Shown: positions 1 to 64,000 of the stretch, in pieces | How the letters are laid out: every line of letters begins with the position of its first letter | Position numbering within the stretch: position 1 is the stretch's first letter | Source of the DNA: Planctomycetota bacterium | GTDB taxonomy: Bacteria; Planctomycetota; Phycisphaerae; Phycisphaerales; UBA1924 | DNA: 64,000 bases | NCBI GenBank assembly: GCA_024280755.1 | Contig: JAJRPN010000030.1 | Coordinates: 84,034-148,033 of the forward strand | Direction: 5' to 3' | The notes under the pieces: generated by a model | Told to the model about the DNA's origin: nothing | Database searches by the model: none | The model's input: the letters and a program-made list of their open reading frames with translations, nothing else | Translations under genes and position numbers: made by a program

Positions 1-1005
1 CGTGATTTTATTGCCTGTTGCTGGCGAGGTGCGGGTTTTGTAGACCGCTGAATCAAAGAAATCGTCCCAGAACCAGTTGGGAATATGCTTGTGGGCATCA
101 AGACGGAACCCGTCGACGCCTTGCACCTCGACCATCCACTGTGCCCATCGCATAAGCATCCCGGTCGCGTTGTCGGTGACCGGGTCTCCGTTGAGCGGGG
201 CGTTGAGGTTAAATGGGTACCGGGTGAATGCTGTAGAACCAGGGTTGTTTGAAGTCCCCGGGTTCGTAAAGTTAAAAGGCGAGAGGATCTGGTCTGGGTA
301 GAGCCGTGCATTGTTTGCATCGGGGATATTGAAGATCGTGCCTGCGGGGATATTGAGCGGATTGCCCGCATCTACCGGGTGCCTGATGAACTGGTTGTCT
401 GATTCATGAGAGATATCAACCAAGGCGACGAGATCACCATTGTGCAGGTTGTATCGTGTGCCGCCGGGGTTTTCGGATTGGAAGTAGCCCGCTGCGTTCC
501 CATTGTGGAAATCGCCCCAGTCGTCTGTTGGTTGCTTATTGCGTGGCGGACTCTCGCGCGGGGTCCAGAGTCCGGGATACCAACCTTGTGCGAGGAATGC
601 GTCCGATTCGGTGCGTCCGCCATTGTGGTTGAAGATCGCGTCGATGTAGATTTCTGCACCTGCCTGATGCAACTCGTCGACCATCGCGCCGAAGGTTGCC
701 TCGGTGCCGTAGGTTGTGCGCTTGCGCGATGACGAGAACGAAAGCAACGGCGGCTTTCCAAGATCAAACCGATCGAACGGGTCATATCCGGGGCTTTGGA
801 ACGAGGCCGTGGAAACTGGCGGAATCCAAACGGCGTTGTACCCGGCCAAGAAGAAGTCAGGGACTCGGCGCTCGATATCATCCCACTCAGTCTCGAACCA
901 CTGAAGATAGTTCTGGTTATTCTGAGCGTGCGCTCCTGAGACTGCGACGCCTGCAAGAGCAGAGATCGCGAGGAGTTGGTATCGGCGGAGGGTATTGGTG
1001 TTCAT
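1..1005 (-). CDS. Secreted alpha-amylase, GH13 family (3' end outside window)
   Basis: Endo-acting alpha-glucan hydrolase, probably cutting starch or maltodextrins outside the cytoplasm. The reading frame runs without a stop from an ATG at 1005 off the left edge (335 codons seen). The N-terminus is a signal peptide ending in AHAQ. GH13 signatures are visible: a region I-like IDAIFNHNGG and region II GFRLDAHKH, where Asp303 is the expected nucleophile. The C-terminal part with the acid/base Glu (region III) and region IV is missing only because the window ends. It is divergent from the GH31 glucosidase, with a 203-bp intergenic region that could carry shared control. The family is certain; the exact specificity is not. 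Confidence 0.9.
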   Translation of the reverse strand, partial: MNTNTLRRYQLLAISALAGVAVSGAHAQNNQNYLQWFETEWDDIERRVPDFFLAGYNAVWIPPVSTASFQSPGYDPFDRFDLGKPPLLSFSSSRKRTTYGTEATFGAMVDELHQAGAEIYIDAIFNHNGGRTESDAFLAQGWYPGLWTPRESPPRNKQPTDDWGDFHNGNAAGYFQSENPGGTRYNLHNGDLVALVDISHESDNQFIRHPVDAGNPLNIPAGTIFNIPDANNARLYPDQILSPFNFTNPGTSNNPGSTAFTRYPFNLNAPLNGDPVTDNATGMLMRWAQWMVEVQGVDGFRLDAHKHIPNWFWDDFFDSAVYKTRTSPATGNKIT

Positions 1006-1048
1006 TGAGGTATCCAGAAAAGGTCAAAGATCGAGTACAAAGGTCGAT

Positions 1049-1066
1049 TTTTAGAGCAGGCATGCT
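1049..1066. promoter_or_regulatory. Inverted repeat between divergent amylase and glucosidase genes
   Basis: The intergenic region between the divergent GH13 and GH31 genes holds a short inverted repeat, AGAGCA-N4-TGCTCT, close to the start of the amylase. A repressor operator or a leader hairpin are both possible. No convincing pair of promoter hexamers with normal spacing could be fixed, so the function is inference. Confidence 0.3.
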
Positions 1067-1208
1067 CTTGTACGGATTATCGCCTATTATCGTTGAGTTG
1101 TGAACCTACTTTCGTGGGATATTTCGGAATAATTGGCACTTTTTTGTCCAATTTCTGGTATGGTCCCAGAGAAACCTTCCAATCTTTCGTGAATCGGAGA
1201 TAGTTGAC

Positions 1209-3347
1209 ATGTCCATCCGCAGAATAATCATCGCCTCAGCCTTCCTTGCGCTGACCATGACCACCCTAGTCTTGGCCCAAACGGCCGCCCCAACCGCAGA
1301 GGTCATCGCCGATGGCATCATCCGGTTCGATGCCTCGCATGATGCCCGGATTAACCGCCGGCCTTCGATCGCGATGGTCCGCCAGTTTGAATCCATTGGT
1401 GACATCGACCCAGCATCGCACGCCCTCGCTCCGACATTCTCGATCAATGACGAAGGTCGATTCGTCGCAGCGATCAAGATCGAGCCACGCACCAGTCTCT
1501 ACGGCACCGGGCAGGTCGCCGGCCCATTGTTGAGGAACGGGTTTGTCACCGAGACCTGGAACTACGATGCGTTTGGTTATGGGCTCGATGCAAAGAACCT
1601 GTACACATCCCAGCCTTGGGTGCTTGCTGTTCGCGAAGACGGCACCGCCTTTGGCGTGTTGGCCGACACGACCGAACGATGCGAGATTGATCTGCGCGAT
1701 GGGATTACTTTCCGCGCAGTGGGGCATTCATTCCCAGTGATCATTGTTGATCGCGCGACGCCTCAACTCGTTATGGAAGGGCTCGCCGAACTCACCGGCA
1801 CCATCGCGATGCCGCCTCGCTGGGCGGTTGGATTTCATCAATGTAGATATTCGTATAATCCTGATTCACGCGTCAAAGAGATCGCCGACGGGTTCCGCTC
1901 GCGTTCATTGCCAGCCGATGTTATTTGGATGGACATCGATTACATGGATCAGTATCGTGTGTTTACTTTCGACGAGGAAGAGTTTCCCAATCCCAAAGAA
2001 CTCAACGCGTATCTTGATTCCGTTGGTTTTAGTAATGTCTGGATGATCGATCCGGGTGTGAAGGCTGAGGAGGGATATTTTGTCTATGACTCGGGCACAG
2101 AGCATGATGCGTGGACCAAGAAAGCCGACGGCAGTGTGTTTCACGGCGAGGTCTGGCCGGGCGTATGCGTCTTCCCTGATTATCTCAATAAAGATGTCCG
2201 CACCTGGTGGGCAGGGTTGTACAAAGATTTTATGGCCTACGACATCGACGGCGTATGGAACGATATGAACGAACCAGCCGTGTTTAACTCGAAGACCAAG
2301 ACCATGCCCGAGGACAATATTCATGATGCCGATCCAGAACTCGGCGGCCCGGGCACCCACGCACGCTACCACAATGTCTACGGCATGCACATGATCAAAG
2401 CCACACGCGAAGGCGTGATGGCAGCGAACCCAAACAAACGCCCCTTCGTACTTTCGAGAGCAAACTTCTTGGGTGGACACCGCTACGGCGCGACCTGGAC
2501 CGGCGATAACTCGGCAACATGGGGACATCTCGATATGTCGATCCCGATGTCGATCAACCTTGGTTTGTCGGGTCAACCGTTCGTCGGCCCAGACATCGGC
2601 GGGTTCGCATACAACGGCGATGGCGAGCTCTTTGCCCGATGGATGGGCTTTGGCACACTCTTCCCATTCGCGCGAAGCCACACTGCAAAGGGTAATATCG
2701 ATAAAGAACCGTGGTCGTTTACGCCTGAGATCGAAGCGACTTCAAGGCGCGCACTCGAACGCCGATATCGCTTGATGCCCTACATTTATACACTCTTCCA
2801 CGAATCATCAAAGTCCGGCGCATTGATCGCGATGCCAACATTCTTTGCAGACCCTGCCGATCCTGCACTCCGATCCGAAGACGATTCCTTCTTGCTCGGC
2901 GAGAGCCTACTCGTGTCTGCAAAGGTGACGCCCGATTCCGATCGCGCAGCCATCTTGCCCAGGCCAATCAATGGCGTCGAATGGGCGAAGTTTGATTTCG
3001 AGAGCTTCGATGGCGGCAGAGATTCCAAAGATTCTGATCTGCCAGACCTGTACATCCGCCCGGGTTCGATCATCGTCACCTGCCCTGTCACCCAATACTT
3101 CGGCGACCGCCCCGACCAACGCGACGAGATCACGCTGCTTGTGCATCTCGACAGCAATGGCGAAGCAATCGGCACGCTCTATGAAGATGCTGGCGATGGG
3201 ATGGAATACATGATGGGCGAATACCTGCTGACGACTTTCAAGGCATCACGCGATGGCGAGAAGGTAGCCGTCGAGGTGATCGCACAAGAGGGCAAGATGG
3301 TGCCGCCATTGCGTAGGATTATCGTGCGAGTGCTCTCAACCCACTGA
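1209..3347 (+). CDS. Exported GH31 alpha-glucosidase
   Basis: Exo-acting glycoside hydrolase releasing glucose (or a related sugar) from alpha-glucans; 712 aa, a normal length for GH31. A signal peptide ends near residue 24 (LVLAQ), so it acts in the periplasm or outside. GH31 core signatures are present: VIWMDIDYMD, then DGVWNDMNEPAVF with nucleophile Asp352, and ATWTGDNSATW with the likely acid/base Asp433, followed by PFVGPDIGGF. It is divergent from the GH13 amylase and faces the ABC operon tail to tail, only 4 bp from the next stop. Together these suggest stepwise breakdown of starch-type glycans to sugars taken up by the transporter. The substrate linkage cannot be read from sequence. 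Confidence 0.93.
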   Translation: MSIRRIIIASAFLALTMTTLVLAQTAAPTAEVIADGIIRFDASHDARINRRPSIAMVRQFESIGDIDPASHALAPTFSINDEGRFVAAIKIEPRTSLYGTGQVAGPLLRNGFVTETWNYDAFGYGLDAKNLYTSQPWVLAVREDGTAFGVLADTTERCEIDLRDGITFRAVGHSFPVIIVDRATPQLVMEGLAELTGTIAMPPRWAVGFHQCRYSYNPDSRVKEIADGFRSRSLPADVIWMDIDYMDQYRVFTFDEEEFPNPKELNAYLDSVGFSNVWMIDPGVKAEEGYFVYDSGTEHDAWTKKADGSVFHGEVWPGVCVFPDYLNKDVRTWWAGLYKDFMAYDIDGVWNDMNEPAVFNSKTKTMPEDNIHDADPELGGPGTHARYHNVYGMHMIKATREGVMAANPNKRPFVLSRANFLGGHRYGATWTGDNSATWGHLDMSIPMSINLGLSGQPFVGPDIGGFAYNGDGELFARWMGFGTLFPFARSHTAKGNIDKEPWSFTPEIEATSRRALERRYRLMPYIYTLFHESSKSGALIAMPTFFADPADPALRSEDDSFLLGESLLVSAKVTPDSDRAAILPRPINGVEWAKFDFESFDGGRDSKDSDLPDLYIRPGSIIVTCPVTQYFGDRPDQRDEITLLVHLDSNGEAIGTLYEDAGDGMEYMMGEYLLTTFKASRDGEKVAVEVIAQEGKMVPPLRRIIVRVLSTH

Positions 3348-3351
3348 TGGA

Positions 3352-3687
3352 TTAGTTTCCAGTCGTGCTCATACTGATCAATCGATGGACGGGAATAGCT
3401 GTGAAACTTGGAGCGTCCTGGTTTGGATACATCATCGAAAAAATGAGTAGCGAATCGTCTATGGATACAAGAACACCAGTCCCCTTGCTTGTGCTGTAGC
3501 TGTTCGCTGTTTTGCGAGTCATGTATGAATACGAGAACTCTCTGCCGATGTAAGAGTTGTTTTCCGCGATGCCTTGTGTGCTCGTTGAACTCGCGAAAGA
3601 TCGCGGAATCAGTACCAGAGCGAGTAGGGCGAAAAGCAATATGATTACTGAGAATGAAAACTTGCTTGTTGTTTGATTTCTGTTCAT
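3352..3687 (-). CDS. Small membrane-anchored protein of unknown function
   Basis: 111 aa with one N-terminal hydrophobic segment (about residues 12-30) followed by a hydrophilic domain without recognised motifs; probably a signal anchor or signal peptide. Its ATG overlaps the TGA of the ABC ATPase gene (ATGA, 3684-3687), so translation is likely coupled to the transporter operon, of which it is the last gene. No family was recognised. The overlap and the membrane segment support a real gene; a role with the transporter is a guess. Confidence 0.6.
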   Translation of the reverse strand: MNRNQTTSKFSFSVIILLFALLALVLIPRSFASSTSTQGIAENNSYIGREFSYSYMTRKTANSYSTSKGTGVLVSIDDSLLIFSMMYPNQDAPSFTAIPVHRLISMSTTGN

Positions 3688-5306
3688 GCATTGATTGTAG
3701 CATGTGTTTCAGATTGAGTCTCGTTCGTTGCAAGCGTTAGAATATTGATCTGGGTCATCTCGTTGCCGGTGAGCTCGCCCTTGATCTGTCCGTCGCCCAT
3801 GACCAATATTCGATCGGACAAGGCGAGCAGTTCGGGCATCTCTGATGAGACTAACAAGATCGAAAGCCCCTCGTCGGCTGCCTCGCGGATGAGTTTATAA
3901 ATCTCGGCTTTGGTGCCGACATCGATCCCGCGTGTGGGTTCGTCGAGCAGCAGGACCTTGGTGTTCTGGGTCATCCACCGGGCGATGAGGAGTTTTTGTT
4001 GATTGCCGCCGGAGAGTTCGCCGGGGGTTGTTTCGCTGAGTGATGCGGTTTTGATCTGGAACCGTGCGATGCGTTTTTCAACGGTGCTGAGTTCTTCCTT
4101 GCGATGGCGAACCCCGCCAAAGCCGGCGATCTTGTGCATGATCGGGGCGATGATGTTCTCGTCGATTCCAAGATTAAAGAACAAGCCTTGGATGCGTCGG
4201 TCTTCAGGAACATACCCAAGTCCAACGCCCGCGTCGATCGCTGCGCGGATACCTTTACCCAAAATTTCTTGCCCTTCAACTTTGATTGAGCCCTTTGCAC
4301 GGGCGTCGATGTTGAAGATGGCATCGAAGAGTTCTGATCGCCCTGCGCCGACAAGCCCGCCGATCCCGAGGACTTCGCCTGGGTACAAATCAAGCGAGCA
4401 ATCAGTCAGTTTGCCCGGTGAACTTACGCTTTGAATAGTGAGCCTCGGTGGGGTCGAGTGATCAGGAGCTGCGTGATTGCTGCCAAACTCCGCCTTGAGC
4501 GCTTGGGTCTCAACAGATTGTTGCGGGCCATTGGATCGGGCAACTGGCGTTTCGATCCGCCGACCGATCATCTGTTCAACAAGCGTCGGCTCGTCAATCT
4601 CGCTGACCACATTGGTCGCGACGAACTTGCCATCGCGTAAAATGGTCACCCGATCACAACAAGTAAAAATCTCGCTCATCCGATGCGATACATAGATGAT
4701 CGTGAGCCCTTGCTTGGCAAGGTCGCGGGTGATATCCATCAGGACAGACGCTTCGGAAATCGACAACGACGAGGTTGGTTCATCGAACACGATCACTTTG
4801 GCGATCATGCTGCCCTTATCGTCTCGATCGAGCGACGCAGCGATTTGGCAGATCTGCCGACGCCCTGGGGAGAGGTATCCCAACGGCTTGGTGACATCAA
4901 TGCTTGGATCGAGCTGATGCACCAGCTTGGCCGCCCGGCGTTCCATTTCTGCGAAGTCAACGACAAATCCCTTCTTGGGAATATCGTGCAGGCACAAGTT
5001 TTCGGCGACCGAAAGATTCGGGCACTGGGCGAGTTCTTGGTGCACGATGCGGATTCCCGCATGGAAAGCATCATCGAGCGAGCCTGGGATCAGCTTGCGG
5101 CCATTGATAACAACCGTGCCCTCGTTCTGCGCATGCAACCCTGCGAGCACCTTGCCCAGCGTTGATTTGCCCGCACCGTTTTCACCCATGAGCGCATGGA
5201 CCTCGCCGGGCATGAAGGACACACTCACATCTTCAAGCGCTTGGGTATGCCCAAAGCGTTTGGAGATGTTCGTTGCGATCAGGTTGGGCGTATTGGATTC
5301 GGACAT
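3684..5306 (-). CDS. Sugar ABC transporter ATP-binding protein (RbsA/MglA type)
   Basis: Cytoplasmic ATPase that powers sugar import; 540 aa with two ABC modules as usual in the CUT2 (ribose/galactose) class. Module 1 has Walker A GENGAGKST, a signature YLSPGRRQ and Walker B VIVFDEPTSSL. Module 2 has a degenerate Walker A (GGLVGAGRSEL), LSGGNQQK and Walker B VLLLDEPTRGID, the typical asymmetric arrangement. It is third in a minus-strand operon after the permease and the binding protein, 24 bp after the latter, and overlaps the small gene downstream by 4 bp. The substrate is probably a monosaccharide; the surrounding starch enzymes hint at a glucose-related sugar. Confidence 0.93.
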   Translation of the reverse strand: MSESNTPNLIATNISKRFGHTQALEDVSVSFMPGEVHALMGENGAGKSTLGKVLAGLHAQNEGTVVINGRKLIPGSLDDAFHAGIRIVHQELAQCPNLSVAENLCLHDIPKKGFVVDFAEMERRAAKLVHQLDPSIDVTKPLGYLSPGRRQICQIAASLDRDDKGSMIAKVIVFDEPTSSLSISEASVLMDITRDLAKQGLTIIYVSHRMSEIFTCCDRVTILRDGKFVATNVVSEIDEPTLVEQMIGRRIETPVARSNGPQQSVETQALKAEFGSNHAAPDHSTPPRLTIQSVSSPGKLTDCSLDLYPGEVLGIGGLVGAGRSELFDAIFNIDARAKGSIKVEGQEILGKGIRAAIDAGVGLGYVPEDRRIQGLFFNLGIDENIIAPIMHKIAGFGGVRHRKEELSTVEKRIARFQIKTASLSETTPGELSGGNQQKLLIARWMTQNTKVLLLDEPTRGIDVGTKAEIYKLIREAADEGLSILLVSSEMPELLALSDRILVMGDGQIKGELTGNEMTQINILTLATNETQSETHATINA

Positions 5307-5330
5307 GATGATTCAGACTCAGAATAGGAA

Positions 5331-6380
5331 TCAATCTTCGCCGAGCCAGGTTTTCCAGTTTTTGGCAAACTCTTCTGCTGTTTCCGTAGTGACAATATCA
5401 AAATCGGCAATCACCATCTCGCTTGCGGGGCTGCGATCGAAGTGGAGTTTCTCAATAATCATCTCGACCGATTTTTCGCCCCAACCAAAGTATGGCTGAC
5501 CAACGAGCACCTGCACCTGTCCCTTCATCGCATAATCCAGTGGCAATGGAAGCGGGTCCATCGAAACGATCTTGGCGTTTTCATAGATGCCATCGAGCGC
5601 ATTGTCGGTATACAACGGCCACCCACCAACGAGTGCTCAACCCGTGATGTCCGGGTTGGCGGTCTGCACCTGTTGCATCTTGGCTGCCGCTTCGGTTGCG
5701 GTCTCGGGCATAAATGAATACACAACCGGAGTCGGGATTCCTTCATACTCACCCGCTTGTTCGACTACGCCATCAACGCGTGCTTGGAGGTTGGTCGCTG
5801 CCGGGTTGCCGGTCAATACGGCAACCTTACCCTCGTTGCCCATGACTTTGGCGAGCTGGCGCATGACTTCTTTGCCTGCTTCTTTGTCGTCCACGCCGTA
5901 GTATGCCATGCGTCCAGAATCTGGCGCGTCCGAATCAAAGGTCACGACGATCACGCCTTTGTCAACCGCTGCTTTGAGTGCGCCCGTAAGCAGGTTGGCA
6001 TCGGTGCAAGAGATCGCGATACCATCGATTCCTGATGCCACAAGCTGCTCGACATATTGGGCTTGAACCTGCGCATCTTCCATTGCGGGGGTTTGCCAGA
6101 GGATTTCGACAGTTGCACCGTCGAGTTCTTCGCTTAGGCGTTCGCCCGCTGCGAACGCGCCGTTCTTGGCGGCGAGGAATACCGGGTTCGAGTTGCTCTT
6201 GGCGATGACACCGATTTTGTAGACGATCTCATCGTGTGCCTGGTCGTCGCCAGCGTGGTCGTGCCCGTGCGAATCGGTCGCGGCTTTGTCTGCGGAATCT
6301 GTCCCGCCCGAGCAGCCTACAAGGGCCAAAGCCGAGATTGAGAATAAGGCAGCGGTTGAAAGCAGTGTGTGTGTTCGCAT
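5331..6380 (-). pseudogene. Sugar ABC transporter substrate-binding lipoprotein with in-frame TGA
   Basis: A periplasmic-binding protein of the RbsB/type I class that would deliver sugar to the adjacent permease. The frame starts with a lipoprotein signal (ALVGC) and a His/Asp-rich tether (SHGHDHAGDDQAH), then the family core. At codon 248 (5637-5639) a TGA stop occurs, yet the same frame continues for 101 more codons (ALVGGWPLYTDNAL and onwards to TWLGED) with clear family character. In relatives the context is G-W-A-L/M-V-G-G-W-P, so the TGA replaces a TGG Trp codon. It is therefore a nonsense mutation, a sequence error, or read-through. The other transporter genes are intact and nearby genes use TGA as a normal stop. 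Read as one gene it would be 349 residues. Confidence 0.8.
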
Positions 6381-6399
6381 GAGTGTCTCCGATATTGGT

Positions 6400-7668
6400 C
6401 TACGCCCGTCGGGCTTGGATTCGTTGTTTGGTCTGGTCGATGACGACCGCGATGATAATCGCAGCCCCCATCACAATCTGATTATAACTGGTATCAACCT
6501 CGAAGATAATCAGGGTGTTATTGATCAACTGGATGATAATTGCGCCAAGCACCGCGCCGATGACGGTGCCTCGCCCGCCCATCAGTGATGCGCCGCCGAT
6601 GACGGTCGCCGCGATGACCTGAAGCTCATACGCATTGCCCGCGTTGGTCTCGGCTGCGCCGTAATATCCAAGATACGCACACGCCGAGAGCCCGCACATC
6701 GCGCCGGTGATGGTGTAGACCAGAATCTTCACCTTTCCAACCGGAATGCCCGCATATTTGGCTGCGACTTCATTGCCGCCAATGGCAAATACGCGTCGTC
6801 CAAACACGGTTTTGGAAAGCACAAACCATCCCGCGATGCCACACAAGATCATGATAATCACAGGCACGGGATACACCCCAAAGAACTCGGCCTTGAAGAA
6901 CCCGGTTGTGAAGGAAGTGGGGAACCCGCCGATCGATTGGGTGCCAAAGAAATATTGAGGAATGACAACAGTCAATCCGCGCAGGACCGCCATCATCCCA
7001 AGGGTGATCACAAACGGATGCACACCAAGCCCAACACTCATCGCGCCGTTGGCCAATCCGCACAGCGTGCCGACTGTCATACAGACGATCATCGCCACCG
7101 GCACCGCCACCATCCAACTCGTATCAGGCGACATCTTCTGGAGCACCATCGCGCCGATGATCGCGCACAAGCCATAGATCGAACCGACCGAGAGATCAAT
7201 CCCCGCGAGGATAATCACCCCGGTCATTCCAACCGCAATAATCGCAAAGAAGCTCGCGTCCTTGGCGACAAGGACCAAGTTCGATTTGTTAAGAAAGGGA
7301 TTGAGCATGTCCTTCGCATACAGCACGCCGGTGGTCGAGTCATACTTCGTGATCTGTGCAGCAGCATAATCTATATGCGTATCGCCATCTTGAACACGAT
7401 AAGTCGCGATCTTCGTGCGGGCGATGGTGCCCGGTTCATGAGCAACGCCCTGGGCATCAAGCAACAGCACGAATGAATCTGCCGGGCGTTCTACCGGGGC
7501 TTTGCTCTCGACAGGGTTGAGCATCCCGAAGAATGTTAACCCGAGCCCGATCAAGATGATGACCAGCACCAACCCAGACTCTTGGTGTCCGAAGAGCGAT
7601 CCAAGAAATGATTTCTTTGGGGCGAGTTGAGATGGTTTGGAGTGCGTATTAGCCGCAGACTTGCTCAC
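6400..7668 (-). CDS. Sugar ABC transporter permease (RbsC type)
   Basis: Inner-membrane channel subunit of the CUT2 sugar importer; 422 aa, longer than the usual 320-350. Many hydrophobic helices are present, with the family motif region GVIILAGIDLSVGS and later AATVIGGASLMGGRGT. The extra length is a hydrophilic segment of about 80 residues between the first helix (about 33-50) and the rest, expected on the periplasmic side. First gene of the operon permease, binding protein, ATPase, small membrane protein. The 20-bp gap to the binding-protein gene supports co-transcription. Confidence 0.92.
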   Translation of the reverse strand: MSKSAANTHSKPSQLAPKKSFLGSLFGHQESGLVLVIILIGLGLTFFGMLNPVESKAPVERPADSFVLLLDAQGVAHEPGTIARTKIATYRVQDGDTHIDYAAAQITKYDSTTGVLYAKDMLNPFLNKSNLVLVAKDASFFAIIAVGMTGVIILAGIDLSVGSIYGLCAIIGAMVLQKMSPDTSWMVAVPVAMIVCMTVGTLCGLANGAMSVGLGVHPFVITLGMMAVLRGLTVVIPQYFFGTQSIGGFPTSFTTGFFKAEFFGVYPVPVIIMILCGIAGWFVLSKTVFGRRVFAIGGNEVAAKYAGIPVGKVKILVYTITGAMCGLSACAYLGYYGAAETNAGNAYELQVIAATVIGGASLMGGRGTVIGAVLGAIIIQLINNTLIIFEVDTSYNQIVMGAAIIIAVVIDQTKQRIQARRA

Positions 7669-7772
7669 TATTGAACCTCATGCCTTGCAAGTGTCGAGAA
7701 AGATCCCTGTCATCGAACCCAAAGTGTATCCGTTTTCGATGCAGGGTGCATTGATTGCGCGGGAGAAGAACA

Positions 7773-8762
7773 CTAGTCGATCGGTTGAATCTTGTTGCTC
7801 CGGTTTCGGATGACAATATTGACGCTCCGAGAGTCCATTGAATCGCCAGGGCGGACCTCGTCGGGTTTCATGAAGAATGCTTTTTGTGGGTTCTCGGTGA
7901 TGAATGAGGCACTCCCATCGGTGCGAACAAAGTTGCCTCCTTCGTCGCCGTGGTTGTCGTCCTTGGCGTATCCGGTCTCTGGATTGAATCCAAAGTCTTC
8001 GATTGGATTCGGTTCTGTAGCACCATTTGGCTCTTCATTAAACCAGTTCCACCCGTACCACGCGCCAAACTTGATATCTGCCGAGTTGGTCTCGTCGCCC
8101 CACAGCGGCGCAGGAAACAGGATTGATGCATCCGATGTCTTGAGCCCTGCCATGTAGAGATAGCTGATGTTGTAGTGGATCACATCGCGTTCGGTGGTTG
8201 GTGGTTCGGGTTGTTTCACATTGTCCGCATCAGCGATCACATGATTGTCGCGGGTGTTATAAAACTTCCAGTAATAATCCAGCCGGTCGTTTGGGCAAGT
8301 GAGTATTTCGAGTCCTGAGAGGTAGCCTCGCATGAGTGGAACCGAGCTGCCATCAACATAGGTGCCGGCTCTGTGTAAAAAACTTCCCCAGTATCCGTAG
8401 TCACCAGATAGGTTCGTAGGGGTGCCGCCAACTTCATTGAAGTCGCCTTCGCCATCACCGATCTGGAACAGTGAGAACAGGCCCGCAACACCACCGGCTG
8501 CCCACTGACCATCGAGATATTGGGAGGTGGATTGCGAGTTGGGAATAACCGGGTACCAATCCCGATTATTGTCGGCATACATCGAGAGTGCCCCACCCAT
8601 CGAGCGGGTGTGTGTGAGGCACTTGAGTTTCATCGCTGTTGTACGAGCCGAACTGAGTGCTGGCAACAAAATTCCAATGAGTAGCGCGATGATGGCGATT
8701 ACCACGAGTAGTTCGATGAGTGTGAAGGCTGACGATTGCCTGCGGTTGTGATACTGTTTCAT
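7773..8762 (-). CDS. Prepilin-type N-terminal cleavage/methylation protein
   Basis: 329 aa pseudopilin-like exported protein of the kind found in many copies in planctomycetes. Near the N-terminus is the class III signal FTLIELLVVIAIIALL with Glu at +5; the residue before the cleavage site is Ala rather than the usual Gly. The remainder is a soluble C-terminal domain with a conserved-looking CLTHTRSMGGALSMYADNN segment right after the helix. It is thought to be processed by a prepilin peptidase and displayed or secreted through a type II/IV-like machine. It sits between the sugar transporter and a GH13 lipoprotein, so involvement in glycan capture at the cell surface is possible but only inferred. 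Confidence 0.88.
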   Translation of the reverse strand: MKQYHNRRQSSAFTLIELLVVIAIIALLIGILLPALSSARTTAMKLKCLTHTRSMGGALSMYADNNRDWYPVIPNSQSTSQYLDGQWAAGGVAGLFSLFQIGDGEGDFNEVGGTPTNLSGDYGYWGSFLHRAGTYVDGSSVPLMRGYLSGLEILTCPNDRLDYYWKFYNTRDNHVIADADNVKQPEPPTTERDVIHYNISYLYMAGLKTSDASILFPAPLWGDETNSADIKFGAWYGWNWFNEEPNGATEPNPIEDFGFNPETGYAKDDNHGDEGGNFVRTDGSASFITENPQKAFFMKPDEVRPGDSMDSRSVNIVIRNRSNKIQPID

Positions 8763-8845
8763 CTGTATTCCTCAATAGCTGGTGTTTGCCAGCAATGCCA
8801 AATCGGCCCACCCCGTCTCCCCGGGTGTCTACAGTCTAATGGAGG

Positions 8846-10996
8846 ATGGGTATGCGTGTCAACCGAATCTACTTTCGTGGAGTAAAAACATTTCAATGCG
8901 GATTCATGTTTTTGCTGTTTCTCCCGTTTTTGCCCGGCTGTGTGAATCTGGGCAATATAGATGTGCAGTCCACTTGGGTCGCCCAAAGCCCAAGGATCAT
9001 CGATATCAAGGTGACGACACCTTGCTCAGATGCCAAAGTGAACATTGAGTATATAGATGCTCACCAATCGCAACTGCTCGCAAGTTGTCACCAATTGGCT
9101 CAAAAACAAGGCGATAACGCGCAATACCAGACCCGGATCAATCTCGATTCAGTCCTTAACACAGGCTCGGTTGATCTAGATCAGATCAAAGTCACCGCTC
9201 GCTGTCACCTGCATGGCGTACAGAGTGTCAATCACAGTATCACAGCCTTCGATGCTCAAAAATTGAGTACACCAGATTGGGCGAAAGGACTTGTGTGGTA
9301 TCAAGTTTTTCCAGAGCGTTTTCGTGACGGAAACCCGAACAATAACCAACAGGACTGGGATGTGACCCTGGTCGATTGGGATTCGCCGTTCGAGAAGACC
9401 GAAATCGAAGAAATCGAACGCGCCTGGAACCGTCGATTGGTTGATTCCAGACAGTTTTCATATGATCCCAACCGATCGGGCGGTGCGATCACCAATGTGA
9501 TCTTCCAAAGGCGCTATGGCGGCGATCTCATCGGGGTCTACAACCAACTCGAAACACTGCGTGATCAGGGATATACCGGGATTTACCTGTGCCCCATCTT
9601 CCAGTCTCGATCGCTGCATAAGTATGATGCCGACGATCATCGTCATATTGATCCCACCCTCGGGCACCCGGGCAACTTTGTCGATCCCGGTCCAGGACAT
9701 ACTCGGTTAGGAGCGAGTGAAGATCCCAGCGATGAAACCACATGGCAATGGACAGTTGCCGATCAATGGTTCGTCGATGAGTTTTTACCCAAAGCGAAAT
9801 CTTTGGGGTTGCGTGTTGTCCTCGATGGTGTCTGGAATCATGTGGGGATAGATCATTTCGCGTTTGCTGATATCGTCGAACGGGGCGACGCCTCGCCATT
9901 TGTTGATTGGTTCGATGTTGAGTTTGATGACGCGGGGGAGTTATTCGCCTGGAAGTCGTGGGGGAGTGTGAACGGGAACCTGCCTGTGTTTCATCAAACA
10001 GAGATCGGTGATCTCGCAGCCGGGCCAAAGGCCCACATCATGGCGGTCACCCGCAGGTGGATGGACCCCAATGGCGACGGCGACCCATCCGACGGCATCG
10101 ACGGCTGGCGGCTCGATGTCGCTGGCGAGATCGGCAAAGCGTTCTGGAAAGACTGGCGTGTGCAGGTTCGTGAACTGAATCCAGAAGCGTTGATCATCGC
10201 CGAGATCTGGAGCGATGCGGATAAAATGCTCAACGACCAGGCCTTCGATGGGCAGATGAACTACCCGTTTGCCTTTGCGGTTGCAGATTGGCTGAGTATT
10301 GGAGACCCGATTGGCGATGCGTTGATTTGTGCGGATCGGCTCAATGCAGTGTTTCATCATGATCCACAGCATGATCTTGTGCAGTTCAACCTGATGACAT
10401 CGCACGACACCGAACGCTTGGCGTCAATGATGCACAACCGTTTCGTGCGCGGTTACGATCGCGAGGCATCACGCTGGGCGCAAGGCACACAGTACGATGC
10501 AGAAACCGTTACGCCAAACGATCTTGATCGCGCCTTTGCAGCGATCGCGGTGATGGTCGCCTCGCCGGGATCATTGATGATGTACAACGGCGACGAATAC
10601 GCCCTGGCTGGTGCAGACGATCCAGACAATCGAAGACCGATCCCTTGGCAAGCGATCGAGGGGGGCGAGAACAATGTGCATGGTCGATTCAACCAAGCAG
10701 TCAATGAGGTTCTCAAGCTGCGATCGGAGCCGGGCGTTGGTGATGTATTACGCTTTGGAGATGCCAAGTTTATTGGCAACGCGGATGGATCGTTGCTAAT
10801 CCGTCGACAGCTCAACAATCGCCGTGTGGAGTTCCTGATTCCGAGCGGTTTGGCAGTGGATTCTGATGCAACTTGGCCAACGCTTGATGATGGATGGACG
10901 GCTCTTGGCGAAAGATCACGAAAGATGCAGGTTCTTGGCGGGCAGCTCGTGGTGCGTGTTCGGTATTTGATTTATAAAAATATACAAATTGAGTAG
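8846..10996 (+). CDS. GH13 alpha-amylase/cyclomaltodextrinase-like lipoprotein
   Basis: 716 aa GH13 enzyme anchored by a lipobox (LPGC, Cys about residue 32). The N-terminal 100 residues look like a beta-rich module, as in neopullulanase/cyclomaltodextrinase-type enzymes. Catalytic signatures are complete: VLDGVWNHVG (region I), GWRLDVAGEIG with nucleophile Asp424 (II), LIIAEIW with acid/base Glu453 (III) and TSHDTERL with Asp521 (IV). An early GLVWYQVFPERFRDG motif is typical of this GH13 branch. It should act on maltodextrins or cyclodextrins at the membrane surface. It is divergent from the prepilin-like gene (83 bp between starts). A second ATG two codons downstream is also possible. Confidence 0.92.
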   Translation: MGMRVNRIYFRGVKTFQCGFMFLLFLPFLPGCVNLGNIDVQSTWVAQSPRIIDIKVTTPCSDAKVNIEYIDAHQSQLLASCHQLAQKQGDNAQYQTRINLDSVLNTGSVDLDQIKVTARCHLHGVQSVNHSITAFDAQKLSTPDWAKGLVWYQVFPERFRDGNPNNNQQDWDVTLVDWDSPFEKTEIEEIERAWNRRLVDSRQFSYDPNRSGGAITNVIFQRRYGGDLIGVYNQLETLRDQGYTGIYLCPIFQSRSLHKYDADDHRHIDPTLGHPGNFVDPGPGHTRLGASEDPSDETTWQWTVADQWFVDEFLPKAKSLGLRVVLDGVWNHVGIDHFAFADIVERGDASPFVDWFDVEFDDAGELFAWKSWGSVNGNLPVFHQTEIGDLAAGPKAHIMAVTRRWMDPNGDGDPSDGIDGWRLDVAGEIGKAFWKDWRVQVRELNPEALIIAEIWSDADKMLNDQAFDGQMNYPFAFAVADWLSIGDPIGDALICADRLNAVFHHDPQHDLVQFNLMTSHDTERLASMMHNRFVRGYDREASRWAQGTQYDAETVTPNDLDRAFAAIAVMVASPGSLMMYNGDEYALAGADDPDNRRPIPWQAIEGGENNVHGRFNQAVNEVLKLRSEPGVGDVLRFGDAKFIGNADGSLLIRRQLNNRRVEFLIPSGLAVDSDATWPTLDDGWTALGERSRKMQVLGGQLVVRVRYLIYKNIQIE

Positions 10997-11025
10997 CGGA
11001 TATAGTCCGAAAAACGGAGATAAAG

Positions 11026-11056
11026 AGAGAATTTGGACCGATATGTCGAATTCTCT
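11026..11056. promoter_or_regulatory. 8-bp perfect inverted repeat, 15-nt loop
   Basis: AGAGAATT and AATTCTCT are separated by 15 nt, just downstream of the GH13 gene and upstream of the dockerin-protein gene. There is no T-run after it, so a classical terminator is unlikely. It may be a hairpin in the leader or an operator. Confidence 0.35.
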
Positions 11057-11075
11057 GAAAAAGACCCTCGCACTC

Positions 11076-11089
11076 CGAAAACGGTTTCG
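11076..11089. promoter_or_regulatory. Candidate LacI-family operator (CGAAAACGGTTTCG)
   Basis: A 14-bp near palindrome with a central CG, CGAAAACGGTTTCG, located 122 bp before the ATG at 11211. LacI/GalR-family regulators commonly bind A/T arms flanking a central CG, so a sugar-responsive repressor site controlling the secreted protein is plausible. No LacI gene is in the window, so the regulator would be elsewhere. Confidence 0.4.
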
Positions 11090-11210
11090 CTATTCTGTGT
11101 ATTGTTGCCGGTAGATGTGCGATAAAGACAACAGTACATCGTCGAGACACAGACACCAACCATCAGGGCCATTACTCGGTTCTGAGGAGAGATCTTAAAG
11201 GGAGATAGTT

Positions 11211-13241
11211 ATGAAGATTCGGACAGCAGTAAGCACAGGGGTGATCGCTTCGATCGCGGGCATGGCGCTTGCACAACCAACAGTCGACGGCACCTATGAC
11301 CCGGGTACCGAGAGCGGTCTCTATACCGATCTTATCTGGGTCAATGATTTGCCAACAGCCTTTGGTGATAACTCGGCGGGGTTGTTCACCGGCGGCGATT
11401 TCGGGAATCCTGAAGTCGTCGATACGGGGATCGAACTCTGTATCCCACTCGCATCGCTCGGGCTCGCAGGCTCAGAGTCCATCCGCCTCGCAGGCTGGGT
11501 GAACTCAGGTGATCGTTCATTCAAGGCCAATCAGATCGTCGGTTTCCTCCCAGTTGATACCGGCAACCTCGGTGGCGCACAAGATTTTAATGCCGCACCA
11601 TTCGATGGAACCACACAGCACATTGATATCGACCTCTCCGCTGTTGCATCTGGCACAGTCACAGTCGATGGCGTGATCGACGGCGGCGTCGGTGGTAGTG
11701 CATATACCAATGTCTTCCTTCAGGGCAACTACACCGGATTCGGTAACGAGACCGACGGCACCGTCGATGGCTCGGGTCCAAACGGTGGCGGTTCAGAAAT
11801 CGATGGCATCTACATTGCCAAAGATGCGACAAACTTGTACATCTTCGTAGCAGGTAACCTCGAAGGCAACGGCAACGCGATCGATCTCTACATCGATACA
11901 ACCGCTGGCGGTTCAAGCACCCTCGGCTCAGGCACAGGTGCTGGTGCGTTCATTATCGATGGCCAATCCGGCCTTGGCTTCGATACTGGCTTCGACGCCG
12001 ATTATCTCGTCTCGATGGATGCGTGGAACGATGACGGAGACGACGGCACCACTCCAAATGTGCCTCGTGCTTGGTTCGGTCCAGTCGGTGGTTCGATCGA
12101 TGATCTCGGTTCACTCACAGGCTACGGTGCTGCAAATGCTGGCGCATTGGCTGGTGGTATTTTGATGGGTATCGACAACTCGAACATCGAAGGCGTGATC
12201 GGCGATCAGTCACAGTCAACCCCAGTCACACCAGACATGGAATGGGCCTATGGCTCAGAGCTTGACAACGCACGCGTCTACATTGATATCCCAAACAACA
12301 AGCTCTACCTCTTCATCGCGGGCAATATGGAAGCAAACTTCAACAGAATGCTGTTGTTCTTTGATTGCCAGCCTGGCGGACAGAATGTGCTGCTCGACAC
12401 CAATGTCGATATCAGCTTTAACAACCTTAACGGCATGAGCAACATCACCTTCGATACTGGATTTGAGCCAGACTACTGGCTCAATGTCAACAATGGTGTT
12501 GATGGCGGCACTGGTGGGTTGATTCGCTTTACCGACGCTGCAACATTGCGGACGAACGGTGCTTTGATCGATCCATTCTTTGGCGTGATCGTCGATTATG
12601 GTTCATTCGATGGCGGGGATGTGGGCGCGATGCCACTGATCCCATTCGATGGCCCACGCATCGATATCCAAGACGGTTCACTCGGCAGCCTCTTCGCCAA
12701 CTACGGCCCACGCCTTTCGCAGCTCGATCCAATGAGCCCAATCGGCAACCTCATCAATGTAGACATCAACAACTCAAATGTTGATGGCGTCACCGATGTA
12801 AGTGCAGCGGGTGCTGCGGATGTCAATACTGGTATCGAGATCTGTATTGATCTTGATGAACTCGGGTGGGACGGCGTGCAAGATATTCTCGTTGCAGGTT
12901 GGATCGTGAATGAAGGGTTCGACTTCATCTCGAACCAGGTCCTCGGCGGCATCCCAGGCCCAGACAATGTCGGTCCCCGTGATGCTGATAGCGATGGAAT
13001 CAACGATCTTGATTTTAACACCATCGCTGGTGATCAGTTCCTGAACTTGACCAACCCAACCGTGATCGATGTCTGTGCTCCAGACTTTAATGGAGATGGC
13101 GTGCTCAACTTCTTCGATATCTCGGCATTCCTCGGGCTCTTCAGTGCTCAAGATCCTGCTGCAGACTTCAACGAAGATGGGTTCTTTAACTTCTTCGATA
13201 TCTCGGCATTCCTCCAGGCATTCAGTGCTGGGTGTCCATAA
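11211..13241 (+). CDS. Large secreted protein with C-terminal dockerin-like repeats
   Basis: 676 aa with a signal peptide (cleavage near ALAQ) and no catalytic motif recognised. The sequence is acidic, rich in Gly/Asp/Asn and repetitive: the segment with GIELCIPLASLGL...AGWVN near residues 75-105 recurs near residues 535-565 as GIEICIDLDELGW...AGWIVN, so ends of the protein are related modules. The C-terminus carries two dockerin-like calcium-binding repeats, DFNGDGVLNFFDISAFL and DFNEDGFFNFFDISAFL, and ends in Gly-Cys-Pro. Such tails are common on planctomycete exported proteins and may attach them to a surface partner. It lies between starch enzymes; glycan or surface binding is likely. A terminator follows at 13292. 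Confidence 0.85.
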   Translation: MKIRTAVSTGVIASIAGMALAQPTVDGTYDPGTESGLYTDLIWVNDLPTAFGDNSAGLFTGGDFGNPEVVDTGIELCIPLASLGLAGSESIRLAGWVNSGDRSFKANQIVGFLPVDTGNLGGAQDFNAAPFDGTTQHIDIDLSAVASGTVTVDGVIDGGVGGSAYTNVFLQGNYTGFGNETDGTVDGSGPNGGGSEIDGIYIAKDATNLYIFVAGNLEGNGNAIDLYIDTTAGGSSTLGSGTGAGAFIIDGQSGLGFDTGFDADYLVSMDAWNDDGDDGTTPNVPRAWFGPVGGSIDDLGSLTGYGAANAGALAGGILMGIDNSNIEGVIGDQSQSTPVTPDMEWAYGSELDNARVYIDIPNNKLYLFIAGNMEANFNRMLLFFDCQPGGQNVLLDTNVDISFNNLNGMSNITFDTGFEPDYWLNVNNGVDGGTGGLIRFTDAATLRTNGALIDPFFGVIVDYGSFDGGDVGAMPLIPFDGPRIDIQDGSLGSLFANYGPRLSQLDPMSPIGNLINVDINNSNVDGVTDVSAAGAADVNTGIEICIDLDELGWDGVQDILVAGWIVNEGFDFISNQVLGGIPGPDNVGPRDADSDGINDLDFNTIAGDQFLNLTNPTVIDVCAPDFNGDGVLNFFDISAFLGLFSAQDPAADFNEDGFFNFFDISAFLQAFSAGCP

Positions 13242-13291
13242 CTTTGACTTTGCTCCAAGTGTGTAACGCATGTGGAGTTTGATACAATCTG

Positions 13292-13324
13292 GGCGTCCGT
13301 GTTCAACAGCACGGACGCCTTTTT
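13292..13324 (+). terminator. Rho-independent terminator of dockerin-protein gene
   Basis: Perfect 10-bp stem GGCGTCCGTG / CACGGACGCC with an 8-nt loop followed by TTTTT, 50 bp after the stop at 13241. Confidence 0.92.
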
Positions 13325-13397
13325 CAAGCGAATCCATCGTTCGTCCGATAGAATCGAATCCTCTTTCAAGTTCCCATCAACTCATTGGAGATGAACT

Positions 13398-14693
13398 GTG
13401 CACGCAAGTAAGCATTGGTCAACCCTCGTCGTTTTTATTGTTTCGCTCACACTCTTTTCCGCGTTTGCATTTGGCGAGCCTGAGATGATTCGTCCAGAGA
13501 CACTCCCTCAGGGCTTTGTGATTGTCGTGACGGATTCATCGGGAAAAGCCAACAAGGATAATCCGGTGTACTTCGCAGGCAGCATCAACGGCTGGGACCC
13601 GGCAGACCCAGACTCGGTGCTCTCGGGGCGTTCGGACCTTCGTTGGCAGATTGTCATGGACAAGGATCTTCACGGCGTGAGTGTGCAGTTTAAGTTCACC
13701 CTCGGAGGTTGGGATCGTGAAGAGGTCGATGCTGAAGGCAACGCGATTGCGAACCGTTCGCTGCCGATGGTTGATGTGTCAAAGCTCAAAGCTGGCGAAC
13801 GCCCGGTGATCGAACTGACGGTTGTTGATTTTCGCGAGCCGGTTTCGCTTGCTGAGCAAGTTCGTAACTCGGGGTTCTATCACACGCTCAATGTCACCGG
13901 CGATGTTGCCCGGCTTGCGGTTCAGGGTGGCGCAGGCGGTGCCCAGGCGGTGACCCGTGATCTTCAGATCTGGACACCTCCTGGTTACAATGATCCTGCG
14001 AATGCAAATAAGCACTATCCAGTGTTGTACATGTTTGATGGTCAGAATCTGTTCGAGCAACTCCCCGGCTTGCCCGGCGAATGGCACGCGGACGAAACCG
14101 CGACCGAGTTGATCGAAGCGGGGAAGATTGAGCCGATGATTATTGTCGGCATCCCACATTCGGGTGTGCATCGCATCAGCGAGTTCCTGCCTTTTGGTTC
14201 GTACAAAGGCGTTGAGGGCGACGGGCCAGCAACGATGGACTGGGTACTCCATGAGGTCATGCCTCGCGTTGAGCGGGCGTTCAGGGTCGAGACCGATCGT
14301 GCATCGACCTCCATCGGCGGCGCGTCCCTCGGCGGCTCGATGGCCCTCTACGCGGCGACGGCCCATGCGGACCGTTTCGCCAACGCAATCGTCGAAAGCT
14401 TACCAATGATGGGCGATCATGGTGCCAGCGCGATGAGTTATCTGTCGTTGGTCAAGAACTGGCCCGACAAGGTGTTCATCGGGATGGGGGGCAAGGAGGT
14501 CGGCAACGACTCGGCTGATGACGAACTCAACAAGCAGTACCAACAATGGGCACAAACGCTTGATCTGGGGCTCGCCGCGTCGGGTTTGGGCGAAGATCAG
14601 CGGCTATTGGTCATCGAGCCAGACGCCAATCACAACGAAATCGCATGGGCTGAGCGGTTCGAGCGGGCGTTGGTCTTCTTGTACGGCAAGTAA
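13398..14693 (+). CDS. Exported esterase (esterase D/Fes type) with starch-binding-like N-domain
   Basis: 431 aa alpha/beta-hydrolase acting outside the cytoplasm. A GTG start is chosen because GGAG lies eight bases upstream and a signal peptide follows directly (FSAFAFGEP). Residues about 35-130 resemble a CBM20/CBM48-type module (VYFAGSINGWDPADP), suggesting alpha-glucan binding. The hydrolase part has LQIWTPPGYN, YMFDGQNLF, and the nucleophile elbow GASLGG (Ser310); NHNEIAW carries the likely catalytic His412. Putative esterase/IroE-like proteins of this class hydrolyse ester side groups; with its neighbours, de-esterifying a starch-like substrate is a reasonable guess. Preceded by a strong terminator, so it has its own promoter. 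Confidence 0.85.
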   Translation: MHASKHWSTLVVFIVSLTLFSAFAFGEPEMIRPETLPQGFVIVVTDSSGKANKDNPVYFAGSINGWDPADPDSVLSGRSDLRWQIVMDKDLHGVSVQFKFTLGGWDREEVDAEGNAIANRSLPMVDVSKLKAGERPVIELTVVDFREPVSLAEQVRNSGFYHTLNVTGDVARLAVQGGAGGAQAVTRDLQIWTPPGYNDPANANKHYPVLYMFDGQNLFEQLPGLPGEWHADETATELIEAGKIEPMIIVGIPHSGVHRISEFLPFGSYKGVEGDGPATMDWVLHEVMPRVERAFRVETDRASTSIGGASLGGSMALYAATAHADRFANAIVESLPMMGDHGASAMSYLSLVKNWPDKVFIGMGGKEVGNDSADDELNKQYQQWAQTLDLGLAASGLGEDQRLLVIEPDANHNEIAWAERFERALVFLYGK

Positions 14694-14754
14694 CCAACTT
14701 TGCAGACTAGGTCGTATCTGAGGGCTCGGTTTCTACACAGAAACACACTCTTTT

Positions 14755-14899
14755 CGCCTCCCCCGGGCTTCCGGGGGAGGTGTTCGCGTCTTCGCGGACG
14801 GAGGGGGGCTTTCTTGAAGAAGGCAATGGGGAGGAAGGAAGAGAAGACCCCCTCCGCCTCACTGCGTTCGGCACCTCCCCCGGAAGCCCGGGGGAGGCG
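14755..14899. repeat. Long inverted repeat, 28-bp perfect arms (MITE/REP-like)
   Basis: The 28 bases at 14755-14782 are the exact reverse complement of 14872-14899. Each arm is itself a G/C-rich hairpin (CTCCCCCGG/CCGGGGGAG). The inner part is also partly complementary (CGGAGGGGG near 14800, CCCCCTCCG near 14849), so the whole 145 bp can fold into one long stem-loop. It occupies most of the 328-bp stretch between the esterase and the next start. It codes for nothing obvious. It looks like a dispersed palindromic element and may also stop transcription. Confidence 0.75.
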
Positions 14900-15021
14900 A
14901 ATCGGTGGAAATCATGAGCCGTCAGGCACGCCCTAATCTTTGCATCAAGACCATACGATGGTGCCGATGTAGACTCAACGCATGTGTGGTATCATTGAGG
15001 TATCGCCATTGGAGGTTGAGT

Positions 15022-16275
15022 ATGCAGTTGTCCCAGAGTATGTACCTGTTTGTGCGCATGATAGTGGTGGTCTCGGTCATCGCCGGGTCTGGTTGCGCGA
15101 TCGAACGCAACAGCCGACGGGCGGACAGGGTTGTCGATACCACGCTCAATGCCAATGTCTTTGGGCTTTGGGTGACGCGTTGGGATTATCAAACCGTTGA
15201 TGAGATTAAGACGATTGTTGCGGATGCTTCGGCGATGGGTGTGACAGATTTGTATTGGCAGGTGCGTGGGCAGGGCGATGCGTATTACCGATCGAGCTTT
15301 GAGCCTTGGGGCGAGGAGCTCACCGCGCCGCGCCGCGAGGGTATTGATCCAGATTTGAAAAACCAGCCTCGGGTTCTTGATCCAGGGTTTGATCCGTTGT
15401 CGCTCGTGATCGAAGAGGCGCATCTACGCGGCGTGCGTGTGCATGCGTGGGTCAATGTGATGCCGATGTGGCGAGGCAAGACGCCGCCGATGGATCAATC
15501 GCATGCGTTGTATACGCATCCCCAATGGCGATTGAGCGATGAGACCGGGCAGGTTCAGCCACTTGGTAGTGGGTATGTCGTGGTGAACCCGGTGCTTAAC
15601 GAGGTGCAAGATCACATTGTGCGCGTTGTACGCGATATTGTCTCTCGCTATGACATTGATGGCGTGCATCTTGATTACATCCGGTTCTTGACGGATGAAC
15701 TTGGCAAAGAGAAACTGCATCCGGGCGATGCAAAGAGTTTGTCGTTGTATGCTCGGATGGTGGGGGATCGGGCGACCGCTGGACAGATTAACCGGACAAA
15801 GTATCGGGCATGGATTCGTGAGCGGATTACGACTTTGGTCGAGCGGATCGGGACAGAAGCATTGAACGGGCATCCAGATGTTCGTTTCTCGGCAGCGGTC
15901 TGGCGTCGGCCAGATTTGGCGAAGGATCAATATCTGCAAGATGCGGCCCGCTGGGTGAATGAGGGGATGGTCGATGAGATCATGCCGATGATTTATACGG
16001 ATAAGGATACACAGTTCGAGGACGATCTCGAAGCATGGTACAAGGTGGTCGATCGTAAGCGTGTGATCGCAGGGATCGGAACCTACAAACATAACTCCGG
16101 CGGCCAAACCCTCTCGCAGGCAAACCTCGGGCACCCGCGACGATTTGTCCTGTTTGCTTATTCCTCAATCTTTGAATCATCTAACCCGGGTCAAGATGAT
16201 CACCAGGAGATGGTGCGGGCACGGACACTCAAACGCGAAGCGTTGACGCAGTTTATCGATCGAATCGGGCACTGA
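15022..16275 (+). CDS. GHL10-type (family 10-like) glycosyl hydrolase lipoprotein
   Basis: 417 aa TIM-barrel enzyme of the glycosyl-hydrolase-like 10 (DUF187) group. The start at 15022 is preferred over an upstream in-frame ATG at 14905: it has GGAGG at 15011-15015 and is followed at once by a hydrophobic signal with a Cys (VIAGSGC), giving a probable lipoprotein. Family features: FGLWVTRWDY at the beginning of the domain, LYWQVRGQGDAYY, GVRVHAWVNVMPMW, and DIDGVHLDYIRF, whose Asp residues are the putative active-site carboxylates. Relatives are linked to glycan or cell-wall processing; the substrate is unknown. The ROK gene begins one base after its stop, so the two are likely one operon. 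Confidence 0.88.
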   Translation: MQLSQSMYLFVRMIVVVSVIAGSGCAIERNSRRADRVVDTTLNANVFGLWVTRWDYQTVDEIKTIVADASAMGVTDLYWQVRGQGDAYYRSSFEPWGEELTAPRREGIDPDLKNQPRVLDPGFDPLSLVIEEAHLRGVRVHAWVNVMPMWRGKTPPMDQSHALYTHPQWRLSDETGQVQPLGSGYVVVNPVLNEVQDHIVRVVRDIVSRYDIDGVHLDYIRFLTDELGKEKLHPGDAKSLSLYARMVGDRATAGQINRTKYRAWIRERITTLVERIGTEALNGHPDVRFSAAVWRRPDLAKDQYLQDAARWVNEGMVDEIMPMIYTDKDTQFEDDLEAWYKVVDRKRVIAGIGTYKHNSGGQTLSQANLGHPRRFVLFAYSSIFESSNPGQDDHQEMVRARTLKREALTQFIDRIGH

Positions 16276-16276
16276 G

Positions 16277-17137
16277 ATGGGGACGCTGGGGATCGACATC
16301 GGAGGCTCGAGTGTAAAAGTCTGCCTAGTCAGAGGTGAGGCATGCACCAACGCGCGAAGCAGAGGGTATATGAACCCAACGCGCAAGGTGTTGAGCGGGG
16401 CGATCAAAGAAGCCATCGCGTTGCTCGGCGATATTCCTGTATCAAAGGTTGGGTTGTGTCTGCCCGGGAGGCGATCTGATGATGGGGAGTCGATTGAGGT
16501 TTCGGTGAACTTGGCTTGTCTCAATGGGTGGGCGTTCGACGAGTTGCTTGCGAGTTCGCTTGGGTATGTGCCTAAAAACTATTCGGTGGTCAGCGATGTG
16601 CAGGCAGCCGGCGAGGACTTTATGTGTGCGCACAAATGCAGTGGTCGCACCGCGGTCATTGCGATCGGGACAGGTGTTGGGCTTGCGGTGTTTGACAATG
16701 GCGTGGCGATCGGTATTGGGGAGCGAGGGATTGGGCATCTGGGGATGATGGACATGGGTCGGCTCGGAGAGTGTGATCTTGTCGCGCCCGACGGAAGCAA
16801 AAATACGCTCGAATCGTATATTGGTACTCGTGCGATGGAGTTGCGATTTGCGGGTGTTGAGCCGAGGGACTTGCCTGCATCAATCGGGACGCTTTCGATG
16901 AATGAGCCGAGCATACAAGCACTCATTCGAGCGATTCGTATTGTGCATGCGATCTATGTGCCTGGTCAGATCGTGCTGATGGGCGGCGTCGGGATTGCGA
17001 TGAATCCGATGAGTGCGGAACTTGAGTCAACGATCCGTGACGGGTTAACGAGCCTTGCGAATCCAGGCTGGCGATTGATGTTTGGTGATTCGGCGTATCA
17101 TGCTGCCTGTGGTGCTGCGAGATTTGCACAGCTTTGA
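16277..17137 (+). CDS. ROK-family sugar kinase-like protein
   Basis: 286 aa member of the ROK group (glucokinase/N-acetylmannosamine kinase or regulator). An ATP-binding phosphate-1 motif LGIDIGGSSVK starts the protein; VVSDVQAAGEDF and VIAIGTGVGLAVFDNG follow. The substrate/metal region has GERGIGHLGMMDMG but lacks the CxCGxxGCxE zinc motif of typical ROK proteins, so metal binding is altered or absent. No helix-turn-helix is present, which argues for a kinase rather than a NagC/XylR-type repressor. Directly downstream of the GHL10 gene (1-bp gap). Its 3' end overlaps the oppositely oriented symporter gene by 40 bp. Confidence 0.82.
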   Translation: MGTLGIDIGGSSVKVCLVRGEACTNARSRGYMNPTRKVLSGAIKEAIALLGDIPVSKVGLCLPGRRSDDGESIEVSVNLACLNGWAFDELLASSLGYVPKNYSVVSDVQAAGEDFMCAHKCSGRTAVIAIGTGVGLAVFDNGVAIGIGERGIGHLGMMDMGRLGECDLVAPDGSKNTLESYIGTRAMELRFAGVEPRDLPASIGTLSMNEPSIQALIRAIRIVHAIYVPGQIVLMGGVGIAMNPMSAELESTIRDGLTSLANPGWRLMFGDSAYHAACGAARFAQL

Positions 17138-18741
17138 TTTGGCCGATTGCCGAGCAGACACGCACTGAGCGAGAGCAGCACGCCGATGGTGAGTTTCCAT
17201 GTGAAATGGATGCTGTAAAAGTATTCGATGCTCGGCACATGAAGGAACTCGAACTTGTTGTAGACGAACGATTGAGTGGCGAGCATCCAGAGGAACCCGA
17301 CGAGGAGTGCCGCGATGACCGATCGGGATGATCCGCGTTTGGTGAAGAGTGCGGTGAAGAACACGCCGATGAGCCCGGCGTAGGCAAAGCCCATCACGCC
17401 GAGGGCGAAGTTGATGAGTGTATCGTTGTTGGCACTTTTCCAATAGATGCACACGCATGCGAATGTGCCCAGGATGATGCCCCATACGACCACTGCGAGT
17501 CGGCCGACGAATACGAAGTGGGCTTCAGAAGTGTCTGGTTTTCTTGTAGCGAGCATCGGGCGATAGATATCGCTGATGTAGGCTGCGCTCATTGCGTTGA
17601 TGGCGCTGTTGAGACTCGATAATCCGGCTGCGAATAAGCCAGCCATCATGAGTCCGCGAATGCCCGGGGGGATCTGGGTGAGGATGTAATGCAGGAACAC
17701 GGTGACCGATTCACCCGGAGGCGTAGCTGCTGTGAGCGTGGTGAGTTCTGGGCGTTGATAGACGATCCAGAGCAGCAAGCCAACAGTCAGGAAGATGGCG
17801 ACAGTGGGGATGCCAAGTAGGATGCCGGTGATGACCGAGCGGGCGCCATGCTTTGCAGATTTGCAGGTGAGCATGCGTTGGGCGAGGTCTTGATCGGTGC
17901 CATAGGACCCGATGCCCAGGAGTGTAAACCCGATGATGCACGCCGGGAGCGAGAAACTATGACGAGGATCAAGCGAAAGATCGAAGAGCGTGAGTTTGGA
18001 GGCGCCTTCGTCGGCACCCGTTTTGAGTTGTGCAATGATCTCTGAGAATGGCGCATTGAACGAGTTAGTGATCAGCACGATGGCGCACAATGCTGCGCCG
18101 ATGAGGATACCAAACTGGATAACATCGGACCAAATAACCGAGCTGATCCCGCCAGCGAGGGTATAGATGATGCCTACACAGGTGAGGATGGCGATGGCGA
18201 TGATGAGATGGTTTGGTTCGGTGCCTTTATCGAGCCCGAAGAGCAGGATCGATGCGGGGATGGCTCCTGCGTAGATCCGTGCGCCCGATGCGAGCACACG
18301 CCCGATCATGAAGGTGATGCTTGCCGACTTTCGAGCTGCGGGGCCGAAGCGGAGTTCGAGGAGTTCATAGATTGATGCGCTGCGGGATTTATAGAAGGAC
18401 GGGAGGAAGAGGAATGCGATGACGATCGCTGCGATGATCATCCCGATGTTGGTTACGAGATAGGTAATGTTGCCGCTGTAGGCGATTTCGGGCGCACCAA
18501 TAAAGGTGACCGCCGAGAGCGAAGTGGCAACGATGGAGATCGCGACCGCCCATGATGGCATGGATCGGCTGCCGAGGAAGTAGTCTTCGGTGGTCTTGGT
18601 TGTTTTCTTGGTGAAGAGATACCCGGTGATTGCGAGCGCGAGGAAGTAGGCACCCAGCACGATCCAGTCAGCGCTCGCGAAGCCAGCGTTGTCTGTCGAG
18701 TTGGAGATTGAGGGAGTTGTCTGGGCAAGGGACATCAGCAT
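17098..18741 (-). CDS. Sodium:solute symporter (SSS family, SGLT-like)
   Basis: 547 aa integral membrane protein with about 13-14 hydrophobic helices that would import a small solute with sodium. Family signatures: EDYFLGSRSMPSWAVA after the first helix, ATSLSAVTFIGAPE, and GLSSLNSAINAMSAAYISDIY. Within a sugar-degradation region a sugar substrate is likely, though SSS proteins also carry other solutes. It is transcribed toward the ROK gene and the last 40 bp of the two coding regions overlap on opposite strands. A second possible start lies two codons downstream. Confidence 0.92.
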   Translation of the reverse strand: MLMSLAQTTPSISNSTDNAGFASADWIVLGAYFLALAITGYLFTKKTTKTTEDYFLGSRSMPSWAVAISIVATSLSAVTFIGAPEIAYSGNITYLVTNIGMIIAAIVIAFLFLPSFYKSRSASIYELLELRFGPAARKSASITFMIGRVLASGARIYAGAIPASILLFGLDKGTEPNHLIIAIAILTCVGIIYTLAGGISSVIWSDVIQFGILIGAALCAIVLITNSFNAPFSEIIAQLKTGADEGASKLTLFDLSLDPRHSFSLPACIIGFTLLGIGSYGTDQDLAQRMLTCKSAKHGARSVITGILLGIPTVAIFLTVGLLLWIVYQRPELTTLTAATPPGESVTVFLHYILTQIPPGIRGLMMAGLFAAGLSSLNSAINAMSAAYISDIYRPMLATRKPDTSEAHFVFVGRLAVVVWGIILGTFACVCIYWKSANNDTLINFALGVMGFAYAGLIGVFFTALFTKRGSSRSVIAALLVGFLWMLATQSFVYNKFEFLHVPSIEYFYSIHFTWKLTIGVLLSLSACLLGNRPNQSCANLAAPQAA

Positions 18742-18837
18742 ATTTCATTTTCGGATATTCGAGCATGATTTGGTCACAATGGGCAATGCGTTTGCGGGGC
18801 TTTGGGGCGTGTTGCGGGCTATACTCAGGCACCATCT

Positions 18838-18925
18838 GGAGCGGTGGCAGAGCGGTTGAATGCGCTGGATTCGAAATCCAGTATGGAGGTCTCCTTCATC
18901 GGGGGTTCGAATCCCCCCTGCTCCG
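18838..18925 (+). tRNA. tRNA-Ser (anticodon CGA)
   Basis: 88-nt class II tRNA with a long variable arm. Acceptor GGAGCGG pairs with the 3' CTGCTCC (one G-U), discriminator G. The anticodon arm is CTGGA-TTCGAAA-TCCAG, giving CGA, and the T arm is GGGGG-TTCGAAT-CCCCC. CCA is not encoded. A possible -10 (TATACT) lies at 18820. The tRNA marks the border between ordinary genome and the accessory island. Confidence 0.95.
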
Positions 18926-18942
18926 TTGACATAAAAGGTATA

Positions 18943-18977
18943 CGAAACGGCGTCCCGAAAAGACGCCGTTTCGGCCG
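18943..18977 (+). terminator. Terminator of tRNA-Ser transcript
   Basis: 12-bp perfect stem at 18943-18954 and 18962-18973 (CGAAACGGCGTC / GACGCCGTTTCG) with a 7-nt loop. The following GCCGTTTT gives a weak T tract. Confidence 0.75.
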
Positions 18978-19124
18978 TTTTGGAGCGTGTCAGGCGGTTT
19001 GGCGCGTCTCTGTGATTACTCAGATTGACCACATCAGCCAATAACTGCCCAGAATGAGGCGAGTGTCTCTCCGGGCGATTTTAGGGATGTCTTCATGCAA
19101 TGTGAATGGGGAGCGAGCAGGGAA

Positions 19125-20861
19125 TCAGCTGGCGGCTTGCGCAGTGCTGAACTCGCTCATCGCAGTGTTGATCCCAAGCTCGGCGGCTTGGCGATCCCAG
19201 TCAAGTTGATTCGCGGCGGTGAGGAGATCGTCGAGTGTGATGGTGCTTGGAAGCATTCCGGTGAGTGCATGTCGGAGGACATCCGGGCCGAGCTGGGTGA
19301 TGGGGAGCAGTTTGATAATGCGCGTTCGCGCAATCCCGTGCTTCTTGGCAAACTCCGTAATTTGCAAACCGGTTTTGATGAGTTCATCATGCCATCGATA
19401 GGCCAGCCCGATTGCGTCAACGAAGTGTTGTCTTGGCTCGGGCGTGGAGGGGATGATCAGGTCATGTCCATCGGGGCTGAGAAGCAACCGGCGACCATCG
19501 AACTTCTTGATTTGGAGCTGCAGTTTCAGCTCGATATGCTCGCCGCGGTCATCGACCTCTGGCGTTCGCAAGCAGACCGGACGCGATGGGATGTCCTTCG
19601 GCGGTGATCCGAAAGTATGCCGTTGGAGTTGATCGATCTTCTTTGTGTCGAGCTGGACTGTGATGGAGTCCGGGGCAAGGGTGACCTCGTGGATTGCCTT
19701 CCGGATCCAGCGGTCCCGGACCTCGGTGGATTGCTGGTCGAGATCGCGATGATCGAGGTATCCGAGGACAAATCCTCGCACGAGTTCATCGAGATGCACC
19801 GCATTGATCGTTTTGATCGGGCAGTTCTTGAATCCGTGCTTGATCGCCTTCTGACTGATGTAGTACCGCACGAGCCGCTTCTGTTTGGTCTCACTCTTCT
19901 TGGTCAATGGTCGGTGCGTGGAGGTCGGGCTCATCGCAAATCCATCGCTCGTGCGCAGCTTTCCTTTGAGCAGGTGCGGATGGGTCCAGCGGTGCAGGCT
20001 CTTGCGGTCCTGCTTGGTCATAAGTTTCTGTGCGGTATCCCATATATCTTGATCGATGATGGATTCATGCAAGCCTTCGTAGATTTCAGTGTGGTCGCCC
20101 CGGGTGTGTGTGATCTTGCCGATGTAGAGCCGGTTGGTCAGCACGCTATGGATGTATTTTTGAGAGAGTGGTTTTCCGCCGTGAACATTCCCGTTCTTGC
20201 TCGTCCACTGTTTCGTGGTGTGACCGGCATCGTTGAGTTCATTGGCAACAGCTACCGGTGATGGCTGCTCGATGTAGCGATCAAAGATCGTGCGAACAAG
20301 TTCCGCCTGCTCGTGGATGATGAAGAGTCCTTTGGTTTCTTCGCCAGTCTGGAGCCGGTACCCGAGCGGGGGTTGACCACCGACCCAGTAGCCCTTCTTC
20401 TTGGTCGCCGCGAGTTTGTCTCGGATGCGCTCGCCGGAAACCTCACGCTCGAACTGGGCGAAGCTGAGCAGCATGTTGAGCGTCAACCGGCCCATCGAGG
20501 TCGTGGTATTAAACTGCTGCGTCACCGACACAAACGAGACCTGCTTTTCGTCAAACACATCCATCATCCGAGCGAAATCACTGAGCGATCGGCTCAGCCG
20601 ATCGACTTTGTACACCACGACGACATCAATGCGGCCCCGGTCGATGTCATCAAGCAGCTGTTTGAGCCCAGGTCGTTTCATGGTGCCGCCAGAGTATCCA
20701 CCGTCGTTGTACTCATCTTCAACCAGCAGCCAGCCCTCGTGCTTCTGGCTTTTGATGTAATCGATGCCCGCTTCGCGCTGAGCGTCAAGTGAGTTAAAGG
20801 CCATGTCGAGACCCTCTTCGTTGGACTTGCGGGTGTAGATTGCGCAGCGGGTGGTTTTCAT
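19125..20861 (-). CDS. Large serine recombinase (site-specific integrase)
   Basis: 578 aa recombinase that would cut and rejoin DNA for insertion or excision of a mobile element. The catalytic domain begins with CAIYTRKSNEEG (Ser13 nucleophile), then DGGYSGGTMKRPGLKQLL and VYKVDRLSRSLSDF, and FEREVSGERIRDK at the domain end. A recombinase DNA-binding domain follows (YWVGGQPPLGYRL...), then a long C-terminal part. The start at 20861 has AAGGA six bases upstream. DUF2924 is encoded just before it in the same direction (9-bp gap), a pairing known from phage-like elements. It lies about 200 bp from tRNA-Ser; whether the tRNA is the attachment site is unproven. Confidence 0.93.
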   Translation of the reverse strand: MKTTRCAIYTRKSNEEGLDMAFNSLDAQREAGIDYIKSQKHEGWLLVEDEYNDGGYSGGTMKRPGLKQLLDDIDRGRIDVVVVYKVDRLSRSLSDFARMMDVFDEKQVSFVSVTQQFNTTTSMGRLTLNMLLSFAQFEREVSGERIRDKLAATKKKGYWVGGQPPLGYRLQTGEETKGLFIIHEQAELVRTIFDRYIEQPSPVAVANELNDAGHTTKQWTSKNGNVHGGKPLSQKYIHSVLTNRLYIGKITHTRGDHTEIYEGLHESIIDQDIWDTAQKLMTKQDRKSLHRWTHPHLLKGKLRTSDGFAMSPTSTHRPLTKKSETKQKRLVRYYISQKAIKHGFKNCPIKTINAVHLDELVRGFVLGYLDHRDLDQQSTEVRDRWIRKAIHEVTLAPDSITVQLDTKKIDQLQRHTFGSPPKDIPSRPVCLRTPEVDDRGEHIELKLQLQIKKFDGRRLLLSPDGHDLIIPSTPEPRQHFVDAIGLAYRWHDELIKTGLQITEFAKKHGIARTRIIKLLPITQLGPDVLRHALTGMLPSTITLDDLLTAANQLDWDRQAAELGINTAMSEFSTAQAAS

Positions 20862-20870
20862 GGTGATTCC

Positions 20871-21326
20871 TTATGCAGATTGCTTGAGTTTTTTGAGGCC
20901 GAAGAAGCGAGGTCCGGACCAGCGTGCCCCGGTGATCTCCCGAGCGATCTCGGACAAACTTGCAAACTCGGTTTCCCGGTACCGGAACCGTTTGCCATCT
21001 TCGAGGACCGTGACCTCGTGGTGGTGCCCGCGCCATGTTCGGACGAGGGTGGTGCCTTCGGGGAGTTGGACTGGGTCCCGCTGCTTCCGCTGTCCGGCGA
21101 CGCTCTGCTTGGATGCTGGTGTCGGAGCGTTGCGGGTCGCGGCTTTGAGCAGGCGGCGTGTGTCGGCGTCGAGCCCGCCATAGGTCTGCTTCTGGAGATG
21201 CCACGAAAGGCCTCGGACGAGAGCCTGCTTGAAGTGCGGGGGATCGCCACGGATGCCGAGATTTGCCCATTCCTGTTGGAGCCGGGCTGGAGTCAGATTG
21301 GTCAGGGTGTGGAGTTCGATGGTCAT
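20871..21326 (-). CDS. DUF2924 protein, recombinase partner
   Basis: 151 aa small basic protein recognised as DUF2924: LTPARLQQEWANLG near the N-terminus, then RDPVQLPEGTTLVRTWRG and FRYRETEFASLSEIAREITGARWSGPRFFGL at the C-terminus. The start at 21326 is chosen for its AAGGAAG ribosome site; a longer frame begins at 21368 but lacks one. Members are usually found beside serine recombinases in mobile elements and are presumed accessory DNA-binding factors; the biochemical role is not known. Probably co-transcribed with the recombinase. Confidence 0.82.
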   Translation of the reverse strand: MTIELHTLTNLTPARLQQEWANLGIRGDPPHFKQALVRGLSWHLQKQTYGGLDADTRRLLKAATRNAPTPASKQSVAGQRKQRDPVQLPEGTTLVRTWRGHHHEVTVLEDGKRFRYRETEFASLSEIAREITGARWSGPRFFGLKKLKQSA

Positions 21327-21549
21327 CGGGCTTCCTTGATGTGCCTGTGCGGGCTGGCCTCGGCGCATGCAGACATTTCTCCCAACGAGAGGGTGCGTGA
21401 TGCGTTGGATCCGGGGCTGGCCGCAGGGCGTGGCCGGGGTGGTGAAGGCGGGGAATCCGCCTACCCCATATAGCCATCATCTCGGGGAGATAGCAAGCGG
21501 GTATCGCGTTATTCGAGAGACTATCAGCAGATACTCGCCATGGTGGGGG

Positions 21550-22671
21550 CTATTCGAGGCAGTCGTCGTGGGTCAGTTCAAATCCGGCGAGTATCTCGTC
21601 AACCAGCTCGCTCTCGTGTATTTGGCAGGCGGTGTTCCGGTAGGGATTCGCCTTGATGGCGTGCTCCTTGTCGAAGGTCTTGATCCACCGGATGCCGACA
21701 TAGACTTCGCGCTGGAAGTGCGGATTCTCGCTGTGTTCTAGCTGGAGGTCTACTAGTTTTTGATGCCCTGATTCGATGGCGAACTCATCGTATGGAGTGG
21801 GTTCAGTGGTCACGATGCCAACTCCCACATAGCCATGCCCTTTCCGGTAGGCGCAGACTGCTTGGCCGACATGGAGCCGATCGAGTTGCGAGATGCTGTT
21901 GCCGCCCGCCGAGATGTATCCGTAACGGCGAGAGTCTTCCCATGAGCGATGGTTTTTCTTGCCCCCGTGCTCGCCTACATTGACGAAGGCGAATCCGGTT
22001 GATGATCGCCCGCTTCTTCGGGCAGCTTTGCGTTCGCTGAGTTTCACTCGCTCGCGGACTTGGTAATCCTCCGCTGATTGAACCGGGATGACCTGCTCGA
22101 TCTGCACAAGGAGTTCTCCGTTGTGCTTGTGCGGGACGAGTTGGACACACCGGACATCGATCTGTTGCTCGCGGAGCCAAAGGGCTGAAGTCGTGATCTC
22201 GGTAGAGAAGTCCGCCGAGGCCAGGATGATTTTTGTTTCCGAGTCAAACTCTTCCTCATAAGGCTCAGGCCAACCAAGGAAATCCAGGATTTGCTGCTCT
22301 GCTTGTGCTGGATCTTGGTCGTTGTTCCGTAAGTACTGTTCGTGGGCTCGCACAGCTCTCTCGAAGGTCATGTTCGAGACCATCGCTGCATAACGGATCG
22401 CCTGAAGATCCATGTGGCCGCCCTTTTGGGTGCGTTTGAGTTCGATGACCACAAGGCATGCATCCTGATCGAGGCAAAGTAGGTCGATTCGTCGGTTGCT
22501 GTCTTCCCAATCGTTAAACTCTTCATCAATCACCATGCAGCCGGGCGCGATCGATTCGATCGAGTTTTTGAGCCAGCGCTGGAGGTCCTGTCGTTCACGG
22601 ACCTGTTCTTCTGAATAAGTAGTTTGCTCGATGAGTTCGAGTGAATCGCCTTTGATGCTGTACAGTCCCAT
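21550..22671 (-). CDS. NucS-like PD-(D/E)XK nuclease with C-terminal PUA/EVE-like module
   Basis: 373 aa probable nuclease. The N-terminal half has the core RIDLLCLD...CLVVIELKR (Asp then Glu-x-Lys), the active-site pattern of NucS/DUF91 and related restriction-like nucleases. About residues 225-290 form a different domain (SRRYGYISAGGN, then VGQAVCAYRKGHGYVGVG) that resembles the small beta-barrel PUA/EVE fold that reads modified bases in other nucleases; this second call is tentative. The start has GGAGG four bases upstream. It stands alone between the recombinase pair and the terminase-like genes. A modification-sensing restriction role is an inference; DNA repair is the alternative. Confidence 0.65.
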   Translation of the reverse strand: MGLYSIKGDSLELIEQTTYSEEQVRERQDLQRWLKNSIESIAPGCMVIDEEFNDWEDSNRRIDLLCLDQDACLVVIELKRTQKGGHMDLQAIRYAAMVSNMTFERAVRAHEQYLRNNDQDPAQAEQQILDFLGWPEPYEEEFDSETKIILASADFSTEITTSALWLREQQIDVRCVQLVPHKHNGELLVQIEQVIPVQSAEDYQVRERVKLSERKAARRSGRSSTGFAFVNVGEHGGKKNHRSWEDSRRYGYISAGGNSISQLDRLHVGQAVCAYRKGHGYVGVGIVTTEPTPYDEFAIESGHQKLVDLQLEHSENPHFQREVYVGIRWIKTFDKEHAIKANPYRNTACQIHESELVDEILAGFELTHDDCLE

Positions 22672-23027
22672 GGTGCCTCCGGTGTTGGTCGCGGAGGCAA
22701 GCTGTGGGGTCGGCGCATAAAGAGAGGCGCCAAACCAAGGTCATCCGCAGGGCCTCCGCCAAGAGGCACAAGAAACAACACATGGCCGGCGCCCCCTTGC
22801 GGGGGCGCGGCTCTGTGCTGTGTTTCTTGATCAAGAGCCAGAAGGCTCAGGTTGGCGGATTCCTGCGAATACAGCAAAGACGCTCGCGCGTCAACGGGAT
22901 GTCGGGCCTCATGGCCCAGTGAATCGTAATTCTCCTTGAGTATCGGCAAATCGGGGCAATCCCGACCAAATGCCGTCTCGCATGAAGTAATGGCTCGACG
23001 AGCCCCGGTGTCAAGCGGGATTCGCAA
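22672..23027. other. Non-coding stretch with a cluster of hairpins
   Basis: No convincing gene. It holds a long stem-loop at 22769-22829 (arms beginning CAAGAAACA and ending TGTTTCTTG, with GCGCCCCC/GGGGGCGC at the tip). Shorter perfect hairpins follow at 22879-22892 (GACGC-TCGC-GCGTC), 22904-22917 (GGGCC-TCAT-GGCCC) and 22992-23004 (GGCTC-GAC-GAGCC). None has a clean T-run. It may be a terminator array after the terminase-like gene, a structured RNA or a recognition site. Confidence 0.6.
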
Positions 23028-24224
23028 TCAGAACGCGGTTCCTGCATCTTCCGCAATCTGGGATATGGGCACCGTGCGGCCTTGTGGCGGCGAATCGTCC
23101 TCTATACGCAATACGACCTTTGGATTTACACCAGCAGAGTGATGGCTCCAATCCCTTCGATATCCGGCATGATCAAGGATGTACGGCTTTTCCGTCCCCC
23201 CGCTCCGTGGCTGAATCACGGCTCCGTTTGGTGAGCATGTACGCCATGATCCGCCAAGTGGGGCGCCTTGCCGATTGCGGTCGAACCACTCCCAGCCATG
23301 GAGTGCCCGAAGTGACATCATCTGCTCAAACGGCTCGTGTTTCGGCCATAGCACCTCAACACCATCGAGGAGTTGCTCGCGATGTGTATCGAAGTAGTGT
23401 TGGGCTTGAGTCCGATCCACTCGCAAGTGCTTGGCCCATGCGAACCAAAGATCAAAGTTGGCTGGATACGAATCCACTGCTTGATAGAACCGCTGCGTCC
23501 ACATTGAGGACTGATTTGGTTTCAACAAGCGATCGATCAGGCTGTTGGCGTGGGTGAGGGTGCCGAGGACGATGACCGAGGCACCCGTATATCTCGAGAG
23601 GATTTCGCGATGGATATGTCTTTTGAGTTTGGCACTCTTACCACCATTTGGATTTTCATTCTCCTCTGGATTTGCTTCAAATCCATCGAGGATGATGAGA
23701 TCAGGTGGCGACCCCTCGAAGGTGATCTCACCCAAGCTCGATGTTGGACCGAAGGTCGTGAGCCGGGCTACGCCACGGACATAGATATCTCGAGGCGGCG
23801 ATGCTCGTGATCCGCTAGATCCTGATCCGCGTTGAAGAGCGGCAAGATGCGGAAAGTCGGTACGGAGCATCTGATTGGTGCGGAGCTCATGATCTACCGA
23901 TCGCAAGAGTTCACCAGCTGCTGTGCGCGTGTGCGAACCAATTGCGATGCATCGGCAGTGTTTGTACGCCAATGCCCACAAGACCAGGGCGAATGTCGTC
24001 ATCGTGGTCTTGCCATAGCCATCCGGGGCAGCCATGACGAGACGGAGTGGGTTGTCAGATCCGATCTGGTTGTAGTCGGTGGCAATCTCCTCATGCATCC
24101 TGCTCCAGGGCAGAGTGGTACGGTGGCGAAGGTACATTTTCATAAACGGTAGAAGCGATCCGGCGCCGGTCTGGCGCCGGATCGCACTGAGAGTCGAGTT
24201 TGATCCCAGTTTGGTGTTGATCAT
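23028..24224 (-). CDS. Terminase large-subunit-like ATPase
   Basis: 398 aa P-loop protein resembling the ATPase half of phage terminase large subunits. Walker A is AAPDGYGKTT (residues about 65-75) and a Walker B-like LIILDGFEAN lies near residue 185; the usual acidic residue after Asp is Gly here. No clear C-terminal RNase H-like nuclease motif is visible and the protein is short for a complete terminase. Its ATG overlaps the preceding gene by 4 bp, so it is third in an operon with the ParB/methyltransferase and HTH genes. No portal, capsid or tail genes follow, so it is part of a small phage-derived element rather than a prophage. Confidence 0.6.
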   Translation of the reverse strand: MINTKLGSNSTLSAIRRQTGAGSLLPFMKMYLRHRTTLPWSRMHEEIATDYNQIGSDNPLRLVMAAPDGYGKTTMTTFALVLWALAYKHCRCIAIGSHTRTAAGELLRSVDHELRTNQMLRTDFPHLAALQRGSGSSGSRASPPRDIYVRGVARLTTFGPTSSLGEITFEGSPPDLIILDGFEANPEENENPNGGKSAKLKRHIHREILSRYTGASVIVLGTLTHANSLIDRLLKPNQSSMWTQRFYQAVDSYPANFDLWFAWAKHLRVDRTQAQHYFDTHREQLLDGVEVLWPKHEPFEQMMSLRALHGWEWFDRNRQGAPLGGSWRTCSPNGAVIQPRSGGTEKPYILDHAGYRRDWSHHSAGVNPKVVLRIEDDSPPQGRTVPISQIAEDAGTAF

Positions 24225-24799
24225 GCTGTATTCCCCTTGTCGATCGAGCCTCGGATTGATTCCAGCAGGGCGATCACTTGAATGCCCATCTCGGAGTCCT
24301 CTCCGAGTTCGGTACCAATCACGGTGACCGCATGGAGGAGTTCAGCAAGATTTGCAGACTCGTCCTGCACGGATCCCATTCCATTGGTTAATCCGATGCT
24401 ATGAAACCGTTTGATCAGATTGTTGAGTGATTCAGCGATCGCACGCTCCGCTGCGATCATATCAGCAGGGCTCGTCCTTGAATCCCGGCTCACACGCTGC
24501 AACCTTGTGTTCGAAGCTTGTGTCTGCAACTGAAGCTCTCCGAGCATCTCAGCGATAATTTGTTGAGAAGGGTGGATCGCATTCATTTTTCGAATCTCAG
24601 CTAAATCACGCCGGATCGTCCTTTCAGTCTTGTCAAAGAGTTCGGCAATCTCAGCATTGGCGAGGCCCTCGAGCCAGAGCCGTTGGACACAATCCTGACG
24701 GAAATCGATCGATACTTCCTTGCCGACAATCTGCCCGGCTTTGAGTTGACAAATGAGCTGGGTCGTTGTTCGAAGAGTACTCTTACGCGGCTTGCTCAT
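24221..24799 (-). CDS. Helix-turn-helix protein, terminase small-subunit-like
   Basis: 192 aa. A helix-turn-helix occurs at about residues 36-70 (QRLWLEGLANAEIAELF...TERTIRRDLAEIR). The remaining part is predicted helical with no known motif. By position between a methyltransferase and a terminase-like ATPase it may be the small subunit that recognises DNA, but the homology is weak. Overlaps both neighbours by 4 bp, so the three products are probably made in fixed ratio. Confidence 0.6.
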   Translation of the reverse strand: MSKPRKSTLRTTTQLICQLKAGQIVGKEVSIDFRQDCVQRLWLEGLANAEIAELFDKTERTIRRDLAEIRKMNAIHPSQQIIAEMLGELQLQTQASNTRLQRVSRDSRTSPADMIAAERAIAESLNNLIKRFHSIGLTNGMGSVQDESANLAELLHAVTVIGTELGEDSEMGIQVIALLESIRGSIDKGNTA

Positions 24800-26085
24800 G
24801 AATCGCCTCCTTTAGAAACTTGCTCTGGAGCCCATCGGGATAGAATCGATTGATCCACAGCTGAGCGGCCAACCGTAGCGATGTATCGTTGAACGATGAC
24901 ATCGCAGTATCGCGGATCGAGTTCGACCCCGAAGCATCGGCGTCCGAGCCGAGACGCCGCGATCAGTGTCGTCCCCGATCCAAGGAACGGGTCGAAAATG
25001 AGATTCCCACGCGAGGACGAGTTTCGAATAGCCCGCTCCGCAAGCGGCAACGCCTTCTGTGTCGGATGGCGATACAGATTGCCCCGATCACGCGTAATCG
25101 ACCAGAGTGTGGACTCATTCTTCGGACCATGCCACTGCTTACTCTTGCCATTCTTCCAACCGTACAAGCAGAACTCCGTCTGCTGGCTGTAGTGCCCGAA
25201 CCCTGGCGAGAACGACTCCTTTGCCCAAGTGATCACATTCCGAGGCTTCATCTTAAGCTCGGTGAGTAAATCCGACATGTGCCCGAAGTTGGCATGGCCG
25301 TTCCAGATGTAGTAGCTTGCACCAGACTTGAGATAATCCTTTACCTGTTCCAGCCATTGCTGTGTGAATACCCGGTACTGTTCGGGCGACATCTTATCAT
25401 TGATGATTGCCCGTGACGATTTCTTCGATTGCGGCGCAGTGGGACGATTGGCCCTGTTGTAATCCACATTGTAAGGCGGATCCGTATTGATCAGATGAGC
25501 ATGCTCATCGCCCATGAGCGCGACAAGCACTGATGGATCTGTACAGTCTCCGCACGCGATGCGGTGTAGACCGAGTTCGATGATCTCGCCATGGCGAGTG
25601 ATCGGAACATCGGTTTCAGAGTCGATCTGCTCCGCATCTTCCTCAACGGCAATCAGATCTTCTTGAGCATGCTCTTCAAGCAGCCGATCGATCTCATTTG
25701 AGCGAAATCCGGTAAGGGTTGAATCGAAGTCTTGATCAGCCGTGAGCTCGGTAAGGAGGTCTGAGAGCAAGGAGTTGTCCCACTCGCCATGGATTTTGTT
25801 GAGAGCGAGATTGAGCTTCTTTTCATCTTCCAGATCGAGTTCTACTACGGTGACAGGGATCTTCTTGAATCCCTGGCTAAGCAGAATCTTGAGCCGTTGG
25901 TGTCCACCGACGAGGTTTCCGGTCTTGATGTTCCAAACCATGGGCTCCACGCAGCCAAATTTTTCCATACTGGCGAGCAGTTGTTGAGCCGTCGTTGACT
26001 CAGGGTGGAGGTTCTTCCGTGGGTTGTATGCTGCCGGGTTGATACGGCTGACAGAGATTATTTGTGTTTTGAGAATGTCAATCAT
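24796..26085 (-). CDS. ParB/Srx-domain DNA methyltransferase
   Basis: 429 aa fusion. The N-terminus is a ParB-like nuclease/Srx domain (YNPRKN, then NLVGGHQRLKILLSQG). The C-terminal half is an N4/N6 DNA methyltransferase: catalytic motif NTDPPYNVDYNRAN, and FDPFLGSGTTLIAASRLGRRCFGVELD for S-adenosylmethionine binding at the end, i.e. the beta-type order. The start at 26085 is chosen for AAGGAG seven bases upstream, rather than the more distal in-frame start at 26127. This fusion is frequent in phages and elements, where it modifies the element's own DNA and sits near terminase genes. First gene of a three-gene overlapping operon; no matching restriction enzyme was recognised. Confidence 0.85.
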   Translation of the reverse strand: MIDILKTQIISVSRINPAAYNPRKNLHPESTTAQQLLASMEKFGCVEPMVWNIKTGNLVGGHQRLKILLSQGFKKIPVTVVELDLEDEKKLNLALNKIHGEWDNSLLSDLLTELTADQDFDSTLTGFRSNEIDRLLEEHAQEDLIAVEEDAEQIDSETDVPITRHGEIIELGLHRIACGDCTDPSVLVALMGDEHAHLINTDPPYNVDYNRANRPTAPQSKKSSRAIINDKMSPEQYRVFTQQWLEQVKDYLKSGASYYIWNGHANFGHMSDLLTELKMKPRNVITWAKESFSPGFGHYSQQTEFCLYGWKNGKSKQWHGPKNESTLWSITRDRGNLYRHPTQKALPLAERAIRNSSSRGNLIFDPFLGSGTTLIAASRLGRRCFGVELDPRYCDVIVQRYIATVGRSAVDQSILSRWAPEQVSKGGDS

Positions 26086-26196
26086 GAGGTGCTCCTTACT
26101 CGGAGCACAATTGCTCCGCGGAGACACTCTTCGCCCAATTATCTAAGTGGTAAGGTGATTTCGCCCATTCGGCATTTAACCAGCATATGGATGCCG

Positions 26197-26772
26197 TTAG
26201 TCGCCAGAATTGTGCTGGTTGCGTTCAAGTAGGGCTGTCCATGCGTCAGCTGCGGCTTTCCCTTTTTGCTTCCCATGTTGGCGGGCTGCTGCAATAAGCT
26301 TGCGGATCTCTGCATTTGTGAACCGTCGATGCGAGTCACCCTGCTCGACCACAACACCGGATTTTCGACAAATCTTTTGCCATGTATCCTTGCCAATTTC
26401 CGCTGCTTTTATAAGCTCGCCGACCGTATAGCCATCGAGACGGACTTTGCCATCTTCTAGGTGATCCAGTAGTGCTGAGAGATTCAGGGCGGCACGATCG
26501 CGACGCGAGAAATACTGCATTAATCCAGTCTCATTTGCAATATGCGACTGAAGGACATTGAAGTCAGGGCCAGTGGTTCTACAAACACCGAGATGGGCTT
26601 CGAGGAGAGCATCCATTTCTGATGTGATTCTGTATTTGATTTGATCAGCTACTTCAAAGCCCTGCAAAGCTGCCAAGGCAGATGCATGTAGCAAGATTGC
26701 CTCGGCCTTCTCTATACTCGAGTCGGATTTGGCGATCCCACAAAATTGAATTAGGGGCTTCTTGCGTGACAT
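26197..26772 (-). CDS. Hypothetical protein, helical
   Basis: About 191 aa, predicted mainly helical; no family recognised. The middle (YTVGELIKAAEIGKDTWQKICRKSGV) and the following RRFTNAEIRKLIAAARQHG could form helix-turn-helix-like units, so DNA binding is possible. An ATG at 26772 is preferred over a TTG at 26781. It lies just upstream of the ParB/methyltransferase operon in the same orientation, with a 111-bp gap. A short inverted repeat CAACT-N6-AGTTG lies immediately upstream of the start and may be an operator. Confidence 0.6.
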   Translation of the reverse strand: MSRKKPLIQFCGIAKSDSSIEKAEAILLHASALAALQGFEVADQIKYRITSEMDALLEAHLGVCRTTGPDFNVLQSHIANETGLMQYFSRRDRAALNLSALLDHLEDGKVRLDGYTVGELIKAAEIGKDTWQKICRKSGVVVEQGDSHRRFTNAEIRKLIAAARQHGKQKGKAAADAWTALLERNQHNSGD

Positions 26773-26937
26773 ATACACCAACTATACCAAGTTGTCCCGT
26801 AGCTAGCCTGCTCCATTCCAATTTACACTGGTGGGACATGGGGTGTTTGAATCCTGATGCTCAACAAGCAGGGGTAAGGGTTGGGATTAATCCAATAGTT
26901 CAATGTAGTTGATGGGCATTGGGAGTACTGTTCATGC

Positions 26938-27123
26938 CTACCAACGTATTCGCCTAGATTGACGTCTGTGTTTGCGATGCCTACGAGAAGGGGGAGTAGG
27001 TAGTTGAAGGGCAACGAGTTCCAACGCCAGCCTCGCTACACCAGCTGCTGCAACAAGCCCAACAATATGCCAAAGTTCTATTGGTAGTTCGATTGGGGGC
27101 ATCTGTTGGGGCTCATGCTGCAT
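26938..27123 (-). CDS. Possible small single-pass membrane protein
   Basis: About 61 aa frame overlapping the end of the DUF6527 gene by 11 bp. It has one hydrophobic helix (LWHIVGLVAAAGVARLALEL) and a very basic C-terminus (RRHRKHRRQSRRIRW), fitting an inner-membrane protein with a cytoplasmic tail. Coupling by overlap supports it as the last gene of the ubiquitin-like operon; lack of homology and short length argue caution. The next 160 bp to 26772 hold no gene I can support. Confidence 0.35.
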   Translation of the reverse strand: MQHEPQQMPPIELPIELWHIVGLVAAAGVARLALELVALQLPTPPSRRHRKHRRQSRRIRW

Positions 27124-27484
27124 GTGATGCGTCTCCTGACGGGTGATCATTACACCAGATTACCTCACTATTTCGAAAGAAAAAATGACTTTTGCACCCC
27201 GACTTGCGCCATACCGATGGATGGAGCGAAACTGTATAATTGGGCATCTCAGAAACTGACCACTTGGGGCGCCGGCCAGCTAGAAGATTGAGTTGAATTG
27301 TTTCGTTGCAACCACACGGACAGGTCATTGCTGCGACCCAAAGATGTTTACCTTCGCCGACAAGATAGACAGTTCGCTCTCGTAGCCTATCCGGCAGTTC
27401 CTCCACATGGACAGTGTCATACGGTTTAGGCTGGTTGTAAAAGAGCGATCTGAACCATGACCAGATATAATTGGGCCACTTCAT
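27113..27484 (-). CDS. DUF6527-like protein of ubiquitin-like operon
   Basis: 123 aa. Contains a metal-binding-like CPCGCNETIQLNL segment and, near the C-terminus, PSVWRKSGCKSHFFFRNSEV, both typical of the DUF6527 group that accompanies bacterial E1/E2/Ub-like operons. The start at 27484 overlaps the TGA of the JAB-E1 gene as ATGA and has GGGAAG seven bases upstream; another ATG two codons earlier is possible. The role is unknown; the Cys-rich site suggests zinc binding, perhaps in target recognition or processing. Confidence 0.7.
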   Translation of the reverse strand: MKWPNYIWSWFRSLFYNQPKPYDTVHVEELPDRLRERTVYLVGEGKHLWVAAMTCPCGCNETIQLNLLAGRRPKWSVSEMPNYTVSLHPSVWRKSGCKSHFFFRNSEVIWCNDHPSGDASHAA

Positions 27485-28887
27485 GAACATACTTCCCGCT
27501 CAGTGAGTTCTGGGCTGTTAAGCAACGGACGGATATCCCCGTGCCCTACATACTTAGCCAATAATGCCCGATCGTATCGGTCTTCTCGGAAGTGATACCG
27601 TTCCATCTGTGATAGACTCTCGCTGTATACCGCAAACTCAATGTTGTCATCAAGACGATATGGGTGTAGCCTAGCAAGAAACTCGTTCACAGCACGCGCT
27701 GCAAAGAGCGTGTTCACTGTTACAACTGCAGGGCGTATTTCGTCTACACCCTGGATGTAGTTGCTGCGTAATTGCTCATGATATTCCTCTGGGTCACGAC
27801 GCCGCAGGCCTTCAGCGCGTACACGCTCCATATCGTAAACGCCTCGGTCGAGTAGTGTTGATTTTCCGGGTTGCAAGTAGTGTACTGAGCCACAAACTTG
27901 GTCGATGCGACCACCGTGGCCAGCCTCAAGTTTTACTCCCGTATCAAAGTATGGTATGTTGTAAAAAGTGGCTATCTTGGTCAGCACATGGCGTCCCTCG
28001 GCGCTATCGACGCAACCGAAGAGTACATCGCAGCCAGCAAGGGCGCGGACAGCGATAGTTGATTCTGCGATGTTTTCAGCAATAGGCACGACGACTGTCC
28101 CCATCCCCATGCTATTGACTGCTCGTGCCACTATGTCAACTTTTAAACTTGACTTCTCAGCATCATCGCGTGTCGAGTTAGGGATGCGATTGAGGTTTTC
28201 GAAACTTACCACATCAGGGTCGACTGCGATAAGGTGTCCAATCCCGAGTCGTCCAAGCATTTCGCACAACGGTCCGCCGGTTCCTGAACATCCAAGTACG
28301 CCAACACTTAGTCGGCGCATGAGCCGTGTGGTAGATTCACCAAAGAGGCGGGCATGTCGGTCTTGCTCTTTTTCCACCGCTCCTTGGTCATGATCTGTGT
28401 CAAAAAATATAATGTTATCTCCAGCAATCGCGATTCTTGCAATCGGACTGAATGACCCGTCCGTGTGTACCGCTCGGGCAATCATTCGTCCCGATGGTAA
28501 CATGATAACACTCACATGTGGCTCCTCGCCGTCGGTCCACCCATGGATTGAAGCGAACAGGTCAGCGTCTGATTTATCATCGACCAGTGAAAATTGATCA
28601 AGCCCGTTTGGATGACTATGGAATTTAACGATTGCCTCACCACGCTCAGTAGCTTCATCAAGTAGATCGTTGAGTTGTCCGGTTGGCCAAGTAACTCGAT
28701 CCGTCTCGCGGATACTGCAATCGTCATAAGGCACATGTACGATCCGTCGCAAGCATAGAATATGATGCTTGGTAGCATGGTGACGCCCACATATCCCAAC
28801 TGAGACTGCTTCATAGCCGTCGCCCGGGAACAGGTGGTCTCGGAGCATGCGATGTTGCTCACCTGTAATACGCAGTATAATTCCCAT
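27481..28887 (-). CDS. JAB/MPN protease - ThiF/E1 fusion of ubiquitin-like pathway
   Basis: 468 aa bifunctional protein. Residues 1-140 are a JAMM metalloprotease: Glu26, then FHSHPNG with His90 and His92, Ser100 and Asp103 (HxH-x7-S-x2-D). Residues about 190-440 are an E1/ThiF adenylyltransferase with VGVLGCSGTGG nucleotide loop (199-205), VDPDVVSFENLNR, and the later FDTGVKLEAGHGG. The protease would trim a Ub-like protein tail and also deconjugate it; the E1 would activate its C-terminal Gly with ATP. Where many ThiF/JAB relatives show PG-x-x-C-L-x-C, this protein has PGKSTLLD; Cys332 is a candidate catalytic thiol. It lies 3 bp after the E2 gene and overlaps DUF6527. Confidence 0.88.
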   Translation of the reverse strand: MGIILRITGEQHRMLRDHLFPGDGYEAVSVGICGRHHATKHHILCLRRIVHVPYDDCSIRETDRVTWPTGQLNDLLDEATERGEAIVKFHSHPNGLDQFSLVDDKSDADLFASIHGWTDGEEPHVSVIMLPSGRMIARAVHTDGSFSPIARIAIAGDNIIFFDTDHDQGAVEKEQDRHARLFGESTTRLMRRLSVGVLGCSGTGGPLCEMLGRLGIGHLIAVDPDVVSFENLNRIPNSTRDDAEKSSLKVDIVARAVNSMGMGTVVVPIAENIAESTIAVRALAGCDVLFGCVDSAEGRHVLTKIATFYNIPYFDTGVKLEAGHGGRIDQVCGSVHYLQPGKSTLLDRGVYDMERVRAEGLRRRDPEEYHEQLRSNYIQGVDEIRPAVVTVNTLFAARAVNEFLARLHPYRLDDNIEFAVYSESLSQMERYHFREDRYDRALLAKYVGHGDIRPLLNSPELTEREVCS

Positions 28888-28890
28888 GTT

Positions 28891-29301
28891 TTAGCTCCCC
28901 TTCATGAGTTCGCGGGTAAACCAGTTGTCAGCCAGTGCCATGTGTGTTTCGAGGCTATCAATACCCACACGCCATGGGTTCTGCGGTGTGCGGTGGCGCG
29001 ACCACCTTTGCCATTGTTGACCCCGAATAGGCTGAGAGCTCAGCGCATGGATTGCTACACCGTCGGTACGTTGCAGTGTCGGATAGGCATAAATCATATC
29101 GAGTTGTGCTTCGGGATAACCGGGTTGTATATCAACGGCAAGTGATACGACAGAATGGTTGTATCCATCGCTAATTGGCCAATCATGCACGATTACCCAC
29201 CGTTTGTTGCCTTCGATTACTGTTTCCCATTGGTGCCCAATAGTGTCGAGAAACTCCACATCGAGGGCGGGTAGATCGAACTCCCGTTTGATCAATCGCA
29301 T
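28891..29301 (-). CDS. Prokaryotic E2-like protein (Prok-E2 family E type)
   Basis: 136 aa recognised as the E2/UBC-like family that accompanies multiubiquitin operons: DVEFLDTIGHQWETV, WVIVHDWPISDGYN, PGYPEAQLDMIY and WQRWSRHRTPQNPWRVGIDSL. It would carry or position the Ub-like protein for transfer. Unusually for an E2 it contains no cysteine at all, so thioester transfer in the classical way is impossible; loss of the catalytic Cys may be a trait of this family. It overlaps the Ub-like gene by 10 bp and the JAB-E1 gene starts 3 bp after it: tight translational linkage. Confidence 0.85.
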   Translation of the reverse strand: MRLIKREFDLPALDVEFLDTIGHQWETVIEGNKRWVIVHDWPISDGYNHSVVSLAVDIQPGYPEAQLDMIYAYPTLQRTDGVAIHALSSQPIRGQQWQRWSRHRTPQNPWRVGIDSLETHMALADNWFTRELMKGS

Positions 29302-29630
29302 GGAACACCACCCTCCGTCGTATCATTTGGGAGCGTCATGAACCGTTCGATACCAGGCGATGTGAAGTCGACCTTCTGATCTGGTTCAATTGGTTCTGCT
29401 TGACCGCCTCGGCGTTTTTGAGAAAGCAGGTACTTGTCGGGCGTTTTGTCCGCTAGTGCGAGGATCTCAGTACCTGTCATGCATGGTTCACAGACTACGA
29501 ATTTTTCACGATCGATCCTTATTCGATAGTGCCGGTGCTGTGGCACATGACGTTCTGCTTTCGCATATTCTTCCACATCGATAATCTCTGCATTCGTGAT
29601 GTCGACATTTGCTTTACTAATCTGACTCAT
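29292..29630 (-). CDS. Ubiquitin-like protein (multiubiquitin domain)
   Basis: 112 aa with one ubiquitin-like domain of the multiubiquitin group: YRIRIDREKFVVCEP, TGTEILALADKTPDKYLLSQ, RRGGQAEPIEPDQKVDF. The C-terminus reads TTEGGVPCD, a Gly-Gly followed by four residues, as in precursors that a JAMM protease must trim. The start at 29630 is chosen for AAGGAA six bases upstream; the longer frame to 29837 has no coding look. First gene of the operon Ub-like, E2-like, JAB-E1, DUF6527, and divergent from an XRE/ImmA pair. Multiubiquitin proteins often have two or three repeats; this has one. Confidence 0.83.
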   Translation of the reverse strand: MSQISKANVDITNAEIIDVEEYAKAERHVPQHRHYRIRIDREKFVVCEPCMTGTEILALADKTPDKYLLSQKRRGGQAEPIEPDQKVDFTSPGIERFMTLPNDTTEGGVPCD

Positions 29631-29813
29631 GATGAATTCCTTTTCGATCAAGCCGAGCATGGTCCGAAAACAATGGGATTCATACGCAGAATCACCCTTA
29701 TAATCAGTATTGTGAGCAAGGCAAACAAAGGCGGGAAGGTTGCCTCGCAGACAACTGTAGCAGTTATGGGCGAGAAGGCCACCTTGAGCAACACTCGCAT
29801 GGCGCTTTTTTCC

Positions 29814-29860
29814 CAAACATGTTTGCGACATTGACATTTCGGTTGTGGTCGTGTATCCTT
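29814..29860 (+). promoter_or_regulatory. Sigma-70 promoter with upstream palindrome (XRE/ImmA operon)
   Basis: TTGACA at 29832-29837 and TATCCT at 29855-29860, separated by 17 bp, give a near-consensus promoter for the XRE gene. A perfect 12-bp palindrome, CAAACATGTTTG, lies at 29814-29825 just upstream of the -35, between the two divergent operons; it is a candidate operator for the XRE protein. Confidence 0.7.
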
Positions 29861-29880
29861 TAGGCCCTACCTAATCGGAG

Positions 29881-30216
29881 ATGAAGATTTTGGCTGACCA
29901 TCGTGGAAAAGTTGATTCGATTTACCCAGAAGTGGGGCGCCGAATTCGTGAAGCCCGAAAGGCAAAATCCCATCAGCTTACTCAGCAAGATCTAGGTGAT
30001 CAGATTGAGCTTTCGAGAGAATCAGTAGCCAATATTGAAAGTGGGCGACAGCAAGTCTTGTTGCACCATGTGCTACGGATTGCAACAGTGCTGGGTATCC
30101 CGCTCGCCGATCTCATACCCCACAATCCAATCAAAAAACTCAGCTTGGATGATGCTCTGGAAAGTGTATCAGATGATGAAAGATCATTCGTTGCACGCGC
30201 ACTAAAGGACAATTGA
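29881..30216 (+). CDS. XRE-family transcriptional regulator
   Basis: 111 aa. Helix-turn-helix of Cro/CI type at about residues 20-75: VGRRIREARKAK, LTQQDLGDQIELSRESVANIESGR, VLRIATVLGIPLADLIP. It is paired with an ImmA/IrrE metallopeptidase gene 1 bp downstream, as in switches where the peptidase cuts the repressor. It is divergent from the ubiquitin-like operon and probably controls one or both. The ATG at 29881 directly follows GGAG; a TTG at 29890 has better ribosome-site spacing and may be the true start. Confidence 0.88.
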   Translation: MKILADHRGKVDSIYPEVGRRIREARKAKSHQLTQQDLGDQIELSRESVANIESGRQQVLLHHVLRIATVLGIPLADLIPHNPIKKLSLDDALESVSDDERSFVARALKDN

Positions 30217-30217
30217 C

Positions 30218-30757
30218 ATGGCCATACGCAGAAAACTGATTAAGCACAAAGTTGCCGAGCTCATCGATAGCTGTGCTATCTCAAAGCCACCGGTTGATGT
30301 ATCCAAAGTCGCACGGTCACTTGGTCTTGAGATTGTGATGGCGCCGGACGAGGTGGGGCTTTCTGGTTTTCTGATATCCGATTCAGATTCCGGCCGCCAA
30401 ATCATCGGTGTGAACCAGTCTCATCACATCAATCGCCGCCGGTTTACGATTGCACATGAAATTGGTCACCATGTGATGGGTCATCTGGAAGGTAAGATTC
30501 ATGTTGACTCAAATACAACACTTCGGGTTGCAGCTCGATCCTCAGTGTCAAGTAAGGGTACTGACCCTCACGAAGTCGAAGCTAACTCTTTTGCCGCAGA
30601 ATTACTGATGCCTCAATCGTTGGTGGAGAATGCAATGGCCATTATTGAGCGTGATAGCAATCTTGGTGACGATCAAATTATTGCGGCAATTGCGAAACAG
30701 TTCAAGGTAAGTGAATCTGCAATGAGTTTTCGCTTAGCCAACTTGGGCTTAGGTTGA
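30218..30757 (+). CDS. ImmA/IrrE-family metallopeptidase
   Basis: 179 aa zinc metallopeptidase. The motif FTIAHEIGHHVMGH supplies HExxH, and VEANSFAAELLMP supplies the downstream acidic residue with the typical family sequence. Such enzymes cleave their XRE partner upon a signal such as DNA damage or phage infection, relieving repression. The gene begins 1 bp after the XRE stop, so the pair forms a unit. A nucleosidase-like gene follows 127 bp later in the same direction. Confidence 0.9.
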   Translation: MAIRRKLIKHKVAELIDSCAISKPPVDVSKVARSLGLEIVMAPDEVGLSGFLISDSDSGRQIIGVNQSHHINRRRFTIAHEIGHHVMGHLEGKIHVDSNTTLRVAARSSVSSKGTDPHEVEANSFAAELLMPQSLVENAMAIIERDSNLGDDQIIAAIAKQFKVSESAMSFRLANLGLG

Positions 30758-30884
30758 AAGTAAAGGGCGATCGAGCATTTCGGGCAAAATATTTTGATTG
30801 ATGTGGAGAGATTCTCTCGGTAAGCTTGCGGTTCGATAATTCTGGGGCTTTTCTATTAAGATTGTTTAGCACTGAGAGCACACA

Positions 30885-31937
30885 ATGATTGAATTTTGCT
30901 ACGAACCATCCAAGCAATCAGATGCGGTAGTGGTGCGAAGCGATGACCATACGATGGGGGAGTCGTTAGCTCAATATCTAAAAATGAAAATTCACCCTTT
31001 ACTTCTTCGTAGCAATCCAGACCGAGTCGATGTTGTCCCAATGCATAATCGGACCGAAGGTGTTTCTGAATTGGAGAAAGAGGGCAAGCTGTTCAATTTC
31101 AAACGCCCGACAGCAGTTATGAGCTCAACCAATCAGATAGAGCTTCGCTGTTTTCCAGGATTCGATTATGTTTTTCACTATGCCGGTATTGTTGCTTCTC
31201 ATTATCAGAGTCTCGGCCATCCACTTCGTGTGACATATACCACGCCTGAGAAGAGCTTGTGTCGCCGAGCTCTTGAAGCATCAGGGATCTTTAAAATTCC
31301 ACTTGCACGAGTGGTCATCATGGGCTATGTTGAAGGCCTTGATTCTCGATCTCCTGATGACAAATGGAGAGGCGAGGGGGAGTTTAAATGGAAGCGGTTT
31401 GATAGCACTATTCCAGATTCTATTCTCGTTGGATGTGAACATACCTACTGGGGCGATATCGCGGGAACAGTGGTCGAGCTTCTTGCCGAACGAGGGGTGC
31501 AGCTTGTGATTTATGCGGGCAAGCTGGGGTCATTGAACTCTACGGATGTTCCAAATACATGCTTAGCTAGCTCAGCGGAAAGTGTTTTACCCGATGGGCA
31601 TGCTGTTGTATGGGAGAACATTTTTGAGCACACGAAGTTTGATGATGATCTGTGTCGTTATGGAATGCATGTGACAGTACCGTCGGTACTTCAGGAGACC
31701 AAGCAATGGCTTGAATCACTTGATTCGAGGATGCGGTTCGTTGATCCAGAGATTGGACATATGGCTGCAGCAGCCAAACTCGCAGGAATCGGGTTTTCTA
31801 ACTTGCACATCATCTCTGACAATCTAGTAGCCCAGCACGAGCATGATCTTTCCAATGAGCGTGATTCGGAAGTTGTCGAAAAGCGATCTATGCTAACAAC
31901 TCGAATGACTGACGCTATTTGGGCTAGTATTCGATAG
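30885..31937 (+). CDS. Nucleoside phosphorylase/nucleosidase-like protein, possible effector
   Basis: 350 aa. Not recognised as a named family, but the second half has the feel of the purine nucleoside phosphorylase/MTA-SAH nucleosidase fold: ILVGCEHTYWGDIAGTVVEL, LVIYAGKLGSL (glycine-rich beta strand), and DPEIGHMAAAAKLAGIGF, NLHIISDNL, close to the D/E-x-E...A...I-x-SD pattern of that fold. If active it would split a nucleoside or nucleotide. Located behind XRE and ImmA and next to the ubiquitin-like operon, it could be a toxic effector or a target. The fold assignment is tentative. Confidence 0.5.
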   Translation: MIEFCYEPSKQSDAVVVRSDDHTMGESLAQYLKMKIHPLLLRSNPDRVDVVPMHNRTEGVSELEKEGKLFNFKRPTAVMSSTNQIELRCFPGFDYVFHYAGIVASHYQSLGHPLRVTYTTPEKSLCRRALEASGIFKIPLARVVIMGYVEGLDSRSPDDKWRGEGEFKWKRFDSTIPDSILVGCEHTYWGDIAGTVVELLAERGVQLVIYAGKLGSLNSTDVPNTCLASSAESVLPDGHAVVWENIFEHTKFDDDLCRYGMHVTVPSVLQETKQWLESLDSRMRFVDPEIGHMAAAAKLAGIGFSNLHIISDNLVAQHEHDLSNERDSEVVEKRSMLTTRMTDAIWASIR

Positions 31938-31951
31938 AAGCATTACAAAAG

Positions 31952-31989
31952 CGGGCCAGCGATTTGCGTGCCGGTAGGGGGGCAGGTCA
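31952..31989. repeat. Fragments of IS ends between modules
   Basis: Intergenic sequence holds GGGCCAGCGAT, like the terminal repeat of the IS at 52695, followed by GGGGGGCAGGTCA (31977-31989), which is the reverse complement of the left tip of the IS3-family element at 63861. Both look like decayed IS tips. The same two motifs occur in the same order at 51342-51401. Confidence 0.5.
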
Positions 31990-32053
31990 TGATATCGCCA
32001 ATTCTTCGCCTCAAACGCCGGCATTATTTGATAACAACTGATACTATCTGTTG

Positions 32054-32269
32054 ATGACAAGCCGCAACAGGGACTACAACAGCGCCGGTTCAGTGCCCGA
32101 TGTGATGACTATCGAGCAACTCTCTTCGTATCTTCAGCTCTCACGGTCCACGCTCTACAAGCTCGCTCAGGAAGGAAAGCTACCTGGGCAGAAGGTCGGG
32201 AAGCACTGGAGGTTCAGCAAGCAAGTTATTGATGAATGGCTGCGTGGGGGCGAAAGGGGTGAGCCGTGA
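32054..32269 (+). CDS. Excisionase-type helix-turn-helix protein
   Basis: 71 aa small DNA-binding protein of the HTH_17/MerR-like excisionase group: VMTIEQLSSYLQLSRSTLYKLAQ, KVGKHWRFSKQVIDEWL. An ATG at 32054 follows a TTG codon; an internal ATG at 32105 would still leave the whole DNA-binding domain. Its stop overlaps the GTG start of the SNF2 gene (GTGA), so it is the first gene of the HTH-SNF2-Mod-Res operon and is probably its regulator. Confidence 0.8.
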   Translation: MTSRNRDYNSAGSVPDVMTIEQLSSYLQLSRSTLYKLAQEGKLPGQKVGKHWRFSKQVIDEWLRGGERGEP

Positions 32270-35151
32270 CGGTCTCCTCACATCAGGCGTGCTATTTCGC
32301 GCATGAATTAACTCGGCTTGGGTCCGTTGGTGAGCTTGATCGCCTCAGCACAACCCTGTTCGACTCCAAAGTTGATCTGAACCCGCATCAGATCGAAGCG
32401 GCTCTATTTGCGATCTCCAACCCACTTCAGAAAGGCGTCATCCTCGCGGACGAAGTGGGTCTCGGCAAGACGATTGAAGCAGGGCTGGTGCTGTGCCAGA
32501 AGTGGGCCGAGCGCAAGCGCCGTTTGATCATCGTCTCGCCTGCCCACATCCGCAAGCAGTGGCAAACCGAGCTATCCGAGAAATTCAATCTGCCCAGCAT
32601 CGTGTTGGATCGAAAGATTTTCAACCAGCTGAAGCGAGATGGTGCGATAAACCCATTCGACTGCGGTCAAATTGTCGTGGTTTCCTACGGCTTTGCAGCC
32701 CGGATGCAGGATGAACTTCGGGCTACCCCTTTCGACCTTGCTGTCTTCGACGAAGCACACAAACTCCGCAATGCCTATCAGCCCAGTCGCAAGCAGGGGC
32801 AAAAGCTTCGGTGGGCATTTGAGCTCCGCAGGAAACTGCTGTTAACGGCAACCCCGTTGCAAAACAACCTTCTTGAATTATACGGGTTGGGCTGGTTTAT
32901 CGACGAGCACATCTTTGGGGACAAAAGCGCATTCCAAAGTCGCTACTGCCGATCCGGCGGTGATCTAGAAGGTCTGCGCCAGCGATTGGGTCAGTTTTGT
33001 AAGCGCACGCTACGAAAAGACTGTGAATATGTTCGCTACACAAAGCGCCGGGCCATTACCCATCACTTTACACAGAACCAAGAAGAAAAACAGCTCTACA
33101 TTGATGTGCTTGCTTTTATGCAGCAGGACGAGAGCTACGCATTCCCAGCCAAGCAACGTCAGCTTATTGAGATTGTCGTCTTCAAAGCTCTGGCATCATC
33201 ACCTATAGCCCTTGCGGGAACACTCCGCACAATGCTTGCCCGCCTTGAAGCCTTACGCGATGGATTGGCTGAGGCGAATGCCGAACAGCCGTATTGGCGC
33301 TCTCTCGCCAACGACGAAGACTTCGACCTTGAGGATTTGCTCGATGAATGGGATGACGAGGACGATTCTGGCCGCGATGATGGGCAGATCGACGGCAAAA
33401 TCCTCGCAAGGGAAGTTAATCTCCTTCAGTCGCTTATTGAGCGAGCTGAGAGTATCACCTGTGATAGCAAATCGACGGCGCTGCTCACTGCTCTCGAACG
33501 AGGCTTCGCCGAGTTGGTGAAGATCGGAGCGCCTCGCAAAGCCCTGATCTTCACCGAGAGTCGAAAGACGCAGGCGTTTCTCGCCGAGTTTCTCGAAAGC
33601 AATGGCTACCGCGGGAAAGTCATCCAATACAACGGCAGCAACTCGCACCCACAAGCAAAAGTGGCCTATGAACAGTTCAAGCAGCAATACCAAGACACCG
33701 ATCGATTTACTGGAAGCAAGGCTGTAGACATTCGGAGCGCACTGATCGAAGCGTTTCGAGAAAGCGGCGAGATACTGCTCGCCACCGAAGCCGCTGCCGA
33801 AGGTGTCAATCTGCAGTTTTGCTCGTTCGTGATCAACCACGACATGCCGTGGAATCCCCAGCGTATCGAGCAACGAATCGGTCGCTGCCACCGTTACGGC
33901 CAGAGTTTCGATGTGGTTGTGCTAAACTTTCTCAATCAAGATAACCACGCAGACCGGCGCGTTCATACACTTCTCGACGAGAAGTTTAATCTCTTTGATG
34001 GCGTCTTCGGAGCCAGCGATCACGTTCTGGGCGCAATCGAGAGCGGCGTTGACTTCGAGCGACGTATCATCGACATCCTCAAGACCTGCCGTGACGCCGA
34101 TGCGATCGAAGCAGCTTTCAACAAGCTGCAGGAGGATCTCGATGATGTCATCCAGGACAAGATGGGCACGGCCAAACAGCAGCTGATTGACCACTTCGAC
34201 GCCGATGTGCACGCGCGACTCCAGTCACAGCTTGAGGATGCCGAGCTGGCGCTCAATCGCATCCAAGAGAAGTTCTGGCGTCTTACGCAATGGGGCCTAG
34301 CCGATCAGGCCACCTTTGACCACGAGCGATTTAGCCTCAATCTGCCCAACCCACCTGCGAAGGAAATTCCGCCGGGCCAGCACCGGCTGATTTCTGCGGC
34401 CAAGCAGGATGCTCATGGCCGCATCGCTCCCGGCCGAGACCACTTGCTTCGACTCTCCAGCCCGCTGGGTCATTGGCTCCTTGAGACGGCAAAATCCCAA
34501 CCTCTGCCGATACATGAGCTTCAGTTCGATCTCTCCTCCCACCCCAAGAAAATCAGCATGCTCGAACCCTACAAGGGACAAAGTGGCTGGCTTCGGGTTG
34601 AGAGGCTTGAAGTCCACACCGACACCGAAGAGGACTTCCTGCTCGTCAGCGGCGTCACCGACGACCTCAAGAGCATGGATATTGAGTGCCTCGAACGCCT
34701 ATGGGATCTCTTGTCCACAGACCGGGGCCCGCGAGCGCTCGCAGAAGATATTGACGATCGCTTATCACAAGAACTTGAGCAGCATCGCCAGGCCACTTTG
34801 CTCAAGCACTCGGAGAGCGTGGGCAAGAGACTGCAGCAACTGCAGGATCAGCTCGAACAGTGGGCCGAGGACAAGATTGAGCCCGAGAAGCAGAAACTCG
34901 AAGAGCTGCGCAATCAGAAGCGTCAGGCCCGCCGACAAGCTCGGCAGGCCAATACCGTCGATGACCAGCTCGCAAGCCAAACCCAAGCGAGACAGATTGA
35001 GAAGCAGATTCGTGCGCAAGAGCAAGCTGTCGCCCGCTTGCAAGACGAGTTAGATGACAAGCTCGACGAGATGTTTACTCAACTCAAGACCAGTAGCCAA
35101 CAGAAGGCGACGCCGCAGACTATTATGACCGTGAAATGGAGCGTTGTGTGA
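32266..35151 (+). CDS. SNF2-family helicase/ATPase of a restriction-type operon
   Basis: 961 aa superfamily 2 ATPase that would translocate on DNA. Motif I is ADEVGLGKTIEAGL (Lys68), motif II FDEAHKLRN, motif III TATPLQN, and motif VI WNPQRIEQRIGRCHRYGQ. The C-terminal 120 residues are a long charged coiled coil (KQKLEELRNQKRQARRQARQ). GTG start, overlapping the HTH gene; its end overlaps the methyltransferase gene by 16 bp. DISARM systems also carry a SNF2 helicase (DrmD) but none of their other parts is present here. It probably works with the type III-like Mod and Res. Confidence 0.9.
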   Translation: MTVSSHQACYFAHELTRLGSVGELDRLSTTLFDSKVDLNPHQIEAALFAISNPLQKGVILADEVGLGKTIEAGLVLCQKWAERKRRLIIVSPAHIRKQWQTELSEKFNLPSIVLDRKIFNQLKRDGAINPFDCGQIVVVSYGFAARMQDELRATPFDLAVFDEAHKLRNAYQPSRKQGQKLRWAFELRRKLLLTATPLQNNLLELYGLGWFIDEHIFGDKSAFQSRYCRSGGDLEGLRQRLGQFCKRTLRKDCEYVRYTKRRAITHHFTQNQEEKQLYIDVLAFMQQDESYAFPAKQRQLIEIVVFKALASSPIALAGTLRTMLARLEALRDGLAEANAEQPYWRSLANDEDFDLEDLLDEWDDEDDSGRDDGQIDGKILAREVNLLQSLIERAESITCDSKSTALLTALERGFAELVKIGAPRKALIFTESRKTQAFLAEFLESNGYRGKVIQYNGSNSHPQAKVAYEQFKQQYQDTDRFTGSKAVDIRSALIEAFRESGEILLATEAAAEGVNLQFCSFVINHDMPWNPQRIEQRIGRCHRYGQSFDVVVLNFLNQDNHADRRVHTLLDEKFNLFDGVFGASDHVLGAIESGVDFERRIIDILKTCRDADAIEAAFNKLQEDLDDVIQDKMGTAKQQLIDHFDADVHARLQSQLEDAELALNRIQEKFWRLTQWGLADQATFDHERFSLNLPNPPAKEIPPGQHRLISAAKQDAHGRIAPGRDHLLRLSSPLGHWLLETAKSQPLPIHELQFDLSSHPKKISMLEPYKGQSGWLRVERLEVHTDTEEDFLLVSGVTDDLKSMDIECLERLWDLLSTDRGPRALAEDIDDRLSQELEQHRQATLLKHSESVGKRLQQLQDQLEQWAEDKIEPEKQKLEELRNQKRQARRQARQANTVDDQLASQTQARQIEKQIRAQEQAVARLQDELDDKLDEMFTQLKTSSQQKATPQTIMTVKWSVV

Positions 35152-37214
35152 CTAAGCCTGATACCAAGAAATCCGAACCCAGTAACCTCGATCGGCTCGA
35201 TGGCCAGTCTATGGACATCACCGCCCAGCGCCTCGCCGCGATCAAGGCTTTGCTGCCGGAAGCCTTCGACCTCGACGGTAACCTCGTTCGCGACAAACTG
35301 CTCGAAGCGCTCAAACCAGCGAGCTACGAAGCCAGCGATGACATCCCAGCGTTCGGGCTCGCTTGGCCGGGCAAGCAATTGGCATTCGCCGCAGCCGGGG
35401 TGCCGACCACCGCGACGCTCAGGCCGTCCCCAGAGCAGTCCGTCGACTTTGACACCACACAGAACCTGCTGATCGAGGGCGACAACCTCGAAGTCCTCAA
35501 GACCCTGCGACGCAGCTACCAGGGCAAGGTCAAGATGATCTACATCGACCCGCCGTACAATACCGGCAAAGACTTCGTCTACCCGGACAACTACGGCGAA
35601 GGTTTGGACACCTACCTACAGCGAACCGAGCAGAAAGACGACGACGGTTTCTGGAAGAGCACCAACAGCGAGACCAGCGGTCGCAAGCACGCCAACTGGT
35701 TGAGCATGATGGCACCGCGGCTGACGCTTGCTCGGAACCTACTCCGTGACGACGGTGTGATTTTTGTGTCAATCGGAGATGACGAAGAAGCAAATTTGCG
35801 ACTGCTCTGCGACGAAGTGTTTGGTCCTGAAAACTTCTGCAACACCATAGCTGTCGAGATGTCTACGACATCTGGGCCGAAAACGGTGAATGCGCAACAG
35901 GGCACCATTGTCAAGAACATTGAATTTGTTCATATATACCGGAAATCATCGGCATTTAACGAAAGCGTGCGCACTCCACTACTTGATGGGATCGATGCAT
36001 ATGACACGCATTACACAAATTGGATGAACGACGACGGTACCCTAGACACGCTCTCTGACGTCTTAATGTGTGACGTAGCCATCAGGTCCGATGTCGAGAA
36101 AAATAATCTGGCAGGCAGCAGAGGGTTCAGTATCAAGTCTATGGACAAGTTGTTGTCAGTATCTGAGGCAGCGAGGGAGTTCGTTACAGACAACCTGAAG
36201 AGGATTGCTCGTGTAGACCGGCCGCCGGTGTCTGCGCAAGGGGCGTCGCCAGATGTCGGAAAATGGGAGCGTTTTTCGGCAGACCATAGGGACTATCTAC
36301 TTACAACACTCGAAAGCGGAACTCTACAATCGCTCATTCCGTTGCATGCAAATTACCGAATGTCTGACGATTACAAGCCTCGATTTGGGCGAACTGTCAT
36401 TCGCGGCGACCTTTGGAAGGGGTTCCACCAGGACATGGGCAATGTAGCCAAAGAAGGCGACATGGTCTTCGCCAACGGAAAAAAGCCCGTCCGTCTAATC
36501 AAGCAGTTCAGCAAGTGGGCAACCTTGGGCGATGGCGACATTCTCCTCGATTTCTTCGCAGGGTCCGGCACCAGCGGGCATGCCACCATGGCACAGAACG
36601 CTGAGGATGGTGGCCAACGTCGCTACATCTGCGTGCAATTGCCGGAGCCATTGGATGAACCGGTGACGCTCGACGATGGCATCGTCTGCGAGACGATATT
36701 CGATCTCACCCGAGAACGGCTCAAGCGGGCGGGCAGCAAGATCAAGGAAGAGGCTGGGCTGAACGCCGAGAAGCTTGACACCGGGCTGCGTGTCTTTAAG
36801 CTTGATTCAAGCAACTTCACTGCGTGGAACAGCGACCCGACAACCAGCGAGACGGACTTGCTCGAACGCCTTGAACAGCTCAACGACCAAACCGTAGCCG
36901 GGCGTTCTGAAATGGACATCCTCTGGGAGATACTGCTCAAGATGGGGCTGCCACTGGATTTGCAACTCGAGCGATTTGAGCTGGAGGGCGCATCGTTCAT
37001 CGGCGTTGCAGACCGAACCAAGGTCCTCAGCACCGAAACAGCAATCCCGACAGCGGCCCTTGAAGCCCTTCTGGATCAGGACATCCCGCCATCTGAGCTC
37101 GTCGTGCTAGACGGCGCCTTCGAAAACGACAATGCCCGCGCCAACATCGCCACGCTCTACAAAGAGCGTAAGGACGACGACGGGAAGCCGGTATGTAACC
37201 TGAAGGTAGTGTAA
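35136..37214 (+). CDS. Type III restriction-modification methyltransferase (Mod)
   Basis: 692 aa adenine/N4 methyltransferase. The catalytic motif IYIDPPYNTGKDF (Asp138) precedes the S-adenosylmethionine motif DFFAGSGTSGHA (about residue 472), the beta-class order of type III Mod proteins. The segment between (about residues 205-430) is the target-recognition domain. That segment, 35.75-36.44 kb, is visibly more AT-rich than the flanking coding DNA, suggesting exchange of specificity by recombination. It overlaps the SNF2 gene and is 3 bp before Res. It should protect host DNA and set the recognition sequence. Confidence 0.92.
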   Translation: MERCVTKPDTKKSEPSNLDRLDGQSMDITAQRLAAIKALLPEAFDLDGNLVRDKLLEALKPASYEASDDIPAFGLAWPGKQLAFAAAGVPTTATLRPSPEQSVDFDTTQNLLIEGDNLEVLKTLRRSYQGKVKMIYIDPPYNTGKDFVYPDNYGEGLDTYLQRTEQKDDDGFWKSTNSETSGRKHANWLSMMAPRLTLARNLLRDDGVIFVSIGDDEEANLRLLCDEVFGPENFCNTIAVEMSTTSGPKTVNAQQGTIVKNIEFVHIYRKSSAFNESVRTPLLDGIDAYDTHYTNWMNDDGTLDTLSDVLMCDVAIRSDVEKNNLAGSRGFSIKSMDKLLSVSEAAREFVTDNLKRIARVDRPPVSAQGASPDVGKWERFSADHRDYLLTTLESGTLQSLIPLHANYRMSDDYKPRFGRTVIRGDLWKGFHQDMGNVAKEGDMVFANGKKPVRLIKQFSKWATLGDGDILLDFFAGSGTSGHATMAQNAEDGGQRRYICVQLPEPLDEPVTLDDGIVCETIFDLTRERLKRAGSKIKEEAGLNAEKLDTGLRVFKLDSSNFTAWNSDPTTSETDLLERLEQLNDQTVAGRSEMDILWEILLKMGLPLDLQLERFELEGASFIGVADRTKVLSTETAIPTAALEALLDQDIPPSELVVLDGAFENDNARANIATLYKERKDDDGKPVCNLKVV

Positions 37215-37217
37215 GGC

Positions 37218-40200
37218 ATGTCGGATGTGAAGTTCCAGTTTGACCCGAAGCAGCAGTTTCAGCTCGACGCGATTGATGCGACCGTGAGCCTATTCTCCGG
37301 CCAGCCACGCAGCGGACAAGCCGGCGGTAATCTTTCAATCGAAGTCGGCGGCGGCACCGATACCGGGCTGTTCCAGAACCAGTTCGGGCTGGGCAACCTC
37401 TTGACGATCTCCAGGGACCAGGTGCTCAAGAACCTTCAGGCCATACAAGACAGCCAAGGACTCATGCCCGACGCCACCCTGATCCCAAGCGACAAGAATG
37501 ATGAGAGCGCCCCAGCACCGATGAACTTCACAATCAGCATGGAGACCGGGACCGGCAAGACCTATGTCTATCTGCGAACCATGCGCGAGATGCACGCACA
37601 GTATGGCTGGAGCAAGTTCTTCATCGTTGTGCCTTCGGTGGCGATCCGCGAAGGCGTTCGCCAGAGTCTGCGTGACACCGAGAAACACCTTAGGGAGCTC
37701 TACAACGGCGAGCCCATGGACTTTTTCATCTACGATGGCAAGAAGCCCACGGATCTTGCGACCTTTGCCCGCAATAGCTGTCTGTCGGTGTGCATCATCA
37801 ATGTTCAGGCATTCATCAAGGATGTAGATCCAGACCACACCGAGGAAGAGTCTAGGCGGAGTGGGAATGTGATCTACAAACCGCAGGAAGGACTCCAGGG
37901 CAAGGCACCGATCGACTTTGTCCGGGCGTGTAATCCGATCGTCATCATCGACGAGCCGCAGAGCGTGGACAGCACAAAATTGAGCAAGGCGGCTATCCGC
38001 CGACTGAATCCGATGTTCTGCCTTCGATACTCGGCGACACACAAAGAGCCGTACAACATGGTGTACGACCTCGGCCCGATCGAGGCAAGGCGGAAGGAAC
38101 TGGTCAAAGGCATCGTGGTCACTTCGGTCCGTGAGGGCGGGTTACCCGCCGGCGCATCGCTCAAGTGCGTGCGTGTAGGGTACAAGGGCAATGCAAAGAT
38201 GCCCAGCGCCGATCTGGAACTACTGGTGCTCGATGCAAAGGGCACGCCCAAGCTGAAGAAAGTGACCATTAAGGGAGGGGAAGAGCTCGACTCACCGAAG
38301 GTGACAAAGAGCAACAGTGCTTATGCGGACATGCGAGTCGATGGCATCTCCATGGACAGTGGTGTTGAGATCAACATCCATGGCCAATCTCACTACTTTC
38401 TTGAAGGTCAAGGCATCGGGCAGGTCGATGAGCACATCCTCAAGGCGATGGTCGTGAAGACGATCGAGAAGCACCTGCTCAAAGAGAAGCAACTCCAGAC
38501 GCGGCTCGCTATCGGCAAGGACGACGGCGGCAATGAACAGGACAGGCGGATCAAGGTTTTGTCACTCCTTTTCCTTGACAAGGTCGCTGACTACCGTATC
38601 TACGACGACAAAGGAAATCCTCAACCAGGCAAAGTCCACTCATGGATTGACGAAGCGCTGAGCACCTTTCGGAACGACACCCGCTTCAGCGGACTACCGG
38701 CGCTGGAACACAAGAACACATACTTGCACGATGGCTACTTCGCCCAAGACAAGAGGGGGCGGGCCAAGGACACCAAGGGAAACACGAAAGACGATGAAAG
38801 CGCATATGAAAAAATCATGCAGAACAAAGGCAAACTGCTCGATCCGGACGAAGCGCTACGAATCATTGTCAGCCATTCAGCATTGCGAGAGGGCTGGGAC
38901 AATCCCAACGTTTTTCAGATTTGCAAGCTAGGCGGAGCGCAGACGACGACCCGCCGTCGTCAAGAGCTCGGGCGTGGCTTGCGTCTACCCGTGGATGCCC
39001 GTGGCGTCCGCATTCGAGACCGGGTAATCAATGAGCTCACCGTTGTAGGGGCGGAGGACTACACCTCTTACGCCAAGGGCCTCCAGAGAGAACTCCAAGA
39101 AGAATGCGGTGTCGCTTTTGGCGTTGTGTTACCACGGGCGTTCGCCGAACTCGCGACGAGTGAAGGTCCGATCGGGTTTGAGAAGGCCAGCAAACTTCAC
39201 AAGGAACTGAAAGAGGCAGGTATTCTTGAGTCGGACAATACCCTTGTCCAGGCCCCTGATTTCAAGGCGATGCCCAAGGCACTATCCACGGTATTCAGGC
39301 CCTTCAGCGCAGAGATTGAGAAGATCCTTCTTGAGCACAAGATCGAACATCACATTCGCCCCGATAAGCCGCACACGACACTCAAGCTCAACAAGTCGAT
39401 TCTCGATCATCCTGCATTCCAGGATATGTGGAAGAAGATCTCGCGGAGAACGCGATATCGGCTCGACATCGACTCCAAGAACCTGATTAAATCTGCATCC
39501 AAATCGTTACGCGATCATTTCCTGGTCCATGACATCAGCCGGACGGTTGAAGTCACGACCACCGACCTGAAGGTGTCTGCCAAGGGCGTTTCATCGGGCC
39601 AGGTGCGAGAAAACAGAACAGAGAAGATCGAGCTCTCGGAGCGCTTGCCTGACCCGCTGAGCTATATGTCAGCACGAATCGACTTAAGCCGCGAGAGTCT
39701 GTCGAGCATACTGAAGGGCTCAGGGACGTTTAAGAACTTCAGCAAGCATCCTGCACGCTACTTGGAGGACTGCACTCGGCTTATCCGTCACACATTAGCG
39801 TCCGAACTGGTCGAGGGGGTTACTTATGAGCCTGCCGAGGGATCGTGCTATGACCAGCGCAAGCTCAGCGAGCTCGATGGCCAAGAGGTTGCTCATAGCA
39901 TCGACAGGATCGTGACTCTTACCGTTGAAGAAGGATCGCCTTTGCGAAGCCTTACTCAGCCGATTGCCGTTGATTCTGGCGTAGAGCACACTTTCGCCGT
40001 GGACCTTCAGAACCGAGGCGATGTACTTTGCTTCGCCAAGCTTCCCGGCGGGTTCAAAGTGCCCACTCCAGTTGGTAACTACAACCCAGATTGGGTAATC
40101 ATCAAGAAGGACTCGCAGGGTGAGCCAAAGCTATACCTCGTACGTGAAACGAAAGACACTCTTGCAGAAGAGACCTTGAGTGAGAGCGAGCGCTACAGGA

Positions 40201-40274
40201 TCCGCTGCGCACGGAAGCACTTCAAGGCCTTGGGTGTCGATTATGCTGTGTGTGTGACCTCGGATGAAATATAG
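37218..40274 (+). CDS. Type III restriction endonuclease subunit (Res)
   Basis: 1018 aa. Superfamily 2 helicase with motif I METGTGKTYVYLR (Lys114), motif II VIIDEPQSVD (Asp245, the DEPQ form of type III Res), HSALREGWDNPNVFQI and RRRQELGRGLRLPV. The C-terminal nuclease has NYNPDWVII (Asp958) and YLVRETK (Glu977, Lys979), a PD-ExK site. All catalytic elements are intact, so the system may be active. Last gene of the HTH-SNF2-Mod-Res operon; a solitary IS-end fragment follows 40 bp later. Confidence 0.93.
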   Translation: MSDVKFQFDPKQQFQLDAIDATVSLFSGQPRSGQAGGNLSIEVGGGTDTGLFQNQFGLGNLLTISRDQVLKNLQAIQDSQGLMPDATLIPSDKNDESAPAPMNFTISMETGTGKTYVYLRTMREMHAQYGWSKFFIVVPSVAIREGVRQSLRDTEKHLRELYNGEPMDFFIYDGKKPTDLATFARNSCLSVCIINVQAFIKDVDPDHTEEESRRSGNVIYKPQEGLQGKAPIDFVRACNPIVIIDEPQSVDSTKLSKAAIRRLNPMFCLRYSATHKEPYNMVYDLGPIEARRKELVKGIVVTSVREGGLPAGASLKCVRVGYKGNAKMPSADLELLVLDAKGTPKLKKVTIKGGEELDSPKVTKSNSAYADMRVDGISMDSGVEINIHGQSHYFLEGQGIGQVDEHILKAMVVKTIEKHLLKEKQLQTRLAIGKDDGGNEQDRRIKVLSLLFLDKVADYRIYDDKGNPQPGKVHSWIDEALSTFRNDTRFSGLPALEHKNTYLHDGYFAQDKRGRAKDTKGNTKDDESAYEKIMQNKGKLLDPDEALRIIVSHSALREGWDNPNVFQICKLGGAQTTTRRRQELGRGLRLPVDARGVRIRDRVINELTVVGAEDYTSYAKGLQRELQEECGVAFGVVLPRAFAELATSEGPIGFEKASKLHKELKEAGILESDNTLVQAPDFKAMPKALSTVFRPFSAEIEKILLEHKIEHHIRPDKPHTTLKLNKSILDHPAFQDMWKKISRRTRYRLDIDSKNLIKSASKSLRDHFLVHDISRTVEVTTTDLKVSAKGVSSGQVRENRTEKIELSERLPDPLSYMSARIDLSRESLSSILKGSGTFKNFSKHPARYLEDCTRLIRHTLASELVEGVTYEPAEGSCYDQRKLSELDGQEVAHSIDRIVTLTVEEGSPLRSLTQPIAVDSGVEHTFAVDLQNRGDVLCFAKLPGGFKVPTPVGNYNPDWVIIKKDSQGEPKLYLVRETKDTLAEETLSESERYRIRCARKHFKALGVDYAVCVTSDEI

Positions 40275-40312
40275 TGTGTAGCGGTGGGCCAGGATATTGC
40301 AGTGCTTGCTCG

Positions 40313-40382
40313 GTAGGGGGCCAGCGAGTTTGTGTGGCATACTTGAGGCACTCTGTTTAGCTTTCATGCGGCTCTATCTTGC
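40313..40382. repeat. Solitary 70-bp IS end (about 90% identical to 52695-52764)
   Basis: These 70 bases differ from the left end of the IS at 52695 at seven positions, with no gaps. The matched part includes the terminal repeat (GGGGGCCAGCGAGTTTG) and the region at the transposase stop, but nothing further, so this is a relic of a lost copy. It lies in the 200-bp stretch between Res and the next gene, which otherwise holds nothing I can support. Confidence 0.8.
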
Positions 40383-40474
40383 CACTGTGAGGAAACGGCT
40401 GGGGAAAGTATGGAGTTATAGGCAGCAGGCAGAAGTGTTATTGGAGGGGCGAAGATGTTGAGGCAGGACTGAAT

Positions 40475-41686
40475 TCAGTAATACCAATTACTCCATTTTG
40501 ATTTCTCATCCAAAATGGAAGTGGGGCTTTCCTTCAGTGGGTCAAGTCGATCAGCTTGATCTGTCGCCCACTTTAGCCAACTGTCTAGGCGGGTTTGATC
40601 GAGACTGGAATTTTCTTCAGAAGCCCAGCCGCGAACAGCACAAATGTAGTGTCGAAGCGATTGGCTTGTGTTCCAGGATTCGGAGTTACTCATCAGCTCT
40701 GAAATCCGCTGTTCTTCTTCCTTGATCTCTTGTAGCTTCGAATCGCGTTGGCGTTCAAACTCATGACGCTTTCGTTCCGACTCTTCCAACTCACATTGTC
40801 GTTGTTCTCGTTGAGCCCTGTCAATCTTGATGCTTTCGGCAGTACGATACATAGCAGTGATGAAGCCATTGAGTTGGTTCTCGACATTCCATCGCTGCGT
40901 ATCGTTGAAGCGGCGTCGTTGGCCATCGGATGGGCCGGAGTGGATCGTCAAACAGAGACGCCCGGTGGGCACCTTTCTGTAGAACTTGTCATTCTGATGC
41001 CATGACCATCTCTTCATTTTTTCCTTCTCATGAGGAGTGGGTTCGCGTTCTTCGCGGAGAACGATTTCAGAGATGCCGAAGCATATTTGCTCGTCGCTTA
41101 TCTTTATTGCTGAAACCCAGGTGTCGTTCTTAGGGATAAGTTCAAACTGCAATCCTCTTTCTTCAATGTCTTTGAGTAAGGTATCCATAATACGTAAGGC
41201 GCGATCGATGTTCTCAGGGGCGACCATGATGTCAAGCGTTTTCTTGGCTCTGGGCTGAACAAGCCCTTCGTCATCAGGTTTGGTGGATTCCAGAGAGTTC
41301 TTGGTTCGCTCAACGATTGGAAGTGGGGCAGATAACAGTTCAGGAACTACAATCTTTTTCTCGCTGCACTTGTCTGGGACAGCAGAGTTTGTGTTTACCT
41401 GATTCAGTTGAGATTGCAGTTTTCTCGCATTTGGATGAAACTTGATCTCAAAATGTGTAGGTCTATATGAAGTCGGTAGCTTTGGTTTGTCAGTTTTCTT
41501 CCCATGCTCCTTCTTGGCCCAGTAGCCTTTCGGTGGAGTAGGAATGCTGAAGCGTTTGCAGAGTTTCTTGAGTCCCACGTCAGAGATGCCAAGATTGGGC
41601 GCTAGATTCCGCATCGCTGTTGACCAAACACGGTCGTACAGCTCGGAGCGAGTAAGAATGATCGTTTCGTTGTCTTGTGTGCTCAC
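40475..41686 (-). CDS. Hypothetical protein with N-terminal HTH-like domain and coiled coil
   Basis: 403 aa. The N-terminal 65 residues (LTRSELYDRVWSTAMRNLA, ISDVGLKKLCKRFSIPTPP, KGYWAKKEHGKK) match a widespread uncharacterised bacterial domain with a helix-turn-helix look. Residues about 285-340 form a Glu/Arg-rich coiled coil (RKRHEFERQRDSKLQEIKEE). The function is unknown; it occurs in accessory regions, so a mobile-element or defence role is possible. Divergent from the nuclease-like gene at 41858. Confidence 0.7.
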   Translation of the reverse strand: MSTQDNETIILTRSELYDRVWSTAMRNLAPNLGISDVGLKKLCKRFSIPTPPKGYWAKKEHGKKTDKPKLPTSYRPTHFEIKFHPNARKLQSQLNQVNTNSAVPDKCSEKKIVVPELLSAPLPIVERTKNSLESTKPDDEGLVQPRAKKTLDIMVAPENIDRALRIMDTLLKDIEERGLQFELIPKNDTWVSAIKISDEQICFGISEIVLREEREPTPHEKEKMKRWSWHQNDKFYRKVPTGRLCLTIHSGPSDGQRRRFNDTQRWNVENQLNGFITAMYRTAESIKIDRAQREQRQCELEESERKRHEFERQRDSKLQEIKEEEQRISELMSNSESWNTSQSLRHYICAVRGWASEENSSLDQTRLDSWLKWATDQADRLDPLKESPTSILDEKSKWSNWYY

Positions 41687-41857
41687 GATGAATCTCCTGC
41701 TTCAGAGCTCTCGAAATGTAGATTCCTTGGAAAGTGTATTGGGTTGGGAAAAGGATGGGTAAGAACAGCATGGATTTGATGTTTTTATACCAGCGCCTAT
41801 TGCTATTCAGTTGCTTGAATCGGTACGTTGAATAAATCCATTCCCTATACTTTCCCG

Positions 41858-43102
41858 ATGCGCAATGTCTTTGATCAATACACACAACCAGAGAATCGGC
41901 TTACACATGCGCTGATTTGTACGCTCGATGCAGATCGCTCGCTGCTCAAGCCATTTCTCAAGTGGGCTGGGTGCGATGGAATCCCCCATCCCAATGGTCT
42001 CTACATAACTGAGCAGCAGATTCCGGGCAAACCTGTATCCGGGGATACGGAGGATGGCATTGGCCTTCCCGATGGCTGTGTATATTCAGAACTCGGATGG
42101 GCGATGCTGATCGAATCGAAGATTAGTTCGCCTGTGAGTCTCGATCAACTGCGTAGGCATATCGCTACTGCTAAGCGGCACGAGTTTGACAACCCTTTTC
42201 TGCTCCTGCTTTCAATAGATAAACCACCCAAGCACCTTCCTGAGAGGACGGTACACAAGGCTTGGAGAGATGTGTACGCATGGTTTCGCAAGCACTCTGG
42301 ATCTTCGCACTGGGCACGTACATTGACTGAGTACATGGAGATATTCGAGTCGCGAATGATCGCGGAGGAGTACTCCATTCGAGGGACACTAACCATGTTT
42401 GATGGCTTACGCTTTACGACAGATAACCCGTACACCTATCGTGAAGGTAAACGCCTAATCAGGCTTCTTGGCGACGAACTTCAACAGCGTAAGGACTTGC
42501 ACAAGCTAGGTATTGATCCGAAAGGGCAAAGAAGATCAGCCATCACAGGCAGTGGTGAGAATCGTGTTTGGGACTACTTGCCTCTTAAAATCGCAAGCAG
42601 CGCAAAGGAGTTCACGCATTTTCCCCATCTTGATATGGGGATAAGCAGAGATGAAGCGGTAGCGACACTCACAATTGCAAACGGGATCAAGGGCGGCTTT
42701 CGGAAGAAGCTCAAGGTTTTAGGGCAAGGTGGATTTATTGATTTACTTAAAGAGGTGGAGCACTCCCTGAGGCCCATACTAAAGGCTTCACCAGAATCGA
42801 AAGCCATGGTCTACGCGCTCCAACGACACTATCCAAGTCAGCGATCTGCAGGGATCAAGGATGCTCGGCTGGAAGCAGATCTTCGCACAATCACCACCGG
42901 AGGGGCTGACGGTGTGAAGTATCAGCCTGAATGGGTTGAGTCCATCTATCAAGTCATGACCAACAAGCGTTCAAACATCCAACTCGGAATAGAAGTGATC
43001 TTCTCTTATGAATGCCAGAAGATCCAGTCGGTCAAAGCGGTAGATTTGTTCGCCAAGTCCTTTGTCGCCATGAAACCGATGATTGACTTTGTGCTAGAGT
43101 AA
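41858..43102 (+). CDS. PD-(D/E)XK nuclease-like protein
   Basis: About 414 aa. The start of the protein, NVFDQYTQPENRLTHALI, followed by IGLPDGCVYSE and AMLIESKISSPVSLDQLRRHI, gives a D...E-x-K pattern typical of restriction-like nucleases of unknown class. The remaining 270 residues have no motif I can name. The ATG at 41858 is preferred to a TTG ten codons upstream, but neither has a good ribosome site. Convergent with the DUF4268-like gene at 43179 and divergent from 40475-41686. A defence nuclease is a plausible reading. Confidence 0.6.
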   Translation: MRNVFDQYTQPENRLTHALICTLDADRSLLKPFLKWAGCDGIPHPNGLYITEQQIPGKPVSGDTEDGIGLPDGCVYSELGWAMLIESKISSPVSLDQLRRHIATAKRHEFDNPFLLLLSIDKPPKHLPERTVHKAWRDVYAWFRKHSGSSHWARTLTEYMEIFESRMIAEEYSIRGTLTMFDGLRFTTDNPYTYREGKRLIRLLGDELQQRKDLHKLGIDPKGQRRSAITGSGENRVWDYLPLKIASSAKEFTHFPHLDMGISRDEAVATLTIANGIKGGFRKKLKVLGQGGFIDLLKEVEHSLRPILKASPESKAMVYALQRHYPSQRSAGIKDARLEADLRTITTGGADGVKYQPEWVESIYQVMTNKRSNIQLGIEVIFSYECQKIQSVKAVDLFAKSFVAMKPMIDFVLE

Positions 43103-43178
43103 GCGAGTATGAAACCAGAAAAGACCGATCCGTGGATCAGCCTTCTCTTGTCGATCAAACATGCTGCTAAATGCATTC

Positions 43179-44090
43179 TCAGTAAAGTTCGGAGAGAACT
43201 TGTTCGTACAACTCAGCTTTGCCTGCTAACCAGTCAATCAACTGATCTCGCTGGTCTATATTTGTGTAATCACCGGGTTTCCAACTTTGGAAAAAATGAT
43301 CTGTACCATCACCGATTCCATTGCCAAGTTTTTCTGTTAATGTCGCTTCGTGTGGAAAGAGAGTTTCTCTGACCTCTGTCCCATTCGCTCGTGGCAGCCC
43401 CCGTATGAATGCGCCTACCCCATCCTTCGCGGCATAAAGTGAAACTATAAACCCGAGATCCTCCAATACACGCCAGCGATTGCTCGACTTGCCTGCTTCT
43501 CCTGTTCGCTCACGCTCTCCATCAACGCGATCAACATATGCCGTCCAAAACTCATAGCGATTTTGTGTCAACTTTGAGTTGCCCTCTCTCTGAGCAGTCT
43601 TTGCATGCACCGCCCTTTCCCAGTTGTTTGGCCGTTCTACGACATCAAATATTGGAGCCAGTGGCGAGTTTGCAATCTGCGCCACTTTGATTTTCACGGC
43701 AAAGAAGGCGAACCGTTCGTCTGTGTGATCATTGAGCCAATTTAGAGCTGCAAGATGTGGTTCACGAAAATCCTTCGCGATCCAAATAATGGTTTGAGCT
43801 TCCAACCCAGCAAGGTAGGTCATAATCTGGCCCAGATGAGTGTGGTCAGAACCCTCTAGCTGATTTTCAATGAGCACAGTAGAATCATCCATTGTGTTTC
43901 TAGCCAGGATGTCGGCCGAGAATGATTCTACAGAGACTTCGGTCCCTTCTACCTCTAGTGGAATTCCAACGGCTTCAGACAACTGATCAATATTTTCAGC
44001 AAGCCAAGGCGTGAAGTTATGCGCTTCATGAGCCCAAGCTTCACGGAGATCCACTACTTTCAATTGTGAGAGACTAGGAATTTCTGCCAT
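43179..44090 (-). CDS. DUF4268-type PD-(D/E)XK protein
   Basis: 303 aa. The N-terminal half contains FSADILARN and VLIENQLEGSDHTHLGQIMTYLAGLEAQTIIWIA, the Asp...Glu-x-Gln pattern and following Thr-rich helix of a known group of predicted nucleases with a C-terminal DUF4268 (YEFWTAYVD..., FIVSLYAAKDG). The Gln in place of Lys is usual in this group. It probably acts on DNA; relatives are seen in accessory regions. Small promoter-sized gap before the lipoprotein gene. Confidence 0.75.
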   Translation of the reverse strand: MAEIPSLSQLKVVDLREAWAHEAHNFTPWLAENIDQLSEAVGIPLEVEGTEVSVESFSADILARNTMDDSTVLIENQLEGSDHTHLGQIMTYLAGLEAQTIIWIAKDFREPHLAALNWLNDHTDERFAFFAVKIKVAQIANSPLAPIFDVVERPNNWERAVHAKTAQREGNSKLTQNRYEFWTAYVDRVDGERERTGEAGKSSNRWRVLEDLGFIVSLYAAKDGVGAFIRGLPRANGTEVRETLFPHEATLTEKLGNGIGDGTDHFFQSWKPGDYTNIDQRDQLIDWLAGKAELYEQVLSELY

Positions 44091-44260
44091 CGATCACCTC
44101 CATTATAATTATGAATCCAATGGAGCATAAATCTCCAGACCAATGAACGGGCAATGGCCATCCTGATTGGATGGCATAGTTTATCACATTTGCTCGACAC
44201 TCGCTCAATCTAAACTGATCATGAAAAACAAAAACGCCAAGATCACAAGGTCGTGAATCA

Positions 44261-44659
44261 TTATCGTCTGCGTGGTTCGTCCCAACGAAGCACATCATCT
44301 TGCTCTGTGTACCAGATCGACAAACTCCAAAATGTGTGCTTCTGTACAGCTTCGACCGGCGTGCCCACAACTTCCCAAAGACCAAATGTAAGAATATCGC
44401 CAACACCATGTGCAATCGCACGGCCTGGTGAGCCGCTCTCGCCAGTTGTGTATTCGTACAATGCTCGGCGGTCTTCAATATCAAAGGTCTTTGGACGACC
44501 AAACTCAGTTTCAACAACGCTTCGAGATTGCCCTGCCCGTACTACACCAATGTCTGGATTGTCTGCGCCGTGGAGTGCCATCCCGACTGAACAACCAGAA
44601 AGAAAAGTGTTGAGTGCAAGTCCAACAGAGAGTGTGGCGATGGCTTGATATCGTTTCAT
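44261..44659 (-). CDS. Small lipoprotein, unknown function
   Basis: 132 aa with a clear lipobox (FLSGC, Cys23) and a beta-rich domain (GQSRSVVETEFGRPKTFDI, ALYEYTTGE) that recalls SmpA/BamE-like small lipoproteins in style; the match is not firm. GDILTFGLWEVVGTPVEAVQ could be a re-entrant or amphipathic helix. No operon partner: 170 bp to the next gene and 297 bp upstream to the WYL gene. A pair of palindromic repeats lies upstream at 44885-44934. Confidence 0.65.
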   Translation of the reverse strand: MKRYQAIATLSVGLALNTFLSGCSVGMALHGADNPDIGVVRAGQSRSVVETEFGRPKTFDIEDRRALYEYTTGESGSPGRAIAHGVGDILTFGLWEVVGTPVEAVQKHTFWSLSIWYTEQDDVLRWDEPRRR

Positions 44660-44884
44660 GATTCATTTCCTTGTCAAAGTTTCTTGACCATTTGAACCCG
44701 CCTCGCCATTGACCCAGCTGTGCGAATGTGTGCGCAGCAGAGTCAATGGGCCTAGCTGTGGTTCCCTCGAGCACAGCCACGGGCGGGTCATCACATGTTG
44801 GAGAGATAACAGGAGGGAACGATGTGTTCACCATAGAAGTTGCAACGCTGCCGTCAATGCACACAAGACAACTTGTACAGAGCG

Positions 44885-44934
44885 GCTGACACCCAGCTGT
44901 CATCTAGGGGCTGCTCGCTGACATACAGCTGTCA
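44885..44934. promoter_or_regulatory. Two tandem 18-bp palindromic sites, 32 bp apart
   Basis: GCTGACACCCAGCTGTCA (44885-44902) and GCTGACATACAGCTGTCA (44917-44934) are direct repeats differing at two positions. Each has TGACA/TGTCA arms. The start-to-start distance of 32 bp is about three helical turns, so two dimers would bind the same DNA face. They lie in the 297-bp gene-free stretch between the WYL regulator stop and the lipoprotein start, and may be targets of the WYL protein. Confidence 0.6.
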
Positions 44935-44956
44935 GTCTGATTGTCTCAAATATGAA

Positions 44957-45961
44957 TCAAAGAGACGCGTCGATCTCACTTTGGCGGTACTGCTCGGCTG
45001 TCTGTGCTGCTAGATTCTGCACCCGATCTCTCAGTGCTGCCGGCTTAATCACTTTACAGTTAGGACCCATTGAGAGTATCCACCAGACAATCTCATCGAA
45101 GCCCGATACCGTGCATCGCATCGTCACCGAGTGATCGGTGTTGTATTCAATCTCTTGCGTCTTGTGCCAGATCGTGTCACTGATCGTCTCTGCAAAGCCT
45201 GGCGTGAACCAGAGTTCGATCTCGGCGTCCTTGCCTTGCATCATCCGCCAGGCGTTGCCGAGGTATTGATCGAGTGAGAAATCGGTGGGGATGGTGTACG
45301 AACTGTCGGTGATGACTGCTTTGCAGAATCGACTGAGCTTGAGTGAGCGAAGCTCGCCGCGTCCATGGTGGTGGCCAATGACATACCACGCGCGGACAGA
45401 GAAGAGCATGGTGTAGGGTTCGAAGTCAAAGTCTGTTGGCGGTTCGCTTGGCGACTTTACTGATTCATACTGGCAGACGAGTGTTTTTCTCTCCGCGATT
45501 GCCAGTTGCATCGTTTCATACACATCCTCGTAGCCATCCTTCGGGCTCGATGATGCAGTCTTGATGACAATCTGCTTGCGTGTCTCTGAGAGTTCATCGA
45601 GGATGGATTGTGGGATCGATGCGAGCACTTTGCTCAGGCCGTCCCATGCGGGTTTGGTGAACGGAATCTGCTCAGTCTGGGCGAGATGTTCGCACAAAGT
45701 TGCCATTGCGAGAGCTTCGTGGATGGTGAGCTGAACCGGTGGGAGGAAGCGGTCTTTATCGATGCGGTACTTGCCGTTCTCATTTGGAATATTGAATCCG
45801 GCTCCGTTGAGTTCGGTCAGATCCCGAAAAATGGTCCTCTCGGAAACCCCGCACTCCTCAGCCAACTCCCCCGGCGTGCATTTCTGACCCGATTGGATCA
45901 GCGTGAGCACCTTGAGCAGGCGATGGATGCGTGTGTACTTCGTCTTATTGTTCTCGGCCAT
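44957..45961 (-). CDS. WYL-domain HTH transcriptional regulator
   Basis: 334 aa. N-terminal winged helix (IHRLLKVLTLIQSG, TPGELAEECGVSERTIFRDLTEL) and a WYL domain from about residue 140 (FEPYTMLFSVRAWYVIGHHH, with the WYV variant of the motif). A C-terminal WCX-like part follows (IELWFTPGFAETI). WYL regulators bind nucleotide-like or nucleic-acid ligands and repress defence operons such as BREX (BrxR) and CBASS (CapW). Here it sits inside the island, before a tandem palindrome and a lipoprotein gene; its target is not certain. Confidence 0.88.
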   Translation of the reverse strand: MAENNKTKYTRIHRLLKVLTLIQSGQKCTPGELAEECGVSERTIFRDLTELNGAGFNIPNENGKYRIDKDRFLPPVQLTIHEALAMATLCEHLAQTEQIPFTKPAWDGLSKVLASIPQSILDELSETRKQIVIKTASSSPKDGYEDVYETMQLAIAERKTLVCQYESVKSPSEPPTDFDFEPYTMLFSVRAWYVIGHHHGRGELRSLKLSRFCKAVITDSSYTIPTDFSLDQYLGNAWRMMQGKDAEIELWFTPGFAETISDTIWHKTQEIEYNTDHSVTMRCTVSGFDEIVWWILSMGPNCKVIKPAALRDRVQNLAAQTAEQYRQSEIDASL

Positions 45962-46086
45962 GATGTATTATGGCCGTTGATGCGCTCCGCATTCCTGTTT
46001 CACGGCAGGCAAAGAAAAAACTCTCCACGAAGCACTGATGGATTCTGCAAGAGAGTTTGCGAAGACTACTGATTCAGCTTTGTCTT

Positions 46087-46434
46087 TCAATCACCCATGT
46101 CGAAAATTCGAGCACGGAACTGACGGTTGAATGACCATCGATGAGTCCATGGTAGTTCATGGATGACATGATCTTCTTCATACAGTCTTTCGAGTAGCTC
46201 CTTCGCGGCCATTTTCTTTTCTACAGCGGTGAGCTGGGATAATGACAATGCTGCCCATCCTCCAAACTCACTCGTTTGGCGAGTCGTCTCATAAAACTCG
46301 TAGACGACCCGGTCTGCTTCAGCCGAAGTCTGGCGAGTGATGATGATCAAGGCTGCGACCAGCCCGAGCACCAAGATGGCTCCGAATCGGGCGAGCTTGT
46401 TGTCGGTGATTTTCTTGGCGGTTTGTTTGTTCAA
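46087..46434 (-). CDS. Small membrane protein, unknown
   Basis: 115 aa with one transmembrane helix near the N-terminus (ARFGAILVLGLVAALIIIT), basic residues before it, and a soluble C-terminal domain rich in charged residues (VEKKMAAKELLERLYEEDHV). No family recognised. The 154 bp upstream contain a perfect hairpin CCGCAC-G-GTGCGG (46477-46489) that may end the transcript of the XRE/GIY-YIG gene. Confidence 0.55.
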   Translation of the reverse strand: MNKQTAKKITDNKLARFGAILVLGLVAALIIITRQTSAEADRVVYEFYETTRQTSEFGGWAALSLSQLTAVEKKMAAKELLERLYEEDHVIHELPWTHRWSFNRQFRARIFDMGD

Positions 46435-46588
46435 ATACGATCTCCTTTGGGTTATGGATGTGCGATACCACGCCGCACGGTGCGGATTAGATGGAAAAGA
46501 TGTGCATTAGCAATCCGATAGCTGCCTATAGAGTTAAGGCAAACTTTAATCGGATAGGCTTATAAGCTATTAATCAACTACAACCATT

Positions 46589-47362
46589 TCATTCGTCAAG
46601 GTCGCTTTCGTCCCGCTCAACCAACTGTTTATTGATGACTGCATTTGTTTTCATAAAACGAATCATGACCCGTTCGATTTGTTCTCTCAGGGTTTTGTCA
46701 CGCACTTCGACATACGAAGCTTTGTACACTATGGGTGATTTATACCAGAATTTTTGTTCATGTTCACGGCATCGGTTGTAAATGGAACCTCCCATTCCGA
46801 CATATATAGGCCGGTCACTAATGTCGTAGAACACATAAATGCCTGGGACACGGGGCACATCATTCCAATCATACGGGTCGAAATCGGTGAATGCGCCAAC
46901 TCCATCTACTCCCAGATCAGCATCTCGTTTAATCTCTGCTTCAATGTCTTGATCTATTTGAATCCCAAGCGCCTCTTGAAGTTTTTCCTTTGTGCGAACT
47001 CTTGGATTAGAGTCTTTGCCATTGAGGATACTGTCTATTGGGGTCCTTGATAGGCCTGTTTTTTCAACCAGGTCTTTAACAGTCATGGATTTCTTTTCCA
47101 TCGCATGTCGTAGCCAGTTGCTCAACAAACTATTCGCTTCTAATTTTGTTGCAGAGCCATCAATGAATGGTTGAAATCCGAATAGCTTTACGATTGCTGC
47201 AACTTGATCGCTTGATGGTGGTTGTATTCCATTTTCAATAAGGCTCACAATTGGTTGGGCAATTTTAAGTTCCTTGCCAAGCTTTTCTTGCGACATGTTC
47301 TCAGTGCGTCTTAGATTCTGCAAGATTTTCCCATGCAGTTCTGTTTTCCAATCAAATTTCAT
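46589..47362 (-). CDS. Double XRE HTH - GIY-YIG nuclease fusion
   Basis: 257 aa unusual fusion. Two helix-turn-helix domains occupy residues about 10-70 (MSQEKLGKELKIAQPIVSLIE) and 85-135 (MTVKDLVEKTGLSRTPIDSIL). A GIY-YIG domain follows at about 170-250: VPGIYVFYD, PIYVGMGGSIYNRCREH with the catalytic Arg, REQIERVMIRF with the metal-binding Glu, and an Asn in NAVINKQ. All active-site positions seem kept. The start at 47362 has GGAG six bases upstream; an in-frame TTG four codons earlier is less likely. It could cut DNA at sites chosen by its HTH domains, or repress and cut. It lies 78 bp after the AAA ATPase gene in the same direction. Confidence 0.8.
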   Translation of the reverse strand: MKFDWKTELHGKILQNLRRTENMSQEKLGKELKIAQPIVSLIENGIQPPSSDQVAAIVKLFGFQPFIDGSATKLEANSLLSNWLRHAMEKKSMTVKDLVEKTGLSRTPIDSILNGKDSNPRVRTKEKLQEALGIQIDQDIEAEIKRDADLGVDGVGAFTDFDPYDWNDVPRVPGIYVFYDISDRPIYVGMGGSIYNRCREHEQKFWYKSPIVYKASYVEVRDKTLREQIERVMIRFMKTNAVINKQLVERDESDLDE

Positions 47363-47440
47363 ATGTATCTCCAATTCTAGTTTATGTTAATGACAAACAT
47401 CTTCACAATCCTATCCACTATAACGAATCAAACGGAGTAC

Positions 47441-48730
47441 TTAGCTCGCAGAACGGGCAAAGCCGAATACCCTTTCGGCCTCAAAGCCGCAGTCTTCCCA
47501 CGCTACACGGACATCGGATACATCAAACTCTTCTTTGTCAGAGATAATTCGAAGCGTCTCGGCCAAATCACGCACTTGGGCTCCTGTCATGTCTTCCGTG
47601 AAACTTGTAGCGAGCTCTAATGCCCCAGGCGTTAATCTCTGAGGGAGAATCATGCACTCAACGAGTCGGCTTCGTTCCTTGTCTGGCAACGGGCCAAACT
47701 TGAGCCGACGATCGAAACGGCCCGGACGATCTGCGAGAGCGGTCTCAACTACTTCTGGGCGGTTGGTCGTGCCGACCCACAGCACGCCCGGCACATTGCG
47801 TAAGCCGTCCATCACCTGCATGAGCTCTGCCATGCCTGGGCTGCCGCCGCGTCGGCGATCGGCTCCGAAGATATCAATCTCCTCAATGAAGACGGCACAT
47901 GGAGCAGTCATCTCGATGAGTTCTTTGAGCACCTCAATACTCCCGTGGCGACAGATTTGGTCCGGTCCAGCGATACATACGGAGATGCCATCGAGTTCGT
48001 TGGCGATGGCGCGAAGCAGCATGCTCTTGCCACAGCCAGGGACGCCTTCGAGAAGCACTCCGCGTTGGCCCCGAGCGCCTCGGCCCTTGAGCTCATTGAT
48101 CCTACGAGCATATTCGATGATGTGGCGATTGATCACCTGTGATTGGTTCTCTGTGAGGATGACATCGTCGAGCGTGATATTACCGTGATCAATGAGTTTT
48201 CCAAGCAGATCGAAAGTTTGTCCGCGAAGGTGGTTATTCGCTTTGGCAAATGAACGGAGTTTGGCAATCCAGCTCGAAGCGTTTGGTGAGTAGACAGATA
48301 TCTCTATATCGCCACAGCGATCCGTTTCGACCTGAAGCACAAATCGTTCCATTGATTCAGCATGCTCCACGAAGTAGGTGACTTCGCGTGGTGTTCGGAT
48401 GAAGCCGTCGGCTGATTGCACGCTTCGGTACTTTGGCATACCGCCGCGAGGTCCAGCAACAGAATGGATTTTGATATCGTTCGCATCGAGAAACTGAGGA
48501 ATGCAAGCAGCGACCACATCGCCCGCCCCAGCTTCCATTTCCCAATCTTCATTGGAAGGCGGGCTCATGGTCCAATGATGGATAATTCTTTGCTCTTCTC
48601 GGTCGTGGCCTTGAATCGCCATGATTTGTGTGAACTCATGTGTGGTTGATTCGGTTACCCGACTCGGGGATTCCTGACGGATCAGACCCATTGATTCAAG
48701 TATTTCCATTCGCTTTGCTCTGTTGCCCAT
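47441..48730 (-). CDS. AAA+ ATPase (Cdc48/FtsH-like single domain)
   Basis: 429 aa. The ATPase domain covers about residues 210-400: Walker A LLEGVPGCGKSMLL, Walker B AVFIEEIDIFG (Glu-Glu instead of Asp-Glu), sensor WVGTTNRPE and arginine-finger region DRPGRFDRRL. The N-terminal 200 residues are a separate domain without known motif, likely for substrate or partner binding. The start at 48730 has AAAGGAA seven bases upstream; a longer frame to 48838 lacks one. It would remodel proteins or complexes. A near-consensus promoter 390 bp upstream gives a long leader. Forms a likely unit with the XRE/GIY-YIG gene. Confidence 0.85.
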   Translation of the reverse strand: MGNRAKRMEILESMGLIRQESPSRVTESTTHEFTQIMAIQGHDREEQRIIHHWTMSPPSNEDWEMEAGAGDVVAACIPQFLDANDIKIHSVAGPRGGMPKYRSVQSADGFIRTPREVTYFVEHAESMERFVLQVETDRCGDIEISVYSPNASSWIAKLRSFAKANNHLRGQTFDLLGKLIDHGNITLDDVILTENQSQVINRHIIEYARRINELKGRGARGQRGVLLEGVPGCGKSMLLRAIANELDGISVCIAGPDQICRHGSIEVLKELIEMTAPCAVFIEEIDIFGADRRRGGSPGMAELMQVMDGLRNVPGVLWVGTTNRPEVVETALADRPGRFDRRLKFGPLPDKERSRLVECMILPQRLTPGALELATSFTEDMTGAQVRDLAETLRIISDKEEFDVSDVRVAWEDCGFEAERVFGFARSAS

Positions 48731-49118
48731 ATATATTCCTTTTGTGTGGCATGCCGATATCCCCGATGGCAACGCGCCATGGGATAGCTTCATGCTTGTA
48801 TGCATGTCTGTTGACCGGATACGAATACTTGATGGCATCGCGGCATCACGCAGTTGCGCGTAAAAACCGATCGTGACCAGTTGGCCGAATCTTGATTGTC
48901 ATGTCCTTTGTTTTACTTTGATCAAGTTCTTCTATGAACAGATCCAGTCGCTTGTCTACGCAGGCTGCTTGTCGCACGGTTCATTCTGAACACATGACTT
49001 GCAGTCGTAGCTATGCACCGCGGCGGGCAAGGGACATCGCCCCGCTCGGTTGCAGTTCGGGCCTGTATGAACAGGCTATTTGCACGGATTATGCACCAAA
49101 CTCCTCAAGCATGTTTTC
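48731..49118 (-). other. Long untranslated leader upstream of AAA ATPase gene
   Basis: About 390 bases between a strong promoter (49119-49146) and the ATPase start with no gene I can support. It contains short possible leader peptides on the minus strand, including MTIKIRPTGHDRFLRATA just before the long in-frame extension. A regulatory leader or small RNA is possible. No classic riboswitch was recognised. Confidence 0.45.
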
Positions 49119-49146
49119 ATTATAGCAACTTTTACAATTTTGTCAA
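49119..49146 (-). promoter_or_regulatory. Consensus sigma-70 promoter, minus strand
   Basis: Reading the minus strand: TTGACA (49146-49141), 16-bp spacer, TATAAT (49124-49119); both hexamers are perfect. It points toward the AAA ATPase and XRE/GIY-YIG genes and lies about 100 bp beyond the HEPN gene stop. Confidence 0.8.
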
Positions 49147-49245
49147 GTCTAAAACCAAATGTGTATGTTGCAAGACTGTCATAGGGTTGTCATTTGGATT
49201 GGATTCAACGCCAAAATATTGCGTTCTCACAGTAGAACAATACCA

Positions 49246-49923
49246 TCAGTTATCAATCGGCGGATAGCACAGATCATCCCAGTCTTCACGCCAAGCGTGG
49301 TCGATGATGATTTGGGAGACGGCATGAAGATACAGTCCCAAGAATCGGCCACAACGACCTACGGCTTCTCGGTTGAGTTTGCTATCAAAGGTCGCCGCTC
49401 CATGCACAAGCTGGCATCGGATGAAGTAGACGCGTTCGATCGTCATGCTAAGAATCGACTCAAACCGTCCTTCAAAGTGCATGGAAGGAAGCTGGCGGGC
49501 TTTGTTCTGCGCTCGTCGCGCTTCGTTTTCTCCAGGGTCTTGCCAGAAGTATTTATTGAGAAACTCGTTGCCAACAATCGCTTTAATCTCTTCGCGTTGC
49601 TCTGTGAGCAGCTTGGGGATAAGCCCGTTCTGGTCGAAGTCCATGATCCGCTTCGTGAATATGCCGAGGGAGGATCGATCGCCGATGGGTTCGCGTGCTT
49701 GTGTGTTCCATCGTCCGTAGAGACTGTTGTGGGCGATCCAGTAGTAGATCAGTTTCGGGTCGTCATGCCCGAGTCCTGCGGTTTCGAGTTCTTCAATCCT
49801 TTCCATCCAGCTCCAACACCGGTGGAGCCGAATGCGGATGGCATCATGTTGAGATACATTCGCATCACCGTCTTTGATCGGTTGCCAATGATTCCGAAGA
49901 TCTTGGATGGATTGCGTCATCAT
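49246..49923 (-). CDS. HEPN-domain protein, predicted ribonuclease
   Basis: 225 aa, all-helical. The motif RCQLVHG (Arg169 to His174, R-x4-H) within RVYFIRCQLVHGAATFDSK is the active-site signature of HEPN ribonucleases, and the surrounding KLIYYWIAHNSLYGRW region is seen in related uncharacterised proteins. HEPN proteins commonly cut RNA as toxins or defence effectors. It is divergent from the RecB-like nuclease gene (97 bp between starts). Downstream, in the same direction, are the AAA ATPase and XRE/GIY-YIG genes, but a separate promoter intervenes. Confidence 0.78.
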   Translation of the reverse strand: MMTQSIQDLRNHWQPIKDGDANVSQHDAIRIRLHRCWSWMERIEELETAGLGHDDPKLIYYWIAHNSLYGRWNTQAREPIGDRSSLGIFTKRIMDFDQNGLIPKLLTEQREEIKAIVGNEFLNKYFWQDPGENEARRAQNKARQLPSMHFEGRFESILSMTIERVYFIRCQLVHGAATFDSKLNREAVGRCGRFLGLYLHAVSQIIIDHAWREDWDDLCYPPIDN

Positions 49924-50020
49924 TTTTCAACTTTCATCGTGCGAGTGAATAATCATGTATAGTGGATAGAGACACGATCATATCACAATCGCACTCATCA
50001 GAATGACATGAGGATTCTCT

Positions 50021-51268
50021 TTGCCCACATATTCGCACTCCAAGATAGAATGTTTTCGTAATTGCCCACGTCAGTATTACTATCGATATGTCGTGAAACT
50101 TGATCTGCCAGACACGCCACGCCAAGTCGCACTTTTCTTCGGCTCACGCTGCCACGATGCGCTTGAATGGCTTTATAAACAAGTGATGACTGGTATTGTG
50201 CCGAGCAAGGACGAAGCACTCGCCGAGTTCAATCTGCTCTGGAAAAATAGCTGGGGCGAGGACATCGTCATCCAAGACGAAGGAATGGACGAACAGAAGT
50301 ATATTGCTCTAGGCGAGCTATGCGTCGGGAACTATTACGATGCGCATCACCCATTTGATGACTCAATCACCATTGAGCTCGAACAGATGGTTCGGTTTGA
50401 TTTGAACAGTGAGCAGGATATCGGAATGGTCGGATATATCGATCGGCTCGCCAAAGGTGATGATGGCATTTGGCACATCCATGATTACAAGACCAATAAG
50501 CGCCTACCAACGCAAGCTGACATGGACTCGAATCCACAACTGGCGTACTACGAGATTGGGATCCGCCAGATGTGGCCGAGTATCGAACGCGTCGAACTGC
50601 ACTGGCATTTTCTTCGTTTCGGAGAGACCATCACCTCAGCACGCACAACTCAGCAACTTACGGATCTTCAGAACAATGCTCTAGGCACGATCCATGATAT
50701 TGGTTTACGAGGTAAAGACGAAGAAGCCTTCGAGACTAATGAGACTGGCTTGTGCCGATTCTGTGATTACCAATCGGTCTGCCCAATCAAGAAACACGAG
50801 GTGCGTGTGAACGGGCTGCCGATCAATGACTACAAGGATGAGCCCGGCATTAAGCTCGTTAACGCATGGGCTGAGCTTAAATCCAAGAAGGACGAGCTCA
50901 AAGGGGCGTTCACGCTCCAAACCAATGAAATCGATGATGAGATAGAACAGATCCAAGAAGCGTTACTTGAGTACGCCAGTCGCGAAGGCATGAGCGTTGT
51001 TCAAGGCGATGAGCTCGAAGCGACCATTCGCACCAGCGAGAAAGCAGTCTTCCCACGAAAAACATCCCAACCAGAACAGTACAAAAAATTCGAAAACCTA
51101 CTCCAAGAATCCTCCTTCTGGGACATGGTCAGCAGCCTTGATGCGAGCTCCCTTCGCACCCTCTGGAAACAACCCGACACACTCAATCCTGAGCTCCGCC
51201 AAATCCTTGGAGCGTTTGTTCAGATCGAGGAGGAAACGAAGATGGGGATTCGTGGCAAGCGGTCTTGA
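50021..51268 (+). CDS. RecB/Cas4-like Fe-S PD-(D/E)XK nuclease
   Basis: 415 aa. Starts SHSKIECFRNCPRQYYYRYV, the first Cys motif of Cas4/AddB-like nucleases. GYIDRL...WHIHDYKTNK provides Asp and the DxK active site, then QLAYYEIGIRQ. GLCRFCDYQSVCP gives three more cysteines for an iron-sulphur cluster. A C-terminal extension of about 150 residues is helical (WAELKSKKDELKGAF). The TTG start is accepted because GAGGA lies seven bases upstream and no ATG in frame fits. It would process DNA ends in repair or defence. Divergent from the HEPN gene. Confidence 0.88.
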   Translation: MPTYSHSKIECFRNCPRQYYYRYVVKLDLPDTPRQVALFFGSRCHDALEWLYKQVMTGIVPSKDEALAEFNLLWKNSWGEDIVIQDEGMDEQKYIALGELCVGNYYDAHHPFDDSITIELEQMVRFDLNSEQDIGMVGYIDRLAKGDDGIWHIHDYKTNKRLPTQADMDSNPQLAYYEIGIRQMWPSIERVELHWHFLRFGETITSARTTQQLTDLQNNALGTIHDIGLRGKDEEAFETNETGLCRFCDYQSVCPIKKHEVRVNGLPINDYKDEPGIKLVNAWAELKSKKDELKGAFTLQTNEIDDEIEQIQEALLEYASREGMSVVQGDELEATIRTSEKAVFPRKTSQPEQYKKFENLLQESSFWDMVSSLDASSLRTLWKQPDTLNPELRQILGAFVQIEEETKMGIRGKRS

Positions 51269-51341
51269 AGCAGATCACTTTGTTATCTATGAGAATTTGC
51301 TAACGAATTCCCAAAGAACAAAAGTAGAGGCAATTAGTTCG

Positions 51342-51401
51342 GAGTAGGGGGCCAGCGAGTCTCGCATTAAAGAATGGACTAGATTCCGCGGGGCAGGTCG
51401 C
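51342..51401. repeat. Fused relics of two IS ends
   Basis: GAGTAGGGGGCCAGCGAGT (51343-51361) matches the terminal repeat of the IS at 52695. It runs straight into a stretch (51361-51398, CTCGCATTAAAGAATGGACT onward to GGGGCAGGTC) that aligns, with one gap and a few differences, to the reverse complement of the IS3-family tip at 63861-63900. It probably records one IS inserted next to another, then decay. The remaining bases between 51269 and 51456 show no gene. Confidence 0.65.
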
Positions 51402-51456
51402 CAAACCCAATGGGGCAAAAATGCAACTGGCATACTATAGATATAAAACAATAACA

Positions 51457-52575
51457 CTATTTGCCCTTCGCCTCAGTGGTTGTGAGGCGATAGCTCGTGC
51501 TGCGACCGCCACCGGGGTTTTGTAGAAGGATGCCGCGGTCGACCAGTTCACGGATATCGCGGAGTGCGGTGTCGGTTGAGCATTTGGCGAGTTTGGCGTA
51601 TTTGGATGTGCTCATGTGGCCTTTGAAGCCGTTGAGCATTCGGTTGATGATTGAGCGTTGGCGTTCGTTGACTGGATCTTGATTGATCCATTGCCACAGC
51701 TTGGCTTTGTACATCACAGCCGCCAAAGTTTCTTGGGCACCTTCGACCGCATTGTCCAGGCATGACAGGAACCACTCCAACCAGAATGTGATGTCGAGGG
51801 TTCCGCGTTGGGATGATTCGAGACGGAGGTAGTACTTCTTACGCTCGACTTCGATTTGCGAGGACATGCTGTAGAAACGCTCGGACATGTTGTCGGCTCG
51901 CGCGAGTGCCATGTCGGCGATGGCTCGTGCAATGCGACCGTTGCCGTCTTCGAATGGATGGATTGTCACAAACCAGAAGTGAGCGATTGCTGCTTTGATG
52001 ACAGGGTCGGTCGTTGGTGGTGCGTTGAACCAATCGAGGAATGCTGTCATCTCGCCGTCGAGTCGATCTGCAATGGGTGCTTCGTAGTGGACTTTCTCAT
52101 GGCCAATCGGCCCAGAGACCACCTGCATCGCACCGGCTTCCTTTGGTCGCCATGCGCCAACGACCATCTTTCGCATTCCGCTGCGACCGGTAGGGAACAG
52201 AGCCGCGTGCCAATCAAAGAGGCGGTCTTTGGTCAATGGCGACTCGTAGCCCTGGGTGGCATCGAGCATCATCTCGACGACGCCTTCGACATCACGCCCA
52301 GCTTGGGGGAGCCCGGCGATGTCTAAGCCGAGTCGGCGAGCGAGTGAGGAACGAACTTCATCAGGATTGAGCGGCTCACCCTCGATGGCGGAGGACTTGA
52401 CCACATCGTTTGTCAGTGTGGTGAGGCTTGCCTCGGTACGGAGATCGAAGCCCATGGACTCCATCTTGCCGAGTAGCAGCCCTTGCTTGTGGCGTACCGC
52501 AGCAAGGGCCGACGCCAAGGCATCCGCGTCCCATAAGAACTGAGGCCAATCTGTATTTTCATGGATATACGCCAT
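51457..52575 (-). CDS. Fic-family protein (DUF4172 N-terminus), AMPylator type
   Basis: 372 aa. Fic motif HPFEDGNGRIARA (catalytic His about 206) is complete. An N-terminal inhibitory helix SSAIEGE (about residues 61-67) precedes it, as in self-inhibited class II enzymes, and the far N-terminus (WPQFLWDADALASALAAVR) is the DUF4172 domain. The C-terminal 60 residues form a winged helix (MSTSKYAKLAKCSTDTALRDIREL), so it may bind its own promoter. It would transfer AMP to protein hydroxyls. ATG at 52575 follows an in-frame GTG at 52581. The promoter and two palindromes directly upstream support autoregulation. Confidence 0.92.
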   Translation of the reverse strand: MAYIHENTDWPQFLWDADALASALAAVRHKQGLLLGKMESMGFDLRTEASLTTLTNDVVKSSAIEGEPLNPDEVRSSLARRLGLDIAGLPQAGRDVEGVVEMMLDATQGYESPLTKDRLFDWHAALFPTGRSGMRKMVVGAWRPKEAGAMQVVSGPIGHEKVHYEAPIADRLDGEMTAFLDWFNAPPTTDPVIKAAIAHFWFVTIHPFEDGNGRIARAIADMALARADNMSERFYSMSSQIEVERKKYYLRLESSQRGTLDITFWLEWFLSCLDNAVEGAQETLAAVMYKAKLWQWINQDPVNERQRSIINRMLNGFKGHMSTSKYAKLAKCSTDTALRDIRELVDRGILLQNPGGGRSTSYRLTTTEAKGK

Positions 52576-52672
52576 AATCACCGCTTTCTTTGCGGCGATT
52601 ATACACGGTATTCACTGCACACGCAAGCGGAACCCTGCATGATTTGCGGTGAATAGGCGGCCTAATCACCGC
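52574..52672 (-). promoter_or_regulatory. Fic promoter with two palindromic operators
   Basis: Minus-strand promoter: TTGCGT at 52626-52621, 17-bp spacer, TATAAT at 52603-52598. Operator 1, ATAATCACCGC-N7-GCGGCGATTAT (52574-52602), covers the -10 and the start codon. Operator 2, GCGGTGA-N13-TCACCGC (52646-52672), lies upstream of the -35. The half-site (T)AATCACCGC recurs, so one protein, perhaps Fic through its winged helix, could bind both and repress. Confidence 0.75.
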
Positions 52673-52694
52673 ATTACTCGGTATTTCACAACGA

Positions 52695-54150
52695 GTAGGA
52701 GGCCAGCAAGTTTGTGTGGCATGCTTGAGGCATTGTGTTCAGCCTTCATGCGGCTCTATCTTGCTCTCTGACTCTAATATCGAGTCGAAAGAGTTTCGGA
52801 TCCCCACGAGTTGATTGTCTGTCGATTCGAATTGTCGGTTCTGCACCGCCCCCATGCGTAAATCGAACAGGATCTCGCTCAATGCCTACTAACTGTTCAT
52901 TCGGCGTATGGGCAGGATGTGCTCCGTGCACGCGGTGCTCATTGTACCAGATTTGAAACTCATCGAGCCGCTCTTGGATCCGTGCTTCGGTAGGAATGAG
53001 GCAACTCGGTCGCAACCAACTCTTCAATGTGCTGAAGAACCGTTCGATCTTCGCATTGAGCTGCCAAACCCGCACCTTGCAACGAACATGCACAATGCCT
53101 TGAGCCCGGCATGCATCAGTAAACTGCACGCGAAACTGTGAGCCTCGATCACTGATTAAGAACCGTGGTGTTGTGTCGGATTGCACCGCGGCATTCTGGA
53201 TAAGTCTGACCATGTCATCCGTCGTTACGCGCCGGTTAAACACTTGTATTGCCAAGAGTTTTCGAGAATACCCATCCAGCACCGCTGCAATCTCGAACCG
53301 TTTCCAAAGTACCCCGACTTCAGTGATATCGGTGTGCCAGACAAAGTGAGGGGCCTTGGGATTCATGAGGTGGATGGCATCCCCAGCATCCGGTGTGGGG
53401 ACATGCCTTTGCCAACGATCGGTTTTACATCGCTCTTCTTCAAGGATTCGTCGTATTGATGTTCGGCTGATCTGGATCCCCGCTCTGATCATGTGGAGAG
53501 CAATGGTCCTCGTGCCAAACTCACGCTCGGGGCATAGCCGCCGGATCTCATGAACCGTCCACCGCACCGCTTCATGAAGCCGATTCCAAGGCGGCTCGCC
53601 GAGTAATCGTTCCGCTCTTCCTTTATCTCGCAAAGATCGGCGCCAGTTCCGAATTGTGTTGGGATGCACCCCGAATCGAAGTGCAGTTTGCTTCGAACTC
53701 CACCCTCTGAATACGGAGAGTTGCAAGATCTCAGCCCGTTGTCTGGGATCGAACTGAGGCCGTCTTCGGGGAGGTTTGGCCATTCGCTGCGCCCTGAAGA
53801 TGGCCACCTCCCGCTCAAGCATTGCCGTCTCTGTATAGAGATGATCCCGCTGCCCCAACATTCTCGTCATTGGAGCTGCATGGGAGAGTGCACGAGTACG
53901 CGCCAGCCCGTATCCTTGAGCCATGGCGATCGCAATCGACTCAATCAGGTGCCACAAACTCCGCGAATCAGGGGACACACGCCGTGTTTTGCGATGTCCA
54001 GGTCTTGGCGTTTGGACAAGGTGCATATCGCCAGAAATCGTTGGTATTGACCCATTCATGGCCGATTCTAGCGAGATTCAACGCCGATTGTCGCTCAAAA
54101 AACCGGACAAAACGGACATCAAAACCCACAACAAACTGCTGGCCCCCCAC
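52695..54150. mobile_element. Apparently complete DDE insertion sequence (IS481/IS3-like)
   Basis: 1456-bp element. The left tip GTAGGAGGCCAGCAAGTTTG and the inverted right tip GTGGGGGGCCAGCAGTTTG (from 54150 leftward) are imperfect terminal repeats. A single transposase gene fills the interior on the minus strand. No clear target duplication could be seen at the edges. Solitary copies of its tip occur at 40313 and 51342 and perhaps 31952. Confidence 0.75.
52746..54059 (-). CDS. DDE transposase with integrase core
   Basis: 437 aa. Helix-turn-helix in the first half (LSVFRGWSSKQTALRFGVHPNTIRNW). The integrase core has VWHTDITEV (first Asp), FLISDRGSQFRV (second Asp) and LNAKIERFFSTLKSW (Glu), so the catalytic triad is complete; LDEFQIWYNEHRVHGAHPAHTPNEQ is the usual tail motif. 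A single reading frame without frameshift fits IS481-like elements better than classic IS3. It lies inside the terminal repeats and seems intact, so the element may still move. Confidence 0.92.
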   Translation of the reverse strand: MNGSIPTISGDMHLVQTPRPGHRKTRRVSPDSRSLWHLIESIAIAMAQGYGLARTRALSHAAPMTRMLGQRDHLYTETAMLEREVAIFRAQRMAKPPRRRPQFDPRQRAEILQLSVFRGWSSKQTALRFGVHPNTIRNWRRSLRDKGRAERLLGEPPWNRLHEAVRWTVHEIRRLCPEREFGTRTIALHMIRAGIQISRTSIRRILEEERCKTDRWQRHVPTPDAGDAIHLMNPKAPHFVWHTDITEVGVLWKRFEIAAVLDGYSRKLLAIQVFNRRVTTDDMVRLIQNAAVQSDTTPRFLISDRGSQFRVQFTDACRAQGIVHVRCKVRVWQLNAKIERFFSTLKSWLRPSCLIPTEARIQERLDEFQIWYNEHRVHGAHPAHTPNEQLVGIERDPVRFTHGGGAEPTIRIDRQSTRGDPKLFRLDIRVREQDRAA

Positions 54151-54232
54151 GGTATGGGGCAAAGAGGCTCGTAATACCGGGACTCGAGAGAGCCGAGAGA
54201 CACAATGCCATATGCAGGATCTCTCCCCGTTG

Positions 54233-54265
54233 AACCGTGTTTCTGATTCAGGAACACGGTTTTTT
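54233..54265 (+). terminator. Rho-independent terminator upstream of sigma factor gene
   Basis: Stem AACCGTGTT / AACACGGTT with an 11-nt loop and six T's. It stands between the IS right end and the sigma gene, with no intact gene in front of it, so it probably belonged to a gene or small RNA disrupted when the IS arrived. Confidence 0.8.
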
Positions 54266-54282
54266 AGTGGGATTTCGAGGGT

Positions 54283-54394
54283 GAGTTCCAAAAGAGTTCC
54301 AAATACGGCGATTTTTTTACCTCGGACGGAGTTCCAAATTATTCTCCGTAAACCATGATATGATTGATGCTGGAACTCAAATCAAATTATTCTC
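54283..54394 (+). promoter_or_regulatory. Repeated GAGTTCCA motifs before ECF sigma gene
   Basis: GAGTTCCA occurs three times in direct orientation (54283, 54294, 54329) and once inverted as TGGAACTC (54371-54378). AAATTATTCTC occurs twice (54337-54347, 54384-54394). GGAAC is a common -35 core for ECF sigma factors, so TGGAACTC with a -10-like stretch around TTCTC could be an autoregulated promoter, and the direct repeats an activator or repressor array. The stretch from 54151 to 54418 has no gene apart from this. Confidence 0.5.
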
Positions 54395-54418
54395 TTTAGA
54401 CATACGGCGAGCATCTCC

Positions 54419-55093
54419 ATGAAAACCCATCAGTTGATACGAAATGAACTGGATGAAAAAGAACGCCTCCGCTTGTTTCGAAAACTCCGATTGATCGCTG
54501 TCCGAAAAGGCATCCCAGATCATGAGGTAGACGATTTGGCTCAAGAGTGTTTTCAGAAGGTCTGGAAGTGTTTGAATAATCGTGAACTGTCATGCAAATG
54601 CGGCGGAGCCTTTGACAATGCGCAATGTCAACGATGCGGAACAGAGTTCTCCCAAGCATTTGAAAACTACTTGGTAAGATCACTTGCCAATCTCATCACT
54701 TCAAGGTTTAGAAAAAAACGGCGTCAACCGCGTTTAAGAGAACTAAATGATCAAGCCGAGGCAATCAAAGCTCCTCCCATCGAGGCAGCGGATAAGCCAA
54801 CGATCAATCAGGAACAAATAATCAAAGCCTGTGAAAGTGTTCGCGAGCAACTCAGGCCTGAAGATATCCAGTTGTTGCGAAATCGCTACATAAGCGATTG
54901 GAGTTGGATAAAAGTTGGAGAGTATCTGAAGCCTCCAATCAATGCTGACCAGGCTCGTAAAAAAGCAGGAAGAATTGGCAACTCCATTCTTCGGCAATTT
55001 CAATCGGAGTTGGGGTTGTTGGTGCATGAGCTACTTTTATATCCATTTTCACAGTTGGCCGGACAGTTGCTGACGGAGGAAACCCATGACTAA
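54419..55093 (+). CDS. ECF-type RNA polymerase sigma factor with zinc-ribbon insert
   Basis: 224 aa. Region 2 is recognisable (VDDLAQECFQKVWKCL), as is a region 4-like helix-turn-helix near the end (LRNRYISDWSWIKVGEYL). Between them, after region 2 begins, is an inserted CKCGGAFDNAQCQRCG, four cysteines able to hold zinc, followed by FENYLVRSLANLITSRFRKKRR. This insert is not part of ordinary ECF factors. It overlaps the next gene by 8 bp and shares the locus with a TPR-CHAT protease on the other strand. It would direct RNA polymerase to a small regulon when released or activated. Confidence 0.8.
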   Translation: MKTHQLIRNELDEKERLRLFRKLRLIAVRKGIPDHEVDDLAQECFQKVWKCLNNRELSCKCGGAFDNAQCQRCGTEFSQAFENYLVRSLANLITSRFRKKRRQPRLRELNDQAEAIKAPPIEAADKPTINQEQIIKACESVREQLRPEDIQLLRNRYISDWSWIKVGEYLKPPINADQARKKAGRIGNSILRQFQSELGLLVHELLLYPFSQLAGQLLTEETHD

Positions 55094-55991
55094 TCCTCGT
55101 TCTATCCTTGCCAGCATCATTCTCGAACTTCGGCAACCTTCTGCCAGTGAGTTGAGTTCTGAGTTTCGAACTGGGGTTGAGCAGTATTTGATGTTGTGCT
55201 GTGTGAATCCTTCATTCTTAGCTGCTCATGTTCAGCAGTTGACTGGTCACTTTGATGTTTCAGACTATCAGCAAAGAGAGTTTTTGGACTCGATTCACTA
55301 CCGAGATTTGATCTTGAGTTCAGGATTCAGCAGACTCAAAGATCAAGAGTTGCTTGTGATGAGCTTAGACCTTGTCGGACTGCAGGAGATTGGACAAGAA
55401 ATCAGTGTTCAATCATGCGCGGGCACACTCACGCCTGTGTGGGCTGATTTTTTACACTCGGAACACCCAACTCTCGGGCAAGAACTGCCTTCGATATCTG
55501 ATCGAGAAATATCAACTCGATTAGCATTCATTGGCGATGCGCAAGATTCAGTCGAGCTTTCAGATTCCCAAGAGGCTGAACCAGTCTTGGCTGGTGATGT
55601 GTGGAGAGGTGAGGTTGGGGATCAAGATGGCCAAGAAGAATCGGATGAGCCACGATCTTTGAATGGATACCCTCAACTCTTTGTGCTTGAAGATATCTCG
55701 GGGAGTCTTGATTCAGAGATTGGCTCAAAGATTGAAATCCAGGTTGATATTCAGTATGGTCATCAAGAGCTTCTCGTCAGTGCTTTCTTGCCATTTGTCG
55801 ATCGAGAAATCACTGATTTGTCAATGAGGTGGTTGGATCAGAATGAGCAAGTGCTTGGGACAGCCGTTGCTGATGAGGCGATTGTGCTTGTGGTGAAATC
55901 TGAACGCCACCCAAGACCATACGATACCATCGAGCTATCGATTGATGTCCGAGACTGTACTACAACATCATTACTGCGGATTGAACTCTAG
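55086..55991 (+). CDS. Unknown partner of sigma factor (possible protease target)
   Basis: 301 aa, no family recognised. The N-terminal 110 residues look helical (ASELSSEFRTGVEQYLMLC). Then comes an acidic flexible-looking linker at about 150-195 (DSVELSDSQEAEPVLAGD, DQDGQEESDEPRS), and finally a beta-rich domain with an Ig-like look (KIEIQVDIQYGHQELLVSAF, YDTIELSIDV). Helix-linker-beta layout directly behind a sigma gene (8-bp overlap) and next to a CHAT protease suggests an anti-sigma or scaffold cut in the linker. That is inference from arrangement only. Its stop is 3 bp from the CHAT gene stop, convergent. Confidence 0.6.
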   Translation: MTNPRSILASIILELRQPSASELSSEFRTGVEQYLMLCCVNPSFLAAHVQQLTGHFDVSDYQQREFLDSIHYRDLILSSGFSRLKDQELLVMSLDLVGLQEIGQEISVQSCAGTLTPVWADFLHSEHPTLGQELPSISDREISTRLAFIGDAQDSVELSDSQEAEPVLAGDVWRGEVGDQDGQEESDEPRSLNGYPQLFVLEDISGSLDSEIGSKIEIQVDIQYGHQELLVSAFLPFVDREITDLSMRWLDQNEQVLGTAVADEAIVLVVKSERHPRPYDTIELSIDVRDCTTTSLLRIEL

Positions 55992-55994
55992 TTC

Positions 55995-58900
55995 CTACCC
56001 TGCACCTGTGACTGCAAATGAAGCCCAATATACGGGGTGGCTATAAGGGTGTGAGTCTTCGCCCGTGGCTTGCTCTTTTTCGCGGTGCGTGCTCATCATC
56101 TTTGTTTCTGCAGGAGTCAGTTGGTCAGGGAGTAGCTTGCTGACTTCACGAAGTGTACTTGTCTTCAGCCACTGCTTTGCCTCTTGGAGTGCGGAAACAG
56201 GGTTGAGAGGTTGAGCAGCAGAATCTTGTTCATTCCCCCGAAGAAGGATATCATAGAACTTGATCATCAATAAATAAGTCGCCGTATCGTCAACCTTCCA
56301 TCGGCTGGCAACAATGTTCTTCGCTCCCATGTGCATGAAGCCGAGCGGCAATGCTATTTGTGAATCCGCTATCTTGGGGCCACTCCCGCTGTGACATGCA
56401 GAGAGTACTGCAAGTTCGCAATGCTTTAGTGCACCGCCGAATGACTCAAGTATTTCTTCGAGCTTGATCTCACCGAGATGATTTGTTTCTGGTGATATGA
56501 GTATGCGTGCGTCTTGTGGGGCTACCACCGAGCCAGGGAAAGCGTGGGTGGCGAGGTGGAGTATTTGGCAGTCTTTGAAATGAGCAAGCATATGGCTTTG
56601 AGTGGCTTCATTGGCGATCAGTGACTTGCTTTGCCATCCAGAGTCTTTGGCAAGCTGAACAATTTTGATTGCTTCGGTGCCAGAGCGGGGAAGTGGAGGG
56701 AATTCGTTGTTTGAACTGTCATGCGGCAAAGTTGTGCTGTTTGTTGAATTTGCGGCGGAATAGCTCGGGTTGCCGATGGCGAGTAGGTGTCCGCCAGGTG
56801 GATATGCCTCCTTCGCTTTCGAACCTTGGTTCCGAAGATATGAGAGTGCAGAAATAGATGGTGTTTCTGGCCAAAGTTTTTGTGTGAAGTGGGATCGGCC
56901 AGACAGTTCAGCGATTGATCCGAGCGGAAGTTGATGGAGTGGCCCATCTGGAATCACAATGACCTTCTTGATGTTCGCCATTGCGTATTGGACAATACGA
57001 GGAACCAGCACATCGATTAACTCACTCGCTTCAGCTACGAGCAGTTCGTTATTATCCTTTGCTTGAATGCTCTGATAGAGAGCATTGATGCGGTCGGATA
57101 GATCGTGGGTTTCATTTGCCGCGGCAATTGGTTCGGCAATTGGCAGAGAGCCGTTTGTCGTATGAAGTGTCAAGGTGATGAAGTTCAGGCTCCAGGTGTA
57201 TGTCAAGATCGCCTCATCTTCGCTCAGTAGGCGGATGCAATCAGCGATGGGGCAGGGTTCTGCGGAAGGGATGAGTTCTTGTTCTAGAGTAGACCACTCG
57301 GCGTCGAGTGATTCGCTCAGAGCCAAAGCGGTTTGAAGTGAATGAGAGTCATTGGACTCGTACGCTTTGTTTAGTCTTTCCCCCAAGTCGACTCGCAATT
57401 TGTTCAGCTTGTAAAACTGTTCTAGTTGATCGCTATTCCATGTTCCTTCCGCAAATATTTGTTGAGCCAAATCAGTTAGCGATTTCCCGTGCTGAGAGAG
57501 AATGTCAAGCGTCACACGGTTTCGACCTATTTCCATGATATCGACAATCGTATCAGGGTCCTCATCCACCTTAGCATGACACCATGCGGCAGCCCCCACA
57601 GTATCTTGAAGCATATGAAGATGCGACATGGAGAGACGGTTTTCAATCCCTCCCGCAAGTTTCCTGAGTGCATTGATGGAACGAAGTATTCTAAACAACA
57701 ATCGATTGGCAGCTTCGAGGTCGTTGGTAGCCTGCCTCCTAATCAGGAGGTCAGCAAGATTGTTGAGAGTTCGGAGTAAATCTGGGTGGTCTTTGTGCAG
57801 TGTGTATGAACGAATGAACACGCATTCGCTTAAAGTGTCAATTGCTTCATCAAAACAATTTTGGTCGCCTTGTGATTCGGATAGATTATTGAGTGTCGTG
57901 CACAGTATCTCGATCTCTCTTGGAGACAGATCACGATCTCTATATTGATCGATCTTTGTGTTCAAGATACCTTCTGCTTCAGAATGTTCGCCCGATGCAC
58001 CAGATGCGGTGGCGTACGCGATGAAGCTTGCAACAGTATCAGTATGCTCTTCACCCAATACCTCAGCTCTTTTCTCCCAGCATTCATGATGCATAGTGGC
58101 GGCAGTGGCATGGAAACCTTGAACCTGCAATGAATACGCCGCTGAGTACAAATATGTCAAAGTTGTCGGGTGATTCGGACCAAGTGTGGAAGAGTTGCAT
58201 GCTTGCTCGTAGAAGGCATAAAAATCTTGAGTGTTCTCAGTTGGACGCTCTGTCATCTGCTTGATAGCGGACTTGTTGTGTTCAAACTGAGAGATCAAAT
58301 CATCGGGTATGTCGTGTGTACTTTGAGCAATATGCACTCCGCCTTCCTTGATAATCGCATTTGCTTCAATGAATCTCGAAGACTTTGCATAATCGGCGGA
58401 TAAGTTGGAATAAGTTCTGATGGTGTCGGGGTGAGTTGGTCCAACTTCGCTGGATTCTTTACGCAGTTGAAGACACTCTTTTCGGATTTCGATTGCCTGT
58501 TTAAATTGTCCGAGACGAGCATATGCGCTTGCAAGATTACTCTGTGCAGTTAATGTTGATGAGTGGTGTTTGCCAAAATCTTTGTGGTTTAATCGTATTT
58601 CATATACATGGAAAAATACTTGCACCGCTTCTTCACATCGGTCGGCGTGCACCAGTGCTTCTCCGAGTACGCTATTGTTTTTCGCGGTGTGGATATGATC
58701 GATACCGGCCATCTTCGATTCATTCATGATCAATCGGCATTCGGTTAGGATATCAATTGCCTCTCGATATTTGTGCTGTTCGAGCAGCACTCCCCCGAGG
58801 AATGTCATTAATGCACACAGCCCGGATTCCGCCACAGAGTGCTTCTTTGGTCTTTTCCAAGTCTGGTAGATTTCTGAATAGAATGTTTCTGCATCTTCAA

Positions 58901-59108
58901 GAAGGTTGATATCTCTATATAGATTGCCGATCGTATGGATGACCCGCCATGTGGCTGGGTGCTTCTTTCCTAGATGGCGGGATCTGACCGCAGACTCAAA
59001 GCATTTGTGGAGTTGCAGAATTCCTTTGTCAAAGTCACCCTTTGAGATGAGTTCTGCCGCGTATAAGCCTTGTCTTGTGAACTCTTGTTCAGTAATGGAT
59101 CGACGCAT
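55995..59108 (-). CDS. TPR-CHAT caspase-like protease
   Basis: 1037 aa. Residues about 10-470 are tetratricopeptide repeats (e.g. HPATWRVIHTIGNLYRDINL, HPTTLTYLYSAAYSLQVQGF, HPDLLRTLNNLADLLIRRQ). The C-terminal 350 residues are a CHAT domain: VIPDGPLHQLPLGSIAEL, LHLATHAFPG with His855 and VLSACHSGSG with Cys905, the caspase dyad, ending VYWASFAVTGAG. It should be a cysteine protease whose repeats sense a partner. The ATG at 59108 has GAGGA five bases upstream. It is convergent with the sigma factor operon and follows a 164-aa unknown gene, with an 87-bp gap. Confidence 0.92.
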   Translation of the reverse strand: MRRSITEQEFTRQGLYAAELISKGDFDKGILQLHKCFESAVRSRHLGKKHPATWRVIHTIGNLYRDINLLEDAETFYSEIYQTWKRPKKHSVAESGLCALMTFLGGVLLEQHKYREAIDILTECRLIMNESKMAGIDHIHTAKNNSVLGEALVHADRCEEAVQVFFHVYEIRLNHKDFGKHHSSTLTAQSNLASAYARLGQFKQAIEIRKECLQLRKESSEVGPTHPDTIRTYSNLSADYAKSSRFIEANAIIKEGGVHIAQSTHDIPDDLISQFEHNKSAIKQMTERPTENTQDFYAFYEQACNSSTLGPNHPTTLTYLYSAAYSLQVQGFHATAATMHHECWEKRAEVLGEEHTDTVASFIAYATASGASGEHSEAEGILNTKIDQYRDRDLSPREIEILCTTLNNLSESQGDQNCFDEAIDTLSECVFIRSYTLHKDHPDLLRTLNNLADLLIRRQATNDLEAANRLLFRILRSINALRKLAGGIENRLSMSHLHMLQDTVGAAAWCHAKVDEDPDTIVDIMEIGRNRVTLDILSQHGKSLTDLAQQIFAEGTWNSDQLEQFYKLNKLRVDLGERLNKAYESNDSHSLQTALALSESLDAEWSTLEQELIPSAEPCPIADCIRLLSEDEAILTYTWSLNFITLTLHTTNGSLPIAEPIAAANETHDLSDRINALYQSIQAKDNNELLVAEASELIDVLVPRIVQYAMANIKKVIVIPDGPLHQLPLGSIAELSGRSHFTQKLWPETPSISALSYLRNQGSKAKEAYPPGGHLLAIGNPSYSAANSTNSTTLPHDSSNNEFPPLPRSGTEAIKIVQLAKDSGWQSKSLIANEATQSHMLAHFKDCQILHLATHAFPGSVVAPQDARILISPETNHLGEIKLEEILESFGGALKHCELAVLSACHSGSGPKIADSQIALPLGFMHMGAKNIVASRWKVDDTATYLLMIKFYDILLRGNEQDSAAQPLNPVSALQEAKQWLKTSTLREVSKLLPDQLTPAETKMMSTHREKEQATGEDSHPYSHPVYWASFAVTGAG

Positions 59109-59195
59109 GAGTATCCTCGGGTATCAGTAGGGTACGGATACTGAATGATACCAGAGGTTTGGACGATCATAATAAATTTGAAAATTTTGTGTGCT

Positions 59196-59690
59196 CTAGC
59201 GACCTCGGTTTTTGTCGGTAAGCATGGCTTGAAACATGTTGTCGGCTCTCGCTTGGTCTAGTTCTTCGTTGTCGCTGCCCTGTTTTTTGTCTAGAACTCG
59301 ATCAGTGAAAGCTGAAAGCGTTTGAATCCAAGGGTTGTGCAAGTTTGAATGAGATGGTGGTGTGGAGATTTCACTTTCAATCCTTTTTGAGAGTTCAATG
59401 AGTGCTACAGAACTTAATGCCAATCGGGCGAGTTCTGTGTTCTCAATGTCCTTGAAGCCGTTCTGGACTATGTGATTCATTCGGTCATCAGAGAGAAGTG
59501 AGCCTTTGGGATTCTGATCTCGGTGTATGGCCGCAGAGTTGATTAATGCTGTGTGTGCGTCCAGTGTTGGCTGATCGATGAGAGCCACAGATATGTATTC
59601 TCGAATAGTTTGGTGATCAAAGAGCGATTCTGAAGATGCATTATGGAGATACCGTTGGCACGCATCCACTATCTTCTCGCTGTCTGTCAT
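59196..59690 (-). CDS. Unknown protein upstream of TPR-CHAT
   Basis: 164 aa, predicted helical, no recognised motif. The ATG at 59690 has GGGGAAG in front; an in-frame start at 59729 is less likely. It reads as soluble, acidic-basic mixed (KIVDACQRYLHNASSES, RLALSSVALIELSKRIESE). It precedes the CHAT gene in the same direction, so it is likely its co-transcribed partner, perhaps an adaptor or sensor. Not enough is visible to say more. Confidence 0.55.
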   Translation of the reverse strand: MTDSEKIVDACQRYLHNASSESLFDHQTIREYISVALIDQPTLDAHTALINSAAIHRDQNPKGSLLSDDRMNHIVQNGFKDIENTELARLALSSVALIELSKRIESEISTPPSHSNLHNPWIQTLSAFTDRVLDKKQGSDNEELDQARADNMFQAMLTDKNRGR

Positions 59691-59945
59691 ACTTCCCCGC
59701 AACAATCTGTTAAAAAAGTAGAATGCCACGAAACATCTGCAAAGTCAACAGAAACCTGTTTGGAAGTTTTTGTAAAAAATATTTGAGATTGCACACCCGA
59801 TTCTCAAATTCGAGCGTTCTTGATTGTGTCAGACGAAAGCATGTGATGCGATGTGCAGAGCAGCTCTCATTTGACTCGTGTACCGATTGCAACTTTGGGC
59901 ATTGCGGTTTGCGATAAAAATCGCCCTACAGAAAGGAAACGAACT

Positions 59946-60083
59946 ATGTCAACTCATCCACAATCAGGACAGTGTGCAGGATGGTACAAGTCGCGAGGCT
60001 GGTATGAATCTGGCGGCATGCTGATCAACGCAGACACTGGAGAACGAGTGCCAGTGACCAATGGCGGTTGTGTCGGTAAGTAG
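59946..60083 (+). CDS. Small Gly/Cys/Trp-rich protein (45 aa)
   Basis: Starts at an ATG preceded by GAAAGGAAA, and reads GQCAGWYKSRGWYESGGMLI, NADTGERVPVTNGGCVGK. The pattern of Gly, Trp and two Cys resembles very small proteins that form a compact fold or bind metal; no family named. The good ribosome site and position at the head of the transfer module support reality. An intergenic region with several hairpins follows. Confidence 0.55.
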   Translation: MSTHPQSGQCAGWYKSRGWYESGGMLINADTGERVPVTNGGCVGK

Positions 60084-60124
60084 CACTTCTCATCCTTCTC
60101 AACCCTACTAGGGCTAGACCCAGT

Positions 60125-60231
60125 CTTCGGGGCTTTACCAAGCCTCGGAGGTGTTCCCGAGCTTTATGTAATCTACTCTCCCTCCGTGGTCTTCTCTCCC
60201 GTTCGTTGGTGACTTAACGGTTATCAACGAA
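60125..60231 (+). other. Structured leader with competing hairpins
   Basis: A hairpin at 60125-60150 (CTTCGGGGCTT / AAGCCTCGGAG, two G-U pairs) shares its right arm with a possible alternative pairing to CCCGAGCTT just downstream, so two structures exclude each other. A further 12-pair RNA stem occurs at 60202-60213 with 60220-60231 (TTCGTTGGTGAC / GTTATCAACGAA). No T-run. It sits between the 45-aa gene and the ATPase gene and may control read-through. Confidence 0.45.
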
Positions 60232-60307
60232 TCTTCAAACTTGAATTTTGTTCCCAGTTTGCGTGCTGGGTGGATGCTCGAACTCCTTTGGTGAAAGGTG
60301 GATGGTT

Positions 60308-61795
60308 ATGTCATGGTTATTTGGTAATCGGAAGTCGCGGTTGAAGAAACCTGATTGGCAGAAGCGGCCAAACAAATCTTTTGATTCACCGATGCTGCTA
60401 CTCAATAAGGCAGGTGATGCGATCTCTTGGCGTGATGCGATGACTGGTATCTTCATGACCGGATCTGTTGGTTCTGGAAAAACATCGGTGATGCATCACT
60501 TGGTCATTGCCGCGATGCACGGTGACGCGAGCGTTGTTTGTATGACGGTTAAACCGACCGATGCTGCTGAGTATTCACGGCTTGCTGAGAAATGTGGTCG
60601 ATCCCCGGTGATCTATCGCCCGCTTGAACAGCGGTTCAACCCGGTGAAATTAATGCTTGAACACACCGAGGGTACCTTGGGTAGCCACGAGAAGATTGTA
60701 TCCCTGATTATGGATACCACCAAGCGATTGCAGAGTGGTGCTGCTTCTGGCGATGCAGGGTTCTTTATCATGCAATCCGAGCACTTCGTCAGCCAGTTGG
60801 TGACGCTGGCGATTGCCGGCGGAGTGATCCCATCTTTCAAGTGGATTCTCGATTGCATGAACTCGGTGCCACAGAGTAAGGAAGAAGCAGCCGATCCTGA
60901 GTGGCAAGCATCGTGCTCGGTATGTGAGGCGATCCGTCTCTCCCATCAGCGTAATTTACCCGAGGCCGACAAGGCCGATCGTGACCATGCAGCCAAGTGG
61001 TGGCTGCGGGATGTGGTGAAGATTCCATCGAAGACGATGGCCAGTATCGTGCTCACGCTGCAAGGGCCGTTGAGCCAGCTTACCCGAAATGAACTTGGTC
61101 AGATTCTCAACGATCCCGATGCAGACTTCGATCCAGGCTTTGTCTCCGAGACCCCATCGGTGCTAATTTTAGATGTTAGTACCCAAGAGTATGGTGAACT
61201 CGGTATCTGTATACAACGGATGATCAAACGGGCATTGTTTGAATCGCTCAAGACTCGCGATGTGACCAAGCATCCGTTCCCAGTGATTATTGTTCAAGAT
61301 GAAGTGCAGGAACTTCTCGATGCCCAGACCGAACCAGAACTTCTGCGCACTATGAGGTCGCGCAGGGTTGGTGTGGTCATGGCAACGCAGACAATCTCAA
61401 ACATTACCATGGCAGTGGGTCAATCACCCCAAGCTGAATCTATATCCCAGTCCATCTGTGGATTGCCTGGAGTCAAGATCATGATGGCCAACACAGATCC
61501 AGAAACACTGTCTTGGTGTGAGCGAACATTGACCAGTACGCCACAAATGAAGACTTCATTTGGCTCGAAAGATCAATCCAACGAAGAGAAGAAGGGGCAA
61601 GGAAAGTCCTCGGGCAAAACCTCTAATTTCTCTTTCGAGTACCAGCCATCGGTGCATGCGTGTGAAATCGCTCAGCTGAAAACTGGCGGCCCGGTCAACA
61701 AGGGCATCGTCGAATGCTTCATCACAAAACTTGGCTCTCCATTCAAATCAGGCAAAGCCAACATCAAGGTGGCCTTCAAACAAATCAACCTGTGA
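60308..61795 (+). CDS. VirD4/TraG-like conjugation coupling ATPase
   Basis: 495 aa P-loop ATPase. Walker A FMTGSVGSGKTSVMHH near residue 50, Walker B PVIIVQDEVQELL near 350 and VVMATQTISNI, a pattern of coupling proteins/HerA-FtsK-like pumps that bring DNA to a transfer channel. There is no N-terminal membrane helix, unlike classic VirD4; the next gene encodes a membrane protein that may supply the anchor. The ATG at 60308 has AAAGGTGG at proper distance; one two codons earlier is close. It heads a plus-strand group with 61860, 62708, 62886 and the integrase. Confidence 0.8.
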   Translation: MSWLFGNRKSRLKKPDWQKRPNKSFDSPMLLLNKAGDAISWRDAMTGIFMTGSVGSGKTSVMHHLVIAAMHGDASVVCMTVKPTDAAEYSRLAEKCGRSPVIYRPLEQRFNPVKLMLEHTEGTLGSHEKIVSLIMDTTKRLQSGAASGDAGFFIMQSEHFVSQLVTLAIAGGVIPSFKWILDCMNSVPQSKEEAADPEWQASCSVCEAIRLSHQRNLPEADKADRDHAAKWWLRDVVKIPSKTMASIVLTLQGPLSQLTRNELGQILNDPDADFDPGFVSETPSVLILDVSTQEYGELGICIQRMIKRALFESLKTRDVTKHPFPVIIVQDEVQELLDAQTEPELLRTMRSRRVGVVMATQTISNITMAVGQSPQAESISQSICGLPGVKIMMANTDPETLSWCERTLTSTPQMKTSFGSKDQSNEEKKGQGKSSGKTSNFSFEYQPSVHACEIAQLKTGGPVNKGIVECFITKLGSPFKSGKANIKVAFKQINL

Positions 61796-61859
61796 GCCAT
61801 GATTTGGTGTGTGTCGTTCACACACTAAATCGATGCTCACCTTCTACAAGGAGACAGTC

Positions 61860-62654
61860 ATGTCTACAGCGTCCAACACCCAACCGTCCCCACCGATCTT
61901 CGGTACAACCGCCAGCGAGTTCGGCAAGGGGGTTACGCAAGGTCAAGGGATCGCCAAACAAGGGCAAGCCGCGATCATCGGTTCCTTCAAGTTCGCCAAG
62001 GCCATCGGGCAACTGGTGTACTGGTCAATATTTTTGCTGCTCACTGGAGTTTCTGGGTGTAGCATTTTATTCCTCCGTGGAAAGATCGGTTTGATAACAG
62101 CGATCATGATCACGCTGTTGTCATTTCTGACCATGGCATGGCTTGGCCCCAACATCACCACCATACAAGCCGGGATTGTCATGCTCGGATGGTGGATATT
62201 GATGATTGCTCTTGCATTCGCTCACATAATGCTCGGAGTACACCGACTCTTTTTCCCACTGCCGATGCATGAACATATTCATCGATGGAGCTTTGGAGAA
62301 CCAGCCGCCTGGCTTGAGTATTTGTGGGGCTTGCTTCCTAGTTGGATCAATCAGAAGTATGTCGTCCAATTGCAAGAGCCAATCCTACTGGTAATCGTCG
62401 CTGTTGGCTTGTGGATGCTGGACTCGTTGGTCTTGGCCGAAGACCCAGAGCATACATCTGCGCTGTATCTGATTCCACTTTCATCGGCGGCTTCCATGAT
62501 CTTGCTCGCTGCACTTGACCGGGTGGTGTCTGCCTATCAAGGGCAACTTCACCGCGACATGCTGCTCGATCAACAATCCGAAGCCGAACGCATGAACAAA
62601 ATCCAAGGCTCTATGCACGAGCGCGAGGCCGAAGGCTATGTCCAACTTGGCTGA
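61860..62654 (+). CDS. Polytopic membrane protein of transfer module
   Basis: 264 aa, with about five hydrophobic stretches (LVYWSIFLLLTGVSGCSILF, ITAIMITLLSFLTMAWLG, IVMLGWWILMIALAFAHIML, LLVIVAVGLWMLDSLVL, YLIPLSSAASMILLAAL). The start at 61860 has AAGGAG six bases upstream. No family recognised. Its place 64 bp after the coupling ATPase suggests it is the membrane partner of that protein in DNA transfer. The C-terminal tail is hydrophilic and helical. Confidence 0.7.
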   Translation: MSTASNTQPSPPIFGTTASEFGKGVTQGQGIAKQGQAAIIGSFKFAKAIGQLVYWSIFLLLTGVSGCSILFLRGKIGLITAIMITLLSFLTMAWLGPNITTIQAGIVMLGWWILMIALAFAHIMLGVHRLFFPLPMHEHIHRWSFGEPAAWLEYLWGLLPSWINQKYVVQLQEPILLVIVAVGLWMLDSLVLAEDPEHTSALYLIPLSSAASMILLAALDRVVSAYQGQLHRDMLLDQQSEAERMNKIQGSMHEREAEGYVQLG

Positions 62655-62707
62655 ATCATAACTGTTTCATCTACTTTTCACACTTCATTTCTACAAAGGA
62701 GCACACA

Positions 62708-62899
62708 ATGTTTAAACACTACCAACACCATCAAGATTTTGATCATCTGGATGATTGGCAAGGGCCTGGTTCACCGATTCATCAAGGTTGTCCAAGTTGC
62801 GGAAACAGGCCGCAACAGTTCGATTATTCTGGTTGCCGATTAGGCAGTTGGTGCTGCCCACGCTGTGGTAGGAAGGGAGGACGCTATGGCCTTCTCTAA
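62708..62899 (+). CDS. Small zinc-ribbon protein (63 aa)
   Basis: Four paired cysteine knuckles: QGCPSCGNRP and WCCPRCGRKG, with a His-rich start (HYQHHQDFDH). Preceded by AAGGAG. Probably binds zinc and DNA or RNA. Its last 14 bases overlap the start of the HTH gene, so they are coupled. Confidence 0.65.
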   Translation: MFKHYQHHQDFDHLDDWQGPGSPIHQGCPSCGNRPQQFDYSGCRLGSWCCPRCGRKGGRYGLL

Positions 62900-63119
62900 A
62901 AATGATATTCGCCAATGGCGTGAGGTTGCTGAACCTCACAATATCGAAGATTACCCGCCGATCATGACCGTGCATCAAGCGGCTCGGATGTTGCAGGTCA
63001 GCCCATCGACGCTGTATTCAAATGTTTCACGCGGACGCTACAAGCACGCAACCAAGCGAGGCAATCCGCTGCGGTTCAATCGAGATATCTTGGTGCGAGA
63101 GTTCTTCAAGGGCAGGTAG
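62886..63119 (+). CDS. Excisionase-type helix-turn-helix protein
   Basis: 77 aa. MTVHQAARMLQVSPSTLYSN, NPLRFNRDILVREFFKG: a MerR/HTH_17 DNA-binding domain as in excisionases. The start at 62886 has GGGAGG; an in-frame start at 62865 is inside the upstream gene. It sits just before the tyrosine integrase and could help direct excision or regulate it. Confidence 0.78.
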   Translation: MAFSKNDIRQWREVAEPHNIEDYPPIMTVHQAARMLQVSPSTLYSNVSRGRYKHATKRGNPLRFNRDILVREFFKGR

Positions 63120-63156
63120 TCCCTGCTCATTCCCATCCACCCTGTCAACACCCCCT

Positions 63157-63184
63157 AGATAGCCCGGCGAGGGCTGGGCTATCT
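63157..63184 (+). terminator. Hairpin before integrase, likely terminator
   Basis: Perfect 9-bp stem AGATAGCCC / GGGCTATCT with a 10-nt loop, followed by CTTTG. The T tract is weak. Ends the upstream group of small genes or separates it from the integrase. Confidence 0.6.
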
Positions 63185-63231
63185 CTTTGCCTCAACTTAA
63201 TCATTTTTCACCAACTAGAAGGAATCTACGC

Positions 63232-63882
63232 ATGAAGTTTATGGATAAATTCACTGTGCCTGGCACACAAATCATCATTGGCAAGAAATGTCAGTACAGG
63301 AAAAATAGCGATGGCAACTCTGTCGAACGAGTCGCTAAATCCTACACCGCCGAGTATCGAGATCATGAAGGCAAACGCCGATTCGAAGGGCTCGGTACCA
63401 CCAACAAACGCGAAGCAATCCAAAGAGCATCCCTCATCCACCAGCAGATTGCTGATGGTGTTCAAAAGAAAAAACCGTCCGCACGACTCAAGTTGAGCTC
63501 CTTGATCGAACGATTCCTGGCTTTCAGTGAATCAAAGAATCTCGCCAAGACAACTCTGGCTCGATACCACAGCGAGATGGACAAGCTGCGGACATTCTGC
63601 ACGCAAGAGGGGATTGAATATCCGAGTGGGTTTACAGAAGAGCAGTTCTACAGGTACGGCCAGTGGCTTCGTGAGCAGATTCACAAACAGCATTCGGGGT
63701 ACTCACCTTCTTCACTCGAAACATCCGCGATACTCTGCAAAATGATGTTCAAATGGGGACGAACACAAGGGTTCATCCGCGAGGATCCCATTGCACGCGG
63801 GCGCATCCCCAAGGTGCCATCGGTGGTGCAGCCATGTTTTACTACGGAACAGGTGTATGGTGACCTGCCCCCCAATAACTAG
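63232..63882 (+). pseudogene. Tyrosine integrase truncated by IS3-family insertion
   Basis: Only the N-terminal part of a phage-type integrase is present. A beta-sheet arm-binding part (YTAEYRDHEGKRRFEGLGT) is followed by a SAM-like core-binding domain (LIERFLAFSESKNLAKTTLARYHSEM, then MFKWGRTQGFIREDPIAR). The frame meets the IS tip at about 63861, after FTTEQVY, and soon ends. The catalytic domain with the R-H-R-Y residues is therefore separated and would lie beyond the IS, outside the window. The start at 63232 has AGAAGGAA upstream. Element mobility by this enzyme is likely lost. Confidence 0.85.
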
Positions 63883-64000
63883 TCCATTCCTTATGCGAGT
63901 ATCCTCGTAGAATGGGCGTATTTGGAAGGCAGACAATCATGGCCAGGAAACGGCATTCAGCAGAGCAGATCATCAACAAGCTTCGTGAGGCCGAGGTCCA
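63861..64000 (+). mobile_element. IS3-family insertion sequence (left part)
   Basis: Begins with TGACCTGCCCCCCAATAACT, a tip typical of IS3-group elements that start TGA-C/A-CTGC(A/C)CCC. The first transposase gene starts 78 bp in. The rest is outside the window. Similar tips occur in inverted form at 51361-51398 and 31977-31989. Confidence 0.82.
63939..64000 (+). CDS. IS3-family transposase OrfA (partial)
   Basis: The first 20 codons read MARKRHSAEQIINKLREAEV, the standard beginning of IS3-family OrfA with its helix-turn-helix. It continues past the window edge. Confidence 0.85.
   Translation, partial: MARKRHSAEQIINKLREAEV

Follow-up and report, generated by a model that had tools for sequence, protein, structure and literature searches.

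Gene content and organization of the operon

The window (the whole 64,000-nucleotide stretch analyzed here) contains four tightly linked genes on the minus strand, transcribed in the order ubiquitin-like protein (Ubl), E2-like protein, JAB-E1 fusion, and DUF6527 protein (Table 1). The Ubl and E2-like genes overlap by 10 bp, a gap of 3 bp separates the latter from the JAB-E1 gene, and the JAB-E1 and DUF6527 genes overlap by 10 bp. All four proteins score above the curated Pfam cut-offs, the Prok-JAB match barely so (25.9 versus 25 bits), and the gene identities and motif conservation are far beyond chance. These coordinates, spacings, and Pfam matches bear out the complete ubiquitin-like conjugation operon that a previous sequence-only reading had proposed; the divergent CapH/CapP-like genes, the cysteine-free E2, and the Ubl tail are additions to that reading. 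The four genes probably form an operon of the recently described Bub (bacterial ubiquitination-like) family, which would conjugate the Ubl to target proteins. The assembly that carries it on contig C35 (3.02 Mb in 41 contigs, 94% complete) has one Prok-E2_E match. An ORF of 70 aa (26938-27150) with one hydrophobic stretch, overlapping the stop codon of the DUF6527 gene, was considered as a fifth gene and rejected; it has no BLAST relative in the loci searched, and among 13 other loci checked, including the diverged L022, a small hydrophobic ORF follows the DUF6527 gene only in L019 (55 aa, dissimilar).

Table 1. Features of the Bub-type operon and of the adjacent divergent gene pair (positions in the window)
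Feature	Position	Strand	Characteristics
DUF6527 gene	27113-27490	-	125 aa, small beta-rich protein; CPCGC and C-x2-H; Pfam DUF6527 2.7e-21
JAB-E1 gene (BubCD-like)	27481-28887	-	468 aa; Pfam ThiF 8.4e-26, Prok-JAB 9.8e-6
E1 adenylation loop G199-C-S-G-T-G204	28276-28293	-	G199, S201, G202, and G204 in 135/135 sequences among the matches listed
JAMM motif H90-S-H92-P...S100-x-x-D103	28579-28620	-	H90, H92, S100, and D103 in 134/134 sequences with the column, among the matches listed
E2-like gene (BubB-like)	28891-29301	-	136 aa, no cysteine; Pfam Prok-E2_E 6e-34
Q98-R-W100-S101-R102-H103 motif	28993-29010	-	Predicted active-site segment; Q, W, S, R, and H each in 98/98
Ubl gene (BubA-like)	29292-29630	-	112 aa, one multiubiquitin-type domain; Pfam Multi_ubiq 2.2e-15, one copy
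GVPCD tail after Gly107	29295-29309	-	Five residues, predicted to be trimmed by JAB; last codons overlap the E2 start
Gly107 codon	29310-29312	-	Predicted mature Ubl C-terminus; Gly aligned in 16/16 Bub loci, window included
Region between operon and divergent pair	29631-29880	shared	250 bp
Near-palindrome	29811-29828		Candidate operator; two 9-base arms, one mismatch
HTH repressor gene, CapH-like	29881-30216	+	Best PADLOC match capH 7.7e-12, next Control_protein 3e-10; Pfam HTH_3 7.2e-10
ImmA/IrrE-type metallopeptidase gene, CapP-like	30218-30757	+	Best PADLOC match capP 1.1e-29; Pfam Peptidase_M78 3.2e-19

The JAB-E1 fusion resembles over its full length the BubCD protein of Citrobacter (9ea4, 9ea5, 9ea8, 9eae, and 9eav), residues 5-463 of 468 aligning to 9-457 of the 458 residues of 9ea4 (E 4.4e-80). 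The fusion type had been regarded as poorly characterized, a view superseded by its identification as Bub, for which BubCD and BubB structures are solved and a mechanistic paper by Ye and colleagues reportedly appeared in Nat Struct Mol Biol in 2026. The Bil system (BilABCD) also encodes a Ubl, an E1, an E2, and a JAB protease in one operon, and its E2 bears a catalytic cysteine. We considered and rejected membership in Bil because the E2-like protein of the window has no cysteine (nor is any Cys column conserved in 98 E2 sequences) and because JAB is fused to the E1; the Ubl matches BilA (8u38) weakly (E 0.006). The operon shares its gene set with the type 6e operon of Iyer et al. 2006 (PMC1779556), namely a Ubl, an E2/RWD protein without catalytic Cys, a JAB-E1 fusion, and a small Cys/His protein. 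Three questions open to experiment follow from the comparison with these systems: the identity of the modifier-carrying residue when the E2 is Cys-free, the function of DUF6527, and whether the modifier is matured by JAB.

Sixteen Bub loci were compared in detail (the window, L017-L021, L032, L034-L039, L046, L049, and L051), and the gene order, which had been expected to be conserved in relatives, was indeed found in the compared loci. This set leaves out L033 (a stretch of plasmid Pla86 letter-identical within L021), L050 and L052 (stretch without Ubl and E2 genes, E1 incomplete), and L022-L031, L047, and L048 (diverged or other types).

A single-domain modifier and its maturation

The start codon assigned to the Ubl gene is the ATG at 29630, preceded by AAGGA. 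The ORF could be extended to 29837, but stand-alone relatives of 101-119 aa in the same place favor the shorter version. In a sequence search against the PDB, the Ubl matched the multiubiquitin chains 9d59 (1.9e-7) and 9cd2 (4.8e-7), and the solved chain of 9d59 (247 aa) ends at the Gly equivalent to Gly107. This residue is preceded by Glu (E-G) in 12 of the 16 Bub loci and lies in an N-N-G context in the other four. What follows it varies: the Ubl gene ends directly after the Gly in five loci (L017, L034, L035, L049, and L051), continues as a tail of 3 to 6 residues in five (the window with GVPCD, L018, L019, L020, and L021), and runs on into an E2 domain as a fusion in six (L032, L036-L039, and L046). 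Of another 14 long E2 homologs, 13 have E-G or D-G ahead of the E2 domain within the stretch examined; P0259 has neither.

This pattern is most simply read as trimming or splitting of the Ubl precursor by JAB at the conserved Gly. As the first step of the pathway, the JAB part would cut the GVPCD tail after Gly107, and it is also predicted to remove the modifier from targets later. The relatives without tail, with a short tail, or with a fused E2 provide natural controls for the maturation of the modifier by JAB. The single-Ubl arrangement had also been taken as poorly characterized; stand-alone single-domain Ubl genes occur in 10 of the 16 loci, and Table 1 (row 6e) of Iyer et al. 2006 (PMC1779556) already lists that ‘Amac has a solo Ub-like domain’.

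The JAB-E1 fusion

Conservation in the JAB-E1 protein was assessed in 135 sequences, comprising the window, 119 of 120 matches listed out of 1048, and 15 loci. The sequence-only reading described the E1 and JAB motifs as intact, which is correct for the adenylation site and the JAMM residues (Table 1). The E1 lacks Cys-x-x-Cys, however, which is missing in the window protein and all 13 Bub-type proteins aligned, in contrast with its presence in nine of nine other, non-Bub JAB-E1 proteins of the same alignment. For the Ubl, the E1, and JAMM, the folds are predicted from sequence matches to Pfam and the PDB. Given its intact ThiF-type site and its similarity to BubCD, the E1 part would, in a second step, adenylate Gly107. 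Since the E1 part also scores with ThiF and MoeB profiles, the operon might be imagined to encode a sulfur-carrier or cofactor system instead of a protein conjugation one; this is highly improbable, as these scores lie far under the curated cut-offs (55 bits at best versus 275), the match to BubCD is full-length, and the E1 has E2-like and JAB partners.

An E2-like protein without cysteine

Devoid of cysteine, the E2-like protein would therefore need a different chemistry. We aligned it with 97 of its 115 homologs, leaving out 14 long and 4 short ones: 44 of these 98 sequences are entirely without Cys, which in no column occurs in more than 13 sequences. By contrast, the W-S-R-H motif is present in all 115 homologs, and Ser-x-His occupies the same column in eight of nine Prok-E2_E loci that are diverged or belong to other types (the exception is L026; L025 and L031 are unaligned at that column, and L028 is without match). 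Structure prediction, which had been suggested as a check, supports an E2 fold: the AlphaFold2 model matches the solved BubB of Citrobacter (9eae_C), which also carries W-S-R-H. BubB does have cysteines, at unconserved places, and its numbering in 9eae (234-361) suggests to us that it belongs to a Ubl-E2 fusion, whereas in the window a separate gene encodes the single-domain Ubl. The operon is a further member of Bub and useful for comparative work on thiol-free E2 proteins.

In the model, S101 comes after strand 95-100 and is followed by W110 and the last helix (117-133), a predicted spacing close to that of the catalytic Cys of classical E2s; in UbcH5B, the corresponding landmarks are C85, W93, and a helix from about residue 98. 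Attempts to place the motif on a Cys-bearing E2 by sequence were abandoned (one Prok-E2_B in 199 genomes, no usable hhalign alignment), and the placement therefore rests on the spacing in the model versus the UbcH5B numbering.

We tentatively favor Ser101 as the carrier of the modifier because no nucleophile is universal in the E1 loop. In the third and least certain step, Ser101, invariant in Q-x-W-S-R-H, would take over the modifier through an ester bond instead of a thioester before passing it to the target amine. Somewhat doubtful, in our opinion, is a scheme in which the E2-like protein is a catalytically dead scaffold and the Ubl adenylate, held by the E1, is attacked by the target amine, directly or via Ser343 or Ser/Thr344 of the E1 loop, the E2-like and DUF6527 proteins only docking the target. 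A scaffold would hardly need the invariant Ser-Arg-His (98/98), and distant E2_E proteins keep Ser-x-His. As for the loop, position 344 is Ser or Thr in 129 of the 135 sequences among the matches listed, and P-G-x-S-T-L occurs in Citrobacter and the window; nevertheless, the E1-loop serine was rejected as a universal nucleophile and is not our main reading because it is missing in L018, L020, and L021, three of the 16 Bub loci, in which both positions are without S and T.

DUF6527, a putative zinc-binding partner

The small DUF6527 protein has no significant match in the PDB by sequence and none by fold; its model is a small beta-rich domain of moderate confidence (pLDDT 80, pTM 0.70). C57, C59, C61, C99, and H102 are invariant across all 63 sequences compared, that of the window among them. 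Their spacing (C57, C61, then 37 residues) fits the signature of the small type 6e protein, C-x(3)-C-x(35-38)-H-x(2)-C, except that in the window, with C-x(3)-C-x(37)-C-x(2)-H, the last pair is C99-x2-H102; for that type of small Cys/His protein, a metal-binding and target-selecting role was first proposed by Iyer et al. (PMC1779556). DUF6527 is likewise predicted to be a zinc-binding, target-selecting partner, and in a fourth step, with its four invariant Cys and His, it would choose or position the target.

The invariance of these cysteines, together with that of E1 C292 (135 of 135 JAB-E1s among the matches listed), could also be taken to indicate a canonical thioester relay via an unusual cysteine, either C292 itself or a DUF6527 cysteine acting E3-like. 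We find such a relay unlikely: C292 is better read as structural because its C-x-D segment also occurs in eight of nine aligned non-Bub JAB-E1s, and the DUF6527 cysteines and H102 resemble zinc ligands.

Going beyond the transfer to Ser101 favored for the window, one may speculate, with considerable doubt, that Bub and its wider Prok-E2_E relatives share a thiol-free ubiquitin transfer in which the E2 Ser-Arg-His acts as ester carrier and DUF6527 as a new zinc-based E3. If true, this operon, in which a single-domain Ubl and the E2 have genes of their own, would offer a simple natural setting for proving thiol-free transfer.

Distribution and genomic context

A search for Prok-E2_E in 392 Planctomycetota genomes gave matches in 16, counting the source genome; the complete set of four Bub genes, in unchanged order, occurs in five of the others, and a sixth locus (L022) has diverged, BLAST revealing no Ubl there. 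Within the order, the JAB-E1 matched at E 1e-30 or better in eight of 400 genomes, own included, and in none of the 20 listed congeners (56-94% complete) nor in any unlisted genome of the 400. In PLSDB, 92 of 72,556 plasmid records match the JAB-E1 at E 1e-30, 88 of them with 80% or more of the query covered, and 53 of the 92 are typed as conjugative; the eight of the 92 that were examined belong to Pseudomonadota, Planctomycetota, Bacteroidota, and Cyanobacteriota. By contrast, a tblastn search of 50,697 phage records (E 1e-20) gave no match. A pattern scan of viral contigs also found none, but such scans are insensitive because they found none in genome contigs either, although the genome search and plasmid tblastn found many relatives. 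The distribution of Bub is patchy and mobile.

Genes next to the operon match PADLOC models of DrmD-like helicases and of type III restriction-modification, and one relative sits among Abi genes. This neighborhood fits the defense island proposed in the sequence-only reading. Within the operon, PADLOC matched the JAB-E1 with E1-E2 models (1.5e-10 at best) and, at E 0.01, none of the Ubl, E2-like, and DUF6527 proteins.

A divergent CapH/CapP-like regulatory pair

The two genes that diverge from the operon have capH and capP, the regulator of CBASS and other immune operons in which ssDNA activates cleavage of the repressor, as top PADLOC matches, other HTH profiles scoring close behind capH for the first protein. 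The second aligns only to positions 4-153 of the 242-position CapP profile, and its trigger may therefore differ. At least nine of the 16 Bub loci have CapP matches, the eight others being L017, L019, L020, L021/L033, L034, L035, L036, and L051 (RmrA outscores CapP in L034); candidates were picked by BLAST or annotation, and in the other seven loci one protein, from L038, was scanned, with no match. According to an EMBO J 2026 article (PMC13373217), CapW or CapH+CapP accompany 219 of 544 Bub operons and exert DNA-damage control over them. The pair of the window is predicted to switch the operon on after DNA damage: in a fifth step, it would repress the operon until damage occurs, and the peptidase would then cut the repressor. 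Bub, a bacterial relative of ubiquitination, is here placed in a planctomycete mobile region with four genes and a CapH/CapP-type switch.

That control is also compatible with a general DNA-damage or stress-response module, or with mobile-element maintenance, as opposed to an anti-phage function, a serious possibility if somewhat short of probable. The plasmid records, many of them conjugative, set against the lack of phage matches agree with it, and the same authors state that phage protection by Bub was not shown and that a role in global stress responses is possible (PMC13373217). The DrmD-like and type III restriction-modification neighbors and the relative among Abi genes argue for defense.

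The position of the CapP-like gene varies among relatives: it lies downstream of the operon in L020 and elsewhere at distances of as much as 1.4 kb or two genes. Two plasmids, NZ_CP069372 of Neotabrizicola shimadae (L034) and NZ_CP044329 of Methylocystis rosea (L035), share with the window the same four genes, their order, and a divergent HTH/CapP-type regulator. Their Ubl genes end at the mature Gly, in contrast with the GVPCD tail of the window, and their regulator is one fused protein scoring best as RmrA (L034) or a larger CapP-like protein (L035).

Conserved residues in the JAB-E1 fusion

Two cysteines of the JAB domain in the window JAB-E1 (27481-28887, minus strand) are nearly invariant, C33 being present in all 134 aligned sequences and C57 in 132 of the 134. 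The E1 loop reads A-G or D-G in the Bub E1s of three planctomycete loci (L018, L020, and L021), whereas most others have S-S or S-T.

Genomic surroundings of the Bub operon

Beyond the CapP-like gene, three consecutive genes matched a DrmD-like SNF2 helicase (E-value 1.3e-180), a type III methyltransferase (6e-150), and a type III restriction enzyme (3e-222). The 350-aa product encoded before them showed a weak nucleoside phosphorylase match (PNP_UDP_1, E 0.017), under the cut-off, and no match to PADLOC or NCBIfam profiles at a threshold of E 0.01. On the other side of the operon, the small ORF at the DUF6527 edge had no similar counterpart 3' of DUF6527 in the 13 other loci checked. It is followed by a minus-strand gene stretch that may mark a boundary of a mobile element and includes a large gene that reads as a putative serine recombinase and a ParB-N plus DNA methylase fusion.

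Features flanking the Bub operon in the window
Feature	Position	Strand	Remarks
Serine-recombinase-like gene (large), then further genes including ParB-N plus DNA methylase fusion	19125-26781	-	Sequence reading; Pfam (fusion)
Small ORF	26938-27150	-	70 aa from first ATG; one hydrophobic stretch; overlaps DUF6527 stop
350-aa gene	30885-31937	+	3' of CapP-like gene
DrmD-like SNF2 helicase, type III methyltransferase, type III restriction enzyme	32266-40274	+	PADLOC

In the Bub locus of Rhizobium sp. T1473 (L039), a gene annotated as a Clp protease proteolytic subunit (L039:6786-7394, plus strand) lies 3' of the co-directional DUF6527 gene, which may connect Bub tagging with proteolysis. Genes annotated as AbiV, AbiJ-type, and AbiE surround the Bub operon of the Methylocystis rosea plasmid (L035:1398-10020).
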